A stretch of DNA of 64,000 nt from Rhodocyclales bacterium GT-UBC. Its GTDB lineage: Bacteria > Pseudomonadota > Gammaproteobacteria > Burkholderiales > Rhodocyclaceae. The stretch is from NCBI GenBank assembly GCA_003583745.1, contig QXPY01000010.1, positions 124,001-188,000 of the forward strand, read 5' to 3'. How positions within the stretch are numbered: position 1 is the stretch's first letter; every line of letters starts with the position of its first letter. Below are positions 1-64,000 of the stretch, piece after piece. The notes beneath the pieces were generated by a model. That model saw nothing but the letters and a program-made list of their open reading frames with translations. It did no database searches and had not been told where the DNA came from. Made by a program: the position numbers and the translations under genes.

Positions 1-1116
1 GCCGATCACCTGACGCATTTCTACCTGTTCTTCATGCCCGATTTCGCTCGCCCGGCCTATGCCGATCGGGCCTGGTTTCCGGATGTCGCGGCGCGCTTCA
101 TGGCCGTCAAGGGCAGTGCGGCGGCCGATGTGTTGCCGGCGCGCGCCAGCTTTCTGCGCCTGATGGGTTTTCTTGCCGGGCGCTGGCCGCATACGCTGGC
201 CATCCAGCCAGGGGGCAGCACGCGGGCGATCACGGCCGGCGAGCGCATCCGCCTGCTCGCCTTGCTGCGCGAATTCCGCAGTTTTCTTGAACGGCATTTG
301 TTTGGCGACAGCCTGGCCAGCCTGGCCGCGCTGGATTCGAAAGCTGCGCTGCTGGCCTGGGCGAAGGGCCGGCCGGGGGACTTTCCGAGTTTTCTGCGGG
401 CCGCGCAGGATCTGGGGCTCGACCGTATCGGCCGGGCCGAAGACCGCTTTCTTTCCTACGGCGCCTATGACCTGTTTCCCGCCGGTCGCTGGCAGGGCGG
501 ACTGCTGGGGCTGGATGCGGCGGACATCGTCGAAGATACCGAACACGCCTGGCTGCTCGATGGCATGCCACGTCACCCGGCCGATGGCGAAACCATCGTC
601 GCGGCCGACAAGCCGGCTGCCTATACCTGGTGCAAGGCGCCGCGCCTGGCCGAACAGCCGCATGAAGTCGGCGCCTTGGCGCGCCAGGTCATTGCCGGCC
701 GGCCGCTCCTGCTCGACATGGTGCAAGCCGACGGCGGCAGCGTGATGGCGCGCGTCGTCGCCCGGCTACTCGAACTGGCCCTGGTCGTTCCGGCCATGGA
801 GGCCTGGGTGCAGGCCTTGCGCCCGGGCGAACCGTTCTGCGCCGAAGGCGTGCTGCCCGATGAAGGCAGCGGCGTCGGCCTGGTCGAAGCCGCACGCGGC
901 AGCCTGGGGCACTGGCTGAGCATCCGGCGCGGCCACATCGAGCGTTACCAGATCATCGCCCCGACCACCTGGAACTTCTCGCCGCGCGACCGCAACGGCC
1001 TGCCCGGCCCGCTCGAACAAGCGCTGGTCGGCCTGCCCGCCGGCGAGGGCGCCCCACCGACCGTCCAGCACGTGGTGCGGTCGTTTGATCCGTGCATGGT
1101 GTGTACTGTGCATTAG
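1..1116 (+). CDS. hupV: Hydrogen-sensing [NiFe] hydrogenase large subunit, 3' part
   Basis: The frame is open from base 1, so the 5' end lies outside the window and only the last 371 codons are present. The C-terminus reads RSFDPCMVCTVH and then stops. DPCxxCxxH is the C-terminal pair of nickel-binding cysteines of [NiFe] hydrogenase large subunits. Catalytic hydrogenases carry a further 15 or so residues after this His, which a maturation protease removes. The lack of that tail is the hallmark of regulatory (HupV/HoxC) subunits, which bind H2 as a sensor with HupU/HoxB and signal to a HupT/HoxJ kinase. A kinase of that type lies at 40689. The last codons double as the left attachment site of the island. 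The family call is firm, and the sensor subtype rests on the missing extension. Confidence 0.85.
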   Translation, partial: ADHLTHFYLFFMPDFARPAYADRAWFPDVAARFMAVKGSAAADVLPARASFLRLMGFLAGRWPHTLAIQPGGSTRAITAGERIRLLALLREFRSFLERHLFGDSLASLAALDSKAALLAWAKGRPGDFPSFLRAAQDLGLDRIGRAEDRFLSYGAYDLFPAGRWQGGLLGLDAADIVEDTEHAWLLDGMPRHPADGETIVAADKPAAYTWCKAPRLAEQPHEVGALARQVIAGRPLLLDMVQADGGSVMARVVARLLELALVVPAMEAWVQALRPGEPFCAEGVLPDEGSGVGLVEAARGSLGHWLSIRRGHIERYQIIAPTTWNFSPRDRNGLPGPLEQALVGLPAGEGAPPTVQHVVRSFDPCMVCTVH

Positions 1117-1117
1117 C
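1095..1117 (+). repeat. Attachment site copy 1 (attL) in the hydrogenase gene's 3' end
   Basis: These 23 bases are identical to 28415-28437, and 20 of the first 22 match 30513-30534. All three copies encode MVCTVH-stop. The copy spans the last six codons and stop codon of the hydrogenase large subunit, so integration here leaves the protein intact. An integrase/excisionase pair starts about 160 bases to the right, which is the usual layout for an element end. The attachment-site role is inferred. Confidence 0.75.
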
Positions 1118-1142
1118 TATAACTGACTGATTTATATAGGTA

Positions 1143-1174
1143 TGCAGAAAATTTGCAGAAAATGTGCAGAAAAT
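1143..1174 (+). repeat. Three tandem 10-bp repeats at 11-bp spacing, candidate recombinase arm sites
   Basis: TGCAGAAAAT occurs at 1143, 1154 and 1165, exactly 11 bases apart, so all copies face the same side of the helix. They lie between attachment copy 1 and the integrase gene. A related TGCAGAAAA sits at 28283, about 130 bases before attachment copy 2. In lambda-type systems, integrase arm sites and excisionase sites flank the core in this way. The binding function is inferred. Confidence 0.55.
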
Positions 1175-1230
1175 GCGCCTGCGATTTCCAGCGGTTTTCA
1201 TGATGTTTGAGAGCTGATTCAGAAAAGGAA

Positions 1231-1251
1231 AAGCCCGCTCGAGGCGGGCTT
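1231..1251 (-). terminator. Rho-independent terminator of the integrase gene
   Basis: A hairpin with 8-bp arms (AAGCCCGC and GCGGGCTT) around a 5-base loop lies just downstream of the integrase stop codon. On the minus strand the second arm runs into TTTTCCTTTTC, a terminator-like T-rich tail. Confidence 0.75.
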
Positions 1252-1273
1252 CTTTCGATCTGATTTGATCGGA

Positions 1274-2377
1274 TCAGCCGGCGATCTTGGGTCGGAACCA
1301 TCCGTCCCGCTCGTCCTGGTAGAGTGCGGCCATCTTGACCGACTTGTGCCCCAGCAACGCCTGGGCGAACTCTTCGCCGTACTTGTCCTTGTAGAGCCTG
1401 GCCGACAGCGAGCGGATCTCGTGAATGGTCGGCGGATTGTCGCCGACTATGCCGACCTCCTCGCGGATCGCCGCAAACTCCTCGGCGATGGTGTGCTCGC
1501 GGATCTTGCTGCCGACCTTGGCGCGGCCGGCCTGCTTAATGTGGTGGACAAGGTACTGGCTGACCACGTTGCGCGTGCTGGCGATGGTCGCCTGCAGGCT
1601 GAAGCCGGCGATCTGCAGCTCAAGCGGGATGGCTACCTTGTGCCCGACCGCGTCGGTCTTCTTGTTCTTCTGCTGGACTACATTCAACCAGACATCCTGC
1701 ATGTCCTTGTAACGCATTTTGGCCAGGTCGCCCCGACGCTGGCCGGTCAGGATGGCCAACTCCAGGAAGTGCACCAGCCAGATTGGTCCCTTTTCCTTGG
1801 CCTTGGCGTGGATTGCCATGAACTGATCAAGCGAGAGTCGCTGCCGTTTTGTCTCGACACGTTCGGCCCTGGTGACTTCGACAGGATTGCGCTCGCACCA
1901 GCCGGCGGCGACCGCTTCGCGGAAAATGTCGAGGAGCAGCGAGCGCATCGCCTGGGCCATGCGCTCCTTGCCGTCGTAGCGCTTCAAGAAATCGGCGATG
2001 GTCCGCGTGGTCAATTCCTTGAGGATGGTTTCGCCGATCGCCTCGGCGATTGTGTTGCAGCGCTGCTTCATGTTGTCGCGCGTGGACTTGGCGATTTTCT
2101 CGTCGTCGAAGCGTTTGTCCAGGATGCCCTTGTAGGTCTCGAGCCAATCAAAAAGGGTCTCGGGCCGGCCGGCGATGCGATGCACCAAGCGCGGTTTTTC
2201 CAGGAGATCGAGGACAGTGAGGTTCGCTTCGTGCGCCTGGGCGAAGGCGGCCTGCCGATTGCTGCCGAGGCCGTACACTTTGCCGGTCACTGGGTGGCGC
2301 CAAACATAGGCCCCGCGGTTCGTATAGACGTTGAGCGGGAGCCCGGTGTTTCTTCGGCTACGCGGCCGTGGTGCCAT
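1274..2377 (-). CDS. int: Lambda-type tyrosine recombinase (island integrase)
   Basis: This 367-residue protein would integrate and excise the island. Residues 1-55 resemble the arm-DNA-binding domain of lambda/HK022-type integrases. The catalytic half carries the family residues: Arg in TGQRRGD (about 213), HEIR at 319-322, His in LLGHKS (344) and the nucleophilic Tyr at about 353 in ALYQD. It reads outward toward attachment copy 1, with a terminator after it. Its start overlaps the end of the excisionase gene by 20 bases, suggesting coupled expression. All catalytic residues are present, so it should be active. Confidence 0.93.
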   Translation of the reverse strand: MAPRPRSRRNTGLPLNVYTNRGAYVWRHPVTGKVYGLGSNRQAAFAQAHEANLTVLDLLEKPRLVHRIAGRPETLFDWLETYKGILDKRFDDEKIAKSTRDNMKQRCNTIAEAIGETILKELTTRTIADFLKRYDGKERMAQAMRSLLLDIFREAVAAGWCERNPVEVTRAERVETKRQRLSLDQFMAIHAKAKEKGPIWLVHFLELAILTGQRRGDLAKMRYKDMQDVWLNVVQQKNKKTDAVGHKVAIPLELQIAGFSLQATIASTRNVVSQYLVHHIKQAGRAKVGSKIREHTIAEEFAAIREEVGIVGDNPPTIHEIRSLSARLYKDKYGEEFAQALLGHKSVKMAALYQDERDGWFRPKIAG

Positions 2378-2618
2378 ACACTGCTCTCATGCGGGAGAGA
2401 ATCGAGCCGGTGCCGGAAGATATATATTTTGTGTCCGGCGATACAAACCAACACTTGCCATGCTGTTCGGCAGGCGGAAATAAACGTCCTTCGCGTGCCC
2501 AGCGGCGCAGGGTGCGCGGGTCGGGAGCATCATCACCGTACAGTGTACGAGCCCAATTTTCGAGTTTCATCCAGCGAGGCATAGTTTTCGGTTCATTAGC
2601 GTTGCGCCTGTTCTTCAT
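2358..2618 (-). CDS. xis: Excisionase (recombination directionality factor)
   Basis: This small basic protein of 86 residues contains MKLENWARTLYGDDAPDPRT followed by LRRWAREGRLFPPAEQHGKCW. That is the winged-helix pattern of lambda-type excisionases, which bend attachment-site DNA and favour excision. The frame is open to 2717, but the ATG at 2618 has a GGAG upstream and fits the family length better. A still later ATG at 2582 is possible. The gene precedes and overlaps the integrase gene, the usual xis-int order. The natural target could include the 11-bp repeats at 1143-1174. Confidence 0.82.
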   Translation of the reverse strand: MKNRRNANEPKTMPRWMKLENWARTLYGDDAPDPRTLRRWAREGRLFPPAEQHGKCWFVSPDTKYISSGTGSILSRMRAVYGTTAA

Positions 2619-3024
2619 GATGCCTAAAGCTCCATTGCATTTTTGAAATAGCCGAACATGTGGCGCTGCATCGATTGTTTTTCTGGGAGCTGTCGGGAAA
2701 CGCGAAATCTTCCCCATGTTTGTCTGGATACCGCCGTACGTCTTGTGCTGAGTGTCATATGGCTACCCTTGGACCAATTGAACTGTGAATGGCCCCGATT
2801 CTGGCCGGTAGTTATCGGCGGAGGAAGTCACAAATACAGCTCAAATTGGCCGTTTAGACGTATAAATGGACTTTCAGGCTGAAAAAATTTCGGATTCCGG
2901 TATGTTTTAAGAAATTTCCCTTGGAGTCGGGGTGGTCAGTTGAGGGCCTTGAATCAGCATTTACCGGATGCGGTTTCCATGAGCATGGGATAATGTGCCC
3001 CTGAATGGAAAAGCGCTTTTTTGA
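2619..3024. other. Intergenic region between xis and the glycosyltransferase genes
   Basis: About 400 bases, relatively AT-rich, between the divergent xis and glycosyltransferase genes. I see no convincing gene. It must hold the promoters in both directions, but no clear -35/-10 pair stands out. Confidence 0.5.
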
Positions 3025-3876
3025 ATGCTGACTGGCCCTCGAAATAACAAAGACTCCTGCCTGCCGATTGTCGGCTTGATTGCAACCCTCCCGACGAGAG
3101 ATACCCTGACCAAGGTGGCGATCCCGTCCATTGCCAATCAAGCGAGGCCATTGGATGCCTTGGTGATCGTAATCGATAACGCCACCTTGCCGGCTAGCGT
3201 GGTTCCGGTACTTCGAGACTTGATGTCCTGCATCTCCGTCCATTTGCTCTGCAACACGAGAGCACAAGGTGCAGCCAACACCTGGAACACAGGGATTGAA
3301 CACATTGCCCAGCACTGGTCAGAAGCATATGTCGCTATTCTGGACGACGACGATCACTGGGATTCAGACCACCTGAAGATTTGCGAGAACGCAGCCAGGA
3401 CAGCAGGTTGGCCAGATGTCGTAGTTTCTGGCCTTCGAATGCGCATTGATGGTGAAGAAGTACAGCGGGAGCCTCTCCTGTCTCTTTGCATTGAGGATTT
3501 CCTGACCGGTAATCCAGGATGGCAAGGCTCGAATACCTTCATCCGTCTGAACACCCTGATCGAGGCCGGCCGCTTCACCGAAGGGCTTAGAAGTTGCAAC
3601 GACAGGGACTTGGCAATCCGGGTCCTGTCGCTGAACGGTTCTCGGTTCGCCTTTACTGGCAGGCATACGGCGTCCTGGAACCTAGACTCTGGCCGGTCCA
3701 GTCTCTCCTCCCGAAGGGGCGAGGCGAAGCGTGCAGGATTGGCGCAATTCTTTGCTTTGCACGGTCACCGGATGAACGACGCCGTCAGACGCCGCTTCTT
3801 TGAACGGGCAGAGAGACTGTTTGGCTGGTCCGAAGATGAAATCCTGGTAGGTATCGGAACCACTGCTCATGCGTAA
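3025..3876 (+). CDS. Family 2-type glycosyltransferase
   Basis: This 283-residue protein has a GT-A fold pattern: an N-terminal VGLIATLPTRDTL strand and nucleotide-binding region, then AILDDDDHWDSDH at about residues 107-119, the metal-binding DxD motif of GT2 enzymes. It should transfer a sugar from a nucleotide donor. The acceptor is unknown. No membrane segment is seen, so a cytoplasmic enzyme is likely. The 3' end overlaps the next gene by 8 bases, so the two are probably co-translated. As island cargo it could modify a surface glycan, but that is inference. Confidence 0.8.
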   Translation: MLTGPRNNKDSCLPIVGLIATLPTRDTLTKVAIPSIANQARPLDALVIVIDNATLPASVVPVLRDLMSCISVHLLCNTRAQGAANTWNTGIEHIAQHWSEAYVAILDDDDHWDSDHLKICENAARTAGWPDVVVSGLRMRIDGEEVQREPLLSLCIEDFLTGNPGWQGSNTFIRLNTLIEAGRFTEGLRSCNDRDLAIRVLSLNGSRFAFTGRHTASWNLDSGRSSLSSRRGEAKRAGLAQFFALHGHRMNDAVRRRFFERAERLFGWSEDEILVGIGTTAHA

Positions 3877-6800
3877 CTCTGCACCGCGCGTTCCCCGGCC
3901 CGTACTCTCCGCCCGTGCGCTTCGCCCGCTGGCACCGCTGTCGGCTTCGGCCCTGTCCGCTGAAGTCGTAATTGGCATTACAGTTCGCAACCAGGCGCGC
4001 CGGCTGCCAAGAGCACTGAAGTCGGCTCTGTCGCAGAATGTCGTCGAGAACTACCAAGCAATAGTGGTCCTTCTCGACGACCAATCCACTGACAACTGGC
4101 GGGAGAGCTGCGGCAAGCTGCTGGAGCATCCCCGCGTGGTGGTAATTGAAGGGGTATGCGGTTCGGCCTCCCGTGCCCGGAATGCACTGCTCGATTTTGT
4201 CGACCAACACCTTCCCAATGCTCGCTGGGTCGCCCGACTGGATGCCGACGACACTCTCGCCTCCAACGCATCGGTTGCTGCGATGTGCTGCAAGGGCGAT
4301 GAGTTCGCGGTTCAATACGTGCTCGGCAGTAACCACCTTTCGGTCGATGGCGAGCTGCTCGAACACTCCAATGTCGCGAATCCGGCAGTCTTGCTGGATC
4401 GCCAGCAGCTGATCCAATTCATAGAAGCGTTCTGTTTGCACGGAGCGCCCCAGGAACTGCCTTCGTGCAATCTCGTTCTGCGCTGCCATTCCGGGATCCG
4501 CTACCCGGATGTGCGAAGCGCCGAAGACCACTGGCTTGTCGCATCGCTTTTGTTCTTCCATCCCGATAAGGGAGTTGTCGTTCCCGGCCCAGTCTATGCG
4601 GTGTACTCGCTGGGTGGCTCCACAACTCAGCATAATCGACGTTCTGCCCAATGGGCGCTTCAGCGGGAACGTCTAGCCGTTGCGGTACGCTATTGGATGG
4701 AGACTCTCCAGAACCCAGGGGTGATACTGGGTGCCGGCCAGGAAGGTATCGTCTGGCAGGATGGGGACCGAGTCCGAAAACGGTTTTATCCGTGGGCGAT
4801 GGATGTAGAGGCCGTGGTGAGGTTGAGATCGCTGTGCGATGCAGTTGGCGAGGCCGAACCGATTCCTTCGGTGGACTGGGCTGGCGAGGCGGAGGGAGGG
4901 TTCCAGTGCCACTACCCTTGGATCGACGCCACAGAGTTCAGGACCACCCTGCCTGTGCACATCGTCACCCATTTCCTGCGGCAACTCCATCAATTCGGAT
5001 TCGTCACCTCTAACATCAAACGATCCAATTTCAGGGTTCTGAAGGATGGCAGATTGGTCTATATCGACGTTGGCAAGGACATCGTACCTTTCTCGCCCTC
5101 CCGTTTCCTGGACGCGGCCGCTCGACTCTACAGCATTGCAATACTGGGTAATTCCGACCACGAACTCGCACGCCGGACTTCAATGCTGCATCCGCATGAG
5201 GCCCTCGAGCACTTGGTTGGTTTTGCGCCCTTTTATCGCTCCCTTGTCGACAGCCTGTTTCCCCAACTCCGGCCGATTAGGGAAAACGCCGGCCCGCCAC
5301 AGGCGCACAGCGCTCGGCACGTCACCCTACTGATCAAAGCGTGCCCGCAAGATGCTGCGCTGATGGAAGACCAAGTGCGGCACATCGTTACTCAGATCTC
5401 CTATCCGAGGAGGACCGGAGTAATCGTTCTGGCGATTGATCCGTACGTGGGCCCTTATCTCCGACAGTTTTCAGCGGGCGACCTGGATCGCGTCAGAACG
5501 ACGGCGGCGGAACTGAAATCGAACGGGGTGGTGGACGAGGTCTGGTATTCGCCGACTGACCGTGCCGAAATCCATGCCACGTACGCAAGCTGGTTCGGGA
5601 ACCATACTGTCCAGGAGACCCACACCACAAGCGGGGCGCCCTTGTTCCCCCAGCTGTGGGCGTTCGACCAGATCCGCACCCGCTATGTGCTGCAGTGTGA
5701 TGTCGACGTATTAATCGGACGCAAAGACTTCCACCATGATTTCCTGGCGGACATGCTCCTGGCGGCAGAGCCCGATGACGTTCTTGGAGTGGGCTTCAAC
5801 ATTCCCCAGGTCACAGAGGGCTTCAATCCGTATCAGGCCGAGCCTGGCAATTTTGTCCCCGAAATCAGGTTCGGTCTGTTTGACCTGGAGCGGTTGAAGG
5901 CCCAGCTACCAATGGCAAACCCGGTCCGGGAAGGACGTTTCGAATGGATGTGGCACCGTGCAGTCCACCACCGACAGCAGCAAACTGGGATGCGCTGCGT
6001 CCGAGGCGGAGACAGTCGCTCCTTCTATATCCATCCTAGGAATGAGGACAAGGCACATGCAAGCCTGCCGATTTGGCGAGACCTTATCGCGCAGGCCATC
6101 GTTCCAGAGCCGCAGCAAGGGAAGTGGGACTTGCTTCCTTTGGCTGAATGGTTCTATCCCACCCGGACGGAGTCACTGGTTTTCCTGATGAAGGGCCGGG
6201 GAACGGGATATGCCCGGCTCAAGCGGAGCATCGACTCGCTGCGGATGCAGGAAGATCAGCGCTTCGGCGTCATCGTCATCGACGACGGCAGTGAATTCGA
6301 AGAAACCTGGTTCATTCCGGAGTTGCTCGGCCCCTTGCGGGAGCGGACGACGCTAATCCGTCGGAGGAGCCGACACGGGTACATCCGGAACTTTATCGAA
6401 GCCATCGAAGCGGTCTGCCGGAACGACGAGACCCTCATCGTTACGCTGGATCTCGACGACGCATTGATGTCATCGAGCGTTTCGGCACGGCTGTTGAACG
6501 TTATCGACGACGGCGCCGACTTGGTTCACGGCGTGATGTTCCGTCCCGACAAGCCGCTCCATCTCTACGAGCCTGACTACGACAATCCGAGGACCAAAGG
6601 CGGCGGCAATGTCTGGGCCCATTTGAGAGGACTCCGGAAATCGCTGTTTCAGCGGATCCCCAAGGACCACCTCCGTATCGACGGCCACTGGGTCGACGAC
6701 GTCACGGACTACGCCATCATGATGCCCGCGGCGGAGCTCGCCCAGAAGCCGGCATTCATCCATGACATTTTCTGCTATTACCACGAGCGTGACCCCTACT

Positions 6801-6895
6801 CGGCTGAACGCAAACATGAGCAGCAGGAAATCTTGCGGCGACTATTTTCCTATTCGTCTCTTAGTTGCCCATCAACTCGAGCTGACACAGCATGA
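3869..6895 (+). CDS. Giant glycosyltransferase / kinase-like / glycosyltransferase fusion
   Basis: This protein has 1008 residues in four apparent units. Residues 33-270 are a GT2-like domain (LLDDQSTD at 68-75, DADD at 125-128). Residues 284-470 are kinase-like: a glycine-rich loop GAGQEGIVW, a Lys at about 304, a degenerate catalytic loop TSNIKRSNF at 380-388, and YIDVGKD at 398-404 in the DFG position. The catalytic-loop His-x-Asp reads Thr-x-Asn, so phosphotransfer may be lost. Residues 485-755 look like a second glycosyltransferase (QCDVDVLIG at 609-617). Residues 768-1000 are a third GT2 domain (VIDDGSE, then LDLDDA at 860-865). It follows a smaller glycosyltransferase gene with an 8-base overlap. 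The substrate is unknown. Confidence 0.75.
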   Translation: MRNSAPRVPRPVLSARALRPLAPLSASALSAEVVIGITVRNQARRLPRALKSALSQNVVENYQAIVVLLDDQSTDNWRESCGKLLEHPRVVVIEGVCGSASRARNALLDFVDQHLPNARWVARLDADDTLASNASVAAMCCKGDEFAVQYVLGSNHLSVDGELLEHSNVANPAVLLDRQQLIQFIEAFCLHGAPQELPSCNLVLRCHSGIRYPDVRSAEDHWLVASLLFFHPDKGVVVPGPVYAVYSLGGSTTQHNRRSAQWALQRERLAVAVRYWMETLQNPGVILGAGQEGIVWQDGDRVRKRFYPWAMDVEAVVRLRSLCDAVGEAEPIPSVDWAGEAEGGFQCHYPWIDATEFRTTLPVHIVTHFLRQLHQFGFVTSNIKRSNFRVLKDGRLVYIDVGKDIVPFSPSRFLDAAARLYSIAILGNSDHELARRTSMLHPHEALEHLVGFAPFYRSLVDSLFPQLRPIRENAGPPQAHSARHVTLLIKACPQDAALMEDQVRHIVTQISYPRRTGVIVLAIDPYVGPYLRQFSAGDLDRVRTTAAELKSNGVVDEVWYSPTDRAEIHATYASWFGNHTVQETHTTSGAPLFPQLWAFDQIRTRYVLQCDVDVLIGRKDFHHDFLADMLLAAEPDDVLGVGFNIPQVTEGFNPYQAEPGNFVPEIRFGLFDLERLKAQLPMANPVREGRFEWMWHRAVHHRQQQTGMRCVRGGDSRSFYIHPRNEDKAHASLPIWRDLIAQAIVPEPQQGKWDLLPLAEWFYPTRTESLVFLMKGRGTGYARLKRSIDSLRMQEDQRFGVIVIDDGSEFEETWFIPELLGPLRERTTLIRRRSRHGYIRNFIEAIEAVCRNDETLIVTLDLDDALMSSSVSARLLNVIDDGADLVHGVMFRPDKPLHLYEPDYDNPRTKGGGNVWAHLRGLRKSLFQRIPKDHLRIDGHWVDDVTDYAIMMPAAELAQKPAFIHDIFCYYHERDPYSAERKHEQQEILRRLFSYSSLSCPSTRADTA

Positions 6896-7670
6896 GCATG
6901 TGCAGGATATTGTTCAAGGGCACGGATATTCGGTTGCTGTAGAGCCACCAATTGGGCGTATCGGAACTATGGCGGCTCAGGAAGAAGTAGCGCTCCAGGG
7001 CTATCAGGCATATTTTCTCGGCATTGCGAACCCACGCGCTCTGCCTAACATCCGTTAGCTGCTCCAGCGCTTCCGCGAGCTCGCTTTCTTGGATATACCT
7101 CCCTTGGCTAAAGAGATCCGTCAGCAGCATTAGCGGATTCGAATCAGTCGGCTCATCTCTATCCACGACCGCTTCAAGGGAAAGCGACTTCCAAGAAAGA
7201 CGCTCGGGACCGCACTCCTGCAGGAGGAAGAGTCCGACGCGCCGCTCCCCGAGCCAATTGTGAAAGGCACAGGGCAATGGTTTTCGAGGCGGCATATCGG
7301 CGGCGCGAACGAAACTGGGCATGAGGGGCATGTTGTAGATGGAAACCCGCTCAGCAAGCTGCAAGGCAGCATGGATCCCGACTAATCCAGACGATGGAAA
7401 GCAACCAAGCAGTTGCTCAAGAACCATTGCCGAATTCCTGAGTAGATCCTCAAATTCCCGACACCAAGCAGGCCCCAATCTGGCGGCATAAACGATGAAC
7501 GGCCGGCAATCAGTTTGGAAACCAGCATGCTTCCAATTCGAGATTTGAATGTCCCCTCCCATTGATTGGTGCCCTATGGAGGGATTAAATGTGATCGTCA
7601 GCTGATTATCGACCGGTTCCACCGCTCGTCCCGGTCCATTTCCAACGATACGTAGGGTATCCAGCTGCAT
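6861..7670 (-). CDS. Unrecognised protein, possibly sialyltransferase-like
   Basis: I do not firmly recognise this 269-residue protein. It starts MQLDTLRIVGNGPGRA, and a VGNGP turn near the N-terminus is seen in some sialyltransferase-type folds. A distinctive PLPCAFHNWLGERR motif lies near residues 131-144, and there is no signal peptide or membrane segment. Its 3' end overlaps the 3' end of the giant glycosyltransferase gene by 35 bases on the opposite strand. The neighbourhood suggests glycan metabolism, but this is weak. Confidence 0.55.
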   Translation of the reverse strand: MQLDTLRIVGNGPGRAVEPVDNQLTITFNPSIGHQSMGGDIQISNWKHAGFQTDCRPFIVYAARLGPAWCREFEDLLRNSAMVLEQLLGCFPSSGLVGIHAALQLAERVSIYNMPLMPSFVRAADMPPRKPLPCAFHNWLGERRVGLFLLQECGPERLSWKSLSLEAVVDRDEPTDSNPLMLLTDLFSQGRYIQESELAEALEQLTDVRQSAWVRNAEKICLIALERYFFLSRHSSDTPNWWLYSNRISVPLNNILHMLMLCQLELMGN

Positions 7671-7757
7671 TTAAACTGCTTAGCTAAACAGTTCGACGGC
7701 TTGCTCGGGATCGTCGACGCACAGGCAGGGTGCCGTCATCGCCTATCCCGCCCGAGG

Positions 7758-8699
7758 TCATGCGCTCTCGATGGAGAGCTTCTGCACATGTGGCTTGAAG
7801 GCCCGCTCCAGCCGGATCATGGCATCGACCATGGCGGCATGCACCGCCTCGAACGTTGCCTCGTCGTCGCGGTATCCGCCGCCTTCGAGCAGCACGCGGA
7901 CGCGGCAGGCCCGCTTGTTGTCCAGCCGCTGCCAGTCCAGCTTACCGCCGAATGCAGCTTCGATCTCGTCCTTCTTGGCGTGCAGGGCGTCGAAAATCGC
8001 CTTGTTCTCGTCATCGCATTCCTTGCCGCGGTCGATGTAGATCTCGGCCGCCGCCTCGCGCTCCCAAACGACATAGTTGTAAGCTAGCCCGCTCTTGCCG
8101 GCGCCCGTGCCGACCCAATTCTGCTTACCGGGGGAGATACCGGAATGGAGCTTGGTCTTCGTCTTGGCGTAGGTCAGGAGTTTCGTCCAGAAGTTGCGCC
8201 GCAGATCGTAGCGCTCCGCGAATTCCTGCTTCGCCTTGCCGACCGCCTTGGTCGATTCGCTCGGGCCGACGATCAGCGTCAGGAGCGGCGCCGGAGCGGA
8301 GTTGCCGATCTGGATGGCTTCGAGCTTCAGGAGGTAGAAGCTTGCCGTCGACGCCTCGTTGAGCCAGGTGATGGCGGAGACATGCTCGGGGCGCGGATCG
8401 GAGACGATCCAGATGGCCGTCTTGGCTTCGAGGGCGACGAGGTAGGTGATGACCTTGCCGAGATGGTCATGGTTCGACTTTTCCAGCTGGTTCTCGATGA
8501 TGACCTTCGAGCCCGATTCGTCCTCGCAGACGATATCGACCGAGAAGTCGCCGGCCGCCTGCTCGCGCTCGGCGTTCGAGAGGGTGATGTCGAGGCAGTC
8601 GTTCAGGACATCGATGTTCTCTTCCAGCCAGCGCGTGAAGTCCAGCGCCTCATGCTTGAATGCGTCCCGGAGCGGGATGCGGGTGATTTTCTGTATCAT
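7758..8699 (-). CDS. DUF4268-type protein with a PD-(D/E)XK nuclease-like N-terminus
   Basis: This is a 313-residue protein. Residues 30-90 carry DFSVDIVCEDESGSKVIIEN followed by Q and a KSNHDHLGKVITYL helix. This D-x(n)-E-x-Q layout is typical of divergent restriction-endonuclease folds. The C-terminal part resembles DUF4268 (IYIDRGKECDDENKAIFDAL). The chosen start has GGGAG eight bases upstream; an upstream extension to 8750 lacks support. It lies 14 bases after the NERD-domain gene, so the two form an operon. A role in nucleic-acid cleavage or phage defence is inferred. Confidence 0.75.
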   Translation of the reverse strand: MIQKITRIPLRDAFKHEALDFTRWLEENIDVLNDCLDITLSNAEREQAAGDFSVDIVCEDESGSKVIIENQLEKSNHDHLGKVITYLVALEAKTAIWIVSDPRPEHVSAITWLNEASTASFYLLKLEAIQIGNSAPAPLLTLIVGPSESTKAVGKAKQEFAERYDLRRNFWTKLLTYAKTKTKLHSGISPGKQNWVGTGAGKSGLAYNYVVWEREAAAEIYIDRGKECDDENKAIFDALHAKKDEIEAAFGGKLDWQRLDNKRACRVRVLLEGGGYRDDEATFEAVHAAMVDAMIRLERAFKPHVQKLSIESA

Positions 8700-8713
8700 G
8701 CGTTCTCCCTTGC

Positions 8714-9691
8714 CTATGCCGCCGAGACGGTCTTCTGGCAGTCCATGCAATAGACGTTGCCGCCGAATTTCGGCTTGTTGAACCAGCAGAATTTCGCCAC
8801 GTTGTAGCCGACGGAGGTTCCGCAGGAATGGCAGACGAGCTTCTGCTTGGTCTTCTGCTCCTGCTCGGCAAGCTGCGCAGGTTCCAGCGTTGGCGCTGCG
8901 GCTTCCGCCTTGGGCGCTTCGGGAGCCGGCTCGGGCTTCGCCGCCGGCATCGCGGGCGGCTCCTTGGGCAGCCCGAACTTCGCCGTCCAGTCGAAGGCGA
9001 TGGGCTTGTGCAGCCTCGCGATGTCGCGGGCCAAGGCTTCGAGCGTGTCCTGCCCGATGATCTTCGCCATCATCAGCGGGTTGTTGCTCTGGTCGATGGC
9101 CTTGTCGATGTATTTGAAGACCTGATCGTTCTTGATGATCGCGTCCATGCCGTCAATCTTGGCCTTCGGGCGGCTGATGCGGGCGCCCTTGGAGACGAGG
9201 ACGAGGCTCTTCAGATCGGGCTTGATGGTGAAGCCGAGCCGCGTCGGCAGCTTGACGGCGCCGGAGTCGAAGAGCTTCCTCAAAATCAGGATGTGCTTGG
9301 CGTTCTGTTCGATGGGGGAAGGCACGCCGTAGGGCTTGCCGCCGAAGAAGGCGGCGAATTCGCCGTGCTCGTTGATGCCGATCCCCTCGGAGAAGTGCTT
9401 GCTCTCGCAAACCCAAATTTCCAGAAAACGGTTGATCAGCAGATGATCGATTTGGGCAACCAGCCCGCCATGCTCGATGCGCAGGTCGTGGATGGCCATC
9501 CAGTTCTTGGACTCGCCCCAATGGACCTTCATCTCGTAGGCGGCTTCTTCCTCGCCTCGGGCGCCGGCCTGGATGTTGCGGATTTCCTGCTCGATCCGCT
9601 TCTTCGCGTCGGCCTTACAGTCAGGGCGGGACAGCAGGGCTTGCAGTTCCCGAATCGCGGGCTTCTTGTCGTCGGCTTCCTTGATGATCAT
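8714..9691 (-). CDS. NERD-domain protein with C-terminal zinc ribbon
   Basis: This is a 325-residue protein. Residues 40-160 form a NERD (nuclease-related) domain, with GARGEEEAAYEM, then HGGLVAQIDHLLI and EIWVCESKHF. These give the E...D...ExK pattern of PD-(D/E)XK nucleases. A long Ala/Pro/Glu-rich linker (about 240-285) leads to a C-terminal zinc ribbon with CHSC and CMDC. The start is uncertain: this ATG has a poor ribosome site and an ATG at 9733 is possible. It is the first gene of a two-gene operon with the DUF4268 gene. Confidence 0.8.
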   Translation of the reverse strand: MIIKEADDKKPAIRELQALLSRPDCKADAKKRIEQEIRNIQAGARGEEEAAYEMKVHWGESKNWMAIHDLRIEHGGLVAQIDHLLINRFLEIWVCESKHFSEGIGINEHGEFAAFFGGKPYGVPSPIEQNAKHILILRKLFDSGAVKLPTRLGFTIKPDLKSLVLVSKGARISRPKAKIDGMDAIIKNDQVFKYIDKAIDQSNNPLMMAKIIGQDTLEALARDIARLHKPIAFDWTAKFGLPKEPPAMPAAKPEPAPEAPKAEAAAPTLEPAQLAEQEQKTKQKLVCHSCGTSVGYNVAKFCWFNKPKFGGNVYCMDCQKTVSAA

Positions 9692-9948
9692 CGTTTGAAC
9701 GTTGCGTATTGCATAAGCGACGAAGGCTAGCATGCACGGCACGTGCGGTCCAATGCCAACGGGTTGCCACGATGTTCGCTTCCGCATCGGGAATCATCCC
9801 ACGAAGGGGGGCACCGGAAACCCTGTTTCCAAATTTCAGCTGTTTTTGGCGAACTCAGGGTTATCTCAGTCCATTACTACGTCTAAGGGCGGGTTTTGGG
9901 CGGCATTTGGCTATTCCCTGGCCCAATCCCGGACATCACAATCTATAG

Positions 9949-10770
9949 ATGTTTTTTCAGGAAATACCGGTCGTATCGGACCTATCTCTATTTATGCGTG
10001 ATCGAACCATCATTCCAACCAACCTCATGGACTGGCCGCGCGTTGCACCCTTACTCCCGGAAGTGAAATTCATTTACTCCTCCGGATTCTGGGGGAGTCG
10101 TTATACCAACATGATTGGTGTGGCGGAAATTCCCCTACGGCCATTGGCCGCCAGCCTTGGTTTTGACCCATCCGCCCTACAGTCAGGAATTACAGTTCTT
10201 TGTCATGAAGAGCTGATTGTTGGCGACTGGGAAACATACGAATTTTTTATTTGTGACTGGTTCCGTTTTCACCGATTTAATGGTGCCGGTATTGCTATGG
10301 CGTTGCAGCAATTCTCCAAGATCAGATCGCCGGTAGTTCAGAAACTTGTCTCCAATGCTGCTCCGTGGATAACCGATAAGCCATTGATTCAATCAAAGCA
10401 AAGGGTTAGGGCCCCAACAGCAGAAAAAAAAGAAACTTCTACTTCTGCGGGGAAAATCCGTGATCGTCGTATAAGTGGGATTGTGACCTACTGGCCAACC
10501 GATTCCGAACGAGCAGCACGGATCGAAAAAATCTACACGGGTGAGCAGATTGCTCTCGCTGTTATAGCTGTAGAGAAGGACGGGAAAGAGCCTGTTCCCG
10601 GACTTGTTGAAAAAGCAATTGAGTCTCAAATCAAGGCCGAAGCTCGTAAGGCAGAAGCAGCCAAGTCCTCACCTCCGCAATGCGATCAAGCAACAGTTGC
10701 TCGTCGATCTGACCAGGAAATGGCAACTATCTGGCGTGCAATTGGATTGGAGCCACCTAAATGCAGCTAA
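9949..10770 (+). CDS. Unrecognised protein, possibly replication/helicase-loader-like
   Basis: This is a 273-residue protein I do not recognise. The N-terminal half (LPEVKFIYSSGFWGSRYTNM and GVAEIPLRPLAASLGFDPSA) looks like a compact winged-helix region. The C-terminal third is Lys/Ala-rich and probably helical (VEKAIESQIKAEARKAEAAK). An N-terminal DNA-binding part with a basic tail recalls phage replication proteins, but I cannot show this. Base composition is lower in GC than the backbone. Neither this ATG nor the one at 9994 has a good ribosome site. The 257 bases before it hold no gene I can support. Confidence 0.5.
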   Translation: MFFQEIPVVSDLSLFMRDRTIIPTNLMDWPRVAPLLPEVKFIYSSGFWGSRYTNMIGVAEIPLRPLAASLGFDPSALQSGITVLCHEELIVGDWETYEFFICDWFRFHRFNGAGIAMALQQFSKIRSPVVQKLVSNAAPWITDKPLIQSKQRVRAPTAEKKETSTSAGKIRDRRISGIVTYWPTDSERAARIEKIYTGEQIALAVIAVEKDGKEPVPGLVEKAIESQIKAEARKAEAAKSSPPQCDQATVARRSDQEMATIWRAIGLEPPKCS

Positions 10771-10918
10771 ATCCTTGGCTGTTAATGCTGCTCGTAGAAC
10801 TATCGCCGGCAAAAACCAGACATACATCACTTTTCCCTCTGGTGCTGGGATTTCATCGTATTTTAAAACCTGCTTTTTACCAGACCAAAGTTTTAGTGAT
10901 GGTCCAGGAGGGACAAGC

Positions 10919-11971
10919 ATGAGCCGAACGTCTCTTGCGGATCAGGTTCTGCCCAAGCGGTTCCGGGATGAACTCGATCGCATCCTGAATGAACACAACC
11001 AGAAGAACCATTCCGTGATTCGCGTTTTTCAGCGCGATAGCAGCCGTAAAACCCGGCGCGAACGGCGTGGCAATCTCCGGTTGATTTTTGCCGAGCTGCG
11101 CCAGCTTGGTTATCGGCTGGAAAGTCCGACGCATTTGAAGCCCAAGCACATTCAGGCGCTTTGCACCCATTGGCAGGCAAAGGGGCTCGCAACGAAAACG
11201 ATCGTCGGCCTGTTTTCAAATCTGCGTGCCTTTTGTAGATGGATCGGCAAGGACGGGATGGTCGAGGATATCGGCGTCTATGCCGGAGGCCGTGAGCATC
11301 TAGTACGGAAGACTGCGGCTACCGAAGATCTGTCCTGGGAGGCGTGCGGCGTTGACGTTGAGGCATTTATCGAAAATGCCAAGCAAATTGATCGCCGCCT
11401 TGGGGTAATCCTCGGGCTACAACGCTACTTCGGCCTGCGTGTAAAGGAATCACTAGAACTTCGTCCTTGGCGGGCAACTGCTTTGGGGAGCTCACATCTC
11501 TACATCACGGACGGAACCAAGGGAGGCAAACACCGCATGATCCCTATCCGTAGCGAACGCCAACGCAACATCCTTCATGCCGCCAAGGAAATTGTCGGTA
11601 ATCGGCTAACTGCCCAACTGCGTTGGGCTGACAAAACCTGGCGCCAGGCCCAAGGACATTTTTATTACCTGATGCGGAAATTGGGTGCGACGCATGAGCA
11701 GCTTGGTGTTTCACCGCATGGGCTCAGGCATGGCTTCCTGCAAGACGAATATGAGCATTACGCCGGTGTGCCAGCACCGGTGAAAGCGACGGGCGTTCTT
11801 CCGGCAGATCGGATGGAACACAAGCAAGCCATGCTTGCCGTCTCACTCCAGGCCGGCCATTACCGTGAATCAGCGACCGGGATGTATTGCGGCACCCTCG
11901 GACATCAACTTCGGCCAAAAGCCAATCCAGAAATAAACACCAACCTAAACGACGAGGATAAATTCGAATGA
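10919..11971 (+). CDS. Tyrosine recombinase, Integrase_1-like
   Basis: This 350-residue protein has a helical SAM-like core-binding region (about 30-140) and a catalytic domain with Arg in FGLRVKESLEL, Lys in GTKGGKHRM, HGLRHGF as the His-x-x-Arg box and Tyr in SATGMYCGTLG. It differs from the island integrase at 1274 and is not next to an attachment copy, so it probably serves another mobile unit. GGAGGGAC precedes the chosen ATG; an upstream in-frame extension to 10604 overlaps the previous gene and is unlikely. It shares ATGA with the next gene. Confidence 0.85.
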   Translation: MSRTSLADQVLPKRFRDELDRILNEHNQKNHSVIRVFQRDSSRKTRRERRGNLRLIFAELRQLGYRLESPTHLKPKHIQALCTHWQAKGLATKTIVGLFSNLRAFCRWIGKDGMVEDIGVYAGGREHLVRKTAATEDLSWEACGVDVEAFIENAKQIDRRLGVILGLQRYFGLRVKESLELRPWRATALGSSHLYITDGTKGGKHRMIPIRSERQRNILHAAKEIVGNRLTAQLRWADKTWRQAQGHFYYLMRKLGATHEQLGVSPHGLRHGFLQDEYEHYAGVPAPVKATGVLPADRMEHKQAMLAVSLQAGHYRESATGMYCGTLGHQLRPKANPEINTNLNDEDKFE

Positions 11972-12450
11972 AAAAACCTGTTCCAACCATCCCGACCAAA
12001 CAGGTCGATCTAGACAATATTCTTCCGCTGCGCGGAATGGAGCCCCCCTATTTTTTTCTTCAGGTCGACTGGCTGGCCTTGGCTTGTATTCGAAAGCCGT
12101 TGATCAAGTTCAGCTTCGACGAAAAATCCTCCGAGGACTGGCTGCTATATGACCAGATCGATATTTTGGCGGAAAACATGGATGTGGATTTCACCGATGC
12201 AGCGCACTGGGCGCTTCGCCAGGCTCTTGGGGAAAACTTTCAGTCGGCACGCGACATGTATGCAGGCATTACGCCATGGGATTTGGATATTCAATACGTT
12301 TGCCGGATCTTTTCTCTACAGCTCTGCAAATCCCATCGCCTGAAGGATGGCTATAGCCCGGAGAGATTGGATCAAGTCATCGAGGAGCTATTGGCGACAG
12401 ATGACGAGCTTCTGCTTGCTGCCAATCCCGGCAATTCTCTGACCTGCTAA
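11968..12450 (+). CDS. Small unrecognised protein coupled to the tyrosine recombinase
   Basis: An acidic protein of 160 residues with no motif I recognise. It starts within the stop codon of the recombinase gene (ATGA overlap), so it is almost certainly co-translated and may be a partner of the recombinase. There is no signal peptide or membrane segment. Confidence 0.6.
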   Translation: MKKPVPTIPTKQVDLDNILPLRGMEPPYFFLQVDWLALACIRKPLIKFSFDEKSSEDWLLYDQIDILAENMDVDFTDAAHWALRQALGENFQSARDMYAGITPWDLDIQYVCRIFSLQLCKSHRLKDGYSPERLDQVIEELLATDDELLLAANPGNSLTC

Positions 12451-12665
12451 TTGACATCCATTACGGGTGGTCAAAATCCAACCTGCACCATCCGTAATGG
12501 ATTGGCCATCGCGCTGTCCATAAGGGACTTCAGGAGATCTCGTGATGGAAACATCTAACCACCGTTTTCCGTTGCCGTTTATCGACATGGGAAAAAACAG
12601 AAAAACCTGCCGCATCTCGGTAGATTGAATTGCAAACGGGGTTTGTTTTTTCCAAGAGGAGCGAA

Positions 12666-13277
12666 ATGGCCATTTTCATCTACGTGCGGGTTTCAACGAA
12701 CGTGCAGGACACGCAAAATCAACTTCATGGCATCCGTGACTACTGCCAAGAGCGGGGAATCGTTCCGGACACGGTTGTCGAGGATACGGCGTCAGGCAGC
12801 ATCGATTGGCGATCCAGAAAAATCGGAGAACTGTTGTCCGGTGCGGACAAGGGTGATGTCTTGCTCGTAGCTGAGGTCAGCCGATTAGCTCGTAGCACTT
12901 TGCAGGTACTGGAAATCCTGAAGTTTTCTTCTGAGCGCCAGGTGTCCGTCGTCATCGTCAAGAACGGACTGACATTCGACAACTCGATGCAGTCGCGAAT
13001 TACGGCAACAATCTTGGGCTTGGCTGCAGAAATCGAGCGCGATTTCATCTCGATGCGGACACGGGAGGCATTGGCGAAGCGCAAGGCATCCGGAAAACAG
13101 CTTGGCCGTCCTCAAGGCGCGCTGGCCAAGAGGTACAAGCTCGATGAAATGCGCTCGGAAATCGAGCGCTACCAGAAGCTGGGTATCAATCAGACAGCGA
13201 TCGCCAAGCTCGTTGGTGTCAGCCGCCCAACGCTTCGTACCTGGCTGGGCAGGCAGCAGGTCACCCAACCAGGGTAG
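12666..13277 (+). CDS. Serine recombinase of the resolvase/invertase family
   Basis: This is a 203-residue protein. MAIFIYVRVSTNVQDTQNQ carries the N-terminal YxRVS motif with the catalytic Ser at about residue 9. VAEVSRLARSTLQVLEIL matches the second conserved block, and a C-terminal helix-turn-helix (INQTAIAKLVGVSRPTLRTW) binds DNA. The length is normal for resolvases. AAGAGGAGCG precedes the ATG and excludes the longer reading frame from 12630. It lies between a tyrosine recombinase and a KfrA-like gene in the same direction. Confidence 0.9.
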   Translation: MAIFIYVRVSTNVQDTQNQLHGIRDYCQERGIVPDTVVEDTASGSIDWRSRKIGELLSGADKGDVLLVAEVSRLARSTLQVLEILKFSSERQVSVVIVKNGLTFDNSMQSRITATILGLAAEIERDFISMRTREALAKRKASGKQLGRPQGALAKRYKLDEMRSEIERYQKLGINQTAIAKLVGVSRPTLRTWLGRQQVTQPG

Positions 13278-13348
13278 CGCCCAACGCTCTCAGCAACCCA
13301 TACATAACCATTCGTATCGTACGTTTCATATCAATCAGAAAGAAAATC

Positions 13349-14233
13349 ATGCCGCGTGAAGCCACTATCACCTACGATCAGGTTGTTCGCTATGCTGAAG
13401 CTATCAAGGCCGAGGGCGGGAAACCGACGCCACGCCAGATTCGAGACCGGCATGGATCGGGAAGCTTCGGCACTATCCACAAACTTTTCCAGCAATGGGA
13501 GAGCACACAAGCTTTGGCCATCGAGGCTGCGCTGAGTTTGCCGCCGTCCGTGCAACGGGCAATCCTTGAGTTTGTCCGTCACGAACTTTCTGTTGGGCGT
13601 GCCGATTTGGAGGAACGGTTGTGCCAAGCAACCACCTCTGCCGAAGATTTGGCCACAGAAAATGAGCGTCAGGCCGCGCTGATCGACGAACAGTTGGTGA
13701 CGATTGAAAGTTTGCGGGGAGAGAGGGCAGCATTGGCAGGCAGGTTGGCCGAAATTGAAACTGCCATCGGCACGCATCGCGAAGATGCCGTCCGTGAGCG
13801 CCTGGCCGCCGAAGCTGCTCGAACCGAAGTGGCCAAGCTCATGCTCCGTCTTGAAGGCTTGCCCCGATTGGAGGCTGAACTCGCTGAACTTCGCAAGGAA
13901 TATCAGCTAATTGACCGGAGCCGCCAGGAGATCGAAAAAGAGCTTGCCGTCTCCGGCGCAGCATACAAATCGCTGGAACTATCCAAAGGAGAAGCGGTTG
14001 CAAGTCTTCAGGGCCGCCTGGCCGAGGCGCAGGAAGAGCTACGTGCAGTCTCCGCGCAGTTGCAGGCAGCACAAACGGAAAGGTTCAAGGCTGCTGCAGA
14101 ACTGGTTTCCGCTCACGCGATGCGTGCCGAGGAAGGCCAGCGCGTGGCCGAGAAAATCGGCGTATTGGAAGGGTCTCTAGCCATCCTACAGCAACAAGCG
14201 ATTCCAGCTTCCCTTCAGCACAATCCTTCTTGA
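13349..14233 (+). CDS. KfrA-like DNA-binding coiled-coil protein
   Basis: This is a 294-residue protein. Residues 1-90 match the KfrA N-terminal DNA-binding domain (ITYDQVVRYAEAIKAEGGKP, then RQIRDRHGSGSFGTIHKLF). Residues 95-280 are almost pure coiled coil rich in Ala/Glu/Leu. Such proteins regulate plasmid replication genes or, as TnpT in Tn4651-type transposons, assist a tyrosine recombinase in cointegrate resolution. Here it ends a recombinase cassette, so the second role is attractive. The 3' end overlaps the convergent nuclease gene by 19 bases. Confidence 0.8.
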   Translation: MPREATITYDQVVRYAEAIKAEGGKPTPRQIRDRHGSGSFGTIHKLFQQWESTQALAIEAALSLPPSVQRAILEFVRHELSVGRADLEERLCQATTSAEDLATENERQAALIDEQLVTIESLRGERAALAGRLAEIETAIGTHREDAVRERLAAEAARTEVAKLMLRLEGLPRLEAELAELRKEYQLIDRSRQEIEKELAVSGAAYKSLELSKGEAVASLQGRLAEAQEELRAVSAQLQAAQTERFKAAAELVSAHAMRAEEGQRVAEKIGVLEGSLAILQQQAIPASLQHNPS

Positions 14234-16143
14234 GATGGTTGAGAAAAAACGCGATCGAGCAGTTGATCGGTGGACGAAGCGCTGTATCGATCTGCCAGTA
14301 CGCTGCGTAGCTTGAGCAGGCGGGCATTGGCGGTGTCCACAAGGGAGCCGAAGGTCGCGGCACGAACACGACCGTACTTTCGGTTTCCGTCTCCTACCTC
14401 TTTTTCGCGGGCAACTCCGGCGGCCACCTTCTGCCCAACGACCCATGCGGAAATGAATGGCGTGCCTGACATTGCTCCGGACGAGGCGATGTCCTGCACA
14501 TAGCCATCGGCCTGATTGACTTCCTTGCGAGTTAGCTCGAAGCCGCCTTTCTTCAGTTCAATCACCAGTACGTGCTGCAATTGAGTAAGTGCCGGATCGA
14601 TCGGATCGAACGACTCGATACCCGTCATCTGCCAGGTTGTCTTTTCAGGTAAAACCACGATATCCGGGCGGTTACGTTCGTTGATGAACTGGGCTTCCTC
14701 GCTCTTGAACAACTCTCGGGCCACGGTTTGCAGCGTCACATTCGAGCAATACTCCTGCGACTCGAACTCAGGGCCGAACAGCCACCGTGAGCGGAGGATC
14801 AGCGGGTGAAGTGTATGCAATTCATCGGTCTGCGGGTCGTCGGCCAGGCGCCGAATGGTTTCGATCACGCTCAGCCGACTATCGATTTCGTCCAGGACAC
14901 GCAGCGCGTCCTTGACGGTCCATTCGGTCAGCAGACGATCCAGCCCGTCGACGTCATCGTGCGGTAGCCCTGAGAGCTTGTGCAGTAATGCCGCTCCGCT
15001 TTTGGTTTTTTCAAGGTGAATGACTGCCTTGACGGCCGTGGCCAGAAAATCCGGTGAAATTGTTGGATGTGTCTGGGCAATGACCTTGGTGAACTCGGCA
15101 ACTTCCAGCCTCGCGCCTTGGCCCAGGGTAGCCAGTTCATTCCGGTTTTGGGTCAACGCATCCTCTGATGCAGCCTCGACAACTTCCGCAGCCAACTCCT
15201 GCGCAACTTTGCCAATATGGTCAGCGGTTGCACGGTACAGGTCACGCACGGCATCGGTTGTGCGAAACCCGGTCCAGTCCTGTTCTACCTCGGTCTCGTA
15301 GCCTTGGGTGTCAACGATCACCTTGTAGCGGCGGGCAAAGCGAGTCCGTCCATCGAAATTAGCGATTTGACCGACTGCCCAAGATGGTGATCCCACCAGG
15401 CGGCGTTGTACCCAAAAGGCAATGCCCTGATGCACGGATGAATGGTTTAGGCGTGTCGAGTCGATGACGATGACGGTCGCGCTTCGGCCCGCGCCGAGAA
15501 CCAGTGTTTCCTCGCTGACCCTACCCTCGATTTCAGTGAACGAACGTTGTACGCCATTGACCCGAATTTCGAACTCGGGATCGTGCACAAAGCGCGCCGC
15601 CAACACGGTCAGAATCTCATCGGCATCGGGCAATTTGCGGGCAACGTTTACCGCCAGGCGGGTGCCGCTTCCCGTCTTCTGTCCGAGCTTTTCGTTCCGC
15701 AACACAAATGGGCTAGGGCCAGATTCAGTGCCGACCACGAAGGTGGCCAGCGAGCCCTCGCGCCAGGTCTGCACTTCGTATTCGTCGGCAAAGCAAAGCA
15801 GCCCGTGTCGGCCGACACCGTTACGACCATAGGCTTTGCGAGGGTGAACCGACTTGCCCGCCGGAAACTCGACGTTGGCTCCCTGATGCTTCAATCGATC
15901 ATAGCGCAGTGTCATCCAGCGCCTCTTGAATTGCGAAGGTGTCATGCCATGCCCGTTATCCGTCACGGTCAGCGTGCCCCCGATTTCGCCGGGCAAAATC
16001 AGGTCGACACGGGTGGCGCCGGCATCCCAGGCATTAGCAACCAATTCCGTCAGAGCGACTTGTGGTACATGCGCTACCTGTCCGAGTTCGCGCAACAGGT
16101 AGTCATCCTCGAACAGCGAATTCTGCAGGGGCTGGTCAGGCAT
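14215..16143 (-). CDS. GHKL ATPase fused to a PD-(D/E)XK nuclease domain
   Basis: This is a 642-residue protein. The N-terminal third is a GHKL (Hsp90/MutL/MORC-type) ATPase: LTELVANAWDAGATRV (N box with E and N), VTDNGHGMT (DxGxG) and YGRNGVGRHG (glycine lid). The C-terminal region (about 505-560) has RPDIVVLPEK followed by VLVIELKKGGFEL and QADGY, a PD-(D/E)XK active-site pattern. Its start overlaps the hsdS stop by 8 bases, so it is translated as the last gene of the type I restriction operon. MORC-like GHKL ATPases are known in prokaryotic R-M neighbourhoods. An added restriction or abortive function is inferred. Confidence 0.82.
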   Translation of the reverse strand: MPDQPLQNSLFEDDYLLRELGQVAHVPQVALTELVANAWDAGATRVDLILPGEIGGTLTVTDNGHGMTPSQFKRRWMTLRYDRLKHQGANVEFPAGKSVHPRKAYGRNGVGRHGLLCFADEYEVQTWREGSLATFVVGTESGPSPFVLRNEKLGQKTGSGTRLAVNVARKLPDADEILTVLAARFVHDPEFEIRVNGVQRSFTEIEGRVSEETLVLGAGRSATVIVIDSTRLNHSSVHQGIAFWVQRRLVGSPSWAVGQIANFDGRTRFARRYKVIVDTQGYETEVEQDWTGFRTTDAVRDLYRATADHIGKVAQELAAEVVEAASEDALTQNRNELATLGQGARLEVAEFTKVIAQTHPTISPDFLATAVKAVIHLEKTKSGAALLHKLSGLPHDDVDGLDRLLTEWTVKDALRVLDEIDSRLSVIETIRRLADDPQTDELHTLHPLILRSRWLFGPEFESQEYCSNVTLQTVARELFKSEEAQFINERNRPDIVVLPEKTTWQMTGIESFDPIDPALTQLQHVLVIELKKGGFELTRKEVNQADGYVQDIASSGAMSGTPFISAWVVGQKVAAGVAREKEVGDGNRKYGRVRAATFGSLVDTANARLLKLRSVLADRYSASSTDQLLDRVFSQPSQEGLC

Positions 16144-17320
16144 GTGCGGAGGCTCCTTCAGAAAATACTCGCTCCAGCGTTGCTGGCAGTAATGCGGTGT
16201 TGGCGCTGCGGATGCCGGCGTGTTTGTCTTTTAGGGCAATGTAACGATCAAATAGTGCATCGATACGTGAAATCTCGTTCGGAGGCGGCAGCCAAATCGG
16301 TCTCGCAAGGATATGCTCCGGCTGAATTCTAAGCCTGCGGTCGCCGACGCCTTTTGTTGACGCACGCATTCGATGCCAATCGTTCTCTGTCATGAACAGC
16401 GCCATCAGGAATTTTTCTGATGCTAGATCTGTATTGACGTCAAAGGTGGGAAATTCGCTGGAGACGTAGCAACCATCAAATTCATCAGGCACCAGAGCAT
16501 ATGCTCCTTCGAAGGCGAACAAGCGACTGTAGATAAACTGACCGGATCTTATTTTGTATAAGGTTTTGGCGCTGGTAGTTGCGCCTTCGATCGGAGCTTT
16601 CCCAAAGACACCTCGCGCGTAGCTCAAAATGCCCACATTCGGGTAAGAGCTCGAAATATCGACTGACTCAGGGCTCAGCGCCAGTCTAGCTATGTCGGCG
16701 ATAGTTCGCTGTTGCCAACCTGATGCCTGTCGTTGTTCGTCACTGATATCGGGGCGCTTCGCCATCGTTACCAGCAGACGCAGGGAGTCATGCTCGATAG
16801 TATCCAGATGTGCTTCGACCTGCCGGGTCTTCTCTGCCAGCGCGTCGAGGCGGGCGACAAGAGCTTGTTGTTCGGTCAGTGGCGGGAGTGCAATCTTCTG
16901 ATCGAGAAATCGATCCTCCTTGATGCGTACCCGGTTGGTGGTGCCTTCGCTGGCTGCCTTGCAAAGCTCCACAAAAGGCGACGACCGAACCAGCCAGCCC
17001 ATGAATGCTGCATCGCACAGGTCCGGATCACGAAACTCGAACGAAGGGAAGTCATTGCTGACAATGGCGCCGTCAAGTTCCGGCGGTACCAAGCCAATCG
17101 CACCGTTGCGAGCGTCGATCTTGGACAGTATCAATTGGTTGGCGCGCACAACACGGCGTACCGATACAACATCGCTGCCCGAGACTTTGCCCCGGCTGAT
17201 GACCCCTTTGCCCCATAGCTTGATGGTGACTTCGTGGTACGTAGTTGCCGGATCGATTACTGCGGCTTCATCGGAACGTCGGAGCAATTCACCCAAGGCG
17301 ATTCTGGGCCATGCCTTCAT
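16136..17320 (-). CDS. hsdS: Type I restriction-modification specificity subunit
   Basis: This is a 394-residue protein. Two target-recognition domains (about 1-145 and 200-340) are each followed by a conserved helix: PPLTEQQALVARLDALAEKT at about 149-168 and PPPNEISRIDALFDRYIALK near 345-365. Each domain reads half of a bipartite target, and the helices set the spacing. It would assemble with HsdM and HsdR. The start overlaps the preceding small gene by 4 bases and the stop overlaps the GHKL gene by 8, so the operon is tightly coupled. Confidence 0.9.
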   Translation of the reverse strand: MKAWPRIALGELLRRSDEAAVIDPATTYHEVTIKLWGKGVISRGKVSGSDVVSVRRVVRANQLILSKIDARNGAIGLVPPELDGAIVSNDFPSFEFRDPDLCDAAFMGWLVRSSPFVELCKAASEGTTNRVRIKEDRFLDQKIALPPLTEQQALVARLDALAEKTRQVEAHLDTIEHDSLRLLVTMAKRPDISDEQRQASGWQQRTIADIARLALSPESVDISSSYPNVGILSYARGVFGKAPIEGATTSAKTLYKIRSGQFIYSRLFAFEGAYALVPDEFDGCYVSSEFPTFDVNTDLASEKFLMALFMTENDWHRMRASTKGVGDRRLRIQPEHILARPIWLPPPNEISRIDALFDRYIALKDKHAGIRSANTALLPATLERVFSEGASAHA

Positions 17321-17595
17321 TTGCTGCCCTCCCCATCGCCGTCGCGCTCGATCCGCCGCGTTTCCAGTTCGCGTCGCGTCCTATTCAACTCTTCGGCCAG
17401 CAGTTTTTCATCCGGCAGCACGGTCTGGTATGCGGTGGCCGGCACCTTGTTGGGCAGGCCTTCCAATTCATATTGGGCTTCGGCCGCGCCTTTTTCGGTA
17501 CAGAGGATCAGGCCTACGGGCGGGTTTTCACCTGGGTTCATCCAGTGCGTGTGGGTGGCCTGGTGAGGCAGGGCCGGCGTGCTGCAGTCGGTCAT
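17317..17595 (-). CDS. C-terminal fragment of a DUF1016 (YhcG-type) nuclease protein
   Basis: This is a 92-residue protein. Residues 20-85 (NPPVGLILCTEKGAAEAQYE, then TAYQTVLPDEKLLAEEL) match the C-terminal tail of DUF1016/YhcG proteins. Those have an upstream PD-(D/E)XK nuclease core, absent here. It overlaps hsdM by 4 bases and hsdS by 4, a layout that suggests it is still translated. Full DUF1016 genes often sit within type I R-M loci. It is either a decaying remnant or a retained small protein. Confidence 0.75.
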   Translation of the reverse strand: MTDCSTPALPHQATHTHWMNPGENPPVGLILCTEKGAAEAQYELEGLPNKVPATAYQTVLPDEKLLAEELNRTRRELETRRIERDGDGEGSK

Positions 17596-19436
17596 GCCTG
17601 GACCTCGGCCACCAAGGCTTCGATCTCGCCGAGCAGGCGCATGACCTCGGCTTCGTGGCTGCGCATGGCGGCGATCAAATCCTTCGGGTCGGCATGTTCC
17701 AGCCCGGCCTTGGCGTTGGGGTTTTTCAGGTCAAGATTGAAGATCGGCCAGTACAGTGCATCGCCCTCGGCTTGCGCCGATTTGGCGGCTAGCTCATGGG
17801 CGGCTTGCTCGCTCTTGAGCATCTTCAAGCGGTCTTGCAACTCGGCCTTTTCTCCATTGGCGGCGGCCTGGATGGCCTGCTCCAATTCCCGAATGAGCTT
17901 GCCCTGAGCGATGGTGGCATTGCGTTCATTTTCTGCTCGCTGCCAGTGCGGCGTGGCCGCTTCGATGGCGGTGGCACGTTTGGTGGCGAAGTCCACCTTC
18001 CAGGCCTGCGGGCATTTCTCTCCTTCTTGGCGGTCCTTCCACCAGGCGAGGACTGGCCCGAACTCTTCGAACTGCAGAGGCGCAGTCTTGCTGTATTTCT
18101 TGCGCCCTTCGGGCAGCGGTAGTTCGTAGTACCAGATGGTGTCGGTGGGGCCGCCACGTTCGAAGAACAGCAGGTTGGCTGGGATGTCGGTGTAAGGCGC
18201 GAACACGCCTTGCGGCAGGCGAACGATGGTGTGCAGGCGGAACTCCTTGAGCATCTCTTCCTTGATGACGGCGCTGATACCATCGCCAAATAGGGTTCCG
18301 TTGGGGACGACCACGGAGGCACGGCCTCCGCGTATGGCCGGTTTGCTACCGGTTACTGGGGCGCCCGCCACGCGCAGTTTACGCATGATGTATTGCAGGA
18401 AGAGCAGGGCGGTTTCCGCTGTCTGCATGTTGGGCGGGAAGTTGGCCTTGATGCCGACTTCTTCTTCGCCGCCGAAGGGCGGGTTGGTGAGGATGACATC
18501 CACACGTTCGCTGTGGCCGATTTCGTTGATTCGGCGTTCCAGCGTATTGCCATAGGCGATTTGCGGTGCTTCCAGTCCGTGCAGAAGCAGGTTCATCTGG
18601 GCCAGCATGTAGGGCAGCGGCTTGGCTTCCTGGCCGTAGAGAGTGTCGCGTTGCAGTGTTTTTCGCTGGTCAGGGGTGGCAACCTGTGGTGCGATGTGGT
18701 CGTAGGCTTCTACCAAAAAGCCGCCGGTGCCGCAGGCGGGGTCGAGCACAGTTTCGCCCAAGTGCGGGTCGGTGACCTGCACCATGAAGCGCACGACCGG
18801 GCGCGGGGTATAGAACTCGCCGGCATCGCCCGCTGCATCGCGCATTTCGCGCAGCATCGATTCGTACAGATGCGACAGGGTGTGGATTTCTTCGCTGGCA
18901 CTGAAATGAATGCCGTTGATTTTGTTGATGATGTCGCGTAGCAGGTAGCCGCTGACCATACGGTTCTGCACGCCTTTGAAGACGTTGGCGATGACTTCGC
19001 GCTGGCTGCCTTTTTCGCCCTCGCCAGCCAGGCCGCGCAGGTAAGCGAACAGGCCCTTGCCGGTGCTGCCATCGGCGCGTACGGTGAACTCCTGTCCGAT
19101 GAAGGCGAGCAGTTCGTCGCCGGTAATGCCGTCCTCGCGCGCAGCCCAGTCGCGCCAGCGGTAGGGCGCTTCGATGATCGGCTGGTAGTGCTTGCCGTCG
19201 AGTTCGGCTTCTTCCTCGTGCATGATTTCTAGGTCGTCGAGAAACTTGAGGAACATGACCCAGGTGAGCAGGGGCAGGCGGTCTACGTCGCCGTTGAGGC
19301 CTTTGTCCTTGCGCAGTATCTTGCGCGCGGAGCCAATCAGCGCGGAAAGGTTTTCTCGGGTGGTGAGGGGGGCTTTGGCTTTACGCGGTGCGCGGGATTT
19401 TTTTTCGGTTGTACTGGTGGATGCTGCTTTGACCAT
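17592..19436 (-). CDS. hsdM: Type I restriction-modification methyltransferase subunit
   Basis: This 614-residue protein methylates adenine N6 in the specificity target. It has an N-terminal helical HsdM region, DPACGTGGFLVEAYD as the SAM-binding motif I (about 228), and NPPFGG as the catalytic N/DPPF motif IV (about 316). The C-terminal part is Ala/Glu-rich and helical. It lies 15 bases downstream of hsdR and overlaps the DUF1016 fragment. The length is at the long end for HsdM. Confidence 0.93.
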   Translation of the reverse strand: MVKAASTSTTEKKSRAPRKAKAPLTTRENLSALIGSARKILRKDKGLNGDVDRLPLLTWVMFLKFLDDLEIMHEEEAELDGKHYQPIIEAPYRWRDWAAREDGITGDELLAFIGQEFTVRADGSTGKGLFAYLRGLAGEGEKGSQREVIANVFKGVQNRMVSGYLLRDIINKINGIHFSASEEIHTLSHLYESMLREMRDAAGDAGEFYTPRPVVRFMVQVTDPHLGETVLDPACGTGGFLVEAYDHIAPQVATPDQRKTLQRDTLYGQEAKPLPYMLAQMNLLLHGLEAPQIAYGNTLERRINEIGHSERVDVILTNPPFGGEEEVGIKANFPPNMQTAETALLFLQYIMRKLRVAGAPVTGSKPAIRGGRASVVVPNGTLFGDGISAVIKEEMLKEFRLHTIVRLPQGVFAPYTDIPANLLFFERGGPTDTIWYYELPLPEGRKKYSKTAPLQFEEFGPVLAWWKDRQEGEKCPQAWKVDFATKRATAIEAATPHWQRAENERNATIAQGKLIRELEQAIQAAANGEKAELQDRLKMLKSEQAAHELAAKSAQAEGDALYWPIFNLDLKNPNAKAGLEHADPKDLIAAMRSHEAEVMRLLGEIEALVAEVQA

Positions 19437-19451
19437 CGGGTTGGACTTTCT

Positions 19452-21851
19452 TTATTGATACAGGGCGGTTTGCAGGCGTGCAACCGCCTCCTTCATGCCA
19501 CGTACCCCGCCGAAATGCCGCGTAGCGATTTCGGAAGGGCTGCCGTAGCGATCGAAGGGTTGGACTTTCATCAGATCCGACAGTGTATTGAATTGGAGGA
19601 TGCCGCGCTCGATATAGCGTTCGAGCAGCAGCGTCAGGATCTCGCGGGCGGTTTCGCCGTGCTGCGTAAATAGATCCTGTGCCTGGCGGCGCGCCTGGTC
19701 AGCCCGCTGGCGACGAGTCAGCAGGGGGGCATTCCAGGCGAGATGGCAGAGGAGGTCAAAGGGATCCGCATCGGGCTGCTCGCTGCTGGCGGCTAGTTCC
19801 TCGAAACTGATGCCTCGCTCGGTCAATTCGCGCAGCACTTCGCCGCGCGTGTCGGGGTTGGCCCAGGCGGATTGCAGTGCTTCGCGCGTCGGATACAGCG
19901 TACGTACGGCACGGCCGGAGTATTCCGTATATTTCACGACTTGCAACTTCTTGCCGTCAGTGTCGAGGTCGTAAACCAGATGGCCGATGACCTCAACTTC
20001 GCCGCCGTCAATGTAGAACTTGCGGGGCTCGGGTGGCGGTTCATCGATCGGCAGACCCGTCCCAGGCCCGATTTGTTCTTCGGGCATTTCGTATTCAGTA
20101 GCCAGATCGTCCTGCGTTACATCTGCTTCAGCTTCGGTAGTCCCGACTTGCTCGCCGGCTTCATCAACGGTCACTTCCTCGATCCGCGCCGGATCGCCGT
20201 CGAAGTCCGGGTCGGCAAAGTGGCGCGTGGCTGTGCCGGTGAAGTCGATGATGTTGAAATATTCCTTGCCGTAATCCACCTTTAGCCGTGTGCCGCGACC
20301 GACGATCTGCTTGAATTCAGAGCGGGAGCCAACCACGCGCGCCAGCACCACGTTTTTGACCATCTCGGCGTCGACGCCGGTGGTCAGTAGTTGGGAGGTG
20401 GTCAGGATGACGGGTGTGGGCTTATCCACGTCCTGGAAATGCGACAGATGAGTCAGGCCAATGGCGCCCTCGTCGGCGGTGACACGACAAACGTAATCGG
20501 GGTACTGCTTGACGAGGTCGCTGTTGAGGTTGATCAGCTCCTGCCGCATTTCGGCCGCGTGCTCCTGATCGACACAAAACACGAGAGTTTTGGCAAACCT
20601 GTCGGTTCCTTTAAGTAGGTCGGTCAGGTGGCGGGCCATTGCCTGGGTACGGGAGCGCAAGGCCACGACACGTTCGAAATCCTTGGTCTGATACTCCTCG
20701 TCAGGCACTTCTCGGCCGTAGCGATCCAGCTCGTCCTTGCTGGGCCGCCAGCCGGCGGCATCTACGGAAGTGATGACGCGGTGCACGCGGTACGGGGCCA
20801 GAAAGCCATCCTCGATGCCCTGGCGCAGGCTGTAGGTGTAGACCGGGTTGCCAAAGTATTCGTAGCTGTCGCGGGATTCCTCGCGTAGCGGCGTGGCGGT
20901 CATGCCGAATTGGACGGCGGGCTCGAAATAGTCGAGTACAGCACGCCATGCGCTTTCATCACGGCTAGAGCCACGATGGCATTCGTCGATGATGATAAGG
21001 TCGAAGAAATCCCGACGATATTGGCGGAACACGTCGGCGCTGGCGGTGGAAAGTGCCTGATAAATGCCGAAATACATGTCACGGCTCTGACTAATATCGC
21101 CACCGGCAATCTTGTGTCGGGCATCGCCGAAGGGCGCGAACATCTTGGCCATTGGGTCGTCGACCAGGATGTTGCGGTCGGCGAGGAACAAGATTTTCGG
21201 GCGGCGGTATTCGCTGGTGCGGTTCCAGCGGCTGTTCCAGAGCTTCCAGCAGATTTGGAACGCGACGCAGGTTTTGCCAGTGCCGGTGGCCAGTGTGGCC
21301 AGAATCCGCTTCTGTCCGAGCAGGATGGACTCGATGACTCGGTGAATCGCAATTTGCTGGTAGTAGCGCGGTACCTTGCCGGAAACCAGATTGAAGGGCT
21401 CCAGGAGATGTGGCGCACCGGTTTGCGGTAAATGGGAGCCAGTGGTCAGGCGGGCAAACAATTCATCCGGGGTGGCATAGCGGTCGACCTCGCGCTCGGT
21501 GCCAGTGGTGTAATCAATCTCGACGATGCGACGGCCGTTGGTGGCATAGGCGAATTTGAGGCCGAGGATCTCGGCGTATTCCCGCGCCTGTTGTACGCCG
21601 GTTTCCGCGGGCAGGCCAATTTCCTTTGCCTCCACCACAGCCAGCGGATAGTCGCGACGGTAATAGAGCAGGTAATCGGCCCGCTTTTGCTGGCCGCGGC
21701 GGACTTTCCCGCCTGCGACGATGATGCGGCCGTTGGTGAAGGTGCGCTGTTCACCGATGCTGTGTGGTGCGGCACCCCAGCCGGCCTCAACCAGCTTCGG
21801 TGTGACGTATTCGCGGCAAGTATCTGCTTCCGTCATCGTCCCATCGCGCAT
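19452..21851 (-). CDS. hsdR: Type I restriction endonuclease subunit
   Basis: This is a 799-residue protein. The N-terminal nuclease domain has RADYLLYYRRDYPLAVVEAK (D...ExK). It is followed by a superfamily 2 helicase with ATGTGKTCVAFQ (Walker A), DECHRGSS (Walker B, DECH) and VGRGTRL (motif VI), then an EcoEI-type C-terminal domain from about 640. It translocates DNA and cleaves unmodified DNA as part of the HsdRMS complex. GGGGAAGG lies 2 bases before the first ATG; a second ATG at 21836 is less well placed. First gene of the five-gene operon. Confidence 0.93.
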   Translation of the reverse strand: MRDGTMTEADTCREYVTPKLVEAGWGAAPHSIGEQRTFTNGRIIVAGGKVRRGQQKRADYLLYYRRDYPLAVVEAKEIGLPAETGVQQAREYAEILGLKFAYATNGRRIVEIDYTTGTEREVDRYATPDELFARLTTGSHLPQTGAPHLLEPFNLVSGKVPRYYQQIAIHRVIESILLGQKRILATLATGTGKTCVAFQICWKLWNSRWNRTSEYRRPKILFLADRNILVDDPMAKMFAPFGDARHKIAGGDISQSRDMYFGIYQALSTASADVFRQYRRDFFDLIIIDECHRGSSRDESAWRAVLDYFEPAVQFGMTATPLREESRDSYEYFGNPVYTYSLRQGIEDGFLAPYRVHRVITSVDAAGWRPSKDELDRYGREVPDEEYQTKDFERVVALRSRTQAMARHLTDLLKGTDRFAKTLVFCVDQEHAAEMRQELINLNSDLVKQYPDYVCRVTADEGAIGLTHLSHFQDVDKPTPVILTTSQLLTTGVDAEMVKNVVLARVVGSRSEFKQIVGRGTRLKVDYGKEYFNIIDFTGTATRHFADPDFDGDPARIEEVTVDEAGEQVGTTEAEADVTQDDLATEYEMPEEQIGPGTGLPIDEPPPEPRKFYIDGGEVEVIGHLVYDLDTDGKKLQVVKYTEYSGRAVRTLYPTREALQSAWANPDTRGEVLRELTERGISFEELAASSEQPDADPFDLLCHLAWNAPLLTRRQRADQARRQAQDLFTQHGETAREILTLLLERYIERGILQFNTLSDLMKVQPFDRYGSPSEIATRHFGGVRGMKEAVARLQTALYQ

Positions 21852-22013
21852 TACCTTCCCCTTGGGTTCTATCTTTTGTGGTTGCCCGATTGCGTTGGCA
21901 TAAGTGGCGCATTTTATCGCTGTGCTACATCGTCAGCCATCGTCCGGTTGGGAAGTTTTTCAGAAACGCTGAAACGGGGTGAGTAAATTGGTCTGGAAAG
22001 ATAGGAGGTGGCA

Positions 22014-22247
22014 ATGAATTTCTCACGAGCAGACTGGGTTGAATTTCTCCGTCGCATGGGGAAAAACTTGTTCTGTGACGCGTGGTATCCAACCGTTGCT
22101 ATCGGAATTGCACAGGCCCTGATTAGCCCGGAATCCAGCCTTCTCGACTGCCTGGCAACGGCTGCGGTCTTGCTGGCGTTCATTACGACCGCGGCAATGT
22201 TCTGCTTTGCAGTGAGCTGGGGGATTTCCCTCGGTAGCGACGATTGA
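22014..22247 (+). CDS. Small membrane protein
   Basis: This is a 77-residue protein with hydrophobic stretches at about 26-41 and 45-70 (SSLLDCLATAAVLLAFITTA), so probably two membrane helices. GGAGG lies five bases before the ATG, the best ribosome site in this part. I do not recognise it. It is followed 15 bases later by another small gene in the same direction. Confidence 0.6.
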   Translation: MNFSRADWVEFLRRMGKNLFCDAWYPTVAIGIAQALISPESSLLDCLATAAVLLAFITTAAMFCFAVSWGISLGSDD

Positions 22248-22262
22248 CCGTTGGAGAGGCCA

Positions 22263-22511
22263 ATGAATATGTTTAGATGGCTGGGTAGCTTGTTTGACGA
22301 TGCCGACTCGGTGTGTGCCTCGCTGGACACATGCGAGTCAATGTACCTGATAGATGACGATGTCTCGAATCCGGCGAACGGGCTACCAATGATCGGAGGA
22401 TTTGCTGGGGTTGATATCGAGGGAAATCTGTATGGGACGGACTTGTTTCACGATACCTATACGGAAAATTCGAATCATTGGGGTGGAGCGTCTGGGTTTG
22501 ACGGGGATTGA
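22263..22511 (+). CDS. Small acidic protein with NPANGLPMIGG motif
   Basis: This is an 82-residue acidic protein. Its middle reads SNPANGLPMIGGFAGVDIEG followed by NLYGTD, a compact Gly/Pro pattern that looks conserved although I cannot name the family. GGAGAGG precedes the ATG by three bases. It is probably co-transcribed with the membrane protein just upstream. No catalytic motif is visible. Confidence 0.6.
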   Translation: MNMFRWLGSLFDDADSVCASLDTCESMYLIDDDVSNPANGLPMIGGFAGVDIEGNLYGTDLFHDTYTENSNHWGGASGFDGD

Positions 22512-22554
22512 TAATTAGGCGCTGAGGTATCCCTGCGGCCAACTGCTTGGGCAG

Positions 22555-23733
22555 CTAGTCGATTTGTGGCTTCATTGGGCAGGTGAACGCTAAAGGGTCG
22601 CGTCTAGAAAACAAATTGGTCACGGTGGTCGAGATGTTCCCCAATTTCCCGTCTGCCAGATTTTTCTTCACTACATCGGATTTGCCCAAGGCGATTAAGG
22701 CCTTCACGGACGCCATCTTGTGCTGAATTATTGTGGCATTCAGCATGACTCGTTCCAGGAGTTCAACAGTGCCAGGTTCATGGCGGCAGGCCAGTACGTT
22801 AGCGGCCAGGTAAGGCGCATCCCCGACACTCCGACCGGAAACGGCATACTCGGATCCTGGAATGAGCATTTTGGCGATGCCTGCTTCAAGGATTCGCACA
22901 TAGGGATCGATCGAGGCATCGAAGGGATCGGCCATCACGAGCGCCCGAAGTGCCGCATGTTCAGTTTCACCCCAGGAATTTAGGGCAGAAAAAGGGGATT
23001 CGAGCGGCAGCAGCTTTCTCAATGCCGGCGTAAACGCTGCCGCGTGATGTTTCTCCACCCAGTAGGCTGCCGTCCTGAACTGGACGATATCAATGGGTGA
23101 AAGCGGCTTGGCGTTGAGGCGGGCCGCGATGTCGGCCGAGGTGGGCTCGACAAATTTGATCGCCCATCCGTCCATGTGAATTTTCCTCGGACCGTACGCC
23201 GAGTCGTCTCGATCAGAGTATTTCGCTGACTGGGCATCGAACACGACACCATCCGATCCTGTCAGGCGCTCGTCGGACTTATTCCGATATCGCTGGTGGA
23301 CCTTCCCGAGACATTGCAGAATCGCTTTGTCACCCGTGTAGTCGGCTGAGTTGTAGTAATCCACAAAAGGGGTGATCGGCTGAAGAAAGACCCAGTCGTC
23401 GCAGTCTGCACGCCCAACGACCTGGAAGAACTGTGTCACTGGTACCTGGCCAGTAAAGGCTACATAGGCTCCGCTCTTGTTGCTCGATGCCAGCACTTCG
23501 ACGGGGCGGTTCCCGATCAGTGGTGCTTTTCCTGGGGATGGCTGCAGGCGAATGCGGGGATTCGGGTTGTCAGGATCGTCTGGAATCGAGTTATTGACGT
23601 CCTTGCCCATGATTGAGGCAGCGGCTGTACGGAATTCAGGTGGAGACTGTGGGCGATAGGGCTTGGCCGATCCCTGTCCGCTGCATCCAGCAAGGATCAC
23701 CACAAAGGAACCGAACCAAGTCATGCGCGTCAT
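22555..23733 (-). CDS. Predicted lipoprotein, last of a three-gene exported-protein operon
   Basis: This is a 392-residue protein. The N-terminus MTRMTWFGSFVVILAGCSGQ is a lipoprotein signal with LAGC lipobox, so it should be anchored by an acylated Cys at about 17. The rest is soluble, without membrane segments or a recognised enzyme motif. Its start is 10 bases after the stop of the preceding exported-protein gene. Confidence 0.65.
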   Translation of the reverse strand: MTRMTWFGSFVVILAGCSGQGSAKPYRPQSPPEFRTAAASIMGKDVNNSIPDDPDNPNPRIRLQPSPGKAPLIGNRPVEVLASSNKSGAYVAFTGQVPVTQFFQVVGRADCDDWVFLQPITPFVDYYNSADYTGDKAILQCLGKVHQRYRNKSDERLTGSDGVVFDAQSAKYSDRDDSAYGPRKIHMDGWAIKFVEPTSADIAARLNAKPLSPIDIVQFRTAAYWVEKHHAAAFTPALRKLLPLESPFSALNSWGETEHAALRALVMADPFDASIDPYVRILEAGIAKMLIPGSEYAVSGRSVGDAPYLAANVLACRHEPGTVELLERVMLNATIIQHKMASVKALIALGKSDVVKKNLADGKLGNISTTVTNLFSRRDPLAFTCPMKPQID

Positions 23734-23743
23734 GATCGATAAC

Positions 23744-24535
23744 TCACGGGCGCTCGGTGCCGACGACTTTCGCATCCGATGCTTTCAACCGGTAAAAGGG
23801 GGCCAGGGTGTCTTCCAGTACGTCGGCGATGAGGACATCCAGCAACAGCTTCTCATGCCAGGCTTGTGCCTTCACACGCCAGAAGACGTCATCCCCATAC
23901 ACGCGCATCTCGACATAGCTTTTGACCTGCTTGCATTTCTCATTCAGGCACCAGCCACGCGGATCGCCGGTCAGCATTTCGTTGAAGCCGCCGGCGATGC
24001 CTGTCTTCTGGCTGATCCAGAGCAACAGATCAGGGACCGAAATAGCGCCGCGGTAGGCGCCGAGCGTCCCAATCTGCAGGAGGTCGACGGTTTGGTAATG
24101 TGGATCGGCGGCCTTGTTGTCTAACTGGACCGTGCGCTCAAGCACATCGCCCAGCGGTCCAACGATGTCTTGCTTGGCCAGGGCCGAGATGATGTAGGTT
24201 CCGTTGAACTTGAAACGTGCATCCGCTGACGCCGCGTCATCTGCGATGGCGAATCCCTTGGCTCTTAGCTTCTCCTGGAGAATCCGCGTCATTTTCGGAC
24301 TACCTTCAAAACTGACGAAGATCCGCTGATGAGCCGTTTCGGCCGGCGGCAAGTTCTTACTGATGACTTCACGCTGGATCTGGGGCTGCTCGCTTGGCGG
24401 AGAGTCTAAGCACCAACCGAGCATTGGAAGGGAGCCCAGGAATAGAGCGGTTGCTAGAGAGCGTATCCTTGCGGATGTGACCCGAACGCGCCGGCGCGCC
24501 GGAAGCTTCCGGCGACTACGGCTTGTCATAACCAC
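23744..24535 (-). CDS. Exported protein of unknown function
   Basis: This is a 263-residue protein with a very basic start (SRSRRKLPARRRVR) followed by a hydrophobic signal segment (IRSLATALFLGSLPMLGWCL). The mature part carries two Cys in GWCLNEKCKQV that may form a disulfide in the periplasm. I do not recognise the family. The start overlaps the upstream 139-residue gene by about 20 bases. Confidence 0.65.
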   Translation of the reverse strand: MVMTSRSRRKLPARRRVRVTSARIRSLATALFLGSLPMLGWCLDSPPSEQPQIQREVISKNLPPAETAHQRIFVSFEGSPKMTRILQEKLRAKGFAIADDAASADARFKFNGTYIISALAKQDIVGPLGDVLERTVQLDNKAADPHYQTVDLLQIGTLGAYRGAISVPDLLLWISQKTGIAGGFNEMLTGDPRGWCLNEKCKQVKSYVEMRVYGDDVFWRVKAQAWHEKLLLDVLIADVLEDTLAPFYRLKASDAKVVGTERP

Positions 24536-24935
24536 GAGGCACCGATTCGTCGATCGCCTTGCGGGCCATCGCGCATTGTTCGCTCGTGAAACGCCTGCCT
24601 TCAGTGCGCTGATTGGCGAACATCTTGACCGACACCAAGGCGATGCCGACCTCTCGGTCGACGTCCTGGTCGGCGGTTGGTCCCTTGGCTTCCTGACGGA
24701 TCAAGCGGGCGAATTCCTTGGCGTAGTACTGGCTGATCGCCTCTTCCCGGTAGCCACAGGCTTTGCCCAGAGAAGTGGCATTGGCAAATTCTTCCAGCAA
24801 TCGCTTCGCCGATGGCGTATTGGCTGCAAAGTTGGCGGTATCGGAGGCAGCCATTGCTGCCGCTGAAGATAGGCAGGTGCCGATGACTAGGCAATGGAGA
24901 ATTAGCTGGGTCGCATTGGTAATGGATTTCGTCAT
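24516..24935 (-). CDS. Small exported protein, first of a three-gene operon
   Basis: This is a 139-residue protein with a clear signal peptide ending in AAAMAAS near residue 30. The mature part is helical and has two Cys (KACGYREE and SEQCAMAR), compatible with a disulfide. Its size and Cys pair recall small periplasmic immunity-type proteins, but nothing specific supports this. It leads an operon with two other exported proteins, divergent from an XRE gene at 25108. Confidence 0.65.
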   Translation of the reverse strand: MTKSITNATQLILHCLVIGTCLSSAAAMAASDTANFAANTPSAKRLLEEFANATSLGKACGYREEAISQYYAKEFARLIRQEAKGPTADQDVDREVGIALVSVKMFANQRTEGRRFTSEQCAMARKAIDESVPRGYDKP

Positions 24936-25107
24936 TGCTTGGTGGTTCTCCTGTTAATTGTCAGTTCGCCAGCATGGCATCCAGCCAGCGCGGAACCTCG
25001 ATTGATTTATTTCTATGGAATATTTATTGTATCAAAACGAGATGTATAAACAGTAGAGTGTTGAGCTGTAGATACAAAAGCCGTAGCGGGTCACTCTCCG
25101 CCGTACT

Positions 25108-25368
25108 ATGAGTACGGATAAACATCAAACAGGGGAGGCTCGCCGGCGGATCGCTGCCAACGTCCGGAGAATGAGAATGGAACGTGGCCTAAGCCAGGAA
25201 GGGATGGCAGAACTGGCGAATTTTCACCGAACCTACGTCTCGCAGCTCGAACGCTGCGTCACGAATATCTCTATCGATGGGCTGGAGCGGCTTGCAATGG
25301 CTTTGGGCGTAGACGTTACGGAATTGCTCGGCGGCTCAAAAATGTCGCAGCCTCCTGATCAGTCGTAA
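25108..25368 (+). CDS. XRE-family transcriptional regulator
   Basis: This 86-residue protein is essentially one helix-turn-helix domain: RRMRMERGLSQEGMAELANF, then HRTYVSQLERCVTNISIDGL. It resembles phage-repressor and restriction-controller proteins, and it is divergent from the exported-protein operon. The 172 bases between them should hold the shared control region. A perfect GC-rich hairpin follows it at 25408. Confidence 0.85.
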   Translation: MSTDKHQTGEARRRIAANVRRMRMERGLSQEGMAELANFHRTYVSQLERCVTNISIDGLERLAMALGVDVTELLGGSKMSQPPDQS

Positions 25369-25407
25369 CTAGCGCTTGCCTGGAATCGTCGTATCAGTTG
25401 CATGAAA

Positions 25408-25427
25408 AGGCCGGGTTTTCCCGGCCT
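25408..25427. terminator. GC-rich hairpin between convergent xre and small ORF
   Basis: AGGCCGGG, a TTTT loop and CCCGGCCT form a perfect 8-bp stem. There is no strong T-run on the plus strand; on the minus strand it is followed by TTTTCATG. It lies between two convergent genes and may serve both. Confidence 0.6.
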
Positions 25428-25439
25428 GTGTGCTATTCC

Positions 25440-25535
25440 TTACCTCGGAAGGCTACGGTAGTGGGTGCATACCTGTTCCCACTTGCCGAAGCGATACCGA
25501 GGATAAGTATTCACGCGAACGATTTTCGGTCCCAT
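25440..25535 (-). CDS. Possible 31-residue basic small protein
   Basis: The frame starts MGPKIVRVNTYPRYRFGK and ends HYRSLPR. It is strongly basic and aromatic. AAAGGA lies eight bases before the ATG, and a hairpin terminator follows the stop codon. These signals favour a real small gene, but length alone cannot prove it. The remaining 200 bases up to 25733 hold no other gene I can support, only a TGTCGA/TCGACA palindrome at 25549-25566 that could be its operator. Confidence 0.35.
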   Translation of the reverse strand: MGPKIVRVNTYPRYRFGKWEQVCTHYRSLPR

Positions 25536-25733
25536 GATTCAAATCCTTTGTCGATGATTGTCGACACTTACGGATGTGGACGTCTGCTAAGTTCGGTGGT
25601 AAATTCCGCGCGCTTACACGAATTACCCGTCTCAACATACGTTGCTGGCGGTCGAAGTACCGGCACAGGCTGTAATTGCTCAGCCCGCCTGCAAATGGCC
25701 TTAGCGTTGGCGCGTTAAGGTCATTTGTTTTTT

Positions 25734-26297
25734 TTAGCACGGAAGTTCTCCGCGCTTTTCAAGCTGCTTCGCGCGAAGCGTCGCTGCCTGATTCGAAACC
25801 TGGAAATGCATTTCGATTTTGGTGGCCGTGTTCAGCTTCCTATTTCGGATCACGTCAAGCGGCATCAGCAGTTCTGCTGCGAACTGATTGGCCTGCCACT
25901 CCGAGTCTTCATAAACCTTCGGCGCACGCTCAACGCTGGAGCGATTAATGGTCCGGCGATGCCCCAGAAGCCCGTGCCCCAACTCGTGCATAATCGTGAA
26001 ACGGGCGCGGGGATCGTCCCAGCAGGCCTTCTCGAACACATCTGACCGGATGTGCATCGTCATACTTTCGGGGTCCCAGCATGCTTCAACGTCTTCATGA
26101 GGCATCTCGTCAGGATCGAGAACGTCGTAAGTGATGCCGTATTTGACGCTCAACCGATCCAGCAGAAGACCAATATCGATGTTTTGCGGGGCATCGCCGA
26201 TTTCGAGAATTCGCCGGACGTTGTTTGCGGAAACTCGGATCTCCGCAACACCGCGTCCGGCAACACGAAACCCGCCAAGCGGTCCATTGCCAATCAT
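25734..26297 (-). CDS. ImmA/IrrE-family metallopeptidase
   Basis: This is a 187-residue protein. FTIMHELGHGLLGH near residue 103 is the HExxH zinc motif of ImmA/IrrE peptidases, with EWQANQFAAELLMP supplying the third ligand (Glu). These enzymes cleave or inactivate a partner repressor. Its start overlaps the upstream XRE gene's stop by 4 bases, so repressor and protease form a unit. It may control conjugation, excision or a defence gene of the island. Confidence 0.85.
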   Translation of the reverse strand: MIGNGPLGGFRVAGRGVAEIRVSANNVRRILEIGDAPQNIDIGLLLDRLSVKYGITYDVLDPDEMPHEDVEACWDPESMTMHIRSDVFEKACWDDPRARFTIMHELGHGLLGHRRTINRSSVERAPKVYEDSEWQANQFAAELLMPLDVIRNRKLNTATKIEMHFQVSNQAATLRAKQLEKRGELPC

Positions 26298-26659
26298 TTG
26301 TTCTCCTTTTTCGCGTTCGCAGCGGCCAGCAAGGCCTTAAGGTTTTCCATTTCCTCCGAGCTCAAGGAAGTTCTGGCGAAGCCAGCGATCAGCATCTGGT
26401 GGGCCGGATTCAGACCTTCTAGGCTGACCGACTTGTTGGAGACGTCAGCGGCCTCCGCTAAATTCGGTGCTGCTATGCCGTGTCCTTCGAAAAAGCCCTT
26501 GATCTTGCCGACCCATTCCCCAGTAATCTTCTTCCGCCCGGTTTCCATCCCGCTCAAGAAGGCGGAGGAAACATCCAGTTCATTAGCCATCTGCAAGAGC
26601 GAGATTTCTGCGTCAAGGCGGGCCTTTCGCACGACCTTTCCGAATTCAGTAATTTTCAT
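26294..26659 (-). CDS. XRE-family repressor paired with ImmA
   Basis: This is a 121-residue protein. MKITEFGKVVRKARLDAEIS and LLQMANELDVSSAFLSGMET form a helix-turn-helix domain, followed by a helical C-terminal tail that could be the ImmA target. GAGGG precedes the chosen ATG; a longer frame from 26728 would run through the operator and is rejected. A perfect palindrome at 26700-26720 lies about 40 bases upstream and is its likely autoregulatory site. Confidence 0.85.
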   Translation of the reverse strand: MKITEFGKVVRKARLDAEISLLQMANELDVSSAFLSGMETGRKKITGEWVGKIKGFFEGHGIAAPNLAEAADVSNKSVSLEGLNPAHQMLIAGFARTSLSSEEMENLKALLAAANAKKENK

Positions 26660-26699
26660 GGCGTCATCCCTCGCGTGTGTTTTACGGTGATACAAAATA

Positions 26700-26720
26700 A
26701 ATTTACCATATTGGTAAATT
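26700..26720. promoter_or_regulatory. Palindromic operator upstream of the XRE gene
   Basis: AATTTACCA and TGGTAAATT form a perfect 9-bp inverted repeat around TAT. It sits upstream of the XRE-ImmA pair. The half-site AATTTACCAT recurs at 28194-28203, upstream of the ATPase gene, so one repressor may control both. Confidence 0.65.
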
Positions 26721-26932
26721 ATTGGCAAGCAGTTGGATAGTTATTTTTCGTTCTTGTGCCGTCTATGATAAACAGCCACTTAACGGTACGGCGCACCAGC
26801 GCAAGCCGAAGGGAAATGCCGCAGACGGTGCGAGGGGGCGGCAGTGTCCTGCCAAAGGACCGTTTACACAAAAAATCTTACACGCCCAGTGCGCCGAGTT
26901 TTTGAAGTTCTGAGGGGGTATATTTTCGTCGA
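26721..26932. other. Non-coding stretch between the XRE operator and the ATPase gene
   Basis: About 210 bases with no supported gene. It contains a GC-rich, structured-looking middle (26790-26870) that could be a leader or small RNA, but I see no definite terminator or promoter. Confidence 0.3.
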
Positions 26933-26951
26933 ATTACGTTGAATTATTTTT
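26933..26951. repeat. 19-bp direct repeat, copy A, at the 3' end of the ATPase gene
   Basis: This copy, ATTACGTTG followed by AATTATTTTT, is identical to 28167-28185. It overlaps the ATPase stop codon. The two copies lie 1234 bases apart and bracket the gene. Confidence 0.8.
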
Positions 26952-28155
26952 CAGTTCGTAATTCCGAACGACTAGCAGATTGTTCTGCAAGGGCCAGATT
27001 TGGTGCTTCGGGATACATCTGCCTCAAATAGTAATCCCGAAGGAGTTCATCATCGAAGGCATAGCTTCCGCGAGCGGACTGCCAGACCAATTCCCTTACC
27101 TGTAGCGCTTTGATTGCGCCCTGTATCGTAGAACTTTTCGGCTCCGATCCAAGCACCTTTTGATAAGCCTCCATGGCCTCGGCTCCGTAAGGTTCGTAAT
27201 TCGGCGTGAGACGGGCGATGGCATCCAATACCGCTTTCTGGGGCGGTGTCAGGCGCGCATAGGAATTTGAGAATTCATCCCAGGCAGCCTGCTGCAATTT
27301 TGAGGCACCTGTGGTGACCATTTCCGCGAGGCCATCCGGCCCCAGGCAATTGGCAACCGCCTCCGAAACGGCCGCTCTGAACTTTTCGGGGCGGCGTCCA
27401 ACCAGTTCGAAGGCCTTTTTCATGGCGTCCAGTGGGAATTGGTGTGCGGTGTTGAACTGTTGGTTGAAGTCTTTCGCGTATGCTTCTACGAACTTGTCGT
27501 CGAGAAGCGGGAAACGCGTGATTTCGGCGCCATAGAAGGCTTGTTTCCGGTTTGCGACCATGAACGTCAGTTTGTCCCTGCTGGATCCTGTCATCACGAG
27601 AAGCAACCGTATTCCCTTCCCGGCTTCTTGGTTGAGTTCGTCGCGCGCGGCTTTGAGCGCAAAGAGGGCTTTATCCCCTTCTGGCGTCGTCAGGGCGTGC
27701 TGTGCTTCGTCGATGACCAGCATGATCGGTTTCAGCAATTTCTCCCAAAGCTTTTTGAGTGCTGCACCGATGGTGATTCCGCCTTGGCTCTTGCCGTCGC
27801 CGATGTCGATCGTTGTGCCGGCGGCCCCCACTTTGGAGATTCCTATCGCCCGCAATGCCCGTTTGGCCACCGGAGCGTGTTTGTCGAGCTCGGCAGCAAT
27901 AGCTTCCGCTATGAGTTCGGCAGGGTTGCGGGTCTTGTCTGCCCAGAGGTCGACGTAGATCGGAAGCCAATCCAGGTTTTCCGCTTCGGGAACGAGGTCT
28001 TGGCGGAGAAAGGTCGATTTTCCCGTCCGCCGCGGGGCCGCGAGAAACAGGCCGCTTGTTGCGTTGTTGACAGGGCTACGGCCCGAGAGAATTCGGCAAT
28101 ATTCCTCGGCCAGTTCCTTGCGGTGGTAGATGAATTGCGAGTTCAGGATGGTCAT
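26944..28155 (-). CDS. AAA/STAND-like ATPase with C-terminal winged helix
   Basis: This is a 403-residue protein. FLAAPRRTGKSTFLRQDL is the Walker A motif (about 37-54) and KPIMLVIDEAQHAL the Walker B (about 141-154), followed by a sensor-like LLLVMTGSSRDKL. The C-terminal 100 residues look like a winged helix (LTPPQKAVLDAIARLTPNYE). It resembles ATPases of the AAA/STAND group that act as switches in defence or DNA transactions. GGGAG precedes the ATG. It stands alone, flanked by 19-bp direct repeats, just before attachment copy 2. Confidence 0.75.
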   Translation of the reverse strand: MTILNSQFIYHRKELAEEYCRILSGRSPVNNATSGLFLAAPRRTGKSTFLRQDLVPEAENLDWLPIYVDLWADKTRNPAELIAEAIAAELDKHAPVAKRALRAIGISKVGAAGTTIDIGDGKSQGGITIGAALKKLWEKLLKPIMLVIDEAQHALTTPEGDKALFALKAARDELNQEAGKGIRLLLVMTGSSRDKLTFMVANRKQAFYGAEITRFPLLDDKFVEAYAKDFNQQFNTAHQFPLDAMKKAFELVGRRPEKFRAAVSEAVANCLGPDGLAEMVTTGASKLQQAAWDEFSNSYARLTPPQKAVLDAIARLTPNYEPYGAEAMEAYQKVLGSEPKSSTIQGAIKALQVRELVWQSARGSYAFDDELLRDYYLRQMYPEAPNLALAEQSASRSELRTEK

Positions 28156-28166
28156 TGGAACTCCCG

Positions 28167-28197
28167 ATTACGTTGAATTATTTTTGGCAACGTAATT
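28167..28197. promoter_or_regulatory. Palindrome upstream of the ATPase gene, containing repeat copy B
   Basis: ATTACGTTG and CAACGTAAT form 9-bp perfect arms around a 13-base AT-rich centre. The left 19 bases are the direct-repeat copy identical to 26933-26951. Its place just upstream of the ribosome site suggests an operator, possibly overlapping the promoter. The XRE half-site AATTTACCAT overlaps its right end. Confidence 0.6.
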
Positions 28198-28607
28198 TAC
28201 CATGCTAAAAATAATTGTTCGCAAAAATCCAAACAGAATCCGTGGAAGGCTCCGTATTTTCAGCTTGGCAGGTCGTTTGTTGTGCAGAAAACCTCAAGCT
28301 AACCTATTGTTTCATAATGTCCTGAATTGACCCGTTTTGCCGTGCTCGTGACATCATGAAAAACGTGCTCAAACCCGCATGGTTGAGCCCAAAAAGGTGA
28401 TCCGTCCACCTGTACATGGTGTGTACTGTGCATTAGCCGCCTAGGCCCGTATTTAAGGGCTTTCCGGGACGGTCTACAAAATTCCTGCAATATTCGTATC
28501 AAATCGAGGCGGTTTTGACCTCGATCCTTTCATCGCTGCGCACGTCCCGATTGACCGCAGTCATGTTGGGTGAATTGTGGCCGAGGAGACCGGGCAGAAG
28601 ACAATTA
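28198..28607. other. Module junction region around attachment copy 2
   Basis: About 410 bases without a supported gene. It holds the upstream region of the ATPase gene, a single TGCAGAAAA at 28283-28291 matching the repeats at 1143, and attachment copy 2 at 28415. To the right, up to the PIN-like gene, I see nothing definite. Confidence 0.5.
28415..28437 (+). repeat. Attachment site copy 2, boundary between modules I and II
   Basis: These 23 bases are identical to 1095-1117 in the hydrogenase gene. The copy still encodes MVCTVH-stop, but the upstream frame is closed by stop codons, so this is not an intact gene end. It is best read as the right end of module I and left end of module II. Confidence 0.72.
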
Positions 28608-29228
28608 TTATTCGATGGGGAGAATGAGATCGGCGTTGGCCAACAATGGAAGCACTTCTCGAGTGCTAGAACTCAGACATTGGCGTGCATGCTCAAAGTT
28701 GCGGTTGGCGCCAAATGCCATATCGATCACTTTGTCCTCAATCGCACGAGCGCTCATTGTTTCATCTATTTCAGCGAATCCGAATTGCTCAATCAGCAGT
28801 AGAAGGGCACTTTCCAAGGTGTAGACCGAGCCTTTCAGCCGATCAAACACATCTTGCAATTGCTGCTCGTGAGCCAATAGGGTCCTGAGTGCTCTTCGGT
28901 CGCCGGTTATCAATCTGGTGGGGTGTTGTGCTTCACATAGCGCTGCGAACAGAACGCCTTCCCCTCCGTCAATTCCAGGTATTTCTGAAAGCCGATCGAG
29001 AAGTGCAAGATCTTGTACTTCCGCTGCTATCTCGACATTGCCCAGCCAATTGCATAGGGTAGCCACCCTACCTTGGTCTTTAATCTTCTTCTTGGCCTGC
29101 TGAGGGAGGGAGAATCGCGTTGCAGGAGCAATCCGAATCTCTGGTTGATCAAGTGCAATCAGGAAGCGATCAAGCAGGGAGCACCCCGCCAGTTTGATCA
29201 GAATGTCGTTATCGGCAAAAACCAGCAA
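28608..29228 (-). CDS. PIN-like nuclease-fold protein
   Basis: This is a 206-residue protein. MLVFADNDILIKLAGCSLLD, then GIDGGEGVLFAAL near 86-98 and RLITGDRRALRTLL near 104-117, supply the acidic residues of a PIN-like RNase fold. It lies 3 bases after an ImmA-like gene, and the two form a probable toxin-antitoxin-style or defence pair. These are the only genes of module II. Activity is inferred from the fold pattern. Confidence 0.72.
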   Translation of the reverse strand: MLVFADNDILIKLAGCSLLDRFLIALDQPEIRIAPATRFSLPQQAKKKIKDQGRVATLCNWLGNVEIAAEVQDLALLDRLSEIPGIDGGEGVLFAALCEAQHPTRLITGDRRALRTLLAHEQQLQDVFDRLKGSVYTLESALLLLIEQFGFAEIDETMSARAIEDKVIDMAFGANRNFEHARQCLSSSTREVLPLLANADLILPIE

Positions 29229-29231
29229 CGA

Positions 29232-30230
29232 CTACATTCCAGTCAATTTTCTGAGGACAGCTGCCTCATCATCTGACAGGCCTTCCCAGTTCAACTGACG
29301 CTCCAGCATCGTGGTGCAAACCGAGATATCGTCTGGCCGATTTTTGACCAACGCCAGTAGGGCTGCTCCACCAAGTTTGAAATTCTTGCAGCAGTGAGCG
29401 GTGGCAAGTGCGATATGCATTGGATCAATGCGGCGCGAAGAAGCCATGGACATTGATGCCAGTGCGAGATCAGTCCCTTTCCTCGGAATAGAGGCACTTT
29501 CAGGCAAGCCTTTAAAAGCGGGCTCGCCAGTGAGCACAGTGAATCCGTAGCGATTTGCCGCTACTTCATCTTCCTGCTCGTCCGCAGCATCAATTTCGGT
29601 ATCAATCGCCCACGCACCATCTTCGTCAACGTGCCCTTCTGCGATATGGCCGAGCTCGTGGGCCAAGTGAAAAAGCATGTATCCGTGCGGGCGTTTGCTG
29701 GTAAGAACAATCGCCGGCCTTCCTCCCACGGAAACCGCGAGGCCATCCATTTTCTTTGCGCCGGTGGGAAGGTGGCTCAGATGCAAAACGGGGATTCCGA
29801 TCTGCCAGCAATATTGCAGTAAGGTCGAAAAATCAATCCAACGCTGGTCAGGATTGCAGAGAAGCGATCGACGCAACTCTGCTGCTGCATCGGGTTTGAC
29901 GTAATCGTTCGGCATGGCTTGAACTGCGAGCTTCGCGGCAGTCATGGCCAAAGAACACGCCTGATCAAGGTCGGCAACTTCCGAGCATTGATTACGTTTG
30001 AATCGTCTTGCACTAAACCTAAACTCAGGCGCCAGATCTTCTGACAGCAGGGTAGATGGCCGAATGTTGAACAACTTTGCCAGCAACATCCCTGCTTCTT
30101 GGTAACCCGAAGCAGTATTTGCAATGGAATCATCCCACCAGTCGGGCAAGATGCCTTTTACAAACTGGCGAGTGAATCCCTGTTGCTTGAGCTTTGCGTA
30201 GAGGGGAGTCATGGAATGAAGTGCAGTCAT
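29232..30230 (-). CDS. ImmA/IrrE-like metallopeptidase, partner of the PIN-like protein
   Basis: This is a 332-residue protein. An N-terminal helical region (about 1-60: YAKLKQQGFTRQFVKGILPD) looks like a helix-turn-helix-type domain. FHLAHELGHIAEGHVDEDGA carries the HExxH zinc motif (about residue 192), and DEQEDEVAANRYGF supplies the third ligand. GGAAAGGAG precedes the chosen ATG; the longer frame to 30308 is not supported. It is translationally close to the PIN-like gene and may sense or neutralise it. Confidence 0.8.
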   Translation of the reverse strand: MTALHSMTPLYAKLKQQGFTRQFVKGILPDWWDDSIANTASGYQEAGMLLAKLFNIRPSTLLSEDLAPEFRFSARRFKRNQCSEVADLDQACSLAMTAAKLAVQAMPNDYVKPDAAAELRRSLLCNPDQRWIDFSTLLQYCWQIGIPVLHLSHLPTGAKKMDGLAVSVGGRPAIVLTSKRPHGYMLFHLAHELGHIAEGHVDEDGAWAIDTEIDAADEQEDEVAANRYGFTVLTGEPAFKGLPESASIPRKGTDLALASMSMASSRRIDPMHIALATAHCCKNFKLGGAALLALVKNRPDDISVCTTMLERQLNWEGLSDDEAAVLRKLTGM

Positions 30231-30650
30231 GATCTTCTCCTTTCCGTCGTTTGGCCCTAAATGGCAACGAGCAGCACCGTGCGGTGGGCCAAGTTGCCTC
30301 AATATCACCTAGTAATTCTATAGACTACTATGGCTTTTGTCAGTAAATTCATAGCAGTGCGTTCGGTTGTTGCCAAAATTTTCAGCACGTTTGCGTTTGC
30401 AAAATCACTTTGTAAGTGTCTGGTTGTAGGCGTTTGCAATAGTTCGTTTTTGGGTGCTGTTTAAGCGCAGATTTATATTTCGACAGCGAAAAGTCGTAAT
30501 TTATGCGCTGCACATGGTGTGCACGGTGCATTAGTCTAATTTTGCGTTCGAAATGTTAGAGAGCTCGCCGTTAAGCTGATCCAGTTCATTTGGAATCAAA
30601 ACCACGTAGTCTAGCCGGCTGGGCGTTTGGCGGGAGGTGCGGTGGTTGTC
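30231..30650. other. Non-coding junction with attachment copy 3
   Basis: About 420 bases, AT-rich on its left side, with no gene I can support. It holds the promoter region of the ImmA-like gene and attachment copy 3 at 30513. GC content returns to backbone level beyond about 30600. Confidence 0.5.
30513..30534 (+). repeat. Attachment site copy 3 (attR), right end of the island
   Basis: 20 of 22 bases match copies 1 and 2, and both differences are silent: the copy still encodes MVCTVH-stop. Its codons (TGC ACG) are the more GC-rich versions, as expected of the native hydrogenase gene end. It therefore probably carries the original chromosomal 3' end displaced by integration. Confidence 0.68.
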
Positions 30651-33600
30651 TCAGGTTCGGTTGTGCGTCAGCCACATCTCGAACTCTTCAGCCGGCATCG
30701 GGCGGCTGATCAGGTAGCCTTGGGCTTCGTCACAGCCTTCGATGTCGAGCCAGGCTTGCTGTTCGGCGTTTTCGATACCTTCGGCGATGACCTTGAAGCC
30801 CAGGCTGTGGGCCATGGCGATGATGGCGCGGGTGATGGCAGTGTCGTGGGTGTTGCCGGGCAGGTCGCGGATGAAGGCGCGGTCGATCTTCAGGCTGTCG
30901 ATCGGTAGTTCCTTGAGGTAGGAGAGCGAGGAGTAGCCGGTGCCGAAGTCGTCGATCGCCGTGGTGATGCCGATCGACTGGATCTTGAGCAATACGTCGC
31001 GTACCGTTTCCGAGTTCGCCATGATCACGCTTTCGGTGATTTCGATTTCCAGGCAATCGGCCGGTAGCTCGTGTTCCTTGAGGCTCTTCTGTAAAAGTGC
31101 GACGAAATTGCCGCGTTCGAGTTGCGGGGTGGCCACATTGACAGCCAGCCTGCCAAAGACGAGTCCGGCATCGCGCCAGCGGCGGGCAGAGGCGCAGACT
31201 CCAGCCAGTACCTGTTCGCCGAGCGGCAGGATCAGGCCGGTGCGTTCGGCCAGCGGAATGAACTCGCAGGGCGGGACCAGTCCGTGTTCCGGACTGCGCC
31301 AGCGAACCAGGGCTTCGGCACCGGTTACCCGGCGGCTTTTCAGGTTGATTTGCGGCTGGAACCAGACCTCGAACTCGCGTTGTTCGATGGCCCGGCGCAG
31401 GGCTGCTTCCCGTTGCAGGCGTTCCTGCGCGACTTGCGTCATGGTGGCCTGGTAGAACTGGTAGGTGTTGCGCCCGGCCTCCTTGGCGCCGTACATCGCG
31501 GCGTCGGCGTTGCGTACCAGTTCGATGGGGGTCTTGCCGTCGGCCGGATAGATGGCGATGCCGATGCTGGTGCTGATCAGGGCGCTGGTGCTGTCGAGTT
31601 GGAAGGGGTGTTCGATGCTGCACAGCACTTTGCGGACAACCTGGATGGCATCGGAACCATGGTTGATGTTGTCGAGGATGAGCGCGAATTCGTCGCCGCC
31701 GAGGCGGGCGACGGTATCTTCGACCCGGATGCAGTCATGCAGACGTTCGGCTACCCTGATCAGCAGTTCGTCGCCAACCGGGTGGCCCAGGCTGTCATTG
31801 ACCGTCTTGAATCCGTCGAGATCGAGCAGCAGCAAGGCGACCTGATGGCCGTAGCGGTCGGCTCGGTCGATGGCATGGGCGAGTCGGTCCTGGAACAGGA
31901 CGCGGTTCGGGAGGTTGGTCAGCGGATCGAAATGAGCCAGGCGTTCGAGCTTTTCCTGGGAGTGCTTGATGGAGGAAATGTCGGAAAAAACGCCGACATA
32001 GTGCGTTATCTGGCCGTTATTGTCGCGGATGGTGCTGATCGCCAACCATTCCGGGAAGACCTCGCCGTTTTTGCGGCGATTCCAGATTTCGCCTTGCCAG
32101 ACATCAGCTTCGCATAGCGACTTCCAGATGGTTTGATAGAACTCCGGAGATTGGCGCTCCGAACGCAGCATGCGCGGATTGTTGCCGATCGCTTCCTCCG
32201 CACTGAAACCGGTAATTTCGGTAAATGCCCGATTGACCGAGACGATGGTGCCGCCGGCATCGGTTATCAGTACGCCTTCAGCAGTCGTGGTCAGCACGGC
32301 GGCGGCCAGTTTGAGTTGTTCTTCGTGGCGCCGGCGTTCGCTGATGTCGGTCGAAATGCTGATGACACCCTGGGTCGCGCCGTTGTCGAAGATGGGGCAT
32401 TTCACGGTGAGGAAGTGCCGCGTTTCGCTGGCCAATACGATGTCCTCCTCGAACGAGCCGCGCTTGCCGCTGGCCAGCACGATGCGATCGTTGGCGTCCT
32501 GCTTTTCGGCGCTTGCCCGCTCCATGAAGTCGGCGCGACGCAAGCCCAGCATCCTGTCGCGCTGCAGTCCGAGTTCCTCCTCGAATTGATGGTTGCAAAG
32601 GATGAGCCGTTCATTCTTGTCAAAGACGCAAATGATTGCCCCAGCACTCTCGAACAGGCCTTGCAGCAGATTTTTGCTGGCACGGAGCTCGTCTTCGGCC
32701 TTTTTTCGCTCCGAAATGTCGCGGGCGACGGCGTAAGCCGATTGCTGCCCCTGCATCGTAATGGCGAGCAGGGTGACTTCGGCGAGAAAAGGGGTGCCAT
32801 CGGCATGCAGATGAACCCATTCGAAGCGATGTACGCCGTTTTGCATCGCGGTATCCAGCATGAATTGGGCTTTTTGCGACGAAAGCTGCCCGTCGGGTTG
32901 ATATTCCGGCGAGTGCTTGGCAGGGTGCTGCGGACCTTGTAGCGAGGTGCCGAAGAGTGCGGTGGTTGCTTTGTTGGCGGCAACGACTTCTTCGCCGTGA
33001 AGGATCCAGGCTGGGTCGGGTGAGGACTCGAAGAGGAAGCGGAAGCGCGCTTCTTCTTCACGGAGCGCCTGTTCGGCCTTCCGTCGTTCAGAGGCTTCGC
33101 GCTCCAGAATTGCGTTGCGCAGCCTCGCTTGGTGGATGTTGACCGAACGCAAGCCGGCGACCAGGGTAATCAGCAGGCTGAAAGCAAGGCCGATCTGGAA
33201 ATAGGGCGAATGGTGGATGCTTCCGGTCCGCCAGCCCTCGTACGGTATGGCGCCCATTTGCCACGAGCCGCCGGGAACCTGGATGCTCATCAGCACCGGC
33301 GAGGCAGAGAATACCGCGGGGTCGCCTTCGATCATCTCGCCCTCCTCGCCTTTGGCGTCCTTGCCCCGTATGGCGACTTGCACCAGCGTCGACAGCGGCG
33401 TGCCGTCGGGCTGCAGCAGGCTGTCGACATAGGCGACGACCGAGGCGGTTCCCCAATAGCGGAGTTTCCCTCGCTCGGCTTGTTGTTGGGTGAAGATCGG
33501 TGTCCGGTTGATCAGGGCGCGGCCGCCCTGAACCAGGTTGACCGGCCCGGCCAGGATGGAGCTTTGACGCTCGCGGGCCAGTTGCACGGTCCGGTATTGT

Positions 33601-33992
33601 TCCGGGTTGCTGGCGAAATTAAAGCCGATGGCGCGCTGATTGGGCGATAGCGGATAAACCAGGCGCACGATGTCGTCCGGAGCGACCGTGATATTGCGAA
33701 CGCTCGGATTTTTTTCAATCGCCAGTTGCGCCATCGCGTTGAATTGTTCGGACGAGATGCCGCCTTGTACGGAAATCAGGTGAACCAGGCCGTCGGTCGA
33801 GTTGAATGTTGCCTTGATGGCCCCTTCGACGCGGGCTCGGGTCAGGGCCAGTTCGCTTAGAACGCGGCTGCGTTCTTCGGTAACCTGGCGGTCGATATCG
33901 AGGGAGCCAACGACAAGACTGGCCAGTCCGCCCAGCAGGAAGACGATGAAACTCGAAACGAAAGGGATGCCGGTCTGGCGGATGTTGAACAA
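30651..33992 (-). CDS. CHASE-PAS-GGDEF-EAL cyclic-di-GMP enzyme
   Basis: This is a 1113-residue membrane protein. It has a first membrane helix, a periplasmic CHASE-type sensor, a second helix at about 260, several PAS domains, a GGDEF domain and an EAL domain. The diguanylate-cyclase site reads LGGDEFAL, near residue 780. The phosphodiesterase part has EALVRW, and DDFGTGYSSL in the metal-binding loop. It probably tunes cyclic-di-GMP in response to an external and a redox or small-molecule signal. The start used is a TTG preceded by GGGAGCAAGG; the frame is open to 34067. Confidence 0.88.
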   Translation of the reverse strand: MFNIRQTGIPFVSSFIVFLLGGLASLVVGSLDIDRQVTEERSRVLSELALTRARVEGAIKATFNSTDGLVHLISVQGGISSEQFNAMAQLAIEKNPSVRNITVAPDDIVRLVYPLSPNQRAIGFNFASNPEQYRTVQLARERQSSILAGPVNLVQGGRALINRTPIFTQQQAERGKLRYWGTASVVAYVDSLLQPDGTPLSTLVQVAIRGKDAKGEEGEMIEGDPAVFSASPVLMSIQVPGGSWQMGAIPYEGWRTGSIHHSPYFQIGLAFSLLITLVAGLRSVNIHQARLRNAILEREASERRKAEQALREEEARFRFLFESSPDPAWILHGEEVVAANKATTALFGTSLQGPQHPAKHSPEYQPDGQLSSQKAQFMLDTAMQNGVHRFEWVHLHADGTPFLAEVTLLAITMQGQQSAYAVARDISERKKAEDELRASKNLLQGLFESAGAIICVFDKNERLILCNHQFEEELGLQRDRMLGLRRADFMERASAEKQDANDRIVLASGKRGSFEEDIVLASETRHFLTVKCPIFDNGATQGVISISTDISERRRHEEQLKLAAAVLTTTAEGVLITDAGGTIVSVNRAFTEITGFSAEEAIGNNPRMLRSERQSPEFYQTIWKSLCEADVWQGEIWNRRKNGEVFPEWLAISTIRDNNGQITHYVGVFSDISSIKHSQEKLERLAHFDPLTNLPNRVLFQDRLAHAIDRADRYGHQVALLLLDLDGFKTVNDSLGHPVGDELLIRVAERLHDCIRVEDTVARLGGDEFALILDNINHGSDAIQVVRKVLCSIEHPFQLDSTSALISTSIGIAIYPADGKTPIELVRNADAAMYGAKEAGRNTYQFYQATMTQVAQERLQREAALRRAIEQREFEVWFQPQINLKSRRVTGAEALVRWRSPEHGLVPPCEFIPLAERTGLILPLGEQVLAGVCASARRWRDAGLVFGRLAVNVATPQLERGNFVALLQKSLKEHELPADCLEIEITESVIMANSETVRDVLLKIQSIGITTAIDDFGTGYSSLSYLKELPIDSLKIDRAFIRDLPGNTHDTAITRAIIAMAHSLGFKVIAEGIENAEQQAWLDIEGCDEAQGYLISRPMPAEEFEMWLTHNRT

Positions 33993-34130
33993 CCTTGCTC
34001 CCTGCGTGGTGTGGGCGAGGACTCCGCCGGGGAGGGGGCCCCGGCAATCTATTACTAAAGTTAGCAATAAACCGTTCGCAGGTAAATTCGTATATTGCCT
34101 AGTTCTGCCGGAAACGAGCCGCTTTCATGT

Positions 34131-34526
34131 CTATTTTTCGTCAAACAGGCGTTGTTGGGCCATTTCGAACAGGATGCGCTCCTCAAAGCGGACATGTTCT
34201 TCAAGCAGGGTCGCGAAGGCCTGCAGGGTGGGGCGATCGGCGGTTTGGCCCAGAAGCTTGACCAGCCTGCGTAGTTCGACGTGCTCGGCCAGGGTCCGGT
34301 TTACCAGCCTGGATTCGCCCGCAGCGGAAAGAGCCGGCAACAGATCGCCTTCCTCGGCCAGGAAGTGGGGGTTCAGTTCGTGCGGGAAAAGTCTGCAAAT
34401 GGTTTCGGCGCAGGCGGCAATTTCGTTCTGAGTGGCCTGCGCGATGGCGAGCCGGGCCTGACGACAGAGCTTGAGCGCCGTGTGATGTTCGCGGGAAAGC
34501 TGCTGCAGTGCTGGATGGCGTTTCAT
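34131..34526 (-). CDS. Hemerythrin-like domain protein
   Basis: This is a 131-residue helical protein. HHTALKLCR, ELNPHFLAEE, LAEHVELRRL and LEEHVRFEERILF carry the His/Glu ligands of a diiron hemerythrin fold. Such proteins bind oxygen or nitric oxide or repair iron centres. Its ATG overlaps the stop of the NnrS-like gene (ATGA), so it is the last gene of the operon led by ccoG. The operon lies downstream of an NsrR-type site, which fits a nitrosative-stress role. Confidence 0.85.
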   Translation of the reverse strand: MKRHPALQQLSREHHTALKLCRQARLAIAQATQNEIAACAETICRLFPHELNPHFLAEEGDLLPALSAAGESRLVNRTLAEHVELRRLVKLLGQTADRPTLQAFATLLEEHVRFEERILFEMAQQRLFDEK

Positions 34527-35608
34527 GGCGCGTTTCGTTCCGGGTTGCGACGGATGAGCATCAGTAGTGTGGCGACGAAACTGAGCAAGACCAGCCCATT
34601 GAACAAGCCGCCCCATTGGCGCAGTGCATCGTGCCCGCCAAGGCCGCCGAGAATGCGTAGTCCCAGGCTTATGTGAAGGAGGATGAGCGGAATATAAAGA
34701 CTGGCATGAAATGGAATGCGGATGCGCGTGACTGCCGGGAAAATGACCGGAGCGTGGCCGAAGACCATCGCGAAGACAAAACCGAGGCCAATGCAGTGCA
34801 ATGCGGCATCGCGCCAGGTGTGGCCGTTCTGGAGCCCGCCGGCCAGACCGATCAGGCCGGCGGCGGCCAACCACGCATAGCCAGAAAGTAGACAGAGGGC
34901 GATAAAGCGCGGCAGGCCCTGCAGTCGGGCATTGCGGCGGGCGATATCGTAGCGCAGCAGCCACAGGGCGAGTGCGAACAGTGCAGCGGCAAACAGTTGC
35001 AGGCCGAGGTGCTCGTCCTGGCTGCTGATCACGTTGGCGGCCAATAGCGCAGCCGTGATTGCCATGAAGCTCAGGCGGGCTCGTGGCGGGGTTGGCAAAA
35101 AGCGGGTCAGTTCGAGACGTTCGCCGGCGATGGTCAAGACCAGGAAGGACAGCCACCAGGGAAGGGCGCGCAGCAGGTGGGTGTCGAGGAGCCAGTACAG
35201 GTTGCCGCCCAGCCAGCAGGCGACGGCGATGGCAAGGGTAACGGTAAATAGGGCAGCCTGTCGTCGCATGATCACCGCGCTGGCGACCAGCATGATGCCG
35301 GCGGCGACCAGGCAGAGGATTTGCGGGACGAGCGGGTTGCCGCCGGCGAGCAGGACCAGACCGGCGCTGCCGGCGCAGGCCGGGGCGAGATAGGCCCAGG
35401 AACGGCCGAGGGCGACGGCGCGTTCCAGGCTGATCACGGTACCGAAGAAGGCTGAGATCATCAGTGCCCCGTGCCAGCCGGCGGCGCTCGCAGCTGGGAG
35501 TGGCCAGCCCAGACGGGTCAGGCCGGCCAGGCTGCCGCCGACCAGGGAGAGCATGCCAAAGAGGAGTAGCGGCAGGCGCCCGGCAGGCGGGAGGTCGCGG
35601 TTCAGCAT
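34523..35608 (-). CDS. NnrS-like multi-pass membrane protein
   Basis: This is a 361-residue protein made almost wholly of membrane helices. It carries FVFAMVFGHAPVIFPAVTRI and ILLHISLGLRILGG, His-containing helix patterns resembling NnrS-type haem proteins linked to nitric oxide tolerance. It starts 1 base after the DUF59 gene and overlaps the hemerythrin gene by 4 bases. The family call is by resemblance and could be a related but distinct subfamily. Confidence 0.7.
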   Translation of the reverse strand: MLNRDLPPAGRLPLLLFGMLSLVGGSLAGLTRLGWPLPAASAAGWHGALMISAFFGTVISLERAVALGRSWAYLAPACAGSAGLVLLAGGNPLVPQILCLVAAGIMLVASAVIMRRQAALFTVTLAIAVACWLGGNLYWLLDTHLLRALPWWLSFLVLTIAGERLELTRFLPTPPRARLSFMAITAALLAANVISSQDEHLGLQLFAAALFALALWLLRYDIARRNARLQGLPRFIALCLLSGYAWLAAAGLIGLAGGLQNGHTWRDAALHCIGLGFVFAMVFGHAPVIFPAVTRIRIPFHASLYIPLILLHISLGLRILGGLGGHDALRQWGGLFNGLVLLSFVATLLMLIRRNPERNAP

Positions 35609-35609
35609 T

Positions 35610-35948
35610 TCAATTGGCCTGACCCCAGCCGAAGTGAGCCTTGCTGTCGGGACTCATCATCGACGGGTCCCAGGGGGGGGACCAGACCAGACGGATTTCG
35701 GCCGCGCAGTCATCAGGCAGGGCGCGGTCCATTTCGCGTCGCAGGTCGTCGAGGATGAGGTCGCCCATCGGGCAGGCAGGCGAGGTCATGGTCAGTTCGA
35801 TATGCAGTGTTTTGGCTTCGCTGCGTACCGCGTAGACCAGGCCCAAATCGAGAATGTTGACGCCCACTTCCGGGTCGATCACCCGACGCAGGATGGTGTA
35901 TACGGAATCAGCTTCGAACGGTGGTTGCAGATCAAGGATGAGGGGCAT
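35610..35948 (-). CDS. DUF59/MIP18-type iron-sulfur assembly factor
   Basis: This 112-residue protein is a single DUF59 domain: RRVIDPEVGVNILDLGLVYA and TSPACPMGDLILDDLR, with the conserved Cys in the second motif. SufT/PaaD-type proteins help insert or repair Fe-S clusters. The chosen ATG overlaps the HPP-CBS gene by 17 bases. An eight-G run near 35673-35680 lies inside the gene. Its operon also contains ccoG, which carries [4Fe-4S] clusters. Confidence 0.85.
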   Translation of the reverse strand: MPLILDLQPPFEADSVYTILRRVIDPEVGVNILDLGLVYAVRSEAKTLHIELTMTSPACPMGDLILDDLRREMDRALPDDCAAEIRLVWSPPWDPSMMSPDSKAHFGWGQAN

Positions 35949-37125
35949 CGAGGGACTCCCGTGATGGGGCGGGCATCGCGTGCTGGGCCTGGCGGGCCGC
36001 CTGGTGGTGGTAGATGTTGGCCAGTAGCACCTTTTGACTGATGACGCCGGCCAGTTTGCCATCCGGCGCAGTCACCGGGATGCAGGCCGGCAGGCGACCA
36101 TTGAGCAGGCGGCCGGCGAGTTGGCTGACCGCTTCGTCGGTACGGGCCAGTGGGAAGTGGCTGCTCATGATCTGGCCGACCACTTCCGGTCGTTCGCTGT
36201 GGCTGCGTCGGCTTGGGCGCAGCAATTGGCGTACTTGTTCGGTAAGGCGACCAGGGCCTTGCGGCGTGATATGCCGGAGAAAATCATCGGCGCCAAGCAG
36301 GCCGATGACCCGCTGGCTGCGGTCGGTCACCGGCAGGCAATGTGTCGGCTGCTGGCGCAGGCGTTGCCAGGCGGATTCAAGCTCGGTGGCGAATTCGAGA
36401 TGGCTGGTGGCGGCTTGCATGATCTCGCCGCAAGTTAACTGGTCATGGCGCTGCAATGCATGGCGGGTGGCCAGATCGTACACCTGCACCAAGTCCTCCT
36501 CGCTGATGTCGAGGTAGGCGTCGATTTCCTGCAGGGCGTATTGCAGGTCGGCGTGGGCGATGCCCTCGCTTTCGCGCTCGGGTTGCGGTGCCGGGGCGGC
36601 AGTTGCAGGTGCGCACTGCGGCCAGCGTCGACCGGGCAGCAGGCTATTGATGGCGAGCGCGGCGAAGAGCACGGCACCGATATTGAGCAGGATGCTGCCG
36701 ATTTCTCCGCCGAGCGCCGGGGTGCTGGCGAAGACGATGGCCATCGCCCCGCCGGGCGGATGAATGCAGCGCAGTCTGGCCATCAGCCAGATCGATAACC
36801 CGAGTGCGCTGGCGATGGCCAGCCAGTTCGGATGGATCCACTGGCCGCAAAGCAGGCCGATCAAGCCGGAGAGGAGCAAGCCGCCGGCGGTCGACCAAGG
36901 TTGGCCGAGCGGACTGTGCGGCAGGGCGAACAGGATGACGCTGCTGGCGCCGAGTGGAGCCAGCAAGTGGCGGTAGGCGGCGGGGAGCGGGGCGACCGTC
37001 AGCACCCCCTGGATCAGCAGCATGCCGAACAGTCCGGCCAGACTGCTGCGCCAGCGTTCCGCCGCCGACAGCGGAGCGGCGTCGGCGATCAGGTAACGGG
37101 TTGCGAAGCGGTGCAGGGCGTGCAT
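35932..37125 (-). CDS. HPP-family membrane protein with CBS pair
   Basis: This is a 397-residue protein. Four or five membrane helices (about 25-185) form the HPP domain, with RCIHPPGGAMAIVFA carrying the signature HPP. Residues 225-380 hold two CBS domains that usually bind adenosine nucleotides. HPP proteins are linked to nitrite or anion transport in some lineages. It begins 3 bases after ccoG, so it belongs to the same operon. Confidence 0.85.
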   Translation of the reverse strand: MHALHRFATRYLIADAAPLSAAERWRSSLAGLFGMLLIQGVLTVAPLPAAYRHLLAPLGASSVILFALPHSPLGQPWSTAGGLLLSGLIGLLCGQWIHPNWLAIASALGLSIWLMARLRCIHPPGGAMAIVFASTPALGGEIGSILLNIGAVLFAALAINSLLPGRRWPQCAPATAAPAPQPERESEGIAHADLQYALQEIDAYLDISEEDLVQVYDLATRHALQRHDQLTCGEIMQAATSHLEFATELESAWQRLRQQPTHCLPVTDRSQRVIGLLGADDFLRHITPQGPGRLTEQVRQLLRPSRRSHSERPEVVGQIMSSHFPLARTDEAVSQLAGRLLNGRLPACIPVTAPDGKLAGVISQKVLLANIYHHQAARQAQHAMPAPSRESLDAPHP

Positions 37126-37128
37126 GCG

Positions 37129-38535
37129 CTAAGGCATCCAGAAACTCGCTTTGCCTTCGACGCGTCGTCTCGGATCGCTTTCATCGCTGACCTCGAAGAC
37201 GATGGGGTGCGAACCGCTATCGAGCGCGCCGGCCGGTACGCTGACTTCGAGCGTCAGGTCGCGCAGTGCGGCGGCCGGCACTTCCAGTTCGCCGTTGCCG
37301 GCAATGGCGATGTCGGCAATGCCCTTGGCCTGGATGCGGAAGCGGCGATCCTGTTCGCTGGCATTGGTGAGCTGGATCTGGAAGGTGTTTTCGATCCGGC
37401 CATTGTCGGCTTCGCGATAGAGGACGGTACGGTCTTTCTGGATCGCCAGCTTGAGCGGGGCACGGGTGGCCAGCGACCAGCCTGTCGCGCCGGCAATGCC
37501 GAGGAATGCCAGCAGATAGAGCAGGGTGCGGATGCGGACGGCGCGCCGGATGATTTCGCTGCGACCGTAATGGTGCTGTACTGCGTTTTCGGTCGAGTAG
37601 CGGATCAGGCCGCGCGGATAGCCCACTTTGTCCATCACCTGGTCGCAACCGTCGATACAGGCGGCGCAGCCGATGCATTCGAGTTGCAGGCCGTCGCGGA
37701 TATCGATGCCGGTCGGGCAGACCTGGACGCAGACGCCGCAATCGATGCAACTGCCCAGACCGAGTGCGCTGGGGTCGGCCTTCTTGGGGCGGGTGCCGCG
37801 CGGTTCGCCGCGTTCGGCGTCGTAGGCGATGATCAAGGTGTCATGATCGAACATGACAAACTGGAATTGGGCGTAGGGGCAGATGTACTTGCACATGTGC
37901 TCGCGCATGAAGCCGGCCATGCCGTAAGTCGCACCACCATAGAACAAGACCCAGAAAACTTCCCATGCCCCCGTCGTGCCGTGGCCGATGCCGGCGAGCA
38001 GATCGCGGATCGGCGTGAAATAGCCGACGAAGGTCAGGCCGGTCCAGAGTGCGATGCCCAGCCATATGCTGTGCTTGAGGGTCTTTTTGCCGACTTTGCG
38101 GGCCGAGGTCGGTGCCGCATCGAGCTTGATGCGGGCTGGACGGTCGCCTTCGATCAGCTTTTCCACCCAGAGGAAGATCTCGGTATAGACCGTCTGTGGG
38201 CAGGCGTAGCCGCACCACAGGCGGCCGGCCACGGCGGTAAACAGAAAGAGGGCGAGCGCCGAAAGGAGTAGCAGGATGGTCAGATAGATGGTGTCCTGTG
38301 GCCAGAGGACGAAGTCGAAGAAGTAGAAGCGGCGCAGGTCGAGATCGAACAGCACGGCTTGGCGACTGTTCCAGGGTAGCCAGCAGAGACCGTAAAAGAC
38401 GATCTGGGTCAGCCAGACCATGATCACCCGCCAGTTCTGGAAGCGGCCTTTGACCGAGCGCGGGTAAACCTTGGCGTTGGGGTCGGCAACCGGCTTGATT
38501 TCAATGATGCGTTTTTCGGGGGCGAGCTTTGCCAT
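37129..38535 (-). CDS. ccoG: Cytochrome oxidase accessory protein CcoG/FixG (RdxA)
   Basis: This is a 468-residue membrane protein. After several helices it has CGYACPQTVYTEIFLWVEK and a two-cluster ferredoxin module, CIDCGVCVQVCPTGIDI and CIGCAACIDGCDQVMD (about 253-305). It ends in a periplasmic immunoglobulin-like domain. The family acts as a copper reductase for cbb3 oxidase assembly. It leads a five-gene operon transcribed away from nsrR, behind a perfect NsrR-like palindrome. Confidence 0.93.
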   Translation of the reverse strand: MAKLAPEKRIIEIKPVADPNAKVYPRSVKGRFQNWRVIMVWLTQIVFYGLCWLPWNSRQAVLFDLDLRRFYFFDFVLWPQDTIYLTILLLLSALALFLFTAVAGRLWCGYACPQTVYTEIFLWVEKLIEGDRPARIKLDAAPTSARKVGKKTLKHSIWLGIALWTGLTFVGYFTPIRDLLAGIGHGTTGAWEVFWVLFYGGATYGMAGFMREHMCKYICPYAQFQFVMFDHDTLIIAYDAERGEPRGTRPKKADPSALGLGSCIDCGVCVQVCPTGIDIRDGLQLECIGCAACIDGCDQVMDKVGYPRGLIRYSTENAVQHHYGRSEIIRRAVRIRTLLYLLAFLGIAGATGWSLATRAPLKLAIQKDRTVLYREADNGRIENTFQIQLTNASEQDRRFRIQAKGIADIAIAGNGELEVPAAALRDLTLEVSVPAGALDSGSHPIVFEVSDESDPRRRVEGKASFWMP

Positions 38536-38584
38536 GAGACTGTGCGAGGAGTAGGGTAAGGGGCGACGCTGGATACCACTTTAT

Positions 38585-38607
38585 AACATGTATAATTTAT
38601 ACATGTT
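38585..38607. promoter_or_regulatory. NsrR-type operator between ccoG and nsrR
   Basis: AACATGTAT and ATACATGTT are perfect 9-bp arms around AATTT, 23 bases in all. This matches the AANATGNAT-type NsrR site pattern. It lies 50 bases before ccoG and 46 before nsrR, so it could control both directions. The operator sequence is seen directly; binding by the neighbouring NsrR is inferred. Confidence 0.8.
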
Positions 38608-38653
38608 TATAACAACAATCAAATTTGCTTCCCATTAAGTCCGGAGAGGTGCG

Positions 38654-39100
38654 ATGCGACTCAGCTCATTTTCCGATTACAGCCTGCGCGTGCTGATTTA
38701 TCTTGGCGGTCAGCCGGACCGTCTGGCGACGATTGCCGAGATCGCCACGGTCTATGGCATTTCGCAGAATCACCTGATGAAGGTGGTGCATCTGCTCGGC
38801 CGTCTCGGTTATGTCGAGACGGTGCGCGGCAAGAATGGCGGCATGCGCCTGGGCCGTCCGGCCGGCGCCATCGGTCTGGGCGAGGTGATTCGCCAGACCG
38901 AGAACGACTGGGCGCTGGTCGAATGTTTTTCCACCGGCAATTGTTGCCAGATTCAGTCGATCTGCCATTTGCCGCCCATTCTCGATGAGGCGCTGGCGGC
39001 GATGTTTGCCGTGCTCGACCGTTACACCCTGGCCGACCTGCTGCATTCGCCGGCGGCCGCCGACCGGATTATCCAGTGGCACCCGGCTACGCCAGCTTGA
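38654..39100 (+). CDS. nsrR: Rrf2-family nitric oxide sensor
   Basis: This is a 148-residue protein. The N-terminal winged helix (SDYSLRVLIYLGGQPDRLAT) is followed by VECFSTGNCCQIQSICHL, with the three cluster-binding Cys of NsrR in a C-x(6)-C-x(6)-C-like arrangement near residues 91-105. NsrR binds a nitric-oxide-sensitive Fe-S cluster and represses detoxification genes. The divergent operon with NnrS-like and hemerythrin genes and the palindrome before it fit. Confidence 0.9.
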   Translation: MRLSSFSDYSLRVLIYLGGQPDRLATIAEIATVYGISQNHLMKVVHLLGRLGYVETVRGKNGGMRLGRPAGAIGLGEVIRQTENDWALVECFSTGNCCQIQSICHLPPILDEALAAMFAVLDRYTLADLLHSPAAADRIIQWHPATPA

Positions 39101-39119
39101 GGCCGTCGTAGCCGGGGTT

Positions 39120-40085
39120 TCAGAAACCGATCTTGCGGCTGCGCCCCATGCGGGCCTGTTCGAAATCCCGTCCTTCCAGCCAGTTGCGGCCTTCCAGCTT
39201 GGCGGTGCCGAAGGCGGCGAGCAGGCGCTTGCGCATGTCGCGCGGCGGTAGCGAGCCGAGGCGTTCGAGCACGCTGTCCTCGGCTTCCGGCGGGAAGCCC
39301 CAGTCGTGCTGGGCGACGATCTCGCGATACAGCGCGGCGGCAATGCTGATCGCCGCATCGTGGTCGGGACGGGGGACTTCGTAGACATTCATCCGGTTGA
39401 GGATGGGTTCCGGAATCGAGCGCTCGTCGTTGGCGGTGGTCACCCACAGGATGTGCGAGGCATCGATGTCGATATCGATGAATTCGTCCTTGAAGGCGCG
39501 GGCGGTGTCGTGTTCGAGCAGGCTGTACAGCGCGCCCATCGGGTCGTAGCGGCTGTCGCCGCCGGCCTTGTCGATCTCGTCGAGCACCACGATGGGGTTG
39601 GCGAAGTCGCCATGCACCAAAGTGTGCGCCACCTTGCCCGGCTTGGCATTGTTCCACTGCGACGAGGCGCCGGACAGCACCCAGCCGGCAGTCAATGAAC
39701 TCATCGAGATGAATTCGTGGCCGGTACCCAGCCGGGCGGCCAGTTCGCGGGCGAAATGGGTCTTGCCGATGCCCGGCTCGCCGAGCAGCAGGATGGGCGT
39801 GAAGCTCATCGGCTCGTTGCCGGCCACCGAGAGCGCGACGTACTTGCGCAGGTCGTCGATGACGTCGCTGAAATTGGGGCAGCTGTCGTAGAGATCGTCG
39901 ATCATGTCGGCGCCGGTCGGGCGGACCAGGAAGCGGCCGCCGCCCCGCTGCTTCATCTTGTCGTAGAGGCTGGCCAGCGCTTCGTTGCGATTACCGGCCG
40001 CTTCTTCCATGGCGCGCTCGATGGCGCCCACATCGTAGATGGTGCGCTCTTCAGCGACCGAGAGACGAATTTCGCTGTGTGCCAT
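39120..40085 (-). CDS. AAA+ ATPase of unknown client
   Basis: This is a 321-residue protein. LLLGEPGIGKTHFAREL is Walker A (about 99-115) and IVVLDEIDKAGGD Walker B, with an arginine-rich C-terminal lid. It resembles the ATPase module of Lon-like remodelling enzymes but has no protease domain. AGGAGG precedes the chosen ATG. It lies between nsrR (convergent) and nikR (divergent), with no partner that defines its client. Confidence 0.75.
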   Translation of the reverse strand: MAHSEIRLSVAEERTIYDVGAIERAMEEAAGNRNEALASLYDKMKQRGGGRFLVRPTGADMIDDLYDSCPNFSDVIDDLRKYVALSVAGNEPMSFTPILLLGEPGIGKTHFARELAARLGTGHEFISMSSLTAGWVLSGASSQWNNAKPGKVAHTLVHGDFANPIVVLDEIDKAGGDSRYDPMGALYSLLEHDTARAFKDEFIDIDIDASHILWVTTANDERSIPEPILNRMNVYEVPRPDHDAAISIAAALYREIVAQHDWGFPPEAEDSVLERLGSLPPRDMRKRLLAAFGTAKLEGRNWLEGRDFEQARMGRSRKIGF

Positions 40086-40249
40086 GATGACTTCCTCCTG
40101 AGCTGCAAGACCCCTCATACGGGGCCGGGATGCACATGTTGGGATGCCGTGTTGCGCTTTCTTCCAAGCATTTCCCGTTCCAGCTTTTTTGCTTCATCCG
40201 GCCGGCGCGGCCGATAGAATGGCGACATTGTTGTGGAGGAGCCTGATCG

Positions 40250-40714
40250 ATGGAGCGTTTTACCATTTCGCTGGACGAGTCGCTGGCCAGCCAGTTCGAC
40301 CAACTGATCGCGGCCCGCGGTTACCGCAACCGTTCGGAAGCGGTGCGCGACCTGATTCGCGGCGCCATCGAGGGCGACCGCCAGCGCGACCCGCCTTCCG
40401 GCCATTGCGTCGCCAATCTGTCCTATATCTACAACCACCATGAGCGCGAACTGGCCGAGCGCATCACCGGCCTTCAGCACGACCACCACGACCTGACCGT
40501 GGCGGCGATGCACAGTCATCTCGATCACGACAATTGTCTGGAAACCGTCATTCTGAAAGGGGCGACGGCTGAAGTCCGACAATTCGCCGATGCGCTGATG
40601 GCGGAGAGCGGCGTGCGTCACGGCAAGCTCAACGTGATCGCCCTCGAGGCCGAACATCACCACGCCCACGATGAACACGGCGAAGCCCATGTCCACTTCC
40701 GTCCCGCCCGCTGA
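40250..40714 (+). CDS. nikR: Nickel-responsive regulator
   Basis: This is a 154-residue protein. The N-terminal ribbon-helix-helix (RFTISLDESLASQFDQLI, then YRNRSEAVRDLIRGA) binds DNA. The C-terminal ACT-like domain carries the nickel ligands in HDHHDLTVAAMHSHLDHDNC, the family's His-x13-His-x-His-x5-Cys spacing. A His-rich tail follows. GGAGGAG precedes the ATG. The adjacent nickel permease has a matching palindrome. Confidence 0.93.
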   Translation: MERFTISLDESLASQFDQLIAARGYRNRSEAVRDLIRGAIEGDRQRDPPSGHCVANLSYIYNHHERELAERITGLQHDHHDLTVAAMHSHLDHDNCLETVILKGATAEVRQFADALMAESGVRHGKLNVIALEAEHHHAHDEHGEAHVHFRPAR

Positions 40715-42026
40715 CCTGAATACCGGCGAGGGTCTGGGCGAGCACGCCTGGATCGAGGTCATTCAGAAAATGGACGAGGTCTACAACGACCTCCTCCAGT
40801 ACGAAGTGGCGCTCGAAGAAAAGAATGCCGCGCTCGAGGAGTCGCACCAGTTCATCGAAAGCGTGCTGGCCTCGATGTCGGACATCCTGATTGTTTGCGA
40901 CCGCAACGGCAATATCGAGGAGGTCAATCCCTCGCTCTGCCACATTGCCGGCAAGAACAACGCGCAGTTGGAACACCAGCCGGTCTTCGATCTCTTTGCC
41001 GATGATGTCGAACGGGCCAAGGCGCGCGATGTCTTTGCCCGATTCGGTCGCGAAGGCGTCCACGACTGCGAGTTTTTCCTGCGCGCCGGCGATGGTTCGA
41101 CCGTGCCGGTGTCGATGAACTGCACGCCGCGTCTGTCGCAAACCGGCAAATTGATGGGCATGGTGGTTACCGGTCGCCCGGTCGGCGAGCTGCGCCGGGC
41201 CTATTCGGCGCTGCGCCAGGCGCACGACGACCTGAAACGGACACAAGGGCAGTTGCTGCATGCCGAGAAAATGGTGTCGCTGGGCCGCCTGGTGGCCGGG
41301 GTGGCGCACGAATTGAACAATCCGATCAGCTTCGTGCTGGGTAATGTGTTGTCGCTGCAACGCTATGCCAGCCGGCTGGAAAGTTACCTCGGTGCGCTGC
41401 ACGACGGTCCGGCCGCCGATACCGCACCCTTGCCGCAGATGCGCCAGGATTTGCGCATCGACCGCATCTTGGCTGACATGCCGCATCTGATCGACGGCAT
41501 GATCGAAGGTGCCGAGCGGACCCGCGATATTGTCGATGCCCTGAAGCGCTTCTCGGCGGTGGACAAGATGACGCCGGAGCAGGTCAGCCTGAACGAGGTG
41601 GTCGAGCGCTCGATGCGCTGGGTGGTGCAGAGCGCCTCATCCAACTTCCGCGTCGAGGTCGAATTGCCGCCCGGCCTGGTCTGCTCGGGTTCATCCGGGC
41701 AGTTGCAGCAGGTGGTGATGAACCTGATCCAGAATGCCTGCGACGCCACCGCCAGCCTGCCCGGCGCGGCCTTGAAGATCAGCGGTCGGCAGGAAGACGG
41801 CATGGTGGTGCTGCGTTTTGTCGATAACGGGCCGGGCATTGCCGAGGCGCACCTGGGTCGTCTGTTCGAACCATTTTTCACCACCAAGCCAGTCGGGCAG
41901 GGCACCGGCCTGGGGCTGTCGATCAGTTACGGCATCGTCGAACGGCACGGCGGCAAGTTGACGGCGGGCAACGCGCCGGGCGGCGGGGCGGAATTCGTGC
42001 TCTCACTTCCGTTGGAAAGCCGCTAA
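40689..42026 (+). CDS. hupT: HupT/HoxJ-type soluble sensor histidine kinase
   Basis: This is a 445-residue protein with no membrane helix. AWIEVIQKMDEVYNDLLQYE is the N-terminal helix, followed by a PAS domain (about 55-165). RLVAGVAHELNNPISFVL carries the phosphorylated His near residue 210, and NLIQNACDA, DNGPGI and GTGLGLS form the ATP-binding domain. The AHELNNPISF phospho-acceptor region and the absence of membrane segments match kinases that receive the H2 signal from HupUV/HoxBC. It overlaps the nikR 3' end; an ATG at 40671 is also possible. Confidence 0.85.
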   Translation: MSTSVPPADLNTGEGLGEHAWIEVIQKMDEVYNDLLQYEVALEEKNAALEESHQFIESVLASMSDILIVCDRNGNIEEVNPSLCHIAGKNNAQLEHQPVFDLFADDVERAKARDVFARFGREGVHDCEFFLRAGDGSTVPVSMNCTPRLSQTGKLMGMVVTGRPVGELRRAYSALRQAHDDLKRTQGQLLHAEKMVSLGRLVAGVAHELNNPISFVLGNVLSLQRYASRLESYLGALHDGPAADTAPLPQMRQDLRIDRILADMPHLIDGMIEGAERTRDIVDALKRFSAVDKMTPEQVSLNEVVERSMRWVVQSASSNFRVEVELPPGLVCSGSSGQLQQVVMNLIQNACDATASLPGAALKISGRQEDGMVVLRFVDNGPGIAEAHLGRLFEPFFTTKPVGQGTGLGLSISYGIVERHGGKLTAGNAPGGGAEFVLSLPLESR

Positions 42027-42105
42027 CCACTTTGGGCCGGATAGAGCGCTGCAGTAACGGCCGGGGTCTATACGAACAATGACTTATTGCCTTGGCACGC
42101 AACTT

Positions 42106-42132
42106 GTATGAAGATATTAAAAACATTCATAC
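42106..42132. promoter_or_regulatory. NikR-type operator upstream of the nickel permease
   Basis: GTATGAA and TTCATAC are perfect 7-bp arms around a 13-base AT-rich spacer. The core GTATGA...TCATAC is the half-site of E. coli NikR, there separated by 16 bases and here by 15. It lies eight bases before the permease ATG, so binding would block expression. The site is seen directly, and regulation by the nikR product is inferred. Confidence 0.75.
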
Positions 42133-42139
42133 GCGTGCC

Positions 42140-42949
42140 ATGGAAATCCTGCCGACCGACTGGTTGTCCCTGCTGCTCCTGACCTTCGTGCTCGGTATGA
42201 AGCATGGGTTCGATGCCGATCACCTGGCGACCATCGATGGTCTGACCCGCTTCAACGCTCGCCAGCGACCCGGCCTGGCCCGTTACTGCGGCACCCTGTT
42301 TTCACTGGGCCACGGTGCCGTCGTGATGGCGATTGCACTGGGCGTATCGGCGGTGGCTGGCACCTGGGCGGTACCCGAATGGTTCGGCGTGCTTGGTTCG
42401 GTGATATCCATCGCTTTCCTGGTTGCCCTGGGCAGCCTCAATCTGGCTGCCGTTTTGCGCGCCGGGCCCGATGAAGTGGTCCAGCCGGTGGGGCTCAAGG
42501 GGCGTCTGCTCGGCAGCCTGCGTCACGTTTCACATCCGGCGCTGGTGGCCCTGGTCGGCGCCTTGTTCGCGCTTTCTTTCGATACTTTGTCGCAGGCCGC
42601 CTTCTTCGCGCTGACCGCGACCCGTTTCGGCGGCTGGCAACATGCCTTGCTGCTGGCCAGCCTGTTCATGTTCGGCATGTTGCTGACCGATGGCATCAAC
42701 GGCCTGTGGATTGCCCGGCTGATTGCCCGCGCCGACCAGGTGGCGCTGATCGCTTCGCGCGTCATGGGGCTGGTGGTGTCGGGCGTCAGCCTGCTGGTCG
42801 CCGCGTTTGGTGCCGCCAAGATGCTGTCGCCGGCGGTCGAGGCGTGGAGTGAAGGCAAGGAACTGGTCTTCGGCTTTTCGCTGGTGGCGATCATCGCCCT
42901 CAGCTTCATCACCGCGGTTCGTTTGATCCGGCGGCCGTTGGCGGCTTGA
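42140..42949 (+). CDS. hoxN: High-affinity nickel permease (NiCoT family)
   Basis: This is a 269-residue protein with about eight membrane helices. GMKHGFDADHLATIDGLTR contains the His-x4-Asp-His nickel signature of HoxN/NixA permeases, and FSLGHG and FALSFDTLSQ match the later conserved motifs. It supplies nickel for hydrogenases. The ATG after the NikR palindrome is preferred; a TTG at 42092 would place the operator inside the gene. A terminator-like hairpin follows. Confidence 0.9.
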   Translation: MEILPTDWLSLLLLTFVLGMKHGFDADHLATIDGLTRFNARQRPGLARYCGTLFSLGHGAVVMAIALGVSAVAGTWAVPEWFGVLGSVISIAFLVALGSLNLAAVLRAGPDEVVQPVGLKGRLLGSLRHVSHPALVALVGALFALSFDTLSQAAFFALTATRFGGWQHALLLASLFMFGMLLTDGINGLWIARLIARADQVALIASRVMGLVVSGVSLLVAAFGAAKMLSPAVEAWSEGKELVFGFSLVAIIALSFITAVRLIRRPLAA

Positions 42950-42980
42950 GCCGGGCTAGGTAATTTAATCCTGGGAGGAG

Positions 42981-43000
42981 GCCGGCGCACCGGCTTTTTT
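42981..43000 (+). terminator. Terminator-like hairpin in the TonB receptor leader
   Basis: GCCGG-CGCA-CCGGC followed by six T. It sits after the nickel permease and five bases before the receptor ATG, while the only strong ribosome-site sequence (GGGAGGAGG at 42973) lies upstream of it. Confidence 0.65.
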
Positions 43001-43005
43001 AATCG

Positions 43006-45072
43006 ATGAAATTAAGAAAAAAATTTATTTACTCTTATTTGGTGCTTGCCGTCGGTGGTGTCCAGGCCCATGAGTCAGCCGAGTTATCCACGGTCGAGGT
43101 GCGCGCCCAGGCAGAAAATCTCGAAGGCATTGCCGCCGCGGGCAGTGAGGGCATCGTGTCGAGCCAGCGCCTGGCGGCGATTCCGATCCTGCGTCCCGGT
43201 GAAGCGCTGGAGATGGTGCCGGGCTTGATCGTTACCCAGCATGCCGGCGACGGCAAAGCCAACCAGTATTTTCTGCGCGGGTTCAATCTTGATCACGGTA
43301 CCGATTTCGCCACCTATGTCGGGGGCGTGCCGGTCAACATGCCGAGTCACGCGCATGGTCAGGGCTATACCGACCTCAATTTCCTGATCCCAGAGTTGGT
43401 TGAGCGCATCGCCTACCGCAAAGGCCCGTACTACGCCGAAGAGGGGGACTTTGCCTCGGCTGGCGCGGCGCACATCGATTACTTCCGTCAGCTCGATAGC
43501 GGCCTGGCCGAAGCGACGCTCGGCCAGCGCGGCTATGCCCGCAGTCTGCTCGCCGGTTCGCCGGCGTTGGGCGATGGCCATTTGTTGTATGGCCTGGAAC
43601 TGTTTCACAACGACGGACCGTGGCAGGTGCACGAGAACTACCGCAAGCTTAATGGCGTGCTGCGCTACAGCCAGGGAACGCGCTTCGATGGCTGGTCGGT
43701 GACCGGCATGGCTTACCAGGGGAAATGGACTTCAACCGACCAGATCGCCCAGCGCGCCATTGACAGCGGCCTGGTAGACCGTTTCGGCAGTCTCGACCCG
43801 AGTACCGGCGGCAAGACCTTCCGTTACAGTTTGGCCGCCGACTGGGCCCGGCGCGGCGAGAACAGCCAGAGCAAGGCGAATATCTGGGGACTGCGTTCCG
43901 GCCTCGACCTGTGGTCCAACTTCCAGTACTGCCTTAATGATCATGCAGTGACCGGCACTTGCGATACCGGCGACCAGTTCAAGCAGTCCGAGCGGCGCAC
44001 GGCGGGCGGCTTCTCGTTGTCGCACGCCATCGACGGTCGCTGGGGGGCTTTCGAGGTGAGCAACAGCTTCGGCCTGCAGGGCCGGCAAGACCGCCTCAAT
44101 CCGGTTGGGCTGTACGCCAGCAGCCAGCGCGCAATGACCGCTACCGTGCGTGAGGACCGCGTCACCCAGCGCAGTCTTTCGCTATGGGGGCAGAACGAAA
44201 TTCGCTGGACGGACTGGCTGCGCTCGGTCAGCGGTCTGCGTGGAGAACTTTACGACTTCCAGGTCGATTCCAGCCTGTCGGCCAATTCCGGCTCGGCTAG
44301 CGATCAGATGCTAAGCCCCAAGTTCTCGCTGGTCTTCGGGCCGTGGCACAAGAGCGAGCTCTACCTCAATTACGGCCATGGCTTTCATTCCAACGATGCG
44401 CGCGGGACGACCATCACGCTTGATCCGGCTGACCGGTCTTCGCCCGTCAACCGGGTCAAACCGCTGGTCCGTACGCGTGGCTACGAGGTGGGATTGCGTT
44501 CGGAAGTGCTGAGCGGCTGGCAGTCGACGCTGTCCGTCTGGCAGTTGGACGCGGCCTCGGAGCTGCTTTTTGTCGGTGATGCCGGCACCACCGAAGCATC
44601 ACGGCCATCGCGACGCTACGGGGTCGAATGGACCAATTTCTATGCCCCGACCGACTGGCTGGCTTTTGATGCCGACCTGGCCTGGTCGAACGCCCGCTTC
44701 CGCGATACTGCACCGGAAGGGAGCCATATTCCCGGGGCGGTGAGTGCCACGGCCAATTTGGGGATGACCGTCGATCATCTGGGCGCCTGGTTCGGGGCGC
44801 TCCGGCTGCGCTATTTCGGGCCACGGCCGTTGATTGAAGACAATTCTGTGCGTTCGCAAGCTTCGGCGTTGACCAATCTGCGCCTGGGTTACAAGGTCGA
44901 TGCTCGAACCCGTCTGGCACTCGATATCTATAATTTGTTCGATCGCAAGGTGAACGACATTGAATACTGGTACGGTTCACAACTGGCCAATGAGACCTTG
45001 GCGGTGGATGATCGGCATATTCATCCGACCGAGCCGCGAAGCTTGCGGCTGAGTGTGCAATATCGCTTTTGA
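43006..45072 (+). CDS. TonB-dependent outer-membrane receptor, probably for nickel
   Basis: This is a 688-residue protein. A signal peptide (about 1-21, ending VQA) is followed by the TonB box region ELSTVEVRAQ, a plug domain (about 50-160, NQYFLRGFNLDHGTDF), and a barrel that ends LRLSVQYRF with the terminal Phe. His-containing loops occur in and after the plug (NMPSHAHGQGYTDL). Its place beside nikR and hoxN suggests import of a nickel chelate. The substrate is inferred only from context. Confidence 0.85.
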   Translation: MKLRKKFIYSYLVLAVGGVQAHESAELSTVEVRAQAENLEGIAAAGSEGIVSSQRLAAIPILRPGEALEMVPGLIVTQHAGDGKANQYFLRGFNLDHGTDFATYVGGVPVNMPSHAHGQGYTDLNFLIPELVERIAYRKGPYYAEEGDFASAGAAHIDYFRQLDSGLAEATLGQRGYARSLLAGSPALGDGHLLYGLELFHNDGPWQVHENYRKLNGVLRYSQGTRFDGWSVTGMAYQGKWTSTDQIAQRAIDSGLVDRFGSLDPSTGGKTFRYSLAADWARRGENSQSKANIWGLRSGLDLWSNFQYCLNDHAVTGTCDTGDQFKQSERRTAGGFSLSHAIDGRWGAFEVSNSFGLQGRQDRLNPVGLYASSQRAMTATVREDRVTQRSLSLWGQNEIRWTDWLRSVSGLRGELYDFQVDSSLSANSGSASDQMLSPKFSLVFGPWHKSELYLNYGHGFHSNDARGTTITLDPADRSSPVNRVKPLVRTRGYEVGLRSEVLSGWQSTLSVWQLDAASELLFVGDAGTTEASRPSRRYGVEWTNFYAPTDWLAFDADLAWSNARFRDTAPEGSHIPGAVSATANLGMTVDHLGAWFGALRLRYFGPRPLIEDNSVRSQASALTNLRLGYKVDARTRLALDIYNLFDRKVNDIEYWYGSQLANETLAVDDRHIHPTEPRSLRLSVQYRF

Positions 45073-45176
45073 GCGTGCCGGGTAGCCTGCCTAGGTAGTA
45101 TCCACGTGGCACCGGCAGGCGCTTTGGAGTAATCTTCAGGGTTTTCCCCTATAGAAAAACACCCCAAGGAGATTCC

Positions 45177-47453
45177 GTGGAAAAGGATTTGCGCGAAGCC
45201 GCTCTCGAATATCACCGTTGGCCGACGCCCGGTAAAATTTCCGTCCGCCCGACCAAGGGGCTGACCAACCAGCGTGACCTGGCCCTGGCTTATTCGCCGG
45301 GCGTAGCCGCCGCCTGCGATGCGATTGTCGAAGATCCGGCTACCGCCGCCGAGTACACCTCGCGCGCCAATCTGGTCGGTGTGGTGACCAACGGTACTGC
45401 CGTGCTCGGTCTGGGCAACATCGGCCCGCTGGCCTCGAAGCCGGTGATGGAAGGCAAGGGTTGTCTGTTCAAGAAATTTGCCGGAATCGATGTTTTCGAC
45501 ATTGAACTGGCCGAGAACGATCCGGACAAGCTGATCGACATGATTGCGGCGCTCGAGCCGACCCTCGGCGGGATCAATCTCGAAGACATCAAGGCGCCGG
45601 AATGCTTCTACATCGAGCAGAAGCTGAAGGAACGGATGAATATTCCGGTCTTCCACGACGACCAGCACGGTACTGCCATCATTTCCGGCGCCGCCATGCT
45701 CAATGGTCTGAAGGTCGTCGGCAAGAAGATTGATGAAATCAAGGTCGTGGTTTCCGGCGCCGGTGCCGCCGCCATTTCCTGTCTGAACCTGTGGTGCGAT
45801 CTCGGCGTCAAGCGCGAGAACATCACTGTCTGCGACTCCAAGGGCGTGATCTACGTCGGTCGCCCGGGGGGAATGGACGAGACCAAGGCGCGTTACGCCC
45901 AGAATACCGAAAAGCGGACCCTGGCCGATGCCATGGTCGGCGTCGATGTCTTCCTCGGCCTGTCGACAGCCGGTGTCGTGTCGCAGGACATGGTCAAGAG
46001 CATGGCCGACAAGCCGATGGTTTTCGCGCTGGCCAACCCGACTCCGGAAATCATGCCGGAACTGGTCAAGGAAGTTCGTCCGGACGCGATCATCGCCACC
46101 GGTCGTTCCGATTACGTCAATCAGGTTAACAACGTTCTCTGCTTCCCCTTCATCTTCCGCGGTGCGCTCGATGTCGGCGCGACCCGCATCACCGAAGAAA
46201 TGAAGCTGGCCAGCGTGCGGGCGATTGCTGAGCTGGCCGAAGCCGAAGTCACGGATGAAGTGGCGATGGCTTATCCTGGTCGCGATCTGAGTTTCGGTCC
46301 GGAATACCTGATCCCGACGCCGTTCGATCCGCGCCTGATCGTCAAGATCGCGCCGGCCGTCGCCCAGGCCGCCATCGATTCGGGCGTTGCCACCCGGCCG
46401 ATTACCGATTGGGCGGCTTATCGCGCCAAGTTGTCGGAATTCGTCTATCACACCGGCGTCGGCATGCGCGCCATCTTCCAGGCTGCCCGTCAGGTTCAGG
46501 GCAAGCGCATCATTTACGCCGAAGGCGAAGATGAGCGCGTCTTGCGTGCCGTTCAGGTCGTGATCGAAGAGAAATTTGCTCGCCCGATCCTGATCGGCCG
46601 TCCGGAAGTGATTGAGCATCGCTTGGCCAAGGCCAGTCTGCGCATCAAGCCGGGTATCGATTTCGATATCGTCAATCCGGAGTCCGACGAGCGTTATCGC
46701 GAATGCTGGACGACCTACCACAAGCTGATGGCGCGCCGTGGCGTGACGCCGGAAATCGCCAAGGAAGCGCTGCGTCGCAAGCCCACCCTGATCGGCGCCA
46801 TGCTCCTCAAGCTCGGTTACGCCGATGGTTTGATTTGCGGTATCACCGGTCAGTACAGCCATCATCTCGGCGTGGTCAAGGAAATCATCGGCAAGCGCCA
46901 GGGCGTCAATACGCTGGCTGCGATGAACTACCTGATGTTGCCGGGACGTTCGCTGTTCATCTGCGATACCCACATCAACGAAACGCCAAGTGCCGAAGAA
47001 ATTGCCGAAATGGCGATGACCGCTGCCGAGCAGGTCAAGCGCTTCGGGATCAGTCCGAAGGTGGCCTTGCTCTCGCATTCCAATTTCGGATCCTCGACGT
47101 CGGAGTCGGCGCGCAAGATGAGTCGTGCTTCCGCACTGCTTTCTGCCATGAGCAATGGCGAATTCGAGGTTGATGGCGAAATGCATGGCGATTCGGCGCT
47201 TTCCGAGAAGGTTCGCCTGGGGGCCAACCCGGATTCCTCGCTCAAGGGCGAAGCCAATCTGCTGATCATGCCGAACATCGATGCGGCCAATATCGCCTAC
47301 AACCTGCTGAAGATGACGGCCGGTGAAGGCGTGACCATTGGTCCCATCCTGCTCGGTGCAGCCCGCCCGGTGCATGTGCTGACCTCGACCGCGACCGTAC
47401 GTCGCGTCGTCAATATGTCGGCGCTGGCCGTGGTTGAAGCGACGGAGCGCTAA
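45177..47453 (+). CDS. maeB: NADP-dependent malic enzyme with phosphotransacetylase-like domain
   Basis: This is a 758-residue protein. Residues 1-420 are malic enzyme: malate-binding region ([12 protein letters not shown]), Lys/Asp near [17 protein letters not shown], and [17 protein letters not shown] as the NADP fold. Residues 430-758 resemble phosphate acetyltransferase, as in MaeB, where this part is regulatory. It converts malate to pyruvate with NADPH. The GTG start follows AAGGAG. A strong terminator at 47483 is shared with mpl. Confidence 0.93.
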
Positions 47454-47482
47454 TTAAGCCAGGCGTGCTGTTTTCAGCATGA

Positions 47483-47518
47483 AAAAGGGGCCGACGGTGC
47501 AAGCCGTCTGCCCCTTTT
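47483..47518. terminator. Bidirectional terminator between maeB and mpl
   Basis: AAAAGGGGC and GCCCCTTTT enclose an inner GACGG/CCGTC stem. The A/T ends on both sides make it usable for both convergent genes. Confidence 0.85.
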
Positions 47519-47535
47519 GTTTGTCCGCTCGACGA

Positions 47536-48882
47536 TCAGCCGGCGAGCGCGTCGAGCAACTTGCCGTGGATGCCCCCGAAGCCACCATTGCTCATGACCA
47601 GGATATGGTCGCCGGGGCGGGCGGCGGCGGTGATTTTGGCAACAAGTTCGTCGAGTTTGTCTTCAACGATGGCTCGATCTCCCATCGGGGCCAGCGCGGC
47701 CTGCGCATCCCAGCCGAGATTGGCGGCATAGCAGAATGCGGCGTCGACTTCGGAGAGGCTGTCCGGCAACTGGCTTTTCATCGTGCCCAACTTCATGGTG
47801 TTGGAGCGCGGTTCGAGCACCGCCAGGATGCGCGCCGCCCCAACCTTGCGGCGCAGGCCGGCAATCGTCGTGGCAATCGCCGTCGGGTGGTGGGCGAAGT
47901 CATCGTAAACCGTGATGCCACGGACTTCTCCCCGGACTTCCATGCGGCGTTTGACATTAACGAAGCGCGACAGCGCTTCCAGTCCCTTGTCGAGCGGTAC
48001 GCCGACGTGACGCGCGGCAAGCAGGGCGGCACAGGCATTGGCCCGGTTGTGCTCGCCGGACAAGGCCCAGACAGTACGACCGATTTCACCTTGCGGGCCA
48101 TGCAGGACCAACTCTCCGCTGGCGTCGTCGCCACTGACGCGGTAGCCGGTTGGGGCGTTGAAGCGTTCGATTGGGGTCCAGCAGCCGCGCTGCAGTACCC
48201 GCTCCAGACTGGCTTCGCCGGCATTGGAAACGATCAGGCCAGAAGCCGGTAGGGTACGGACAAGGTGATGAAATTGCGTTTCGATCGCTGCCAGATCGCT
48301 GAAAATGTCGGCGTGATCGAATTCCAGATTGTTCAGAACAACGGTGCGCGGCTTGTAATGGACGAATTTGGATCGCTTGTCACAGAACGCGGTGTCGTAC
48401 TCGTCGGCTTCGATGACGAAGAAGGGCGTGTCGCCAAGGCGGGCAGAAACGCCAAAATTGAGTGGAACGCCACCGATCAGGAAGCCCGGTGCCATGTTGG
48501 CGTCTTCCAGTATCCAGGCCAGCATGGAACTCGTGGTCGTCTTGCCGTGCGTGCCGGCAACGCCGAGCACCCAGCGCCCCTGCAGCACGTTCTCGGCCAG
48601 CCATTGCGGGCCGGAAACGTAAGGCAGACCTTTATCGAGTACAGCCTCAAGCATGGGGTTGCCACGCGAAATGGCGTTGCCGATCACGAAAACATCAGGG
48701 TTCAGGGTCAGTTGATCGACATCGAAGCCTTCGATCAGCTCGACGCCTGCGGCCCGCAACTGATCGCTCATTGGCGGATAGACGTTGGCGTCGCAACCGG
48801 TCACCTTGTGGCCGGCGGCGACGGCGAGTTGGGCGACGCCGCCCATGAAGGTGCCGCAGATACCCAGAATATGAATGTGCAT
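47536..48882 (-). CDS. mpl: UDP-MurNAc : L-Ala-gamma-D-Glu-meso-DAP ligase
   Basis: This is a 448-residue protein. MHIHILGICGTFMGGVAQLA begins the Mur-ligase nucleotide fold and VAGTHGKTTTSSMLAWIL is the ATP-binding loop (about 107-124). EADEYDTAFCDKRSKF, YDDFAHHPTAI and SNGGFGGIHGKLL are Mpl-like motifs. The enzyme recycles murein tripeptide onto UDP-MurNAc. Its length matches the family. It is divergent from the nucleotidyltransferase-like gene at 48933. Confidence 0.93.
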   Translation of the reverse strand: MHIHILGICGTFMGGVAQLAVAAGHKVTGCDANVYPPMSDQLRAAGVELIEGFDVDQLTLNPDVFVIGNAISRGNPMLEAVLDKGLPYVSGPQWLAENVLQGRWVLGVAGTHGKTTTSSMLAWILEDANMAPGFLIGGVPLNFGVSARLGDTPFFVIEADEYDTAFCDKRSKFVHYKPRTVVLNNLEFDHADIFSDLAAIETQFHHLVRTLPASGLIVSNAGEASLERVLQRGCWTPIERFNAPTGYRVSGDDASGELVLHGPQGEIGRTVWALSGEHNRANACAALLAARHVGVPLDKGLEALSRFVNVKRRMEVRGEVRGITVYDDFAHHPTAIATTIAGLRRKVGAARILAVLEPRSNTMKLGTMKSQLPDSLSEVDAAFCYAANLGWDAQAALAPMGDRAIVEDKLDELVAKITAAARPGDHILVMSNGGFGGIHGKLLDALAG

Positions 48883-48932
48883 GTCACAGAAGCCCGTTAG
48901 AATGGGGGCGATTTTACCTTGATCGAGCTCAC

Positions 48933-49523
48933 ATGCCCCGTCATGAACGGTCTCGCCAGCTTACCGGCACGCGAGCCAGCATTGCCAGCGCCGCCGCCCG
49001 CCTGATGGTCGAGGACGGCATTACCGACTATCACCTCGCCAAGCGCAAGGCGGCACGACAACTCGGACTGACCGAGCACGTCGCCTTCCCGGATAACGCG
49101 GAGGTTGAAGCCGAGTTGCGGGCATACCGCGCTCTATATCAAGGGGAAGAGCATGAGGAAATGCTCGCCGCGATGCGCCAGAGTGCCCTTGATCTGCTCG
49201 AGTTGCTGGCCGATTTTCATCCTTACCTGACGGGATCGGTGCTTGATGGCACGGCGGGAGAGCATTCGAATATCGATATCCTGCTGTTCGCCGACAGCGC
49301 GAAAGAGGTCGAGATATTCCTGCTCAATCGTGGTATCGACGTCGAACATGCCGATCCGCGCAACGAACGCGTCGAAGCGGTTCTGGTGATGGAAACGGAT
49401 ACGGTCGACGCCAATCTTGTCATCATGTCGCCGCAACTTGAAAGGGTCAGTTTGAAGCATCGTGACGGCAGGGCACGCGAACGTGTTCGCAGCGATGCGC
49501 TACGGGCGTTACTTTCGGAATAG
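48933..49523 (+). CDS. Nucleotidyltransferase-like protein
   Basis: This is a 196-residue protein. TGSVLDGTAGEHSNIDILLF at about residues 98-117 resembles the GS-x(n)-SDIDL motif of polymerase-beta-type nucleotidyltransferases, with Asp retained. The N-terminal half is helical. Substrate unknown. It sits just upstream of aroQ in the same direction, as seen in other betaproteobacteria-like layouts, though this gene is not part of shikimate chemistry. Confidence 0.65.
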   Translation: MPRHERSRQLTGTRASIASAAARLMVEDGITDYHLAKRKAARQLGLTEHVAFPDNAEVEAELRAYRALYQGEEHEEMLAAMRQSALDLLELLADFHPYLTGSVLDGTAGEHSNIDILLFADSAKEVEIFLLNRGIDVEHADPRNERVEAVLVMETDTVDANLVIMSPQLERVSLKHRDGRARERVRSDALRALLSE

Positions 49524-49562
49524 GCTGGACAAATTGCTGCGAATTACGGCAAACTTGCAGCT

Positions 49563-50042
49563 ATGAAGAAGCAAAAAACCGCTTCCAAGCCGGAAGATCG
49601 ACCGCGCATCCTGGTGGTGCATGGGCCGAATCTCAACCTGCTTGGGACTCGCGAACCCGAACACTACGGCCGGGTAACCCTGTCGGATATCAACCTGACG
49701 CTGGCTCGCATGGCCGAGAACGTCGGGGTCGATCTCGAAGCCTTTCAGAGCAATCATGAGGGGGCTCTGATTGAGCGTATCCACGCGGCTCGTGAACAAG
49801 GGGTTCGCGCCATCATCATCAATCCGGCAGCCTACACGCACACTAGCGTGGCCTTGCGCGATGCGATTTCGGCAGTGGCGATTCCATTCGTCGAGGTGCA
49901 TCTTTCCAATGTGCACGCCCGGGAGCCTTTTCGGCATCATTCGTACTTTTCCGACCTGGCTATCGGTGTCATCTGCGGCTTGGGTCATGATGGCTATCGC
50001 CTGGCCCTCGAGTACCTGCTTAACAAACTCAATATTGAATAG
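49563..50042 (+). CDS. aroQ: Type II 3-dehydroquinate dehydratase
   Basis: This is a 159-residue protein. [20 protein letters not shown] holds the catalytic Arg/Tyr region. [30 protein letters not shown] and [20 protein letters not shown] complete the active site. It makes 3-dehydroshikimate in aromatic amino-acid synthesis. It precedes accB by 56 bases; this aroQ-accB-accC order is common in proteobacteria. Confidence 0.95.
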
Positions 50043-50098
50043 TCCGGCTTTTGCCGGCTTCTTGCGTCTAACCGGCGCAATACAGAAGGGAGTCATCC

Positions 50099-50551
50099 AT
50101 GGATCTGCGTAAACTCAAGAAACTGATCGATCTCGTACAAGAGTCCGGTATTTCCGAGCTGGAAGTCACCGAGGGCGAGGAAAAAGTGCGTATTGCCAAG
50201 CATTACGGTGCCGTCGCGGCGCCCCAGCAATACTATGCCGCACCGGTGGCTGCGCCGGTGCCGGGCGCGCCGGTTGTTTCGTCGGTCAACCTGGATGATG
50301 AAGACGAGTTGCCGGAAGGTCATGTCGTCAAGTCGCCGATGGTCGGGACCTTCTACCGTTCGCCGTCGCCGGGTGCCGATGCTTTCGTGCAAGTAGGCCA
50401 GACCGTCAAGCAGGGCGATACCCTTTGCATCATCGAAGCGATGAAGTTGCTGAACGAAATCGAGGCGGATGCCTCTGGCGTGATCAAGGCCATCCTTCTG
50501 GAAAATGGCGAACCGGTCGAATTTGGTGAACCCCTGTTCGTGATTGGCTGA
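50099..50551 (+). CDS. accB: Biotin carboxyl carrier protein of acetyl-CoA carboxylase
   Basis: This is a 150-residue protein. A Pro/Ala-rich linker (about 45-65) is followed by the biotinyl domain, with [12 protein letters not shown] placing the biotin-accepting Lys near residue 116. It carries CO2 between AccC and the transferase in fatty-acid synthesis. AGGGAG precedes the ATG. It is followed by accC at seven bases. Confidence 0.96.
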
Positions 50552-50558
50552 TATGGCC

Positions 50559-51917
50559 ATGTTTGAAAAAATTCTGATCGCCAACCGTGGCGAAATCGCC
50601 CTGCGGATTCAGCGCGCTTGTCGCGAACTTGGCATCAAGACCGTGGTGGTCTATTCCGAGGCTGACCGCGAGGCCAAGTATGTCAAACTGGCTGACGAAT
50701 CGGTATGTATCGGCCCGGCTTCTTCCGCGCTGAGCTATCTGAACGTGCCGGCCATCATTTCCGCCGCCGAAGTGACCGATGCCCAGGCTATCCACCCCGG
50801 TTACGGTTTCCTCTCCGAAAATGCCGACTTTGCCGAGCGAGTCGAAACCTCGGGTTTCGTCTTCATCGGTCCGCGAGCCGAAACGATTCGTCTGATGGGG
50901 GACAAGGTTTCCGCCAAGGATGCGATGAAGGCTGCGGGTGTTCCTTGCGTGCCTGGTTCGGATGGTGCCTTGCCGGAAGACCCGAAGGAAATTACCAAGA
51001 TTGCCCGGGCTGTCGGCTATCCGGTCATCATCAAGGCAGCAGGTGGTGGTGGCGGTCGCGGCATGCGCGTCGTACATACCGAAGCAGCGCTGATCAACGC
51101 GGTGCAGATGACCCGTCAGGAAGCCGGGCAGTTCTTCGGCAACCCGGCGGTGTACATGGAGAAATATCTGGAGAATCCGCGTCACGTGGAAATCCAGGTA
51201 CTGGCCGACGAACACAAAAATGCTATCTACCTTGGCGAACGCGACTGCTCCATGCAGCGTCGCCATCAGAAGGTGATCGAAGAAGCGCCGGCTCCGCATA
51301 TTCCAGCTCGCCTGATCACCCGTATCGGCGAGCGTTGCGCCGAAGCTTGTCGCAAGATCGGCTATCGTGGTGCGGGTACCTTCGAGTTTCTTTACGAGAA
51401 TGGCGAGTTTTATTTCATCGAGATGAATACCCGCGTTCAGGTCGAGCATCCGGTGACCGAAATGATTACCGGTGTCGATATCGTTCAGGAGCAGATTCGC
51501 GTCGCTACTGGCGAGAAGTTGCGCTACAGGCAGAAGGATGTTGCCTTCCGCGGGCATGCCATCGAATGTCGTATCAACGCCGAAGATCCCTTCACGTTCG
51601 TGCCTTCTCCCGGCAAGATCGCCTTTTATCATCCGCCCGGCGGCCCGGGGATTCGTGTCGATTCGCACATCTACCAAGGCTATACGGTGCCCTCGCATTA
51701 CGACTCGATGGTGGCCAAGGTCATCGCCTACGGCGATACCCGCGAGCAGGCCATCCGCCGCATGCGTATCGCGCTCTCTGAAATGAGCATCCAGGGTATC
51801 AAGACCAATGTGCCCTTGCATCAGGAACTGATGCTTGATGCCCGCTTCATCGAAGGCGGCACCAGCATCCATTACCTTGAACAGAGACTCGCCGACAAGG
51901 GCGAGGTCAAGAAGTAA
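50559..51917 (+). CDS. accC: Biotin carboxylase of acetyl-CoA carboxylase
   Basis: This is a 452-residue protein. [20 protein letters not shown] is the classic start. [11 protein letters not shown] (ATP grasp, about 160) and [14 protein letters not shown] (about 290) are the ATP and carbonate binding blocks. It carboxylates the biotin of AccB. An ATG two codons earlier at 50553 is also possible. Full family length. Confidence 0.96.
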
Positions 51918-51920
51918 GCG

Positions 51921-52811
51921 ATGGCCTGGCAAAGTGTCAGTTTCCTGACCGACGCGTCGCACGCCGAACCGCTGTGCGACGCGCTGCTCGATGCCGGTGC
52001 GCTATCTGCCTCTTTGGAGGATGCCGATGCCGGTACGCCGGACGAGCAGCCGCAGTTTGGCGAGCCCGGTTCGGTCTACTCTCCCGGCTGGGCGCACTCG
52101 CGGGTTGTCGCGTTGCTCGAGCCGGATGCCGATGTCGCGGCGTTGCTCGGTGTCGCCTGTGCTGCTGTCGGATTGGATGAAATACCCGAGTGGGTGATTG
52201 ATCCGGTCGAAGAGCAAAACTGGGTGCAATTGACCCAGTCTCAATTCGACCCGATTAGAATTTCGGATCGATTGTGGATCGTGCCTTCCTGGCATGAGTC
52301 ACCTGACCCGGCCGCAGTCAATCTGGTCCTCGACCCCGGCATGGCATTTGGTACGGGTTCCCATCCCACCACCAGGCTCTGCCTGGAGTGGCTTGAGCGG
52401 AATGTCCAGGGTGCTTGCAGCGTACTCGATTACGGTTGCGGCTCCGGTATCCTGGCGATTGCGGCAGCGCGCCTGGGGGCAGGACGGGTGGCTGGGGTCG
52501 ATATTGATCCGCAAGCCGTCGATGCGGCGCGGGCCAATGCCGAGCGTAATGGTGTCGAGGCATTGTTTGCCGATTCGGCTGACCCGGTAGCCGGCCAGTA
52601 CGATTTAGTCGTTGCCAACATTCTTTCTAACCCGTTGCGCGTACTGGCCCCGGCCATTTGCGCTCACGTTCGCCCCGGCGGGCGCCTGGCGTTGTCGGGG
52701 ATTTTGCGTGAACAAGCCGAGGAGATCATCGGTATCTATGCGCAATGGTTGCCTTTGGTGGTCGCCGATACCTGTGAGGATTGGGTGTGCTTGAGCGGGG
52801 AAAAACCCTGA
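51921..52811 (+). CDS. prmA: Ribosomal protein L11 methyltransferase
   Basis: This is a 296-residue protein. The N-terminal substrate-binding half is followed by LDPGMAFGTGSHPTTRLCLE, VLDYGCGSGILAIAAARLGA as the SAM motif, and VVANILSNPL as the catalytic-type loop. It trimethylates ribosomal protein L11. It starts 3 bases after accC and shares one base with the next gene. Confidence 0.95.
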   Translation: MAWQSVSFLTDASHAEPLCDALLDAGALSASLEDADAGTPDEQPQFGEPGSVYSPGWAHSRVVALLEPDADVAALLGVACAAVGLDEIPEWVIDPVEEQNWVQLTQSQFDPIRISDRLWIVPSWHESPDPAAVNLVLDPGMAFGTGSHPTTRLCLEWLERNVQGACSVLDYGCGSGILAIAAARLGAGRVAGVDIDPQAVDAARANAERNGVEALFADSADPVAGQYDLVVANILSNPLRVLAPAICAHVRPGGRLALSGILREQAEEIIGIYAQWLPLVVADTCEDWVCLSGEKP

Positions 52812-53890
52812 TGCGGACACGCTGCCCGGTTTGTGGCACGGTTTTCCGTGTCACGACCGAGCAGTTGCGCCTCAAGGCTGGCAAGGTGCGTTGTGGGCAC
52901 TGTCAGGCCTTGTTCAATGCGTTCGACCAGTTGGTGCCGGATACCGTGGCCGAGTTGCCATCGGTCAGGTCTACCGTTGTTTCCCCTTCTGTCGTCGAAG
53001 TGCGGCAGTCTGCGTCGGCGCAGGGATTTGCGCCGTCACCGCTGCCGCAGGATATGGCAGCGCCGCCGGACGGCGACAATGAGAGCATTGAGCCGGTTCG
53101 TGGGCTACGAACCGCTGCCGCGGACTTGGACTCCGAAGTCGTCGAGGAGGCAACCGGCTTTACGGAGGATGAGCCGGTAGTCGAATCCTTGCCCGAACCC
53201 GAACCCGAACCCGAACCCCCTGCCGGTGTGGTAGATGAGCGCCTGCCTGCTGTCGAACGTCTGACCGAGCCGTTGACTGTCGAAACGCCCGAAGAGTCGA
53301 CACTGGCCGCCCGGGAGGCCGGTTTGGTGGCTGCCCGGGAACTGATCGATTCTGCCGGGTACAACCGTTGGGCGGCGGGGACCCTGGCTGGTAGCGGATT
53401 GGGTGAGTTCGATAGCGAGCCGGCGCGGCATCCAGTCTGGCCGTTCCTGGTCTTTTCCCTGTTGCTGGCCATTGCCTTGGCAGCGCAACTGCTGATTCAT
53501 TTTCGTGTTGCCGTCGTGCAGCGATATCCTGATGCGGCAGCCATGTATGCGCTGGCCGATGTGGACGTCCCGTTGCCGCGTAATATCGAGCAAGTTGTCA
53601 TCGATGCGTCCGACCTCCAGTCGGATAATCAGCGCGGCCTGTTCGTGTTGCAGGCGACCCTGCGCAATCGGGCCGCTTTCCCGCAGGCCTGGCCGTCTCT
53701 CGAGCTGACGCTGACCGATACCAGTGATGCTGTTGTCTCCCGACGCGTGCTGGCACCGGCTGACTATCTGCCGCCGGCCGTTGCGCAGCAGAAATCATTC
53801 GCCGCCAACGGCGAACTGGCAGTTCGTCTGTGGATCGAGGCCAAAGGTATCGGCGCCGCCGGCTATCGTCTTTACGTCTTTTACCCCTGA
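52811..53890 (+). CDS. Zinc-ribbon / DUF3426 membrane protein
   Basis: This is a 359-residue protein. RCPVCGTVFRVTTEQLRLKA and VRCGHCQALFNAF form an N-terminal zinc ribbon. A Pro/Glu-rich linker contains PEPEPEPEPP, coded by four CCCGAA-type repeats near 53195. One membrane helix lies at about 213-233 and the C-terminal DUF3426 domain is probably periplasmic. The family is common downstream of prmA in betaproteobacteria. Function not established. Confidence 0.88.
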   Translation: MRTRCPVCGTVFRVTTEQLRLKAGKVRCGHCQALFNAFDQLVPDTVAELPSVRSTVVSPSVVEVRQSASAQGFAPSPLPQDMAAPPDGDNESIEPVRGLRTAAADLDSEVVEEATGFTEDEPVVESLPEPEPEPEPPAGVVDERLPAVERLTEPLTVETPEESTLAAREAGLVAARELIDSAGYNRWAAGTLAGSGLGEFDSEPARHPVWPFLVFSLLLAIALAAQLLIHFRVAVVQRYPDAAAMYALADVDVPLPRNIEQVVIDASDLQSDNQRGLFVLQATLRNRAAFPQAWPSLELTLTDTSDAVVSRRVLAPADYLPPAVAQQKSFAANGELAVRLWIEAKGIGAAGYRLYVFYP

Positions 53891-53902
53891 GATTATTTCC
53901 CG

Positions 53903-54835
53903 ATGACTACGCTGATCTGCGGTTCGCTGGCTTTCGACAACATCATGGTCTTTCCGGATCGCTTCAAGAACCATATCCTGCCCGAGCAGATCCACATCCT
54001 GAACGTGGCTTTCCTGGTGCCGGAGTTGCGCCGCGAGTTCGGCGGTTGTGCCGGCAATATCGCCTACAACCTGATGCTGCTCGGCGGCGATGCGACGATC
54101 ATGGCCACGGTGGGCGACGACGCGCCGCCCTATCTCGATCGCCTCGACAAACTCGGACTGACGCGGGCGCATGTCCGCCTGGTGCCGGGCACTTTTACCG
54201 CCCAGGCCTTCATCACCACCGACCTCGACGACAACCAGATCACTGCCTTCCACCCGGGCGCGATGAGCTTCTCGCATCTCAACAAGGTTGAGCAGGCCGG
54301 GGCAACGCTCGGCATCGTCGCCCCGGATGGCCGCGAAGGCATGATGCAGCACGCCCGCGACTTTGCCGCCGCCGGTGTGCCCTTCATCTTCGATCCGGGC
54401 CAGGGTCTGCCGATGTTCAATGGCGACGAATTGCTCGATTTCATCCAGCTGGCCGATTACGCCTGTTTCAACGATTACGAGGCCAAGCTGCTGTGCGATC
54501 GCACCGGGCGCAGCCTGGAGCAACTGGCAGGCGAAGTGAAGGCCCTGATCGTGACGCGCGGCGGCGAAGGCTCGGAGATCTACGCCGATGGCCAGCGCTT
54601 CGATATCCCCTGTGTCAAGGCTGACCAGGTAGTCGATCCCACCGGTTGTGGCGATGCCTACCGGTCCGGTCTGCTCTACGGGATCGCCAACGGCTTCGAC
54701 TGGACGACGACCGGCCGTCTGGCTGCGGTGATGGGGGCGATCAAGATTGCCCATCGTGGCGGCCAGAATCATCAGCCGAGCCGCGATGAAATCGCCCGGC
54801 GCTACGAACAGGCGTTCGGCGCCCGTCCCTGGTAG
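53903..54835 (+). CDS. PfkB-family carbohydrate/adenosine kinase
   Basis: This is a 310-residue protein. GGCAGNIAYNLMLLGGDATI is the N-terminal PfkB motif and VDPTGCGDAYRSGLLYGI (about 247-264) the catalytic and anion-hole motif, with Asp in GCGDA as the base. Substrate is probably a sugar or nucleoside such as adenosine; the protein resembles adenosine kinase-like members. It is followed by a stem-loop at 54848. Confidence 0.88.
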   Translation: MTTLICGSLAFDNIMVFPDRFKNHILPEQIHILNVAFLVPELRREFGGCAGNIAYNLMLLGGDATIMATVGDDAPPYLDRLDKLGLTRAHVRLVPGTFTAQAFITTDLDDNQITAFHPGAMSFSHLNKVEQAGATLGIVAPDGREGMMQHARDFAAAGVPFIFDPGQGLPMFNGDELLDFIQLADYACFNDYEAKLLCDRTGRSLEQLAGEVKALIVTRGGEGSEIYADGQRFDIPCVKADQVVDPTGCGDAYRSGLLYGIANGFDWTTTGRLAAVMGAIKIAHRGGQNHQPSRDEIARRYEQAFGARPW

Positions 54836-54847
54836 TCTTTTGCTGCA

Positions 54848-54879
54848 ACACCGGCGTCATCTTCGGGCAACGCCGGTGT
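54848..54879. terminator. Stem-loop downstream of the PfkB gene
   Basis: ACACCGGCGT and ACGCCGGTGT are perfect 10-bp arms around a 12-base loop. There is no T-run, so termination is possible but not certain. Confidence 0.5.
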
Positions 54880-54899
54880 AACACCGCTCATCCAGACTT

Positions 54900-54923
54900 G
54901 TTCTCCGTAAACATACGGAGAAC
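54900..54923 (+). promoter_or_regulatory. Leader hairpin covering the olsB ribosome site
   Basis: GTTCTCCGT and ACGGAGAAC are perfect 9-bp arms around AAACAT. The right arm contains the GGAG ribosome site of the gene starting at 54927. Folding would hide that site; an operator role is equally possible. Confidence 0.6.
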
Positions 54924-54926
54924 AAC

Positions 54927-55676
54927 ATGGAACAAATTCAGAAAGCAGCCGGCCGTAGCCGTCCGCAACGTCAAAGTCTGGATGTCGGTTTTGCCCGTAG
55001 CCAGAGCGAGATTCTCGATGCCCAGCGTCTGCGCTACCGCGTTTTTGCCGGTGAAATGGGCGCCAACCTGCCGAGCCGTACGCCCGGCGTCGATCACGAC
55101 ATCTACGATCCCTACTGCGAGCATCTGGTGGTGCGCGACACCCAGAGCGGCGAGGTGGTCGGCACCTATCGCATTCTTTCCCCCGAAAATGCCCGTCAGA
55201 TCGGCTACTACTCGGAAAACGAGTTCGACCTGACCCGCCTGCAGCACCTGCGTTCGCGCCTGGTCGAAATCGGCCGTTCCTGCGTTCATCCGGACTACCG
55301 AACCGGCGCGACGATCACTCTGCTTTGGTCCGGCCTGGCCCAATACATGATGGAACGCGGCTACGACTACCTGATGGGTTGTGCCTCGATCAGCATGGCG
55401 GACGGCGGGCACGCCGCGGCCAGTCTGTATAATCGCCTGTCCGAGCACCTCGGGCCACAGGAATATCGCGTCTTCCCGCGTTGTCCGCTGCCGCTGGCCG
55501 CCCTGCAGCAGGATCGTCCGGCCGAAACACCGCCCTTGATCAAGGGCTACCTGCGAGCCGGCGCGTGGATTTGTGGCGAACCGGCATGGGATCCCGATTT
55601 CAATACCGCGGATCTGCCCATCCTGATGCCGATGGCCAAGGTGTCGAGTCGTTACGCCAAGCATTACATGGGATAA
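54927..55676 (+). CDS. olsB: OlsB-like N-acyltransferase (GNAT fold)
   Basis: This is a 249-residue protein. RSQSEILDAQRLRYRVFAGE and LVEIGRSCVHPDYRTGATIT match the hemolysin-like/OlsB GNAT group, which transfers a 3-hydroxyacyl chain from acyl carrier protein to ornithine. GCASISMADGG is also typical. The next gene encodes a lysolipid acyltransferase of the OlsA/PlsC type, so the pair could make ornithine lipids. GGAG before the ATG lies in a perfect hairpin. Confidence 0.8.
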   Translation: MEQIQKAAGRSRPQRQSLDVGFARSQSEILDAQRLRYRVFAGEMGANLPSRTPGVDHDIYDPYCEHLVVRDTQSGEVVGTYRILSPENARQIGYYSENEFDLTRLQHLRSRLVEIGRSCVHPDYRTGATITLLWSGLAQYMMERGYDYLMGCASISMADGGHAAASLYNRLSEHLGPQEYRVFPRCPLPLAALQQDRPAETPPLIKGYLRAGAWICGEPAWDPDFNTADLPILMPMAKVSSRYAKHYMG

Positions 55677-55681
55677 GTCGT

Positions 55682-56530
55682 CTGAAAGAAGAAACCACTT
55701 TACCGATCCGCTGTTTCCGCCTGTTCCGACTGGCCCTGCTGGTGTGCAGCGGTCTGCTCGTCACCCTGCTGATTTTTCCGCTGTGCAGCGAGGCGGCTCG
55801 CCTGCGCCTCAAGTCGAGCTGGGCCGTTGCCCTGCTCGACACGCTGGGTGTCGAGGTCGAGGCCGATCTGATGCACGCAGTGCCGGGCGCCCTGGTGGTG
55901 GCCAACCATATTTCCTGGATCGACATTTACGTCATCAACGCTGCCTTGCCGTCGGCCTTCGTTTCCAAGGCTGAGGTTCGCAACTGGCCGCTGATCGGCT
56001 GGCTGGCGGCACGCAATGACACCATCTTCCTGCGCCGGGGCAGTCGCGGCCATGCCCGTATTGTTAATCAGGAAATTGCCGACTTGTTGGACCGAGGGCG
56101 TCATGTAGCGCTCTTTCCGGAGGGAACGACGACCGATGGGCGCAGTCTGCTGCATTTTCACGCGGCGCTGCTGCAGCCGGCACTGAGTGCCGGGCATCCG
56201 GTCCTGCCGGTAGCGATCTCGTACTGGGAGCAGGATGGGCAGCGTAGTCTGGCGCCGCGCTACGATGGTGATATTTCTCTCGGCCAATGCACTGGCGCCA
56301 TTCTGCGTCGCAAGCGGCTGCTTGCCCGGCTGGTGACGACGCCGGTGCTGGGCCTGGATGGCGAGGACCGCAAGCAGGTCGCCGCCCGGGCCCGCGAAGC
56401 TATCGCTTTAGGGGCTGGGCTTCCCCGGGCGAACAATCCACCTGAAATACCTGTCGGTCTTCCAGGCGTACTGCGGTCAGGTGACCGCCCCACAGGCAGC
56501 CGGAATCCAGTGCCAGAAAATTTGGTGTGA
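55682..56530 (+). CDS. olsA: PlsC/OlsA-like lysolipid acyltransferase
   Basis: This is a 1-acyl-glycerol-phosphate or lyso-ornithine acyltransferase. A membrane helix (LALLVCSGLLVTLLIFPL) is followed by VVANHISWIDIYVI, with the His-x4-Asp catalytic motif, and LFPEGTTTDGRSLLHF. The start is uncertain: the frame is open far upstream inside olsB, and the only start-like codon just after olsB is CTG at 55682. The 3' end overlaps apaH on the other strand by 131 bases, so the last 40 or so residues may be a read-through tail. Confidence 0.75.
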   Translation: MKEETTLPIRCFRLFRLALLVCSGLLVTLLIFPLCSEAARLRLKSSWAVALLDTLGVEVEADLMHAVPGALVVANHISWIDIYVINAALPSAFVSKAEVRNWPLIGWLAARNDTIFLRRGSRGHARIVNQEIADLLDRGRHVALFPEGTTTDGRSLLHFHAALLQPALSAGHPVLPVAISYWEQDGQRSLAPRYDGDISLGQCTGAILRRKRLLARLVTTPVLGLDGEDRKQVAARAREAIALGAGLPRANNPPEIPVGLPGVLRSGDRPTGSRNPVPENLV

Positions 56531-57230
56531 CCTTCAGGCCGAGCGCCGACCAGTGGCCGGTGACCAGAACCGAGTCGGCGCTTTGCCGATTCGGTGCGTC
56601 GAACCAGGGAAGATGACCGGCTGGCGCATTGACCAGCTTGCCCTTGGCCTTGAATTCCATGATGCCTTCCGGGGTGCAGAAACGCATCCGGGTCATCGCA
56701 TTGACGATGACGCGCAGTCTGGCCCAGCCGGTCAAGTCGTCCGACCAGCCGGCCGGTTCGCTGCCCCACAGGTTTTTGATGAACTTGCGGTAATCCGGGC
56801 CCTGCAGCGCTGTCTCGACCTCGCGGGCCAGTTCGCGGGCGCGCGCCGCTGTCCACTGTGGCAACAGGCCGGCATGGACCAGGCAATATTCACCTTCTGT
56901 GTGACAGAGCGGCTGCTGGCGTAGCCAGAGCATCAGTTCCGCGCAGTCCGGGGCATCGAAGACGGACTGCAGTGTGTCGTCCTTGGCCCGGAACTTGGCG
57001 CCGCCTTCGGCCACCATGAGCAGATAGAGGTCGTGGTTGCCGAGCACGGTCAATGCGGCCGGCCCGAGCGATTTCATCAGGCGCAGGGTTTCCAGTGATT
57101 TCGGCCCGCGGTTGACCAGGTCGCCAACCAGCCAGAGACGATCCGTGGTCGGGTCGAAGCGGCAGGTGTCAAGGAGGTGGCACAGGGAGTCGTAGCAGCC
57201 CTGGATGTCGCCGATCGCGTAGGTGGACAA
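56400..57230 (-). CDS. apaH: Symmetrical bis(5'-nucleosyl)-tetraphosphatase
   Basis: This is a 276-residue protein. YAIGDIQGCYDSLCHLLD, LVGDLVNRGPKSLETLRLM and VLGNHDLYLLM are the metallophosphoesterase motifs that bind two metal ions. The enzyme hydrolyses Ap4A to ADP. Full family length. Convergent with the acyltransferase gene, with a 131-base overlap at the 3' ends. Confidence 0.94.
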   Translation of the reverse strand: MSTYAIGDIQGCYDSLCHLLDTCRFDPTTDRLWLVGDLVNRGPKSLETLRLMKSLGPAALTVLGNHDLYLLMVAEGGAKFRAKDDTLQSVFDAPDCAELMLWLRQQPLCHTEGEYCLVHAGLLPQWTAARARELAREVETALQGPDYRKFIKNLWGSEPAGWSDDLTGWARLRVIVNAMTRMRFCTPEGIMEFKAKGKLVNAPAGHLPWFDAPNRQSADSVLVTGHWSALGLKVTPNFLALDSGCLWGGHLTAVRLEDRQVFQVDCSPGEAQPLKR

Positions 57231-57342
57231 GGTGTGTGCAAGATGTGGACGATTGGCTGAAGAGCATAGCGTGGGCGGCTCTTCCTGTCATGTGGGTTGT
57301 GCTGGCGCAACGGCGTCGGCCTCAATTGCAAAGCCATGTAAA

Positions 57343-57394
57343 AATTCATATAGGAGAAGTTGGGTTTCTGGATTAAAATTCTCCTATATGAATT
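57343..57394. repeat. 16-bp inverted repeat overlapping the start of a TnpB-like gene
   Basis: AATTCATATAGGAGAA at 57343 and its exact complement at 57379-57394 flank a 20-base loop. The right arm contains the ATG of the gene at 57388. It could be a hairpin in the mRNA, an operator, or the subterminal palindrome of an IS200/IS605-type element. Confidence 0.75.
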
Positions 57395-57984
57395 CCAGAA
57401 CCATCCTTCGTCTAAACACGTCGCCCGAGCAAGTCGCCAGTCTGGAGCGCTTGCAGGCTGCGTTTGCGCAGGTTTGTTCGGCCTTGTGGCCGGTGGTCAG
57501 GGAGAATCGGTGCTGGAATCGAGTGGCTTTGCATCACCTGACTTATCACAAGCTCAGGGAGCAGTTTCCGGCCTTGGGCTCGCAAATGGTTTGCAATGCC
57601 ATTTATTCGGTTTGCCGGATGGCGCGCTTCTTGTTCCAGAACAAGGCCAGCCCCTGGTCGCTCGAAAAGCGCCCGGGTATGCCTTTGCCGATGCTGGAGT
57701 TTGCGCCCACTGCCCCGGTCTATTTCGATCGCCATACCTTGAGTATTCGCCTGGCGCGGCTGTCCATGTATTCCCTGGATGGTCGCATGCGTTTCGATGT
57801 CGATCTGTCGCCGGAGGATGATCGTCGTTTCAAGGAGGAAAAGCTCAAGGAAATCGTGATGTCGCGCGATGACCAGGGATTTTTCCTGATGTTCTTCTTT
57901 GGGGAGGACGCTGAAAAGCCTGTCGAACCCTCGGAATTGCCGCAGTACGTAGTTGTTCTCGAACCAGAAGCCCTGGTCGCCTGA
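57388..57984 (+). CDS. TnpB-like N-terminal domain protein without RuvC nuclease
   Basis: This is a 198-residue protein. RLNTSPEQVASLERLQAAF, then HHLTYHKLREQFPALGSQMV and CNAIYSVCRMARFLFQ, resemble the N-terminal helices of IS605-family TnpB proteins. YFDRHTLSIRLARLSMY resembles the following beta-rich (wedge) part. The zinc finger and RuvC motifs that complete TnpB (about 400 residues) are absent; the gene ends before them. A perfect 16-bp inverted repeat surrounds its start codon. It could be a domesticated remnant acting on RNA or DNA. It is 25 bases upstream of the secretion operon. Confidence 0.6.
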   Translation: MNSRTILRLNTSPEQVASLERLQAAFAQVCSALWPVVRENRCWNRVALHHLTYHKLREQFPALGSQMVCNAIYSVCRMARFLFQNKASPWSLEKRPGMPLPMLEFAPTAPVYFDRHTLSIRLARLSMYSLDGRMRFDVDLSPEDDRRFKEEKLKEIVMSRDDQGFFLMFFFGEDAEKPVEPSELPQYVVVLEPEALVA

Positions 57985-58009
57985 AAATTTTGTTCTTGGT
58001 TAAGCGTGT

Positions 58010-59776
58010 ATGAAAAAATTGATGTTGCCCCGGACGGAGTTGGCGGAAGTTCTCATGTCCTTCCGGAAGACTTTCTATACGGCGGGCCTGTTCAGCATGT
58101 TCATCAACATTCTGGGCTTGGTGCCGTCGATTTACATGTTGCAGGTCTATGACCGGGTTCTGCAAAGTCGCAATACCACGACCTTGTGGATGCTGACCGC
58201 GATGATGCTTGGCTTCTACGCCATGCTCGGCATGCTCGAGCTGGCGCGCTCGAAGCTGCTGATTCGGGTTGGCGCGCAGGTCGATGTCAAACTGAACGAT
58301 CGGGTTTTCGTCGCCTCATTCGAGCAGAATCTGCGCAAGTCCGGCGGTAATGCCGGGCAGGCGATGATCGATCTGACCACCGTTCGCCAGTTCCTGACCG
58401 GTAATGGCCTGTTCGCCTTCTTCGATGCGCCCTGGGCACCGATCTATCTGGTCGTGATTTTCCTGTTCAGCCCCTGGCTGGGTGTGTTCGCTCTGGTGGC
58501 GGCCGCGATTTTGTTCTCCCTGGCCTGGGCGACGGAAGTCGCCACGCGCAAACCCCTGGCTGAGGCCAACGTGGTTGCCAATGCGGCAAATCGCTATGCG
58601 ACCAACAACCTGCGCAATGCCGAGGTTATCGAGGCGATGGGCATGTTGGAAAACCTGAAGCGCCGCTGGTTGGCGCGGCAACTTCGGTTTATTGCCCTGC
58701 AAAACGAAGCGAGCGACAAGGGAGCCGTCATTTCGGCGACCACCAAGGCCGTGCGTATCGCCGTGCAATCCCTGGTTTTGGGCGGCGGGGCGCTGTTGGT
58801 CATCGAAGGCTCGCTGACTTCCGGCGGCATGATCGCTGCCTCGATTCTGCTCGGCAAGGCATTGCAACCGGTCGAACTGGCGATCGGCGTCTGGAAACAA
58901 TTGCTTGGCGCCCGGACGTCCTACCATCGCCTGGAAGCCTTGCTGCAAGAGAATCCTGCTCGCCATGTCGGCATGGCCCTGCCGACGCCGGCCGGTCGTC
59001 TGGTGGTCGAAGGCGCTTCGGCTACTGCGCCGGGAGGCAATGCCATGATTCTCAAGCAAGTCGGCTTCGCCATCGCGCCGGGTGAGATCGTCGGGGTGAT
59101 CGGTCCTTCGGCCTCCGGTAAGTCGACGCTGGCACGTTTGATGGTCGGTGTCTGGCCGTCCTTGGGCGGCAAGGTGCGCCTGGACGGAGCCGACATCTTC
59201 ACCTGGGACAAAAACTCCCTGGGGCCATCAGTCGGCTATTTGCCGCAGGATATCGAGCTGTTCGAGGGCAGTATTGCCGAGAATATTGCCCGTTTCGGCG
59301 ATATCGATTCGGAGAAGGTTGTCGAAGCAGCCAAACTGGCCGGCGTACACGAGATGATCCTGCGCTTCCCGCAAGGCTACGATACCCAGATCGGCGATGG
59401 CGGCAGCGCGCTATCCGGCGGGCAACGTCAGCGCATCGGCTTTGCTCGCGCCATCTACGGCAATCCCTCCTTCGTCGTGCTCGATGAGCCCAATTCGAAC
59501 CTCGATGATGCCGGCGAGCAGGCGTTGGTCAACGCCGTGCGCCAACTCAAGCAACGCGGCACGACGGTGGTCATCATCACGCATCGGACCAGCATCATCG
59601 GCGCAGTCGACAAACTGCTTCTGCTGGTCGATGGCACGGTCCAGCTTTACGGTCCGCGCGACCAGGTCCTGATGGCGATGCAGCAGCGCAGCCAGCAGCA
59701 GGCTGCTGCCGCAGCTCAACCGGCCCCTGCCGCTGCGCCGGCTGAAGCGGCATTGGCTGCCCCGGCGAATAATTGA
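58010..59776 (+). CDS. Type I secretion ABC permease/ATPase
   Basis: This is a 588-residue protein. Six membrane helices (about 20-300) are followed by an ATPase: GVIGPSASGKSTLARLMVG (Walker A), LSGGQRQRIGFARAI (signature) and FVVLDEPNSNLDD (Walker B). It matches the PrtD/AprD class, which lacks a peptidase domain and exports RTX-type proteins. It is the first gene of a three-gene secretion operon. No substrate gene is visible nearby. Confidence 0.93.
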   Translation: MKKLMLPRTELAEVLMSFRKTFYTAGLFSMFINILGLVPSIYMLQVYDRVLQSRNTTTLWMLTAMMLGFYAMLGMLELARSKLLIRVGAQVDVKLNDRVFVASFEQNLRKSGGNAGQAMIDLTTVRQFLTGNGLFAFFDAPWAPIYLVVIFLFSPWLGVFALVAAAILFSLAWATEVATRKPLAEANVVANAANRYATNNLRNAEVIEAMGMLENLKRRWLARQLRFIALQNEASDKGAVISATTKAVRIAVQSLVLGGGALLVIEGSLTSGGMIAASILLGKALQPVELAIGVWKQLLGARTSYHRLEALLQENPARHVGMALPTPAGRLVVEGASATAPGGNAMILKQVGFAIAPGEIVGVIGPSASGKSTLARLMVGVWPSLGGKVRLDGADIFTWDKNSLGPSVGYLPQDIELFEGSIAENIARFGDIDSEKVVEAAKLAGVHEMILRFPQGYDTQIGDGGSALSGGQRQRIGFARAIYGNPSFVVLDEPNSNLDDAGEQALVNAVRQLKQRGTTVVIITHRTSIIGAVDKLLLLVDGTVQLYGPRDQVLMAMQQRSQQQAAAAAQPAPAAAPAEAALAAPANN

Positions 59777-59790
59777 CGAGTACAACGCGT

Positions 59791-61176
59791 ATGTTTAAGA
59801 AGCTCAAAAACCTCATTGCCAAAGAACAAGTTCTCGATACGGCCGATATCGTTGCCGCTTCCAGCGGTACGCCGGCCATGTCGATCGACGAAAAACCGGT
59901 GGTTCGTTTCGGCTTGCTGACCCTGCTGATCGGCTTTGGCGGCTTTCTGCTCTGGGCAGGCCTGGCGCCGCTCGATGAAGGCGTTCCCGGCATGGGCATC
60001 GTCAGCGTCGATACCAAGCGCAAGAGCATCCAGCATCTCAAGGGCGGCATCGTGGAGAGTCTCGATGTCCGAGAAGGCGACCGGGTCAAGGCCGGCGATG
60101 TCTTGCTGCGTCTGAATGACACCGAGGTCAAGGCGCAACTCGATATCGTGCGTGGCCAGTATTTCGCGGTCAAGGCAGCTCATGCCCGTCTGCAGGCTGA
60201 ACGCGAGATGAAGCCGAGCCTGGTGTTTTCGCCCGATCTGATCGAAGCCGCCAAAACTGATACCCGCGCGGCCGAAGCGATGCGGGTCCAGTCTCAGTTG
60301 TTCGCGGCACGCAAATCGGCCTTGAACAGCGAGCTGGGCGTGATGGATCAAAGCGTTGCCGGACTGGAGCAGCAGATTCGTGGTCTGGAATCGGTCGAGG
60401 CGGGTAAAAAGCAGCAGATCGATCTGATCAACAAGGAACTTGCTTCCCTGCGCGGACTGGTCGAAGAAGGTTTCGTGCCGCGCAACAAGCTGTGGGAGTT
60501 GGAGCGCACGCTGGCTGACCTGGCCGGGACGCGGGGTAGCGATCTGGCCCAGATCGCCCGTTCGCGTGCTTCCATCAGCGAAATGAACTTGCGCAAGCTG
60601 CAGCGTACGCAGGATTTCCGCAAGGAAGTCGAAGCCCAGATGTCGGAAACGCAACGCGACGTCGGGACGCAGAGTGATCGCCTGACGGCCTTGCTCGAAG
60701 AATTCGACCGTAGCATCATCAAGGCCCCGACCGACGGCGCCGTCGTCGGGCTGGAAGCGCATACGGTGGGCGGTGTGATTCGTCCGGGTGAGCGGATCAT
60801 GGAAATCGTGCCGGAAGGCGATACGCTGGTGGTCGAAGCGCAGTTGCCGGTCAACCTGATCGACAAGGTTCATGTCGGGCAATTGGCCAAGATTCACTTC
60901 CAGATCGTGCTGGGTGGTGGCGTACAGCCGTCGATTGAAGGCAAGGTGATGCAGGTTTCGGCCGACCGCCTGACCGATCAACGCACCGGCATGCCGTATT
61001 ACTCGGCCCGTATCCAGATTACGCCGAACGGCGAAGCCGAACTGGCCAAGCACAAGATCAAGCCGCAAGCCGGTATGCAAACCGACGTCGTCATCGTCAC
61101 CGGCGAACGGACGGTACTGCAGTATCTGCTCGGCCCGTTGATGGCGCGTATCACCAGCGGCATGAGGGAGCAGTGA
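59791..61176 (+). CDS. Type I secretion membrane-fusion protein
   Basis: This is a 461-residue protein. One membrane helix (LLTLLIGFGGFLLWAGL, about 44-60) is followed by the lipoyl halves GGIVESLDVREGDRVKAGDV and IIKAPTDGAVVGLEAHTVGG, with a long coiled coil between. It belongs to the HlyD/PrtE group and links the ABC exporter to the outer-membrane channel. ATG lies 15 bases after the ABC gene stop. Confidence 0.93.
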   Translation: MFKKLKNLIAKEQVLDTADIVAASSGTPAMSIDEKPVVRFGLLTLLIGFGGFLLWAGLAPLDEGVPGMGIVSVDTKRKSIQHLKGGIVESLDVREGDRVKAGDVLLRLNDTEVKAQLDIVRGQYFAVKAAHARLQAEREMKPSLVFSPDLIEAAKTDTRAAEAMRVQSQLFAARKSALNSELGVMDQSVAGLEQQIRGLESVEAGKKQQIDLINKELASLRGLVEEGFVPRNKLWELERTLADLAGTRGSDLAQIARSRASISEMNLRKLQRTQDFRKEVEAQMSETQRDVGTQSDRLTALLEEFDRSIIKAPTDGAVVGLEAHTVGGVIRPGERIMEIVPEGDTLVVEAQLPVNLIDKVHVGQLAKIHFQIVLGGGVQPSIEGKVMQVSADRLTDQRTGMPYYSARIQITPNGEAELAKHKIKPQAGMQTDVVIVTGERTVLQYLLGPLMARITSGMREQ

Positions 61177-61177
61177 A

Positions 61178-62521
61178 ATGAACATTCGGCGTTTCCCGCT
61201 TGCACGTCGTCTTGGTTTGGGTGCCCTGTTGCTGCTGGCCGTTTCGGCCAGTCAGGCGACGGGCCTGGCCGAGCTCTATGACGCGGCTCGTCAGAGCGAT
61301 CCGCAATACGCCGCCGCCAAAGCCGACCTGGACGGGGCGATGACCCTGGTGCCGCAAGCCGTCGGGCAGATGTTGCCGCAAATCGGTTTGTCCGGCTCGC
61401 GCATTTTCAACGATACGGTCAATGAAACGCGTAGCTCCGTCGGGCCGCGCAGCACGAAATACGACTTCATTGCCAATCAGGCCTCCCTCAACCTGTCGAT
61501 GGCCTTGTTCCGGCCCCAGCTCTGGTTTGGTCTCAGCCAAAGCAAGGCCCAGGTACGTCAGGCCGAGAGCTTGTTCCGGCAAGCCCAGCAAGACCTCATC
61601 ACGCGCACGGCGCAGGCTTACTTCAACGTTCTGCTGGCCGAAGACAACCTGAAAATGGCCGGCGAGCAAAAGGCGGCCATTGCCGAGCAGCTCAAGCAGG
61701 CCAAGCGCTATTTCGAGGCCGGCGTCGGCACGATTACCGACATCAACGAAGCGCAAGCCCGTTACGACACGGTCGTCGCCCAGGAGCTTTCCGCCGAAAA
61801 TGACCTGGAAGTCCAGGTCCGGACGCTGGAGCAACTGGTGGGTCGGGTCGAACGTAAGCTCGATCGCCTTGGCCCCCGCTTTGCGCTCGACTTGCCGGAG
61901 CCGGCCGATGTCGATCGCTGGCTCGAATTTTCGCTGACCAACAATCCGCAACTGTTGTCGCGCGAAGCGGCTTACGAGGCGGCGCAAAGCGAGGTCAACA
62001 AGAACCTGTCCAATCACTTGCCGACGGTCGATCTGGTGGCGGGGCGCGGACGTTCCGAGAATCCCGGTTTCACGATGATCGACAACATCAACTGGAGCAA
62101 TACCGTCGGTATCCAGGTTTCCGTGCCGATCTTTTCGGGTGGGACGACCAATGCGCGGGCCAATCAGGCTTCGGCGATGAAGGAGCGGGCCCGTTATGAT
62201 GCCGAGGCGGCCCGCCGCACGGTGACCCTGAGCGCGCGTCAGCAATACCTGAATGTGGTCAATGGCGTGGCGCAGGTCAAGGCCTTGCGCCAGGCCGTCA
62301 AGTCGAACGAGTTGGCGCTTTACTCGGCGCAGCGCGGTCAGGAGGCCGGGGTGCGGACCAGTTTCGACGTATTGAATGCGCAGCAATTGTTGTACACCAC
62401 CAAGCGCGACCTGGCTCGCGAAACCTATCGCTATGTCTTGTCCCGTCTTCAGTTGCGCTCTGCCGCCGGTTTGCTTGGCGAAGAAGACGTTGCCCTGATT
62501 CAGCAGTGGCTGGAAAAATAA
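61178..62521 (+). CDS. TolC-family outer-membrane channel of type I secretion
   Basis: This is a 447-residue protein. A signal peptide (about 1-26, ending SQA) is followed by TolC-type helical repeats: LYDAARQSDPQYAAAKADLD and AQAYFNVLLAEDNLKMAGEQ. The length fits TolC/PrtF proteins. It completes the tripartite exporter with the two genes before it, one base apart. A terminator follows. Confidence 0.92.
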   Translation: MNIRRFPLARRLGLGALLLLAVSASQATGLAELYDAARQSDPQYAAAKADLDGAMTLVPQAVGQMLPQIGLSGSRIFNDTVNETRSSVGPRSTKYDFIANQASLNLSMALFRPQLWFGLSQSKAQVRQAESLFRQAQQDLITRTAQAYFNVLLAEDNLKMAGEQKAAIAEQLKQAKRYFEAGVGTITDINEAQARYDTVVAQELSAENDLEVQVRTLEQLVGRVERKLDRLGPRFALDLPEPADVDRWLEFSLTNNPQLLSREAAYEAAQSEVNKNLSNHLPTVDLVAGRGRSENPGFTMIDNINWSNTVGIQVSVPIFSGGTTNARANQASAMKERARYDAEAARRTVTLSARQQYLNVVNGVAQVKALRQAVKSNELALYSAQRGQEAGVRTSFDVLNAQQLLYTTKRDLARETYRYVLSRLQLRSAAGLLGEEDVALIQQWLEK

Positions 62522-62557
62522 TCCGTCCTGCTCACACAGTTCCTTTCAGTACCTTTG

Positions 62558-62599
62558 CCTGTGCCGAAGTCCTGACTTCGGTACAGGTTTTCTTTTTTT
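62558..62599 (+). terminator. Terminator of the type I secretion operon
   Basis: CCTGTGCCGAAGT and ACTTCGGTACAGG pair with one wobble over 13 bp around CCTG, followed by TTTTCTTTTTTT. Confidence 0.85.
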
Positions 62600-62605
62600 A
62601 CTGCC

Positions 62606-64000
62606 GTGGAATCCGAACTCATTCCCTATAACGCTTCCAGCGAAATTCCGGCCCGTGCCGCCTTGGTCCTCGCCCCGCACCCGGACGACGAAACCTTTGG
62701 CTGCGGCGGTGCGATTGCAGCCCATACCCAGCGTGGCGTACCGGTAAGTATCGTCGTGCTGACCGATGGCCGGGGGGGCGGCGAGGCGGACTGTCGCGAG
62801 TTGGAATCACGGCAGGCGGCCGCGCAGTTGGGGGCGGGCGAGCCGGAGTTCTGGGCCTTGCCGGACCGCGCTCTGGCCTATTCGGAAGCGCTGGTTCAAC
62901 GTCTGCTCGATCTGATCGCTGAACAGGCCATCGATCTGGTCTATGCCCCTTCCCCCTGGGAGGTTCATCCCGATCATCGGCAGACCTGTGCGCTTGCCAT
63001 GGAAGCGGTGCGCCGGGCGGGTTATCCCGTGCGCCTGGCGTTTTACGAAATCGGCATTCCCTTGCGTCCCAACCTCTTGCTCGATGTCACGCCCTATTGG
63101 CCGGCCAAGCAGGCGGCGATGGCCTGCTTTACCTCGCAGTTGGTCCGTCAGGACTATGTTCGTCATATTTCGGGGCTCAATGTTTTCCGGACCTACACGC
63201 TGCCGCCTTCGGTGCAGGCGGCGGAGGCCTACTGGCTGCTGACCGCCGGCGAACTGGTCGAGGGCGCCGTGGCGGCAAACCTGGCTGCGGTCTCGCCGGG
63301 GCGGATGGTCGATTCCGGGAAAATGGAAGAGCCGGCGTCGCCGCTTGTTTCCGTGCTGATTCGCAGCATGGATCGCCCGGATCTGGTTCGCGCCCTCGAT
63401 TCGGTTGCCTTGCAAACCTATCCGAATATCGAAATTGTCGTTGCCGCCGCCTGCACCGGGCACCGCCCCTTGCCCGAGCGCTGGGGGCCGTTCCCGCTGC
63501 GTTTGTGTACCACCGACGAAGCCTTGATGCGCAGTCGGGCGGCGAATCATGCCCTGCGCTCGGGGCGTGGCGAATACCTCCTTCTGCTCGACGATGATGA
63601 CTGGCTGATGCCGGATCACGTCGCCCGGCTGGCGCGCGTCTTGTCGGCGCAACCGCAGACCGCCGTCGCCTACACCGGTATTGCGCTGGTAGACGGGCAA
63701 AACCGGCCGCTCGGCCAGGTATTCGATTTGCCTTTCGATGCGACCCGACTGTTGGCTGGCAATTTGACCCCCATCCATGCAGTCCTGTTTCGCGCCAGCG
63801 TGCTCAAGCAGGGCGTTGCCTTCGACGAAAAACTCGATCGCTACGAGGATTGGGATTTCTGGATTCAGCTTGCCCGCCTTGGCCATTTCGCCCATTTGCC
63901 GGGCATCAGTGGCGTCTATCGGGTGCATGAAAGCTCAGGGGTTCATACCGATGCCGGAACCGAAAGCCAGTCGTCGCGCCTGATCCACGAAAAATGGCGG
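62606..64000 (+). CDS. PIG-L deacetylase fused to GT2 glycosyltransferase, cut by window end
   Basis: The frame runs open from a GTG at 62606 to the last base, 465 codons, so the 3' end is missing. Residues 20-220 form a PIG-L/LmbE deacetylase: LAPHPDDETFGCGG (zinc motif) and EVHPDHR. Residues 250 onward are a GT2 domain with LLLLDDDDWLMPDH (DxD) and YEDWDFWIQLARLG. Such fusions act in glycan assembly. The GTG has no clear ribosome site, so the start is uncertain. It follows the secretion operon's terminator. Confidence 0.8.
   Translation, partial: MESELIPYNASSEIPARAALVLAPHPDDETFGCGGAIAAHTQRGVPVSIVVLTDGRGGGEADCRELESRQAAAQLGAGEPEFWALPDRALAYSEALVQRLLDLIAEQAIDLVYAPSPWEVHPDHRQTCALAMEAVRRAGYPVRLAFYEIGIPLRPNLLLDVTPYWPAKQAAMACFTSQLVRQDYVRHISGLNVFRTYTLPPSVQAAEAYWLLTAGELVEGAVAANLAAVSPGRMVDSGKMEEPASPLVSVLIRSMDRPDLVRALDSVALQTYPNIEIVVAAACTGHRPLPERWGPFPLRLCTTDEALMRSRAANHALRSGRGEYLLLLDDDDWLMPDHVARLARVLSAQPQTAVAYTGIALVDGQNRPLGQVFDLPFDATRLLAGNLTPIHAVLFRASVLKQGVAFDEKLDRYEDWDFWIQLARLGHFAHLPGISGVYRVHESSGVHTDAGTESQSSRLIHEKWR

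Follow-up and report, generated by a model that had tools for sequence, protein, structure and literature searches.

Does the 3′ end of a hydrogenase gene serve as a chromosomal attachment site for integrative elements, and what becomes of the gene when the site is occupied? Most known integration sites are in tRNA genes, in conserved protein genes or between genes. In the window, by which we mean the whole stretch of 64,000 nucleotides analysed, a tyrosine integrase gene lies close behind a [NiFe] hydrogenase large-subunit gene, and a tRNA or tmRNA as insertion target was discarded, none being found there. We consider it highly probable (about 0.9) that a group of lambda-type tyrosine integrases uses the 3′ end of this H2-sensing-type hydrogenase gene as its attachment site in the chromosome, that the gene is restored on insertion and that repeated use of the site stacks elements.

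The hydrogenase gene end and its core repeats

The first 1,116 bases of the window (1-1116) encode the C-terminal 371 residues of a large subunit of a [NiFe] hydrogenase (PF00374). In the ORF translation the stop codon directly follows the final His of the CxxCxxH motif, with zero residues beyond it. On the upstream side of the gene the genome carries hypD, hypE, a HoxX-like gene whose product combines a formyl-transferase domain with an enoyl-hydratase domain, a sigma-54 response regulator and the hydrogenase small subunit. This gene order (hyp, hoxX-like, response regulator and small-subunit neighbours) and the C-terminus at CxxCxxH fit what we take to be the H2-sensing HoxBC/HupUV type and its defining features. 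The gene end and the copies of the core are:

1-1116, plus strand: 3′ part of a [NiFe] hydrogenase large-subunit gene (hoxC/hupV type; PF00374, E 2.8e-51), ending in FDPCMVCTVH-stop
1095-1117, plus strand: attL, core over the last hydrogenase codons, direct repeat
28415-28437, plus strand: middle core, attR of island A and left site of element B, exact copy of 1095-1117
30513-30534, plus strand: outer core, attR of element B, probably displaced host codons, with two synonymous differences from attL; in the related genome G073 this core is identical to the unoccupied site of G086

The sequence CATGGTGTGTACTGTGCATTAGC at 1095-1117 is thus repeated exactly and in the same direction at 28415-28437, and its first 22 bases recur at 30513-30534 with the two synonymous changes. 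In the whole 4.68-Mb genome the core pattern was matched three times (1095, 28415 and 30513) and nowhere else. In the 923,661 bases behind the hydrogenase gene of 57 genomes, 67 forward and 0 reverse matches to the core were counted; 200 permuted core patterns gave no matches in these bases, and the reversed pattern gave 0 matches in 60 genomes. The imbalance of 67 to 0, together with the lack of any match to the permuted patterns, rules out chance as the source of the repeats. The first-pass annotation had placed an attachment core in the last hydrogenase codons, over the nickel-ligand motif, and had proposed that the integrated copy restores MVCTVH-stop. Both proposals held: the direct repeats stand at 1095, 28415 and 30513, relatives reuse the site, and the frame reaches its normal stop when the site is occupied, leaving the gene whole. 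The element in the window has a tyrosine integrase gene adjoining one end and repeats at both ends, one of them inside an intact host gene.

The gene end was then surveyed in the genus. Among 76 same-genus genomes the hydrogenase search matched 57; as G001 came without the 3′ end and G006 with the 3′ end only, 57 gene ends were examined. Two or more cores in one direction were present in 10 of these (G000, which is the window's genome, G082, G077, G068, G073, G065, G083, G081, G062 and G093), nine by the exact pattern and G065 with one mismatch. Three more genomes (G033, G084 and G011) carry integrase remnants with no second core in the DNA examined, and in G033 a second core lies on another contig. 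Since the stretches examined reached up to 15 kb for most genomes, and less where contigs end, this occupancy count is a lower bound. The remaining 44 genomes have one core only; in one of them, G005, a 55-base stretch resembles the left end of the G068 element. When the 76 genomes were searched for the integrase, 7 of them yielded 8 matches in all. Six of these matches lie at the hydrogenase end, namely the window's own and five relatives (75, 65, 50, 47 and 46% identity), the integrases of G033 and G073 being incomplete. The other two matches (39 and 37%) are not at the hydrogenase end, and one of them lies behind uvrB, a gene that we named by reading its translation.

Island A, the decayed element B and short segments in relatives

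The three cores of the window bound two stretches of DNA, with the following features:

1118-28414: island A, with the exact 23-base repeat at both bounds; over 179 bases its right end agrees at 93% with that of the G081 mini-island
1274-2377, minus strand: lambda-type tyrosine integrase of island A, 3′ end towards the hydrogenase gene (PF00589, PF09003, PF22022; PHROG integrase families)
2358-2717, minus strand: excisionase-like gene (PF07825, E 3.3e-07; phrog_629)
7758-9787, minus strand: DUF4268 gene (PADLOC candidate PDC-S11) and NERD-domain gene, by domain and PADLOC matches
16136-21851, minus strand: type I restriction-modification genes (specificity, methylase and restriction subunits)
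26944-28155, minus strand: AAA-type ATPase gene beside the right end of island A (AAA_22 just below the cut-off)
28438-30512: element B, a short element lacking a complete integrase gene, whose left end resembles that of the G077 element
28608-30308, minus strand: two genes of element B (206 and 358 aa), each 93% identical to its counterpart in the pair of the G093 mini-island

One island ending near 30535 had been proposed from the first look at the sequence, and this proposal had to be given up in favour of island A followed by element B. Behind the middle core, bases 28445-28588 are 85% identical to the left end of the G077 element, integrase C-terminus included, and integrase residues 335-363 can still be read in B at about 28505-28591. 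Before the middle core, the DNA resembles the right end of the 1.6-kb segment of G081. An exact repeat followed by a left end with integrase C-terminal codons indicates that 1118-30534 is made of two elements in tandem. Were 1118-30534 instead a single 29.4-kb island, with the middle repeat an internal duplication, the host-type wobble bases of the outer core would be those expected of a first-comer's true right end; but the middle copy is exact, it is trailed by integrase C-terminal codons and preceded by a right end known from another genome, and in G093 the homologues of the two B genes are flanked by cores as a unit of their own. On the matches to G077, G081 and G093 and the integrase remnant, we rejected the single island as very unlikely. 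Judged from its sequence, then, island A is in tandem with a decayed element B, and B is probably the older of the two, which would also give the order of insertion. The second gene of B has a weak IrrE/M78 match below the cut-off and the first has no match.

Such arrangements have a precedent in the ICE/IME literature, where CIMEs are described as decayed elements that keep attL and attR and are joined to an incoming element (PMC5704250). Element B likewise keeps both att sites (28415 and 30513), has lost its integrase gene save for the C-terminal remnant and stands in tandem with island A. It differs from CIMEs in that no conjugation genes were identified among the proteins scanned and in that six short segments occur at one site, with recurring toxin-antitoxin-like or ATPase genes.

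Besides the genes listed above, the cargo of island A includes glycosyltransferase genes; no structural phage genes were found among its proteins scanned with Pfam. Its AAA-type ATPase is 97% identical to the protein of the sole long ORF of the G081 mini-island. Three consecutive plus-strand genes at 9949-12450 of the window possibly form a nested recombinase unit: the middle one encodes a second, unrelated tyrosine recombinase (Integrase_1, PF12835) and the outer two match no Pfam family. A serine resolvase gene and a KfrA_N gene follow at 12630-14233, and the G082 element has a very similar resolvase ORF at 8357-9013 of its oriented stretch.

Besides island A there are four full elements, of 7.3-16.4 kb. 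Right ends are of two types, one found in island A, G082 and G081 and the other in the remaining elements, and the two types go with two integrase types. The G073 element carries a P2 gpA-like replication gene (PF05840; phrog_91). HipA-like genes, 76-82% identical to one another, lie at the right ends of G077, G065 and G083 (HipA_C was scanned in G083); PIN_3 and HTH_17 are present in G062, with relatives at 91-95% at the right end of G073. AAA_22 was detected at the right end of G081 at the cut-off and in island A just below it. The gene pair of G093, as in B, has a weak IrrE/M78 match below the cut-off, and the right-end pair of G068 matched no Pfam family.

Six short segments (B, G065, G083, G081, G062 and G093) span 1.6-2.4 kb between cores, and each has kept both cores and one right-end-type gene or pair. 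Among the matches listed, remnants of integrase coding sequence are still recognisable in B and G065, and a DNA match reveals one in G081; none were seen in the G062 segment. These segments could be mobile cassettes moved in trans by the integrases of full elements, rather than leftovers of such elements. Like units are indeed found with different left ends (HipA-like genes are common to G065 and G083, and the two-gene unit is common to the window and G093), and all 6 of 6 keep both cores and have conserved right ends. However, the useless integrase codons in B, G065 and G081 are what an internal deletion would leave, and the cargo equals the right-end genes of the full elements in G077, G073 and island A, so that we hold the cassette explanation to be rather unlikely. 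The short islands may persist because of their toxin-antitoxin-like cargo.

Empty sites, codon replacement and the exchange point

The DNA to the right of the outer core was aligned with the DNA behind the hydrogenase stop of single-core relatives. For six of the ten two-core genomes (G077, G068, G073, G065, G062 and G093) an uninterrupted junction was recovered in this way, the G093 alignment starting only from base 57; among the relatives compared, G000 (the window), G082, G083 and G081 gave none. The first-pass annotation had named the failure to find any strain with a continuous junction from the hydrogenase gene to 30535 as an outcome that would count against it. That outcome applies to the window itself (0 of the other 56 genomes) and not to the six related islands; with no counterpart of the genes at 30535-39100 at this place in the relatives compared, the window's own empty junction could not be demonstrated.

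The clearest pair is occupied G073 and empty G086. Outside the element they agree at 157 of 160 bases before the core and at 59 of 60 after attR, and on the element sides at 14/60 and 23/60. The attR core of G073 equals the empty core of G086, and its attL core differs at positions 9 and 12, both changes being synonymous. G065 and G067 repeat this pattern with one further change in attR, and the cores of G062 and G093 place the exchange less neatly than those of G073 and G065. The attL differences at positions 9 and 12 imply that everything from the codon of the second Cys onwards comes from the element and that the exchange takes place before position 9, within CATGGTGTG. Single-core genomes have either T (19 genomes) or C (25 genomes) at this position, so the base alone is no marker of an element. 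The six empty junctions and the codon replacement in the G073/G086 pair bear out the earlier proposal that elements insert into the nickel-motif codons and restore the gene.

A repeat made of the coding sequence of a conserved gene could also stem from duplication of the gene end, by homologous recombination or conversion between hydrogenase copies with the integrase as a bystander. In the occupied and empty pairs, however, homology stops at the core on both sides; moreover the repeat is only about 22 bases long, its far copies are not preceded by hydrogenase sequence, and one integrase group is found at the site in two classes. We therefore rejected this explanation, whose probability we consider close to nil.

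The following mechanism, that of site-specific integration, would account for these observations. The integrase would recombine a circular element with the chromosome, the exchange falling in a stretch of about nine bases (CATGGTGTG). The element's own Cys-Thr-Val-His-stop codons, with other wobble bases, would replace those of the host, so that the nickel-binding C-terminus is encoded anew and the gene is whole, and the displaced host codons would mark the far end of the element. Repeated use of the site would then stack elements, as suggested by island A in tandem with the probably older, decayed B. At the level of sequence comparison, the repeats, the empty sites in relatives, the codon replacement and the repeated use of the site by one integrase group are established. 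The integrase of island A is probably the enzyme that catalyses insertion, and the elements presumably still move.

Host range, genomic setting and relation to known systems

A profile search of genome contigs with a single integrase found no relative, and a search with four aligned integrases found at least five loci. Three of them were already in the genus survey (Dechloromonas sp. CZR5, Azonexus hydrophilus DSM 23864 and a betaproteobacterial MAG); the others include a Magnetospirillum MAG, in which the integrase gene follows the hydrogenase gene, and a Phaeospirillum MAG, in which it follows a second core. In the alphaproteobacterial family of the Magnetospirillum MAG, 5 of 55 genomes gave 7 integrase matches: four behind the hydrogenase gene (in G880 at 1.1 kb), two at a second core in the same stretch and one truncated with no core nearby. 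In the alphaproteobacterial DNA examined, only G835 and G880 have a second core. The hydrogenase end at the occupied alphaproteobacterial site of G845 (L210) reads CMSCTVH, not CMVCTVH. Another contig of the Phaeospirillum MAG (G835:C204, L205) has a core with one mismatch followed by apparent integrase C-terminal sequence.

An integrase of the same group was also found near the left end of a 46-kb IMG/VR record (G837; L203, L223, L253) with tailed-phage head and tail genes. The record has one exact core near its right end, which is not preceded by hydrogenase codons, the hydrogenase side being outside the record, and its integrase adjoins that of G845 in the tree (100/99). The hydrogenase-site integrases fall into two parts of this tree; the constraint to one clade gave p-AU 0.367, which is compatible with one or two origins.

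Wider samples were searched with loci taken with about 1.5 kb of flank and, among the matches listed, at most five first-look candidates scored per genome. No further hydrogenase site within the flanks was found in 399 genomes of the order (E up to 1e-50) or in 398 genomes of the phylum (E up to 1e-60). A search of 385 genomes sampled from the alphaproteobacterial class (E up to 1e-60) recovered the genome of the query and no other; these wide samples are sparse, the last one missing even known relatives of the query's family. The target pattern was matched in 27 of the 398 phylum genomes, more than once only in that of the window; the 26 other genomes match once each, counted by pattern and not by hydrogenase identity, and one of these matches ends in TGG with no stop. 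None of 65 viral integrase loci has a hydrogenase gene in its flank, and integrase matches in phage and plasmid records are nearly all below 60% identity, two plasmid records lying at 60-80%. More distant integrases of the family (L036, L041 and L194, L196, L200) lie behind uvrB and icd, as named by reading translations, which suggests that the family often changes between protein-gene ends. Of the claim that this motif offers a target in many hosts, what stands is one betaproteobacterial genus and one alphaproteobacterial family; the sampled searches beyond them yielded no further case.

In the window, the elements lie between the hydrogenase gene and a nickel-related region:

40250-42949, plus strand: nikR, PAS histidine kinase and NicO nickel-transporter genes; in G023 and G015 this region begins 10-22 bases behind the hydrogenase gene

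In these two genomes nikR starts about 10 (G023) and 22 (G015) bases behind the hydrogenase gene and is followed by the PAS histidine kinase gene; in G015 the match to the window continues through the nickel-transporter gene. Of the 57 genomes surveyed for this gap, 15 have no nikR in reach, and in the 40 others with nikR in reach it measures 1.7-39.1 kb, the largest being that of the window. Gaps of up to 11.7 kb in single-core genomes indicate that the interval is a hot spot of which the islands at the core are only a part. Between the outer core and the conserved nikR region, the window has at 30651-39100 genes that include one for a CHASE-PAS-GGDEF-EAL protein; the genes at 30535-39100 have no counterpart at the same place in the relatives compared. 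One could go further and regard the H2-sensor gene end as a dedicated and long-lived integration hub that, in two proteobacterial classes, is shared by defence islands, tailed phages and small elements carrying a phage-type replication gene. Occupancy and excision would then alter the coupling of hydrogen sensing to nickel supply and hydrogenase expression, because the elements push nikR and the sensor kinase from about 20 bases to 39 kb away from the sensor. We regard this extension as speculative and improbable.

Protein-gene sites with restoration, tandem accretion and CIMEs are already known (PMC12884075, PMC5704250, PMC8978831, PMC4057263). The restored protein-gene sites include yicC (PMC8978831) and bacA (PMC4057263). 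Islands and prophages of the icd/yicC/bacA type, with tyrosine integrases at the 3′ ends of protein genes, resemble the present elements in having the integrase beside the restored end and a short far repeat. They differ in their target, which here is a dispensable metabolic sensor and not a core housekeeping gene, with the core over metal-ligand codons. The hupL element (XisC) of heterocyst-forming cyanobacteria, described in PMC4874684, is a recombinase-bearing element in a hydrogenase large-subunit gene that it interrupts and leaves during development. In the present elements restoration of the gene is immediate, and the last codons of another hydrogenase type form the site. The contrast with hupL elements, which interrupt and do not restore, had been drawn beforehand and agrees with the intact frame in the window and in occupied relatives; a developmental element of the hupL type was ruled out, since the reading frame runs to its normal stop when occupied. 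For Shewanella putrefaciens CN-32, PMC8978831 describes a composite island, an island within an island, stabilised by HipAB. The HipA-like genes found here stand at the right ends of G077, G065 and G083, not in the window, and a role in maintenance could be proposed for them only by analogy.

In the literature searched we found no described element at this hydrogenase gene end, as had been supposed from the outset; island databases may list such insertions without comment. The integrase, the restoration of the gene end, accretion and decay are classical and the known range is modest; the target is apparently new and the codon-level evidence unusually clear. The use of a dispensable metabolic sensor as attachment site in two bacterial classes implies that a constrained metal-ligand motif can be a stable landing pad outside the core genome, and it predicts where islands may be sought in H2-sensing bacteria. 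With the matched occupied and empty pairs the exchange point can be mapped, and it becomes testable whether decayed islands owe their preservation to toxin-antitoxin-like genes. These integrases might also serve to place DNA behind a hydrogenase gene without breaking it.
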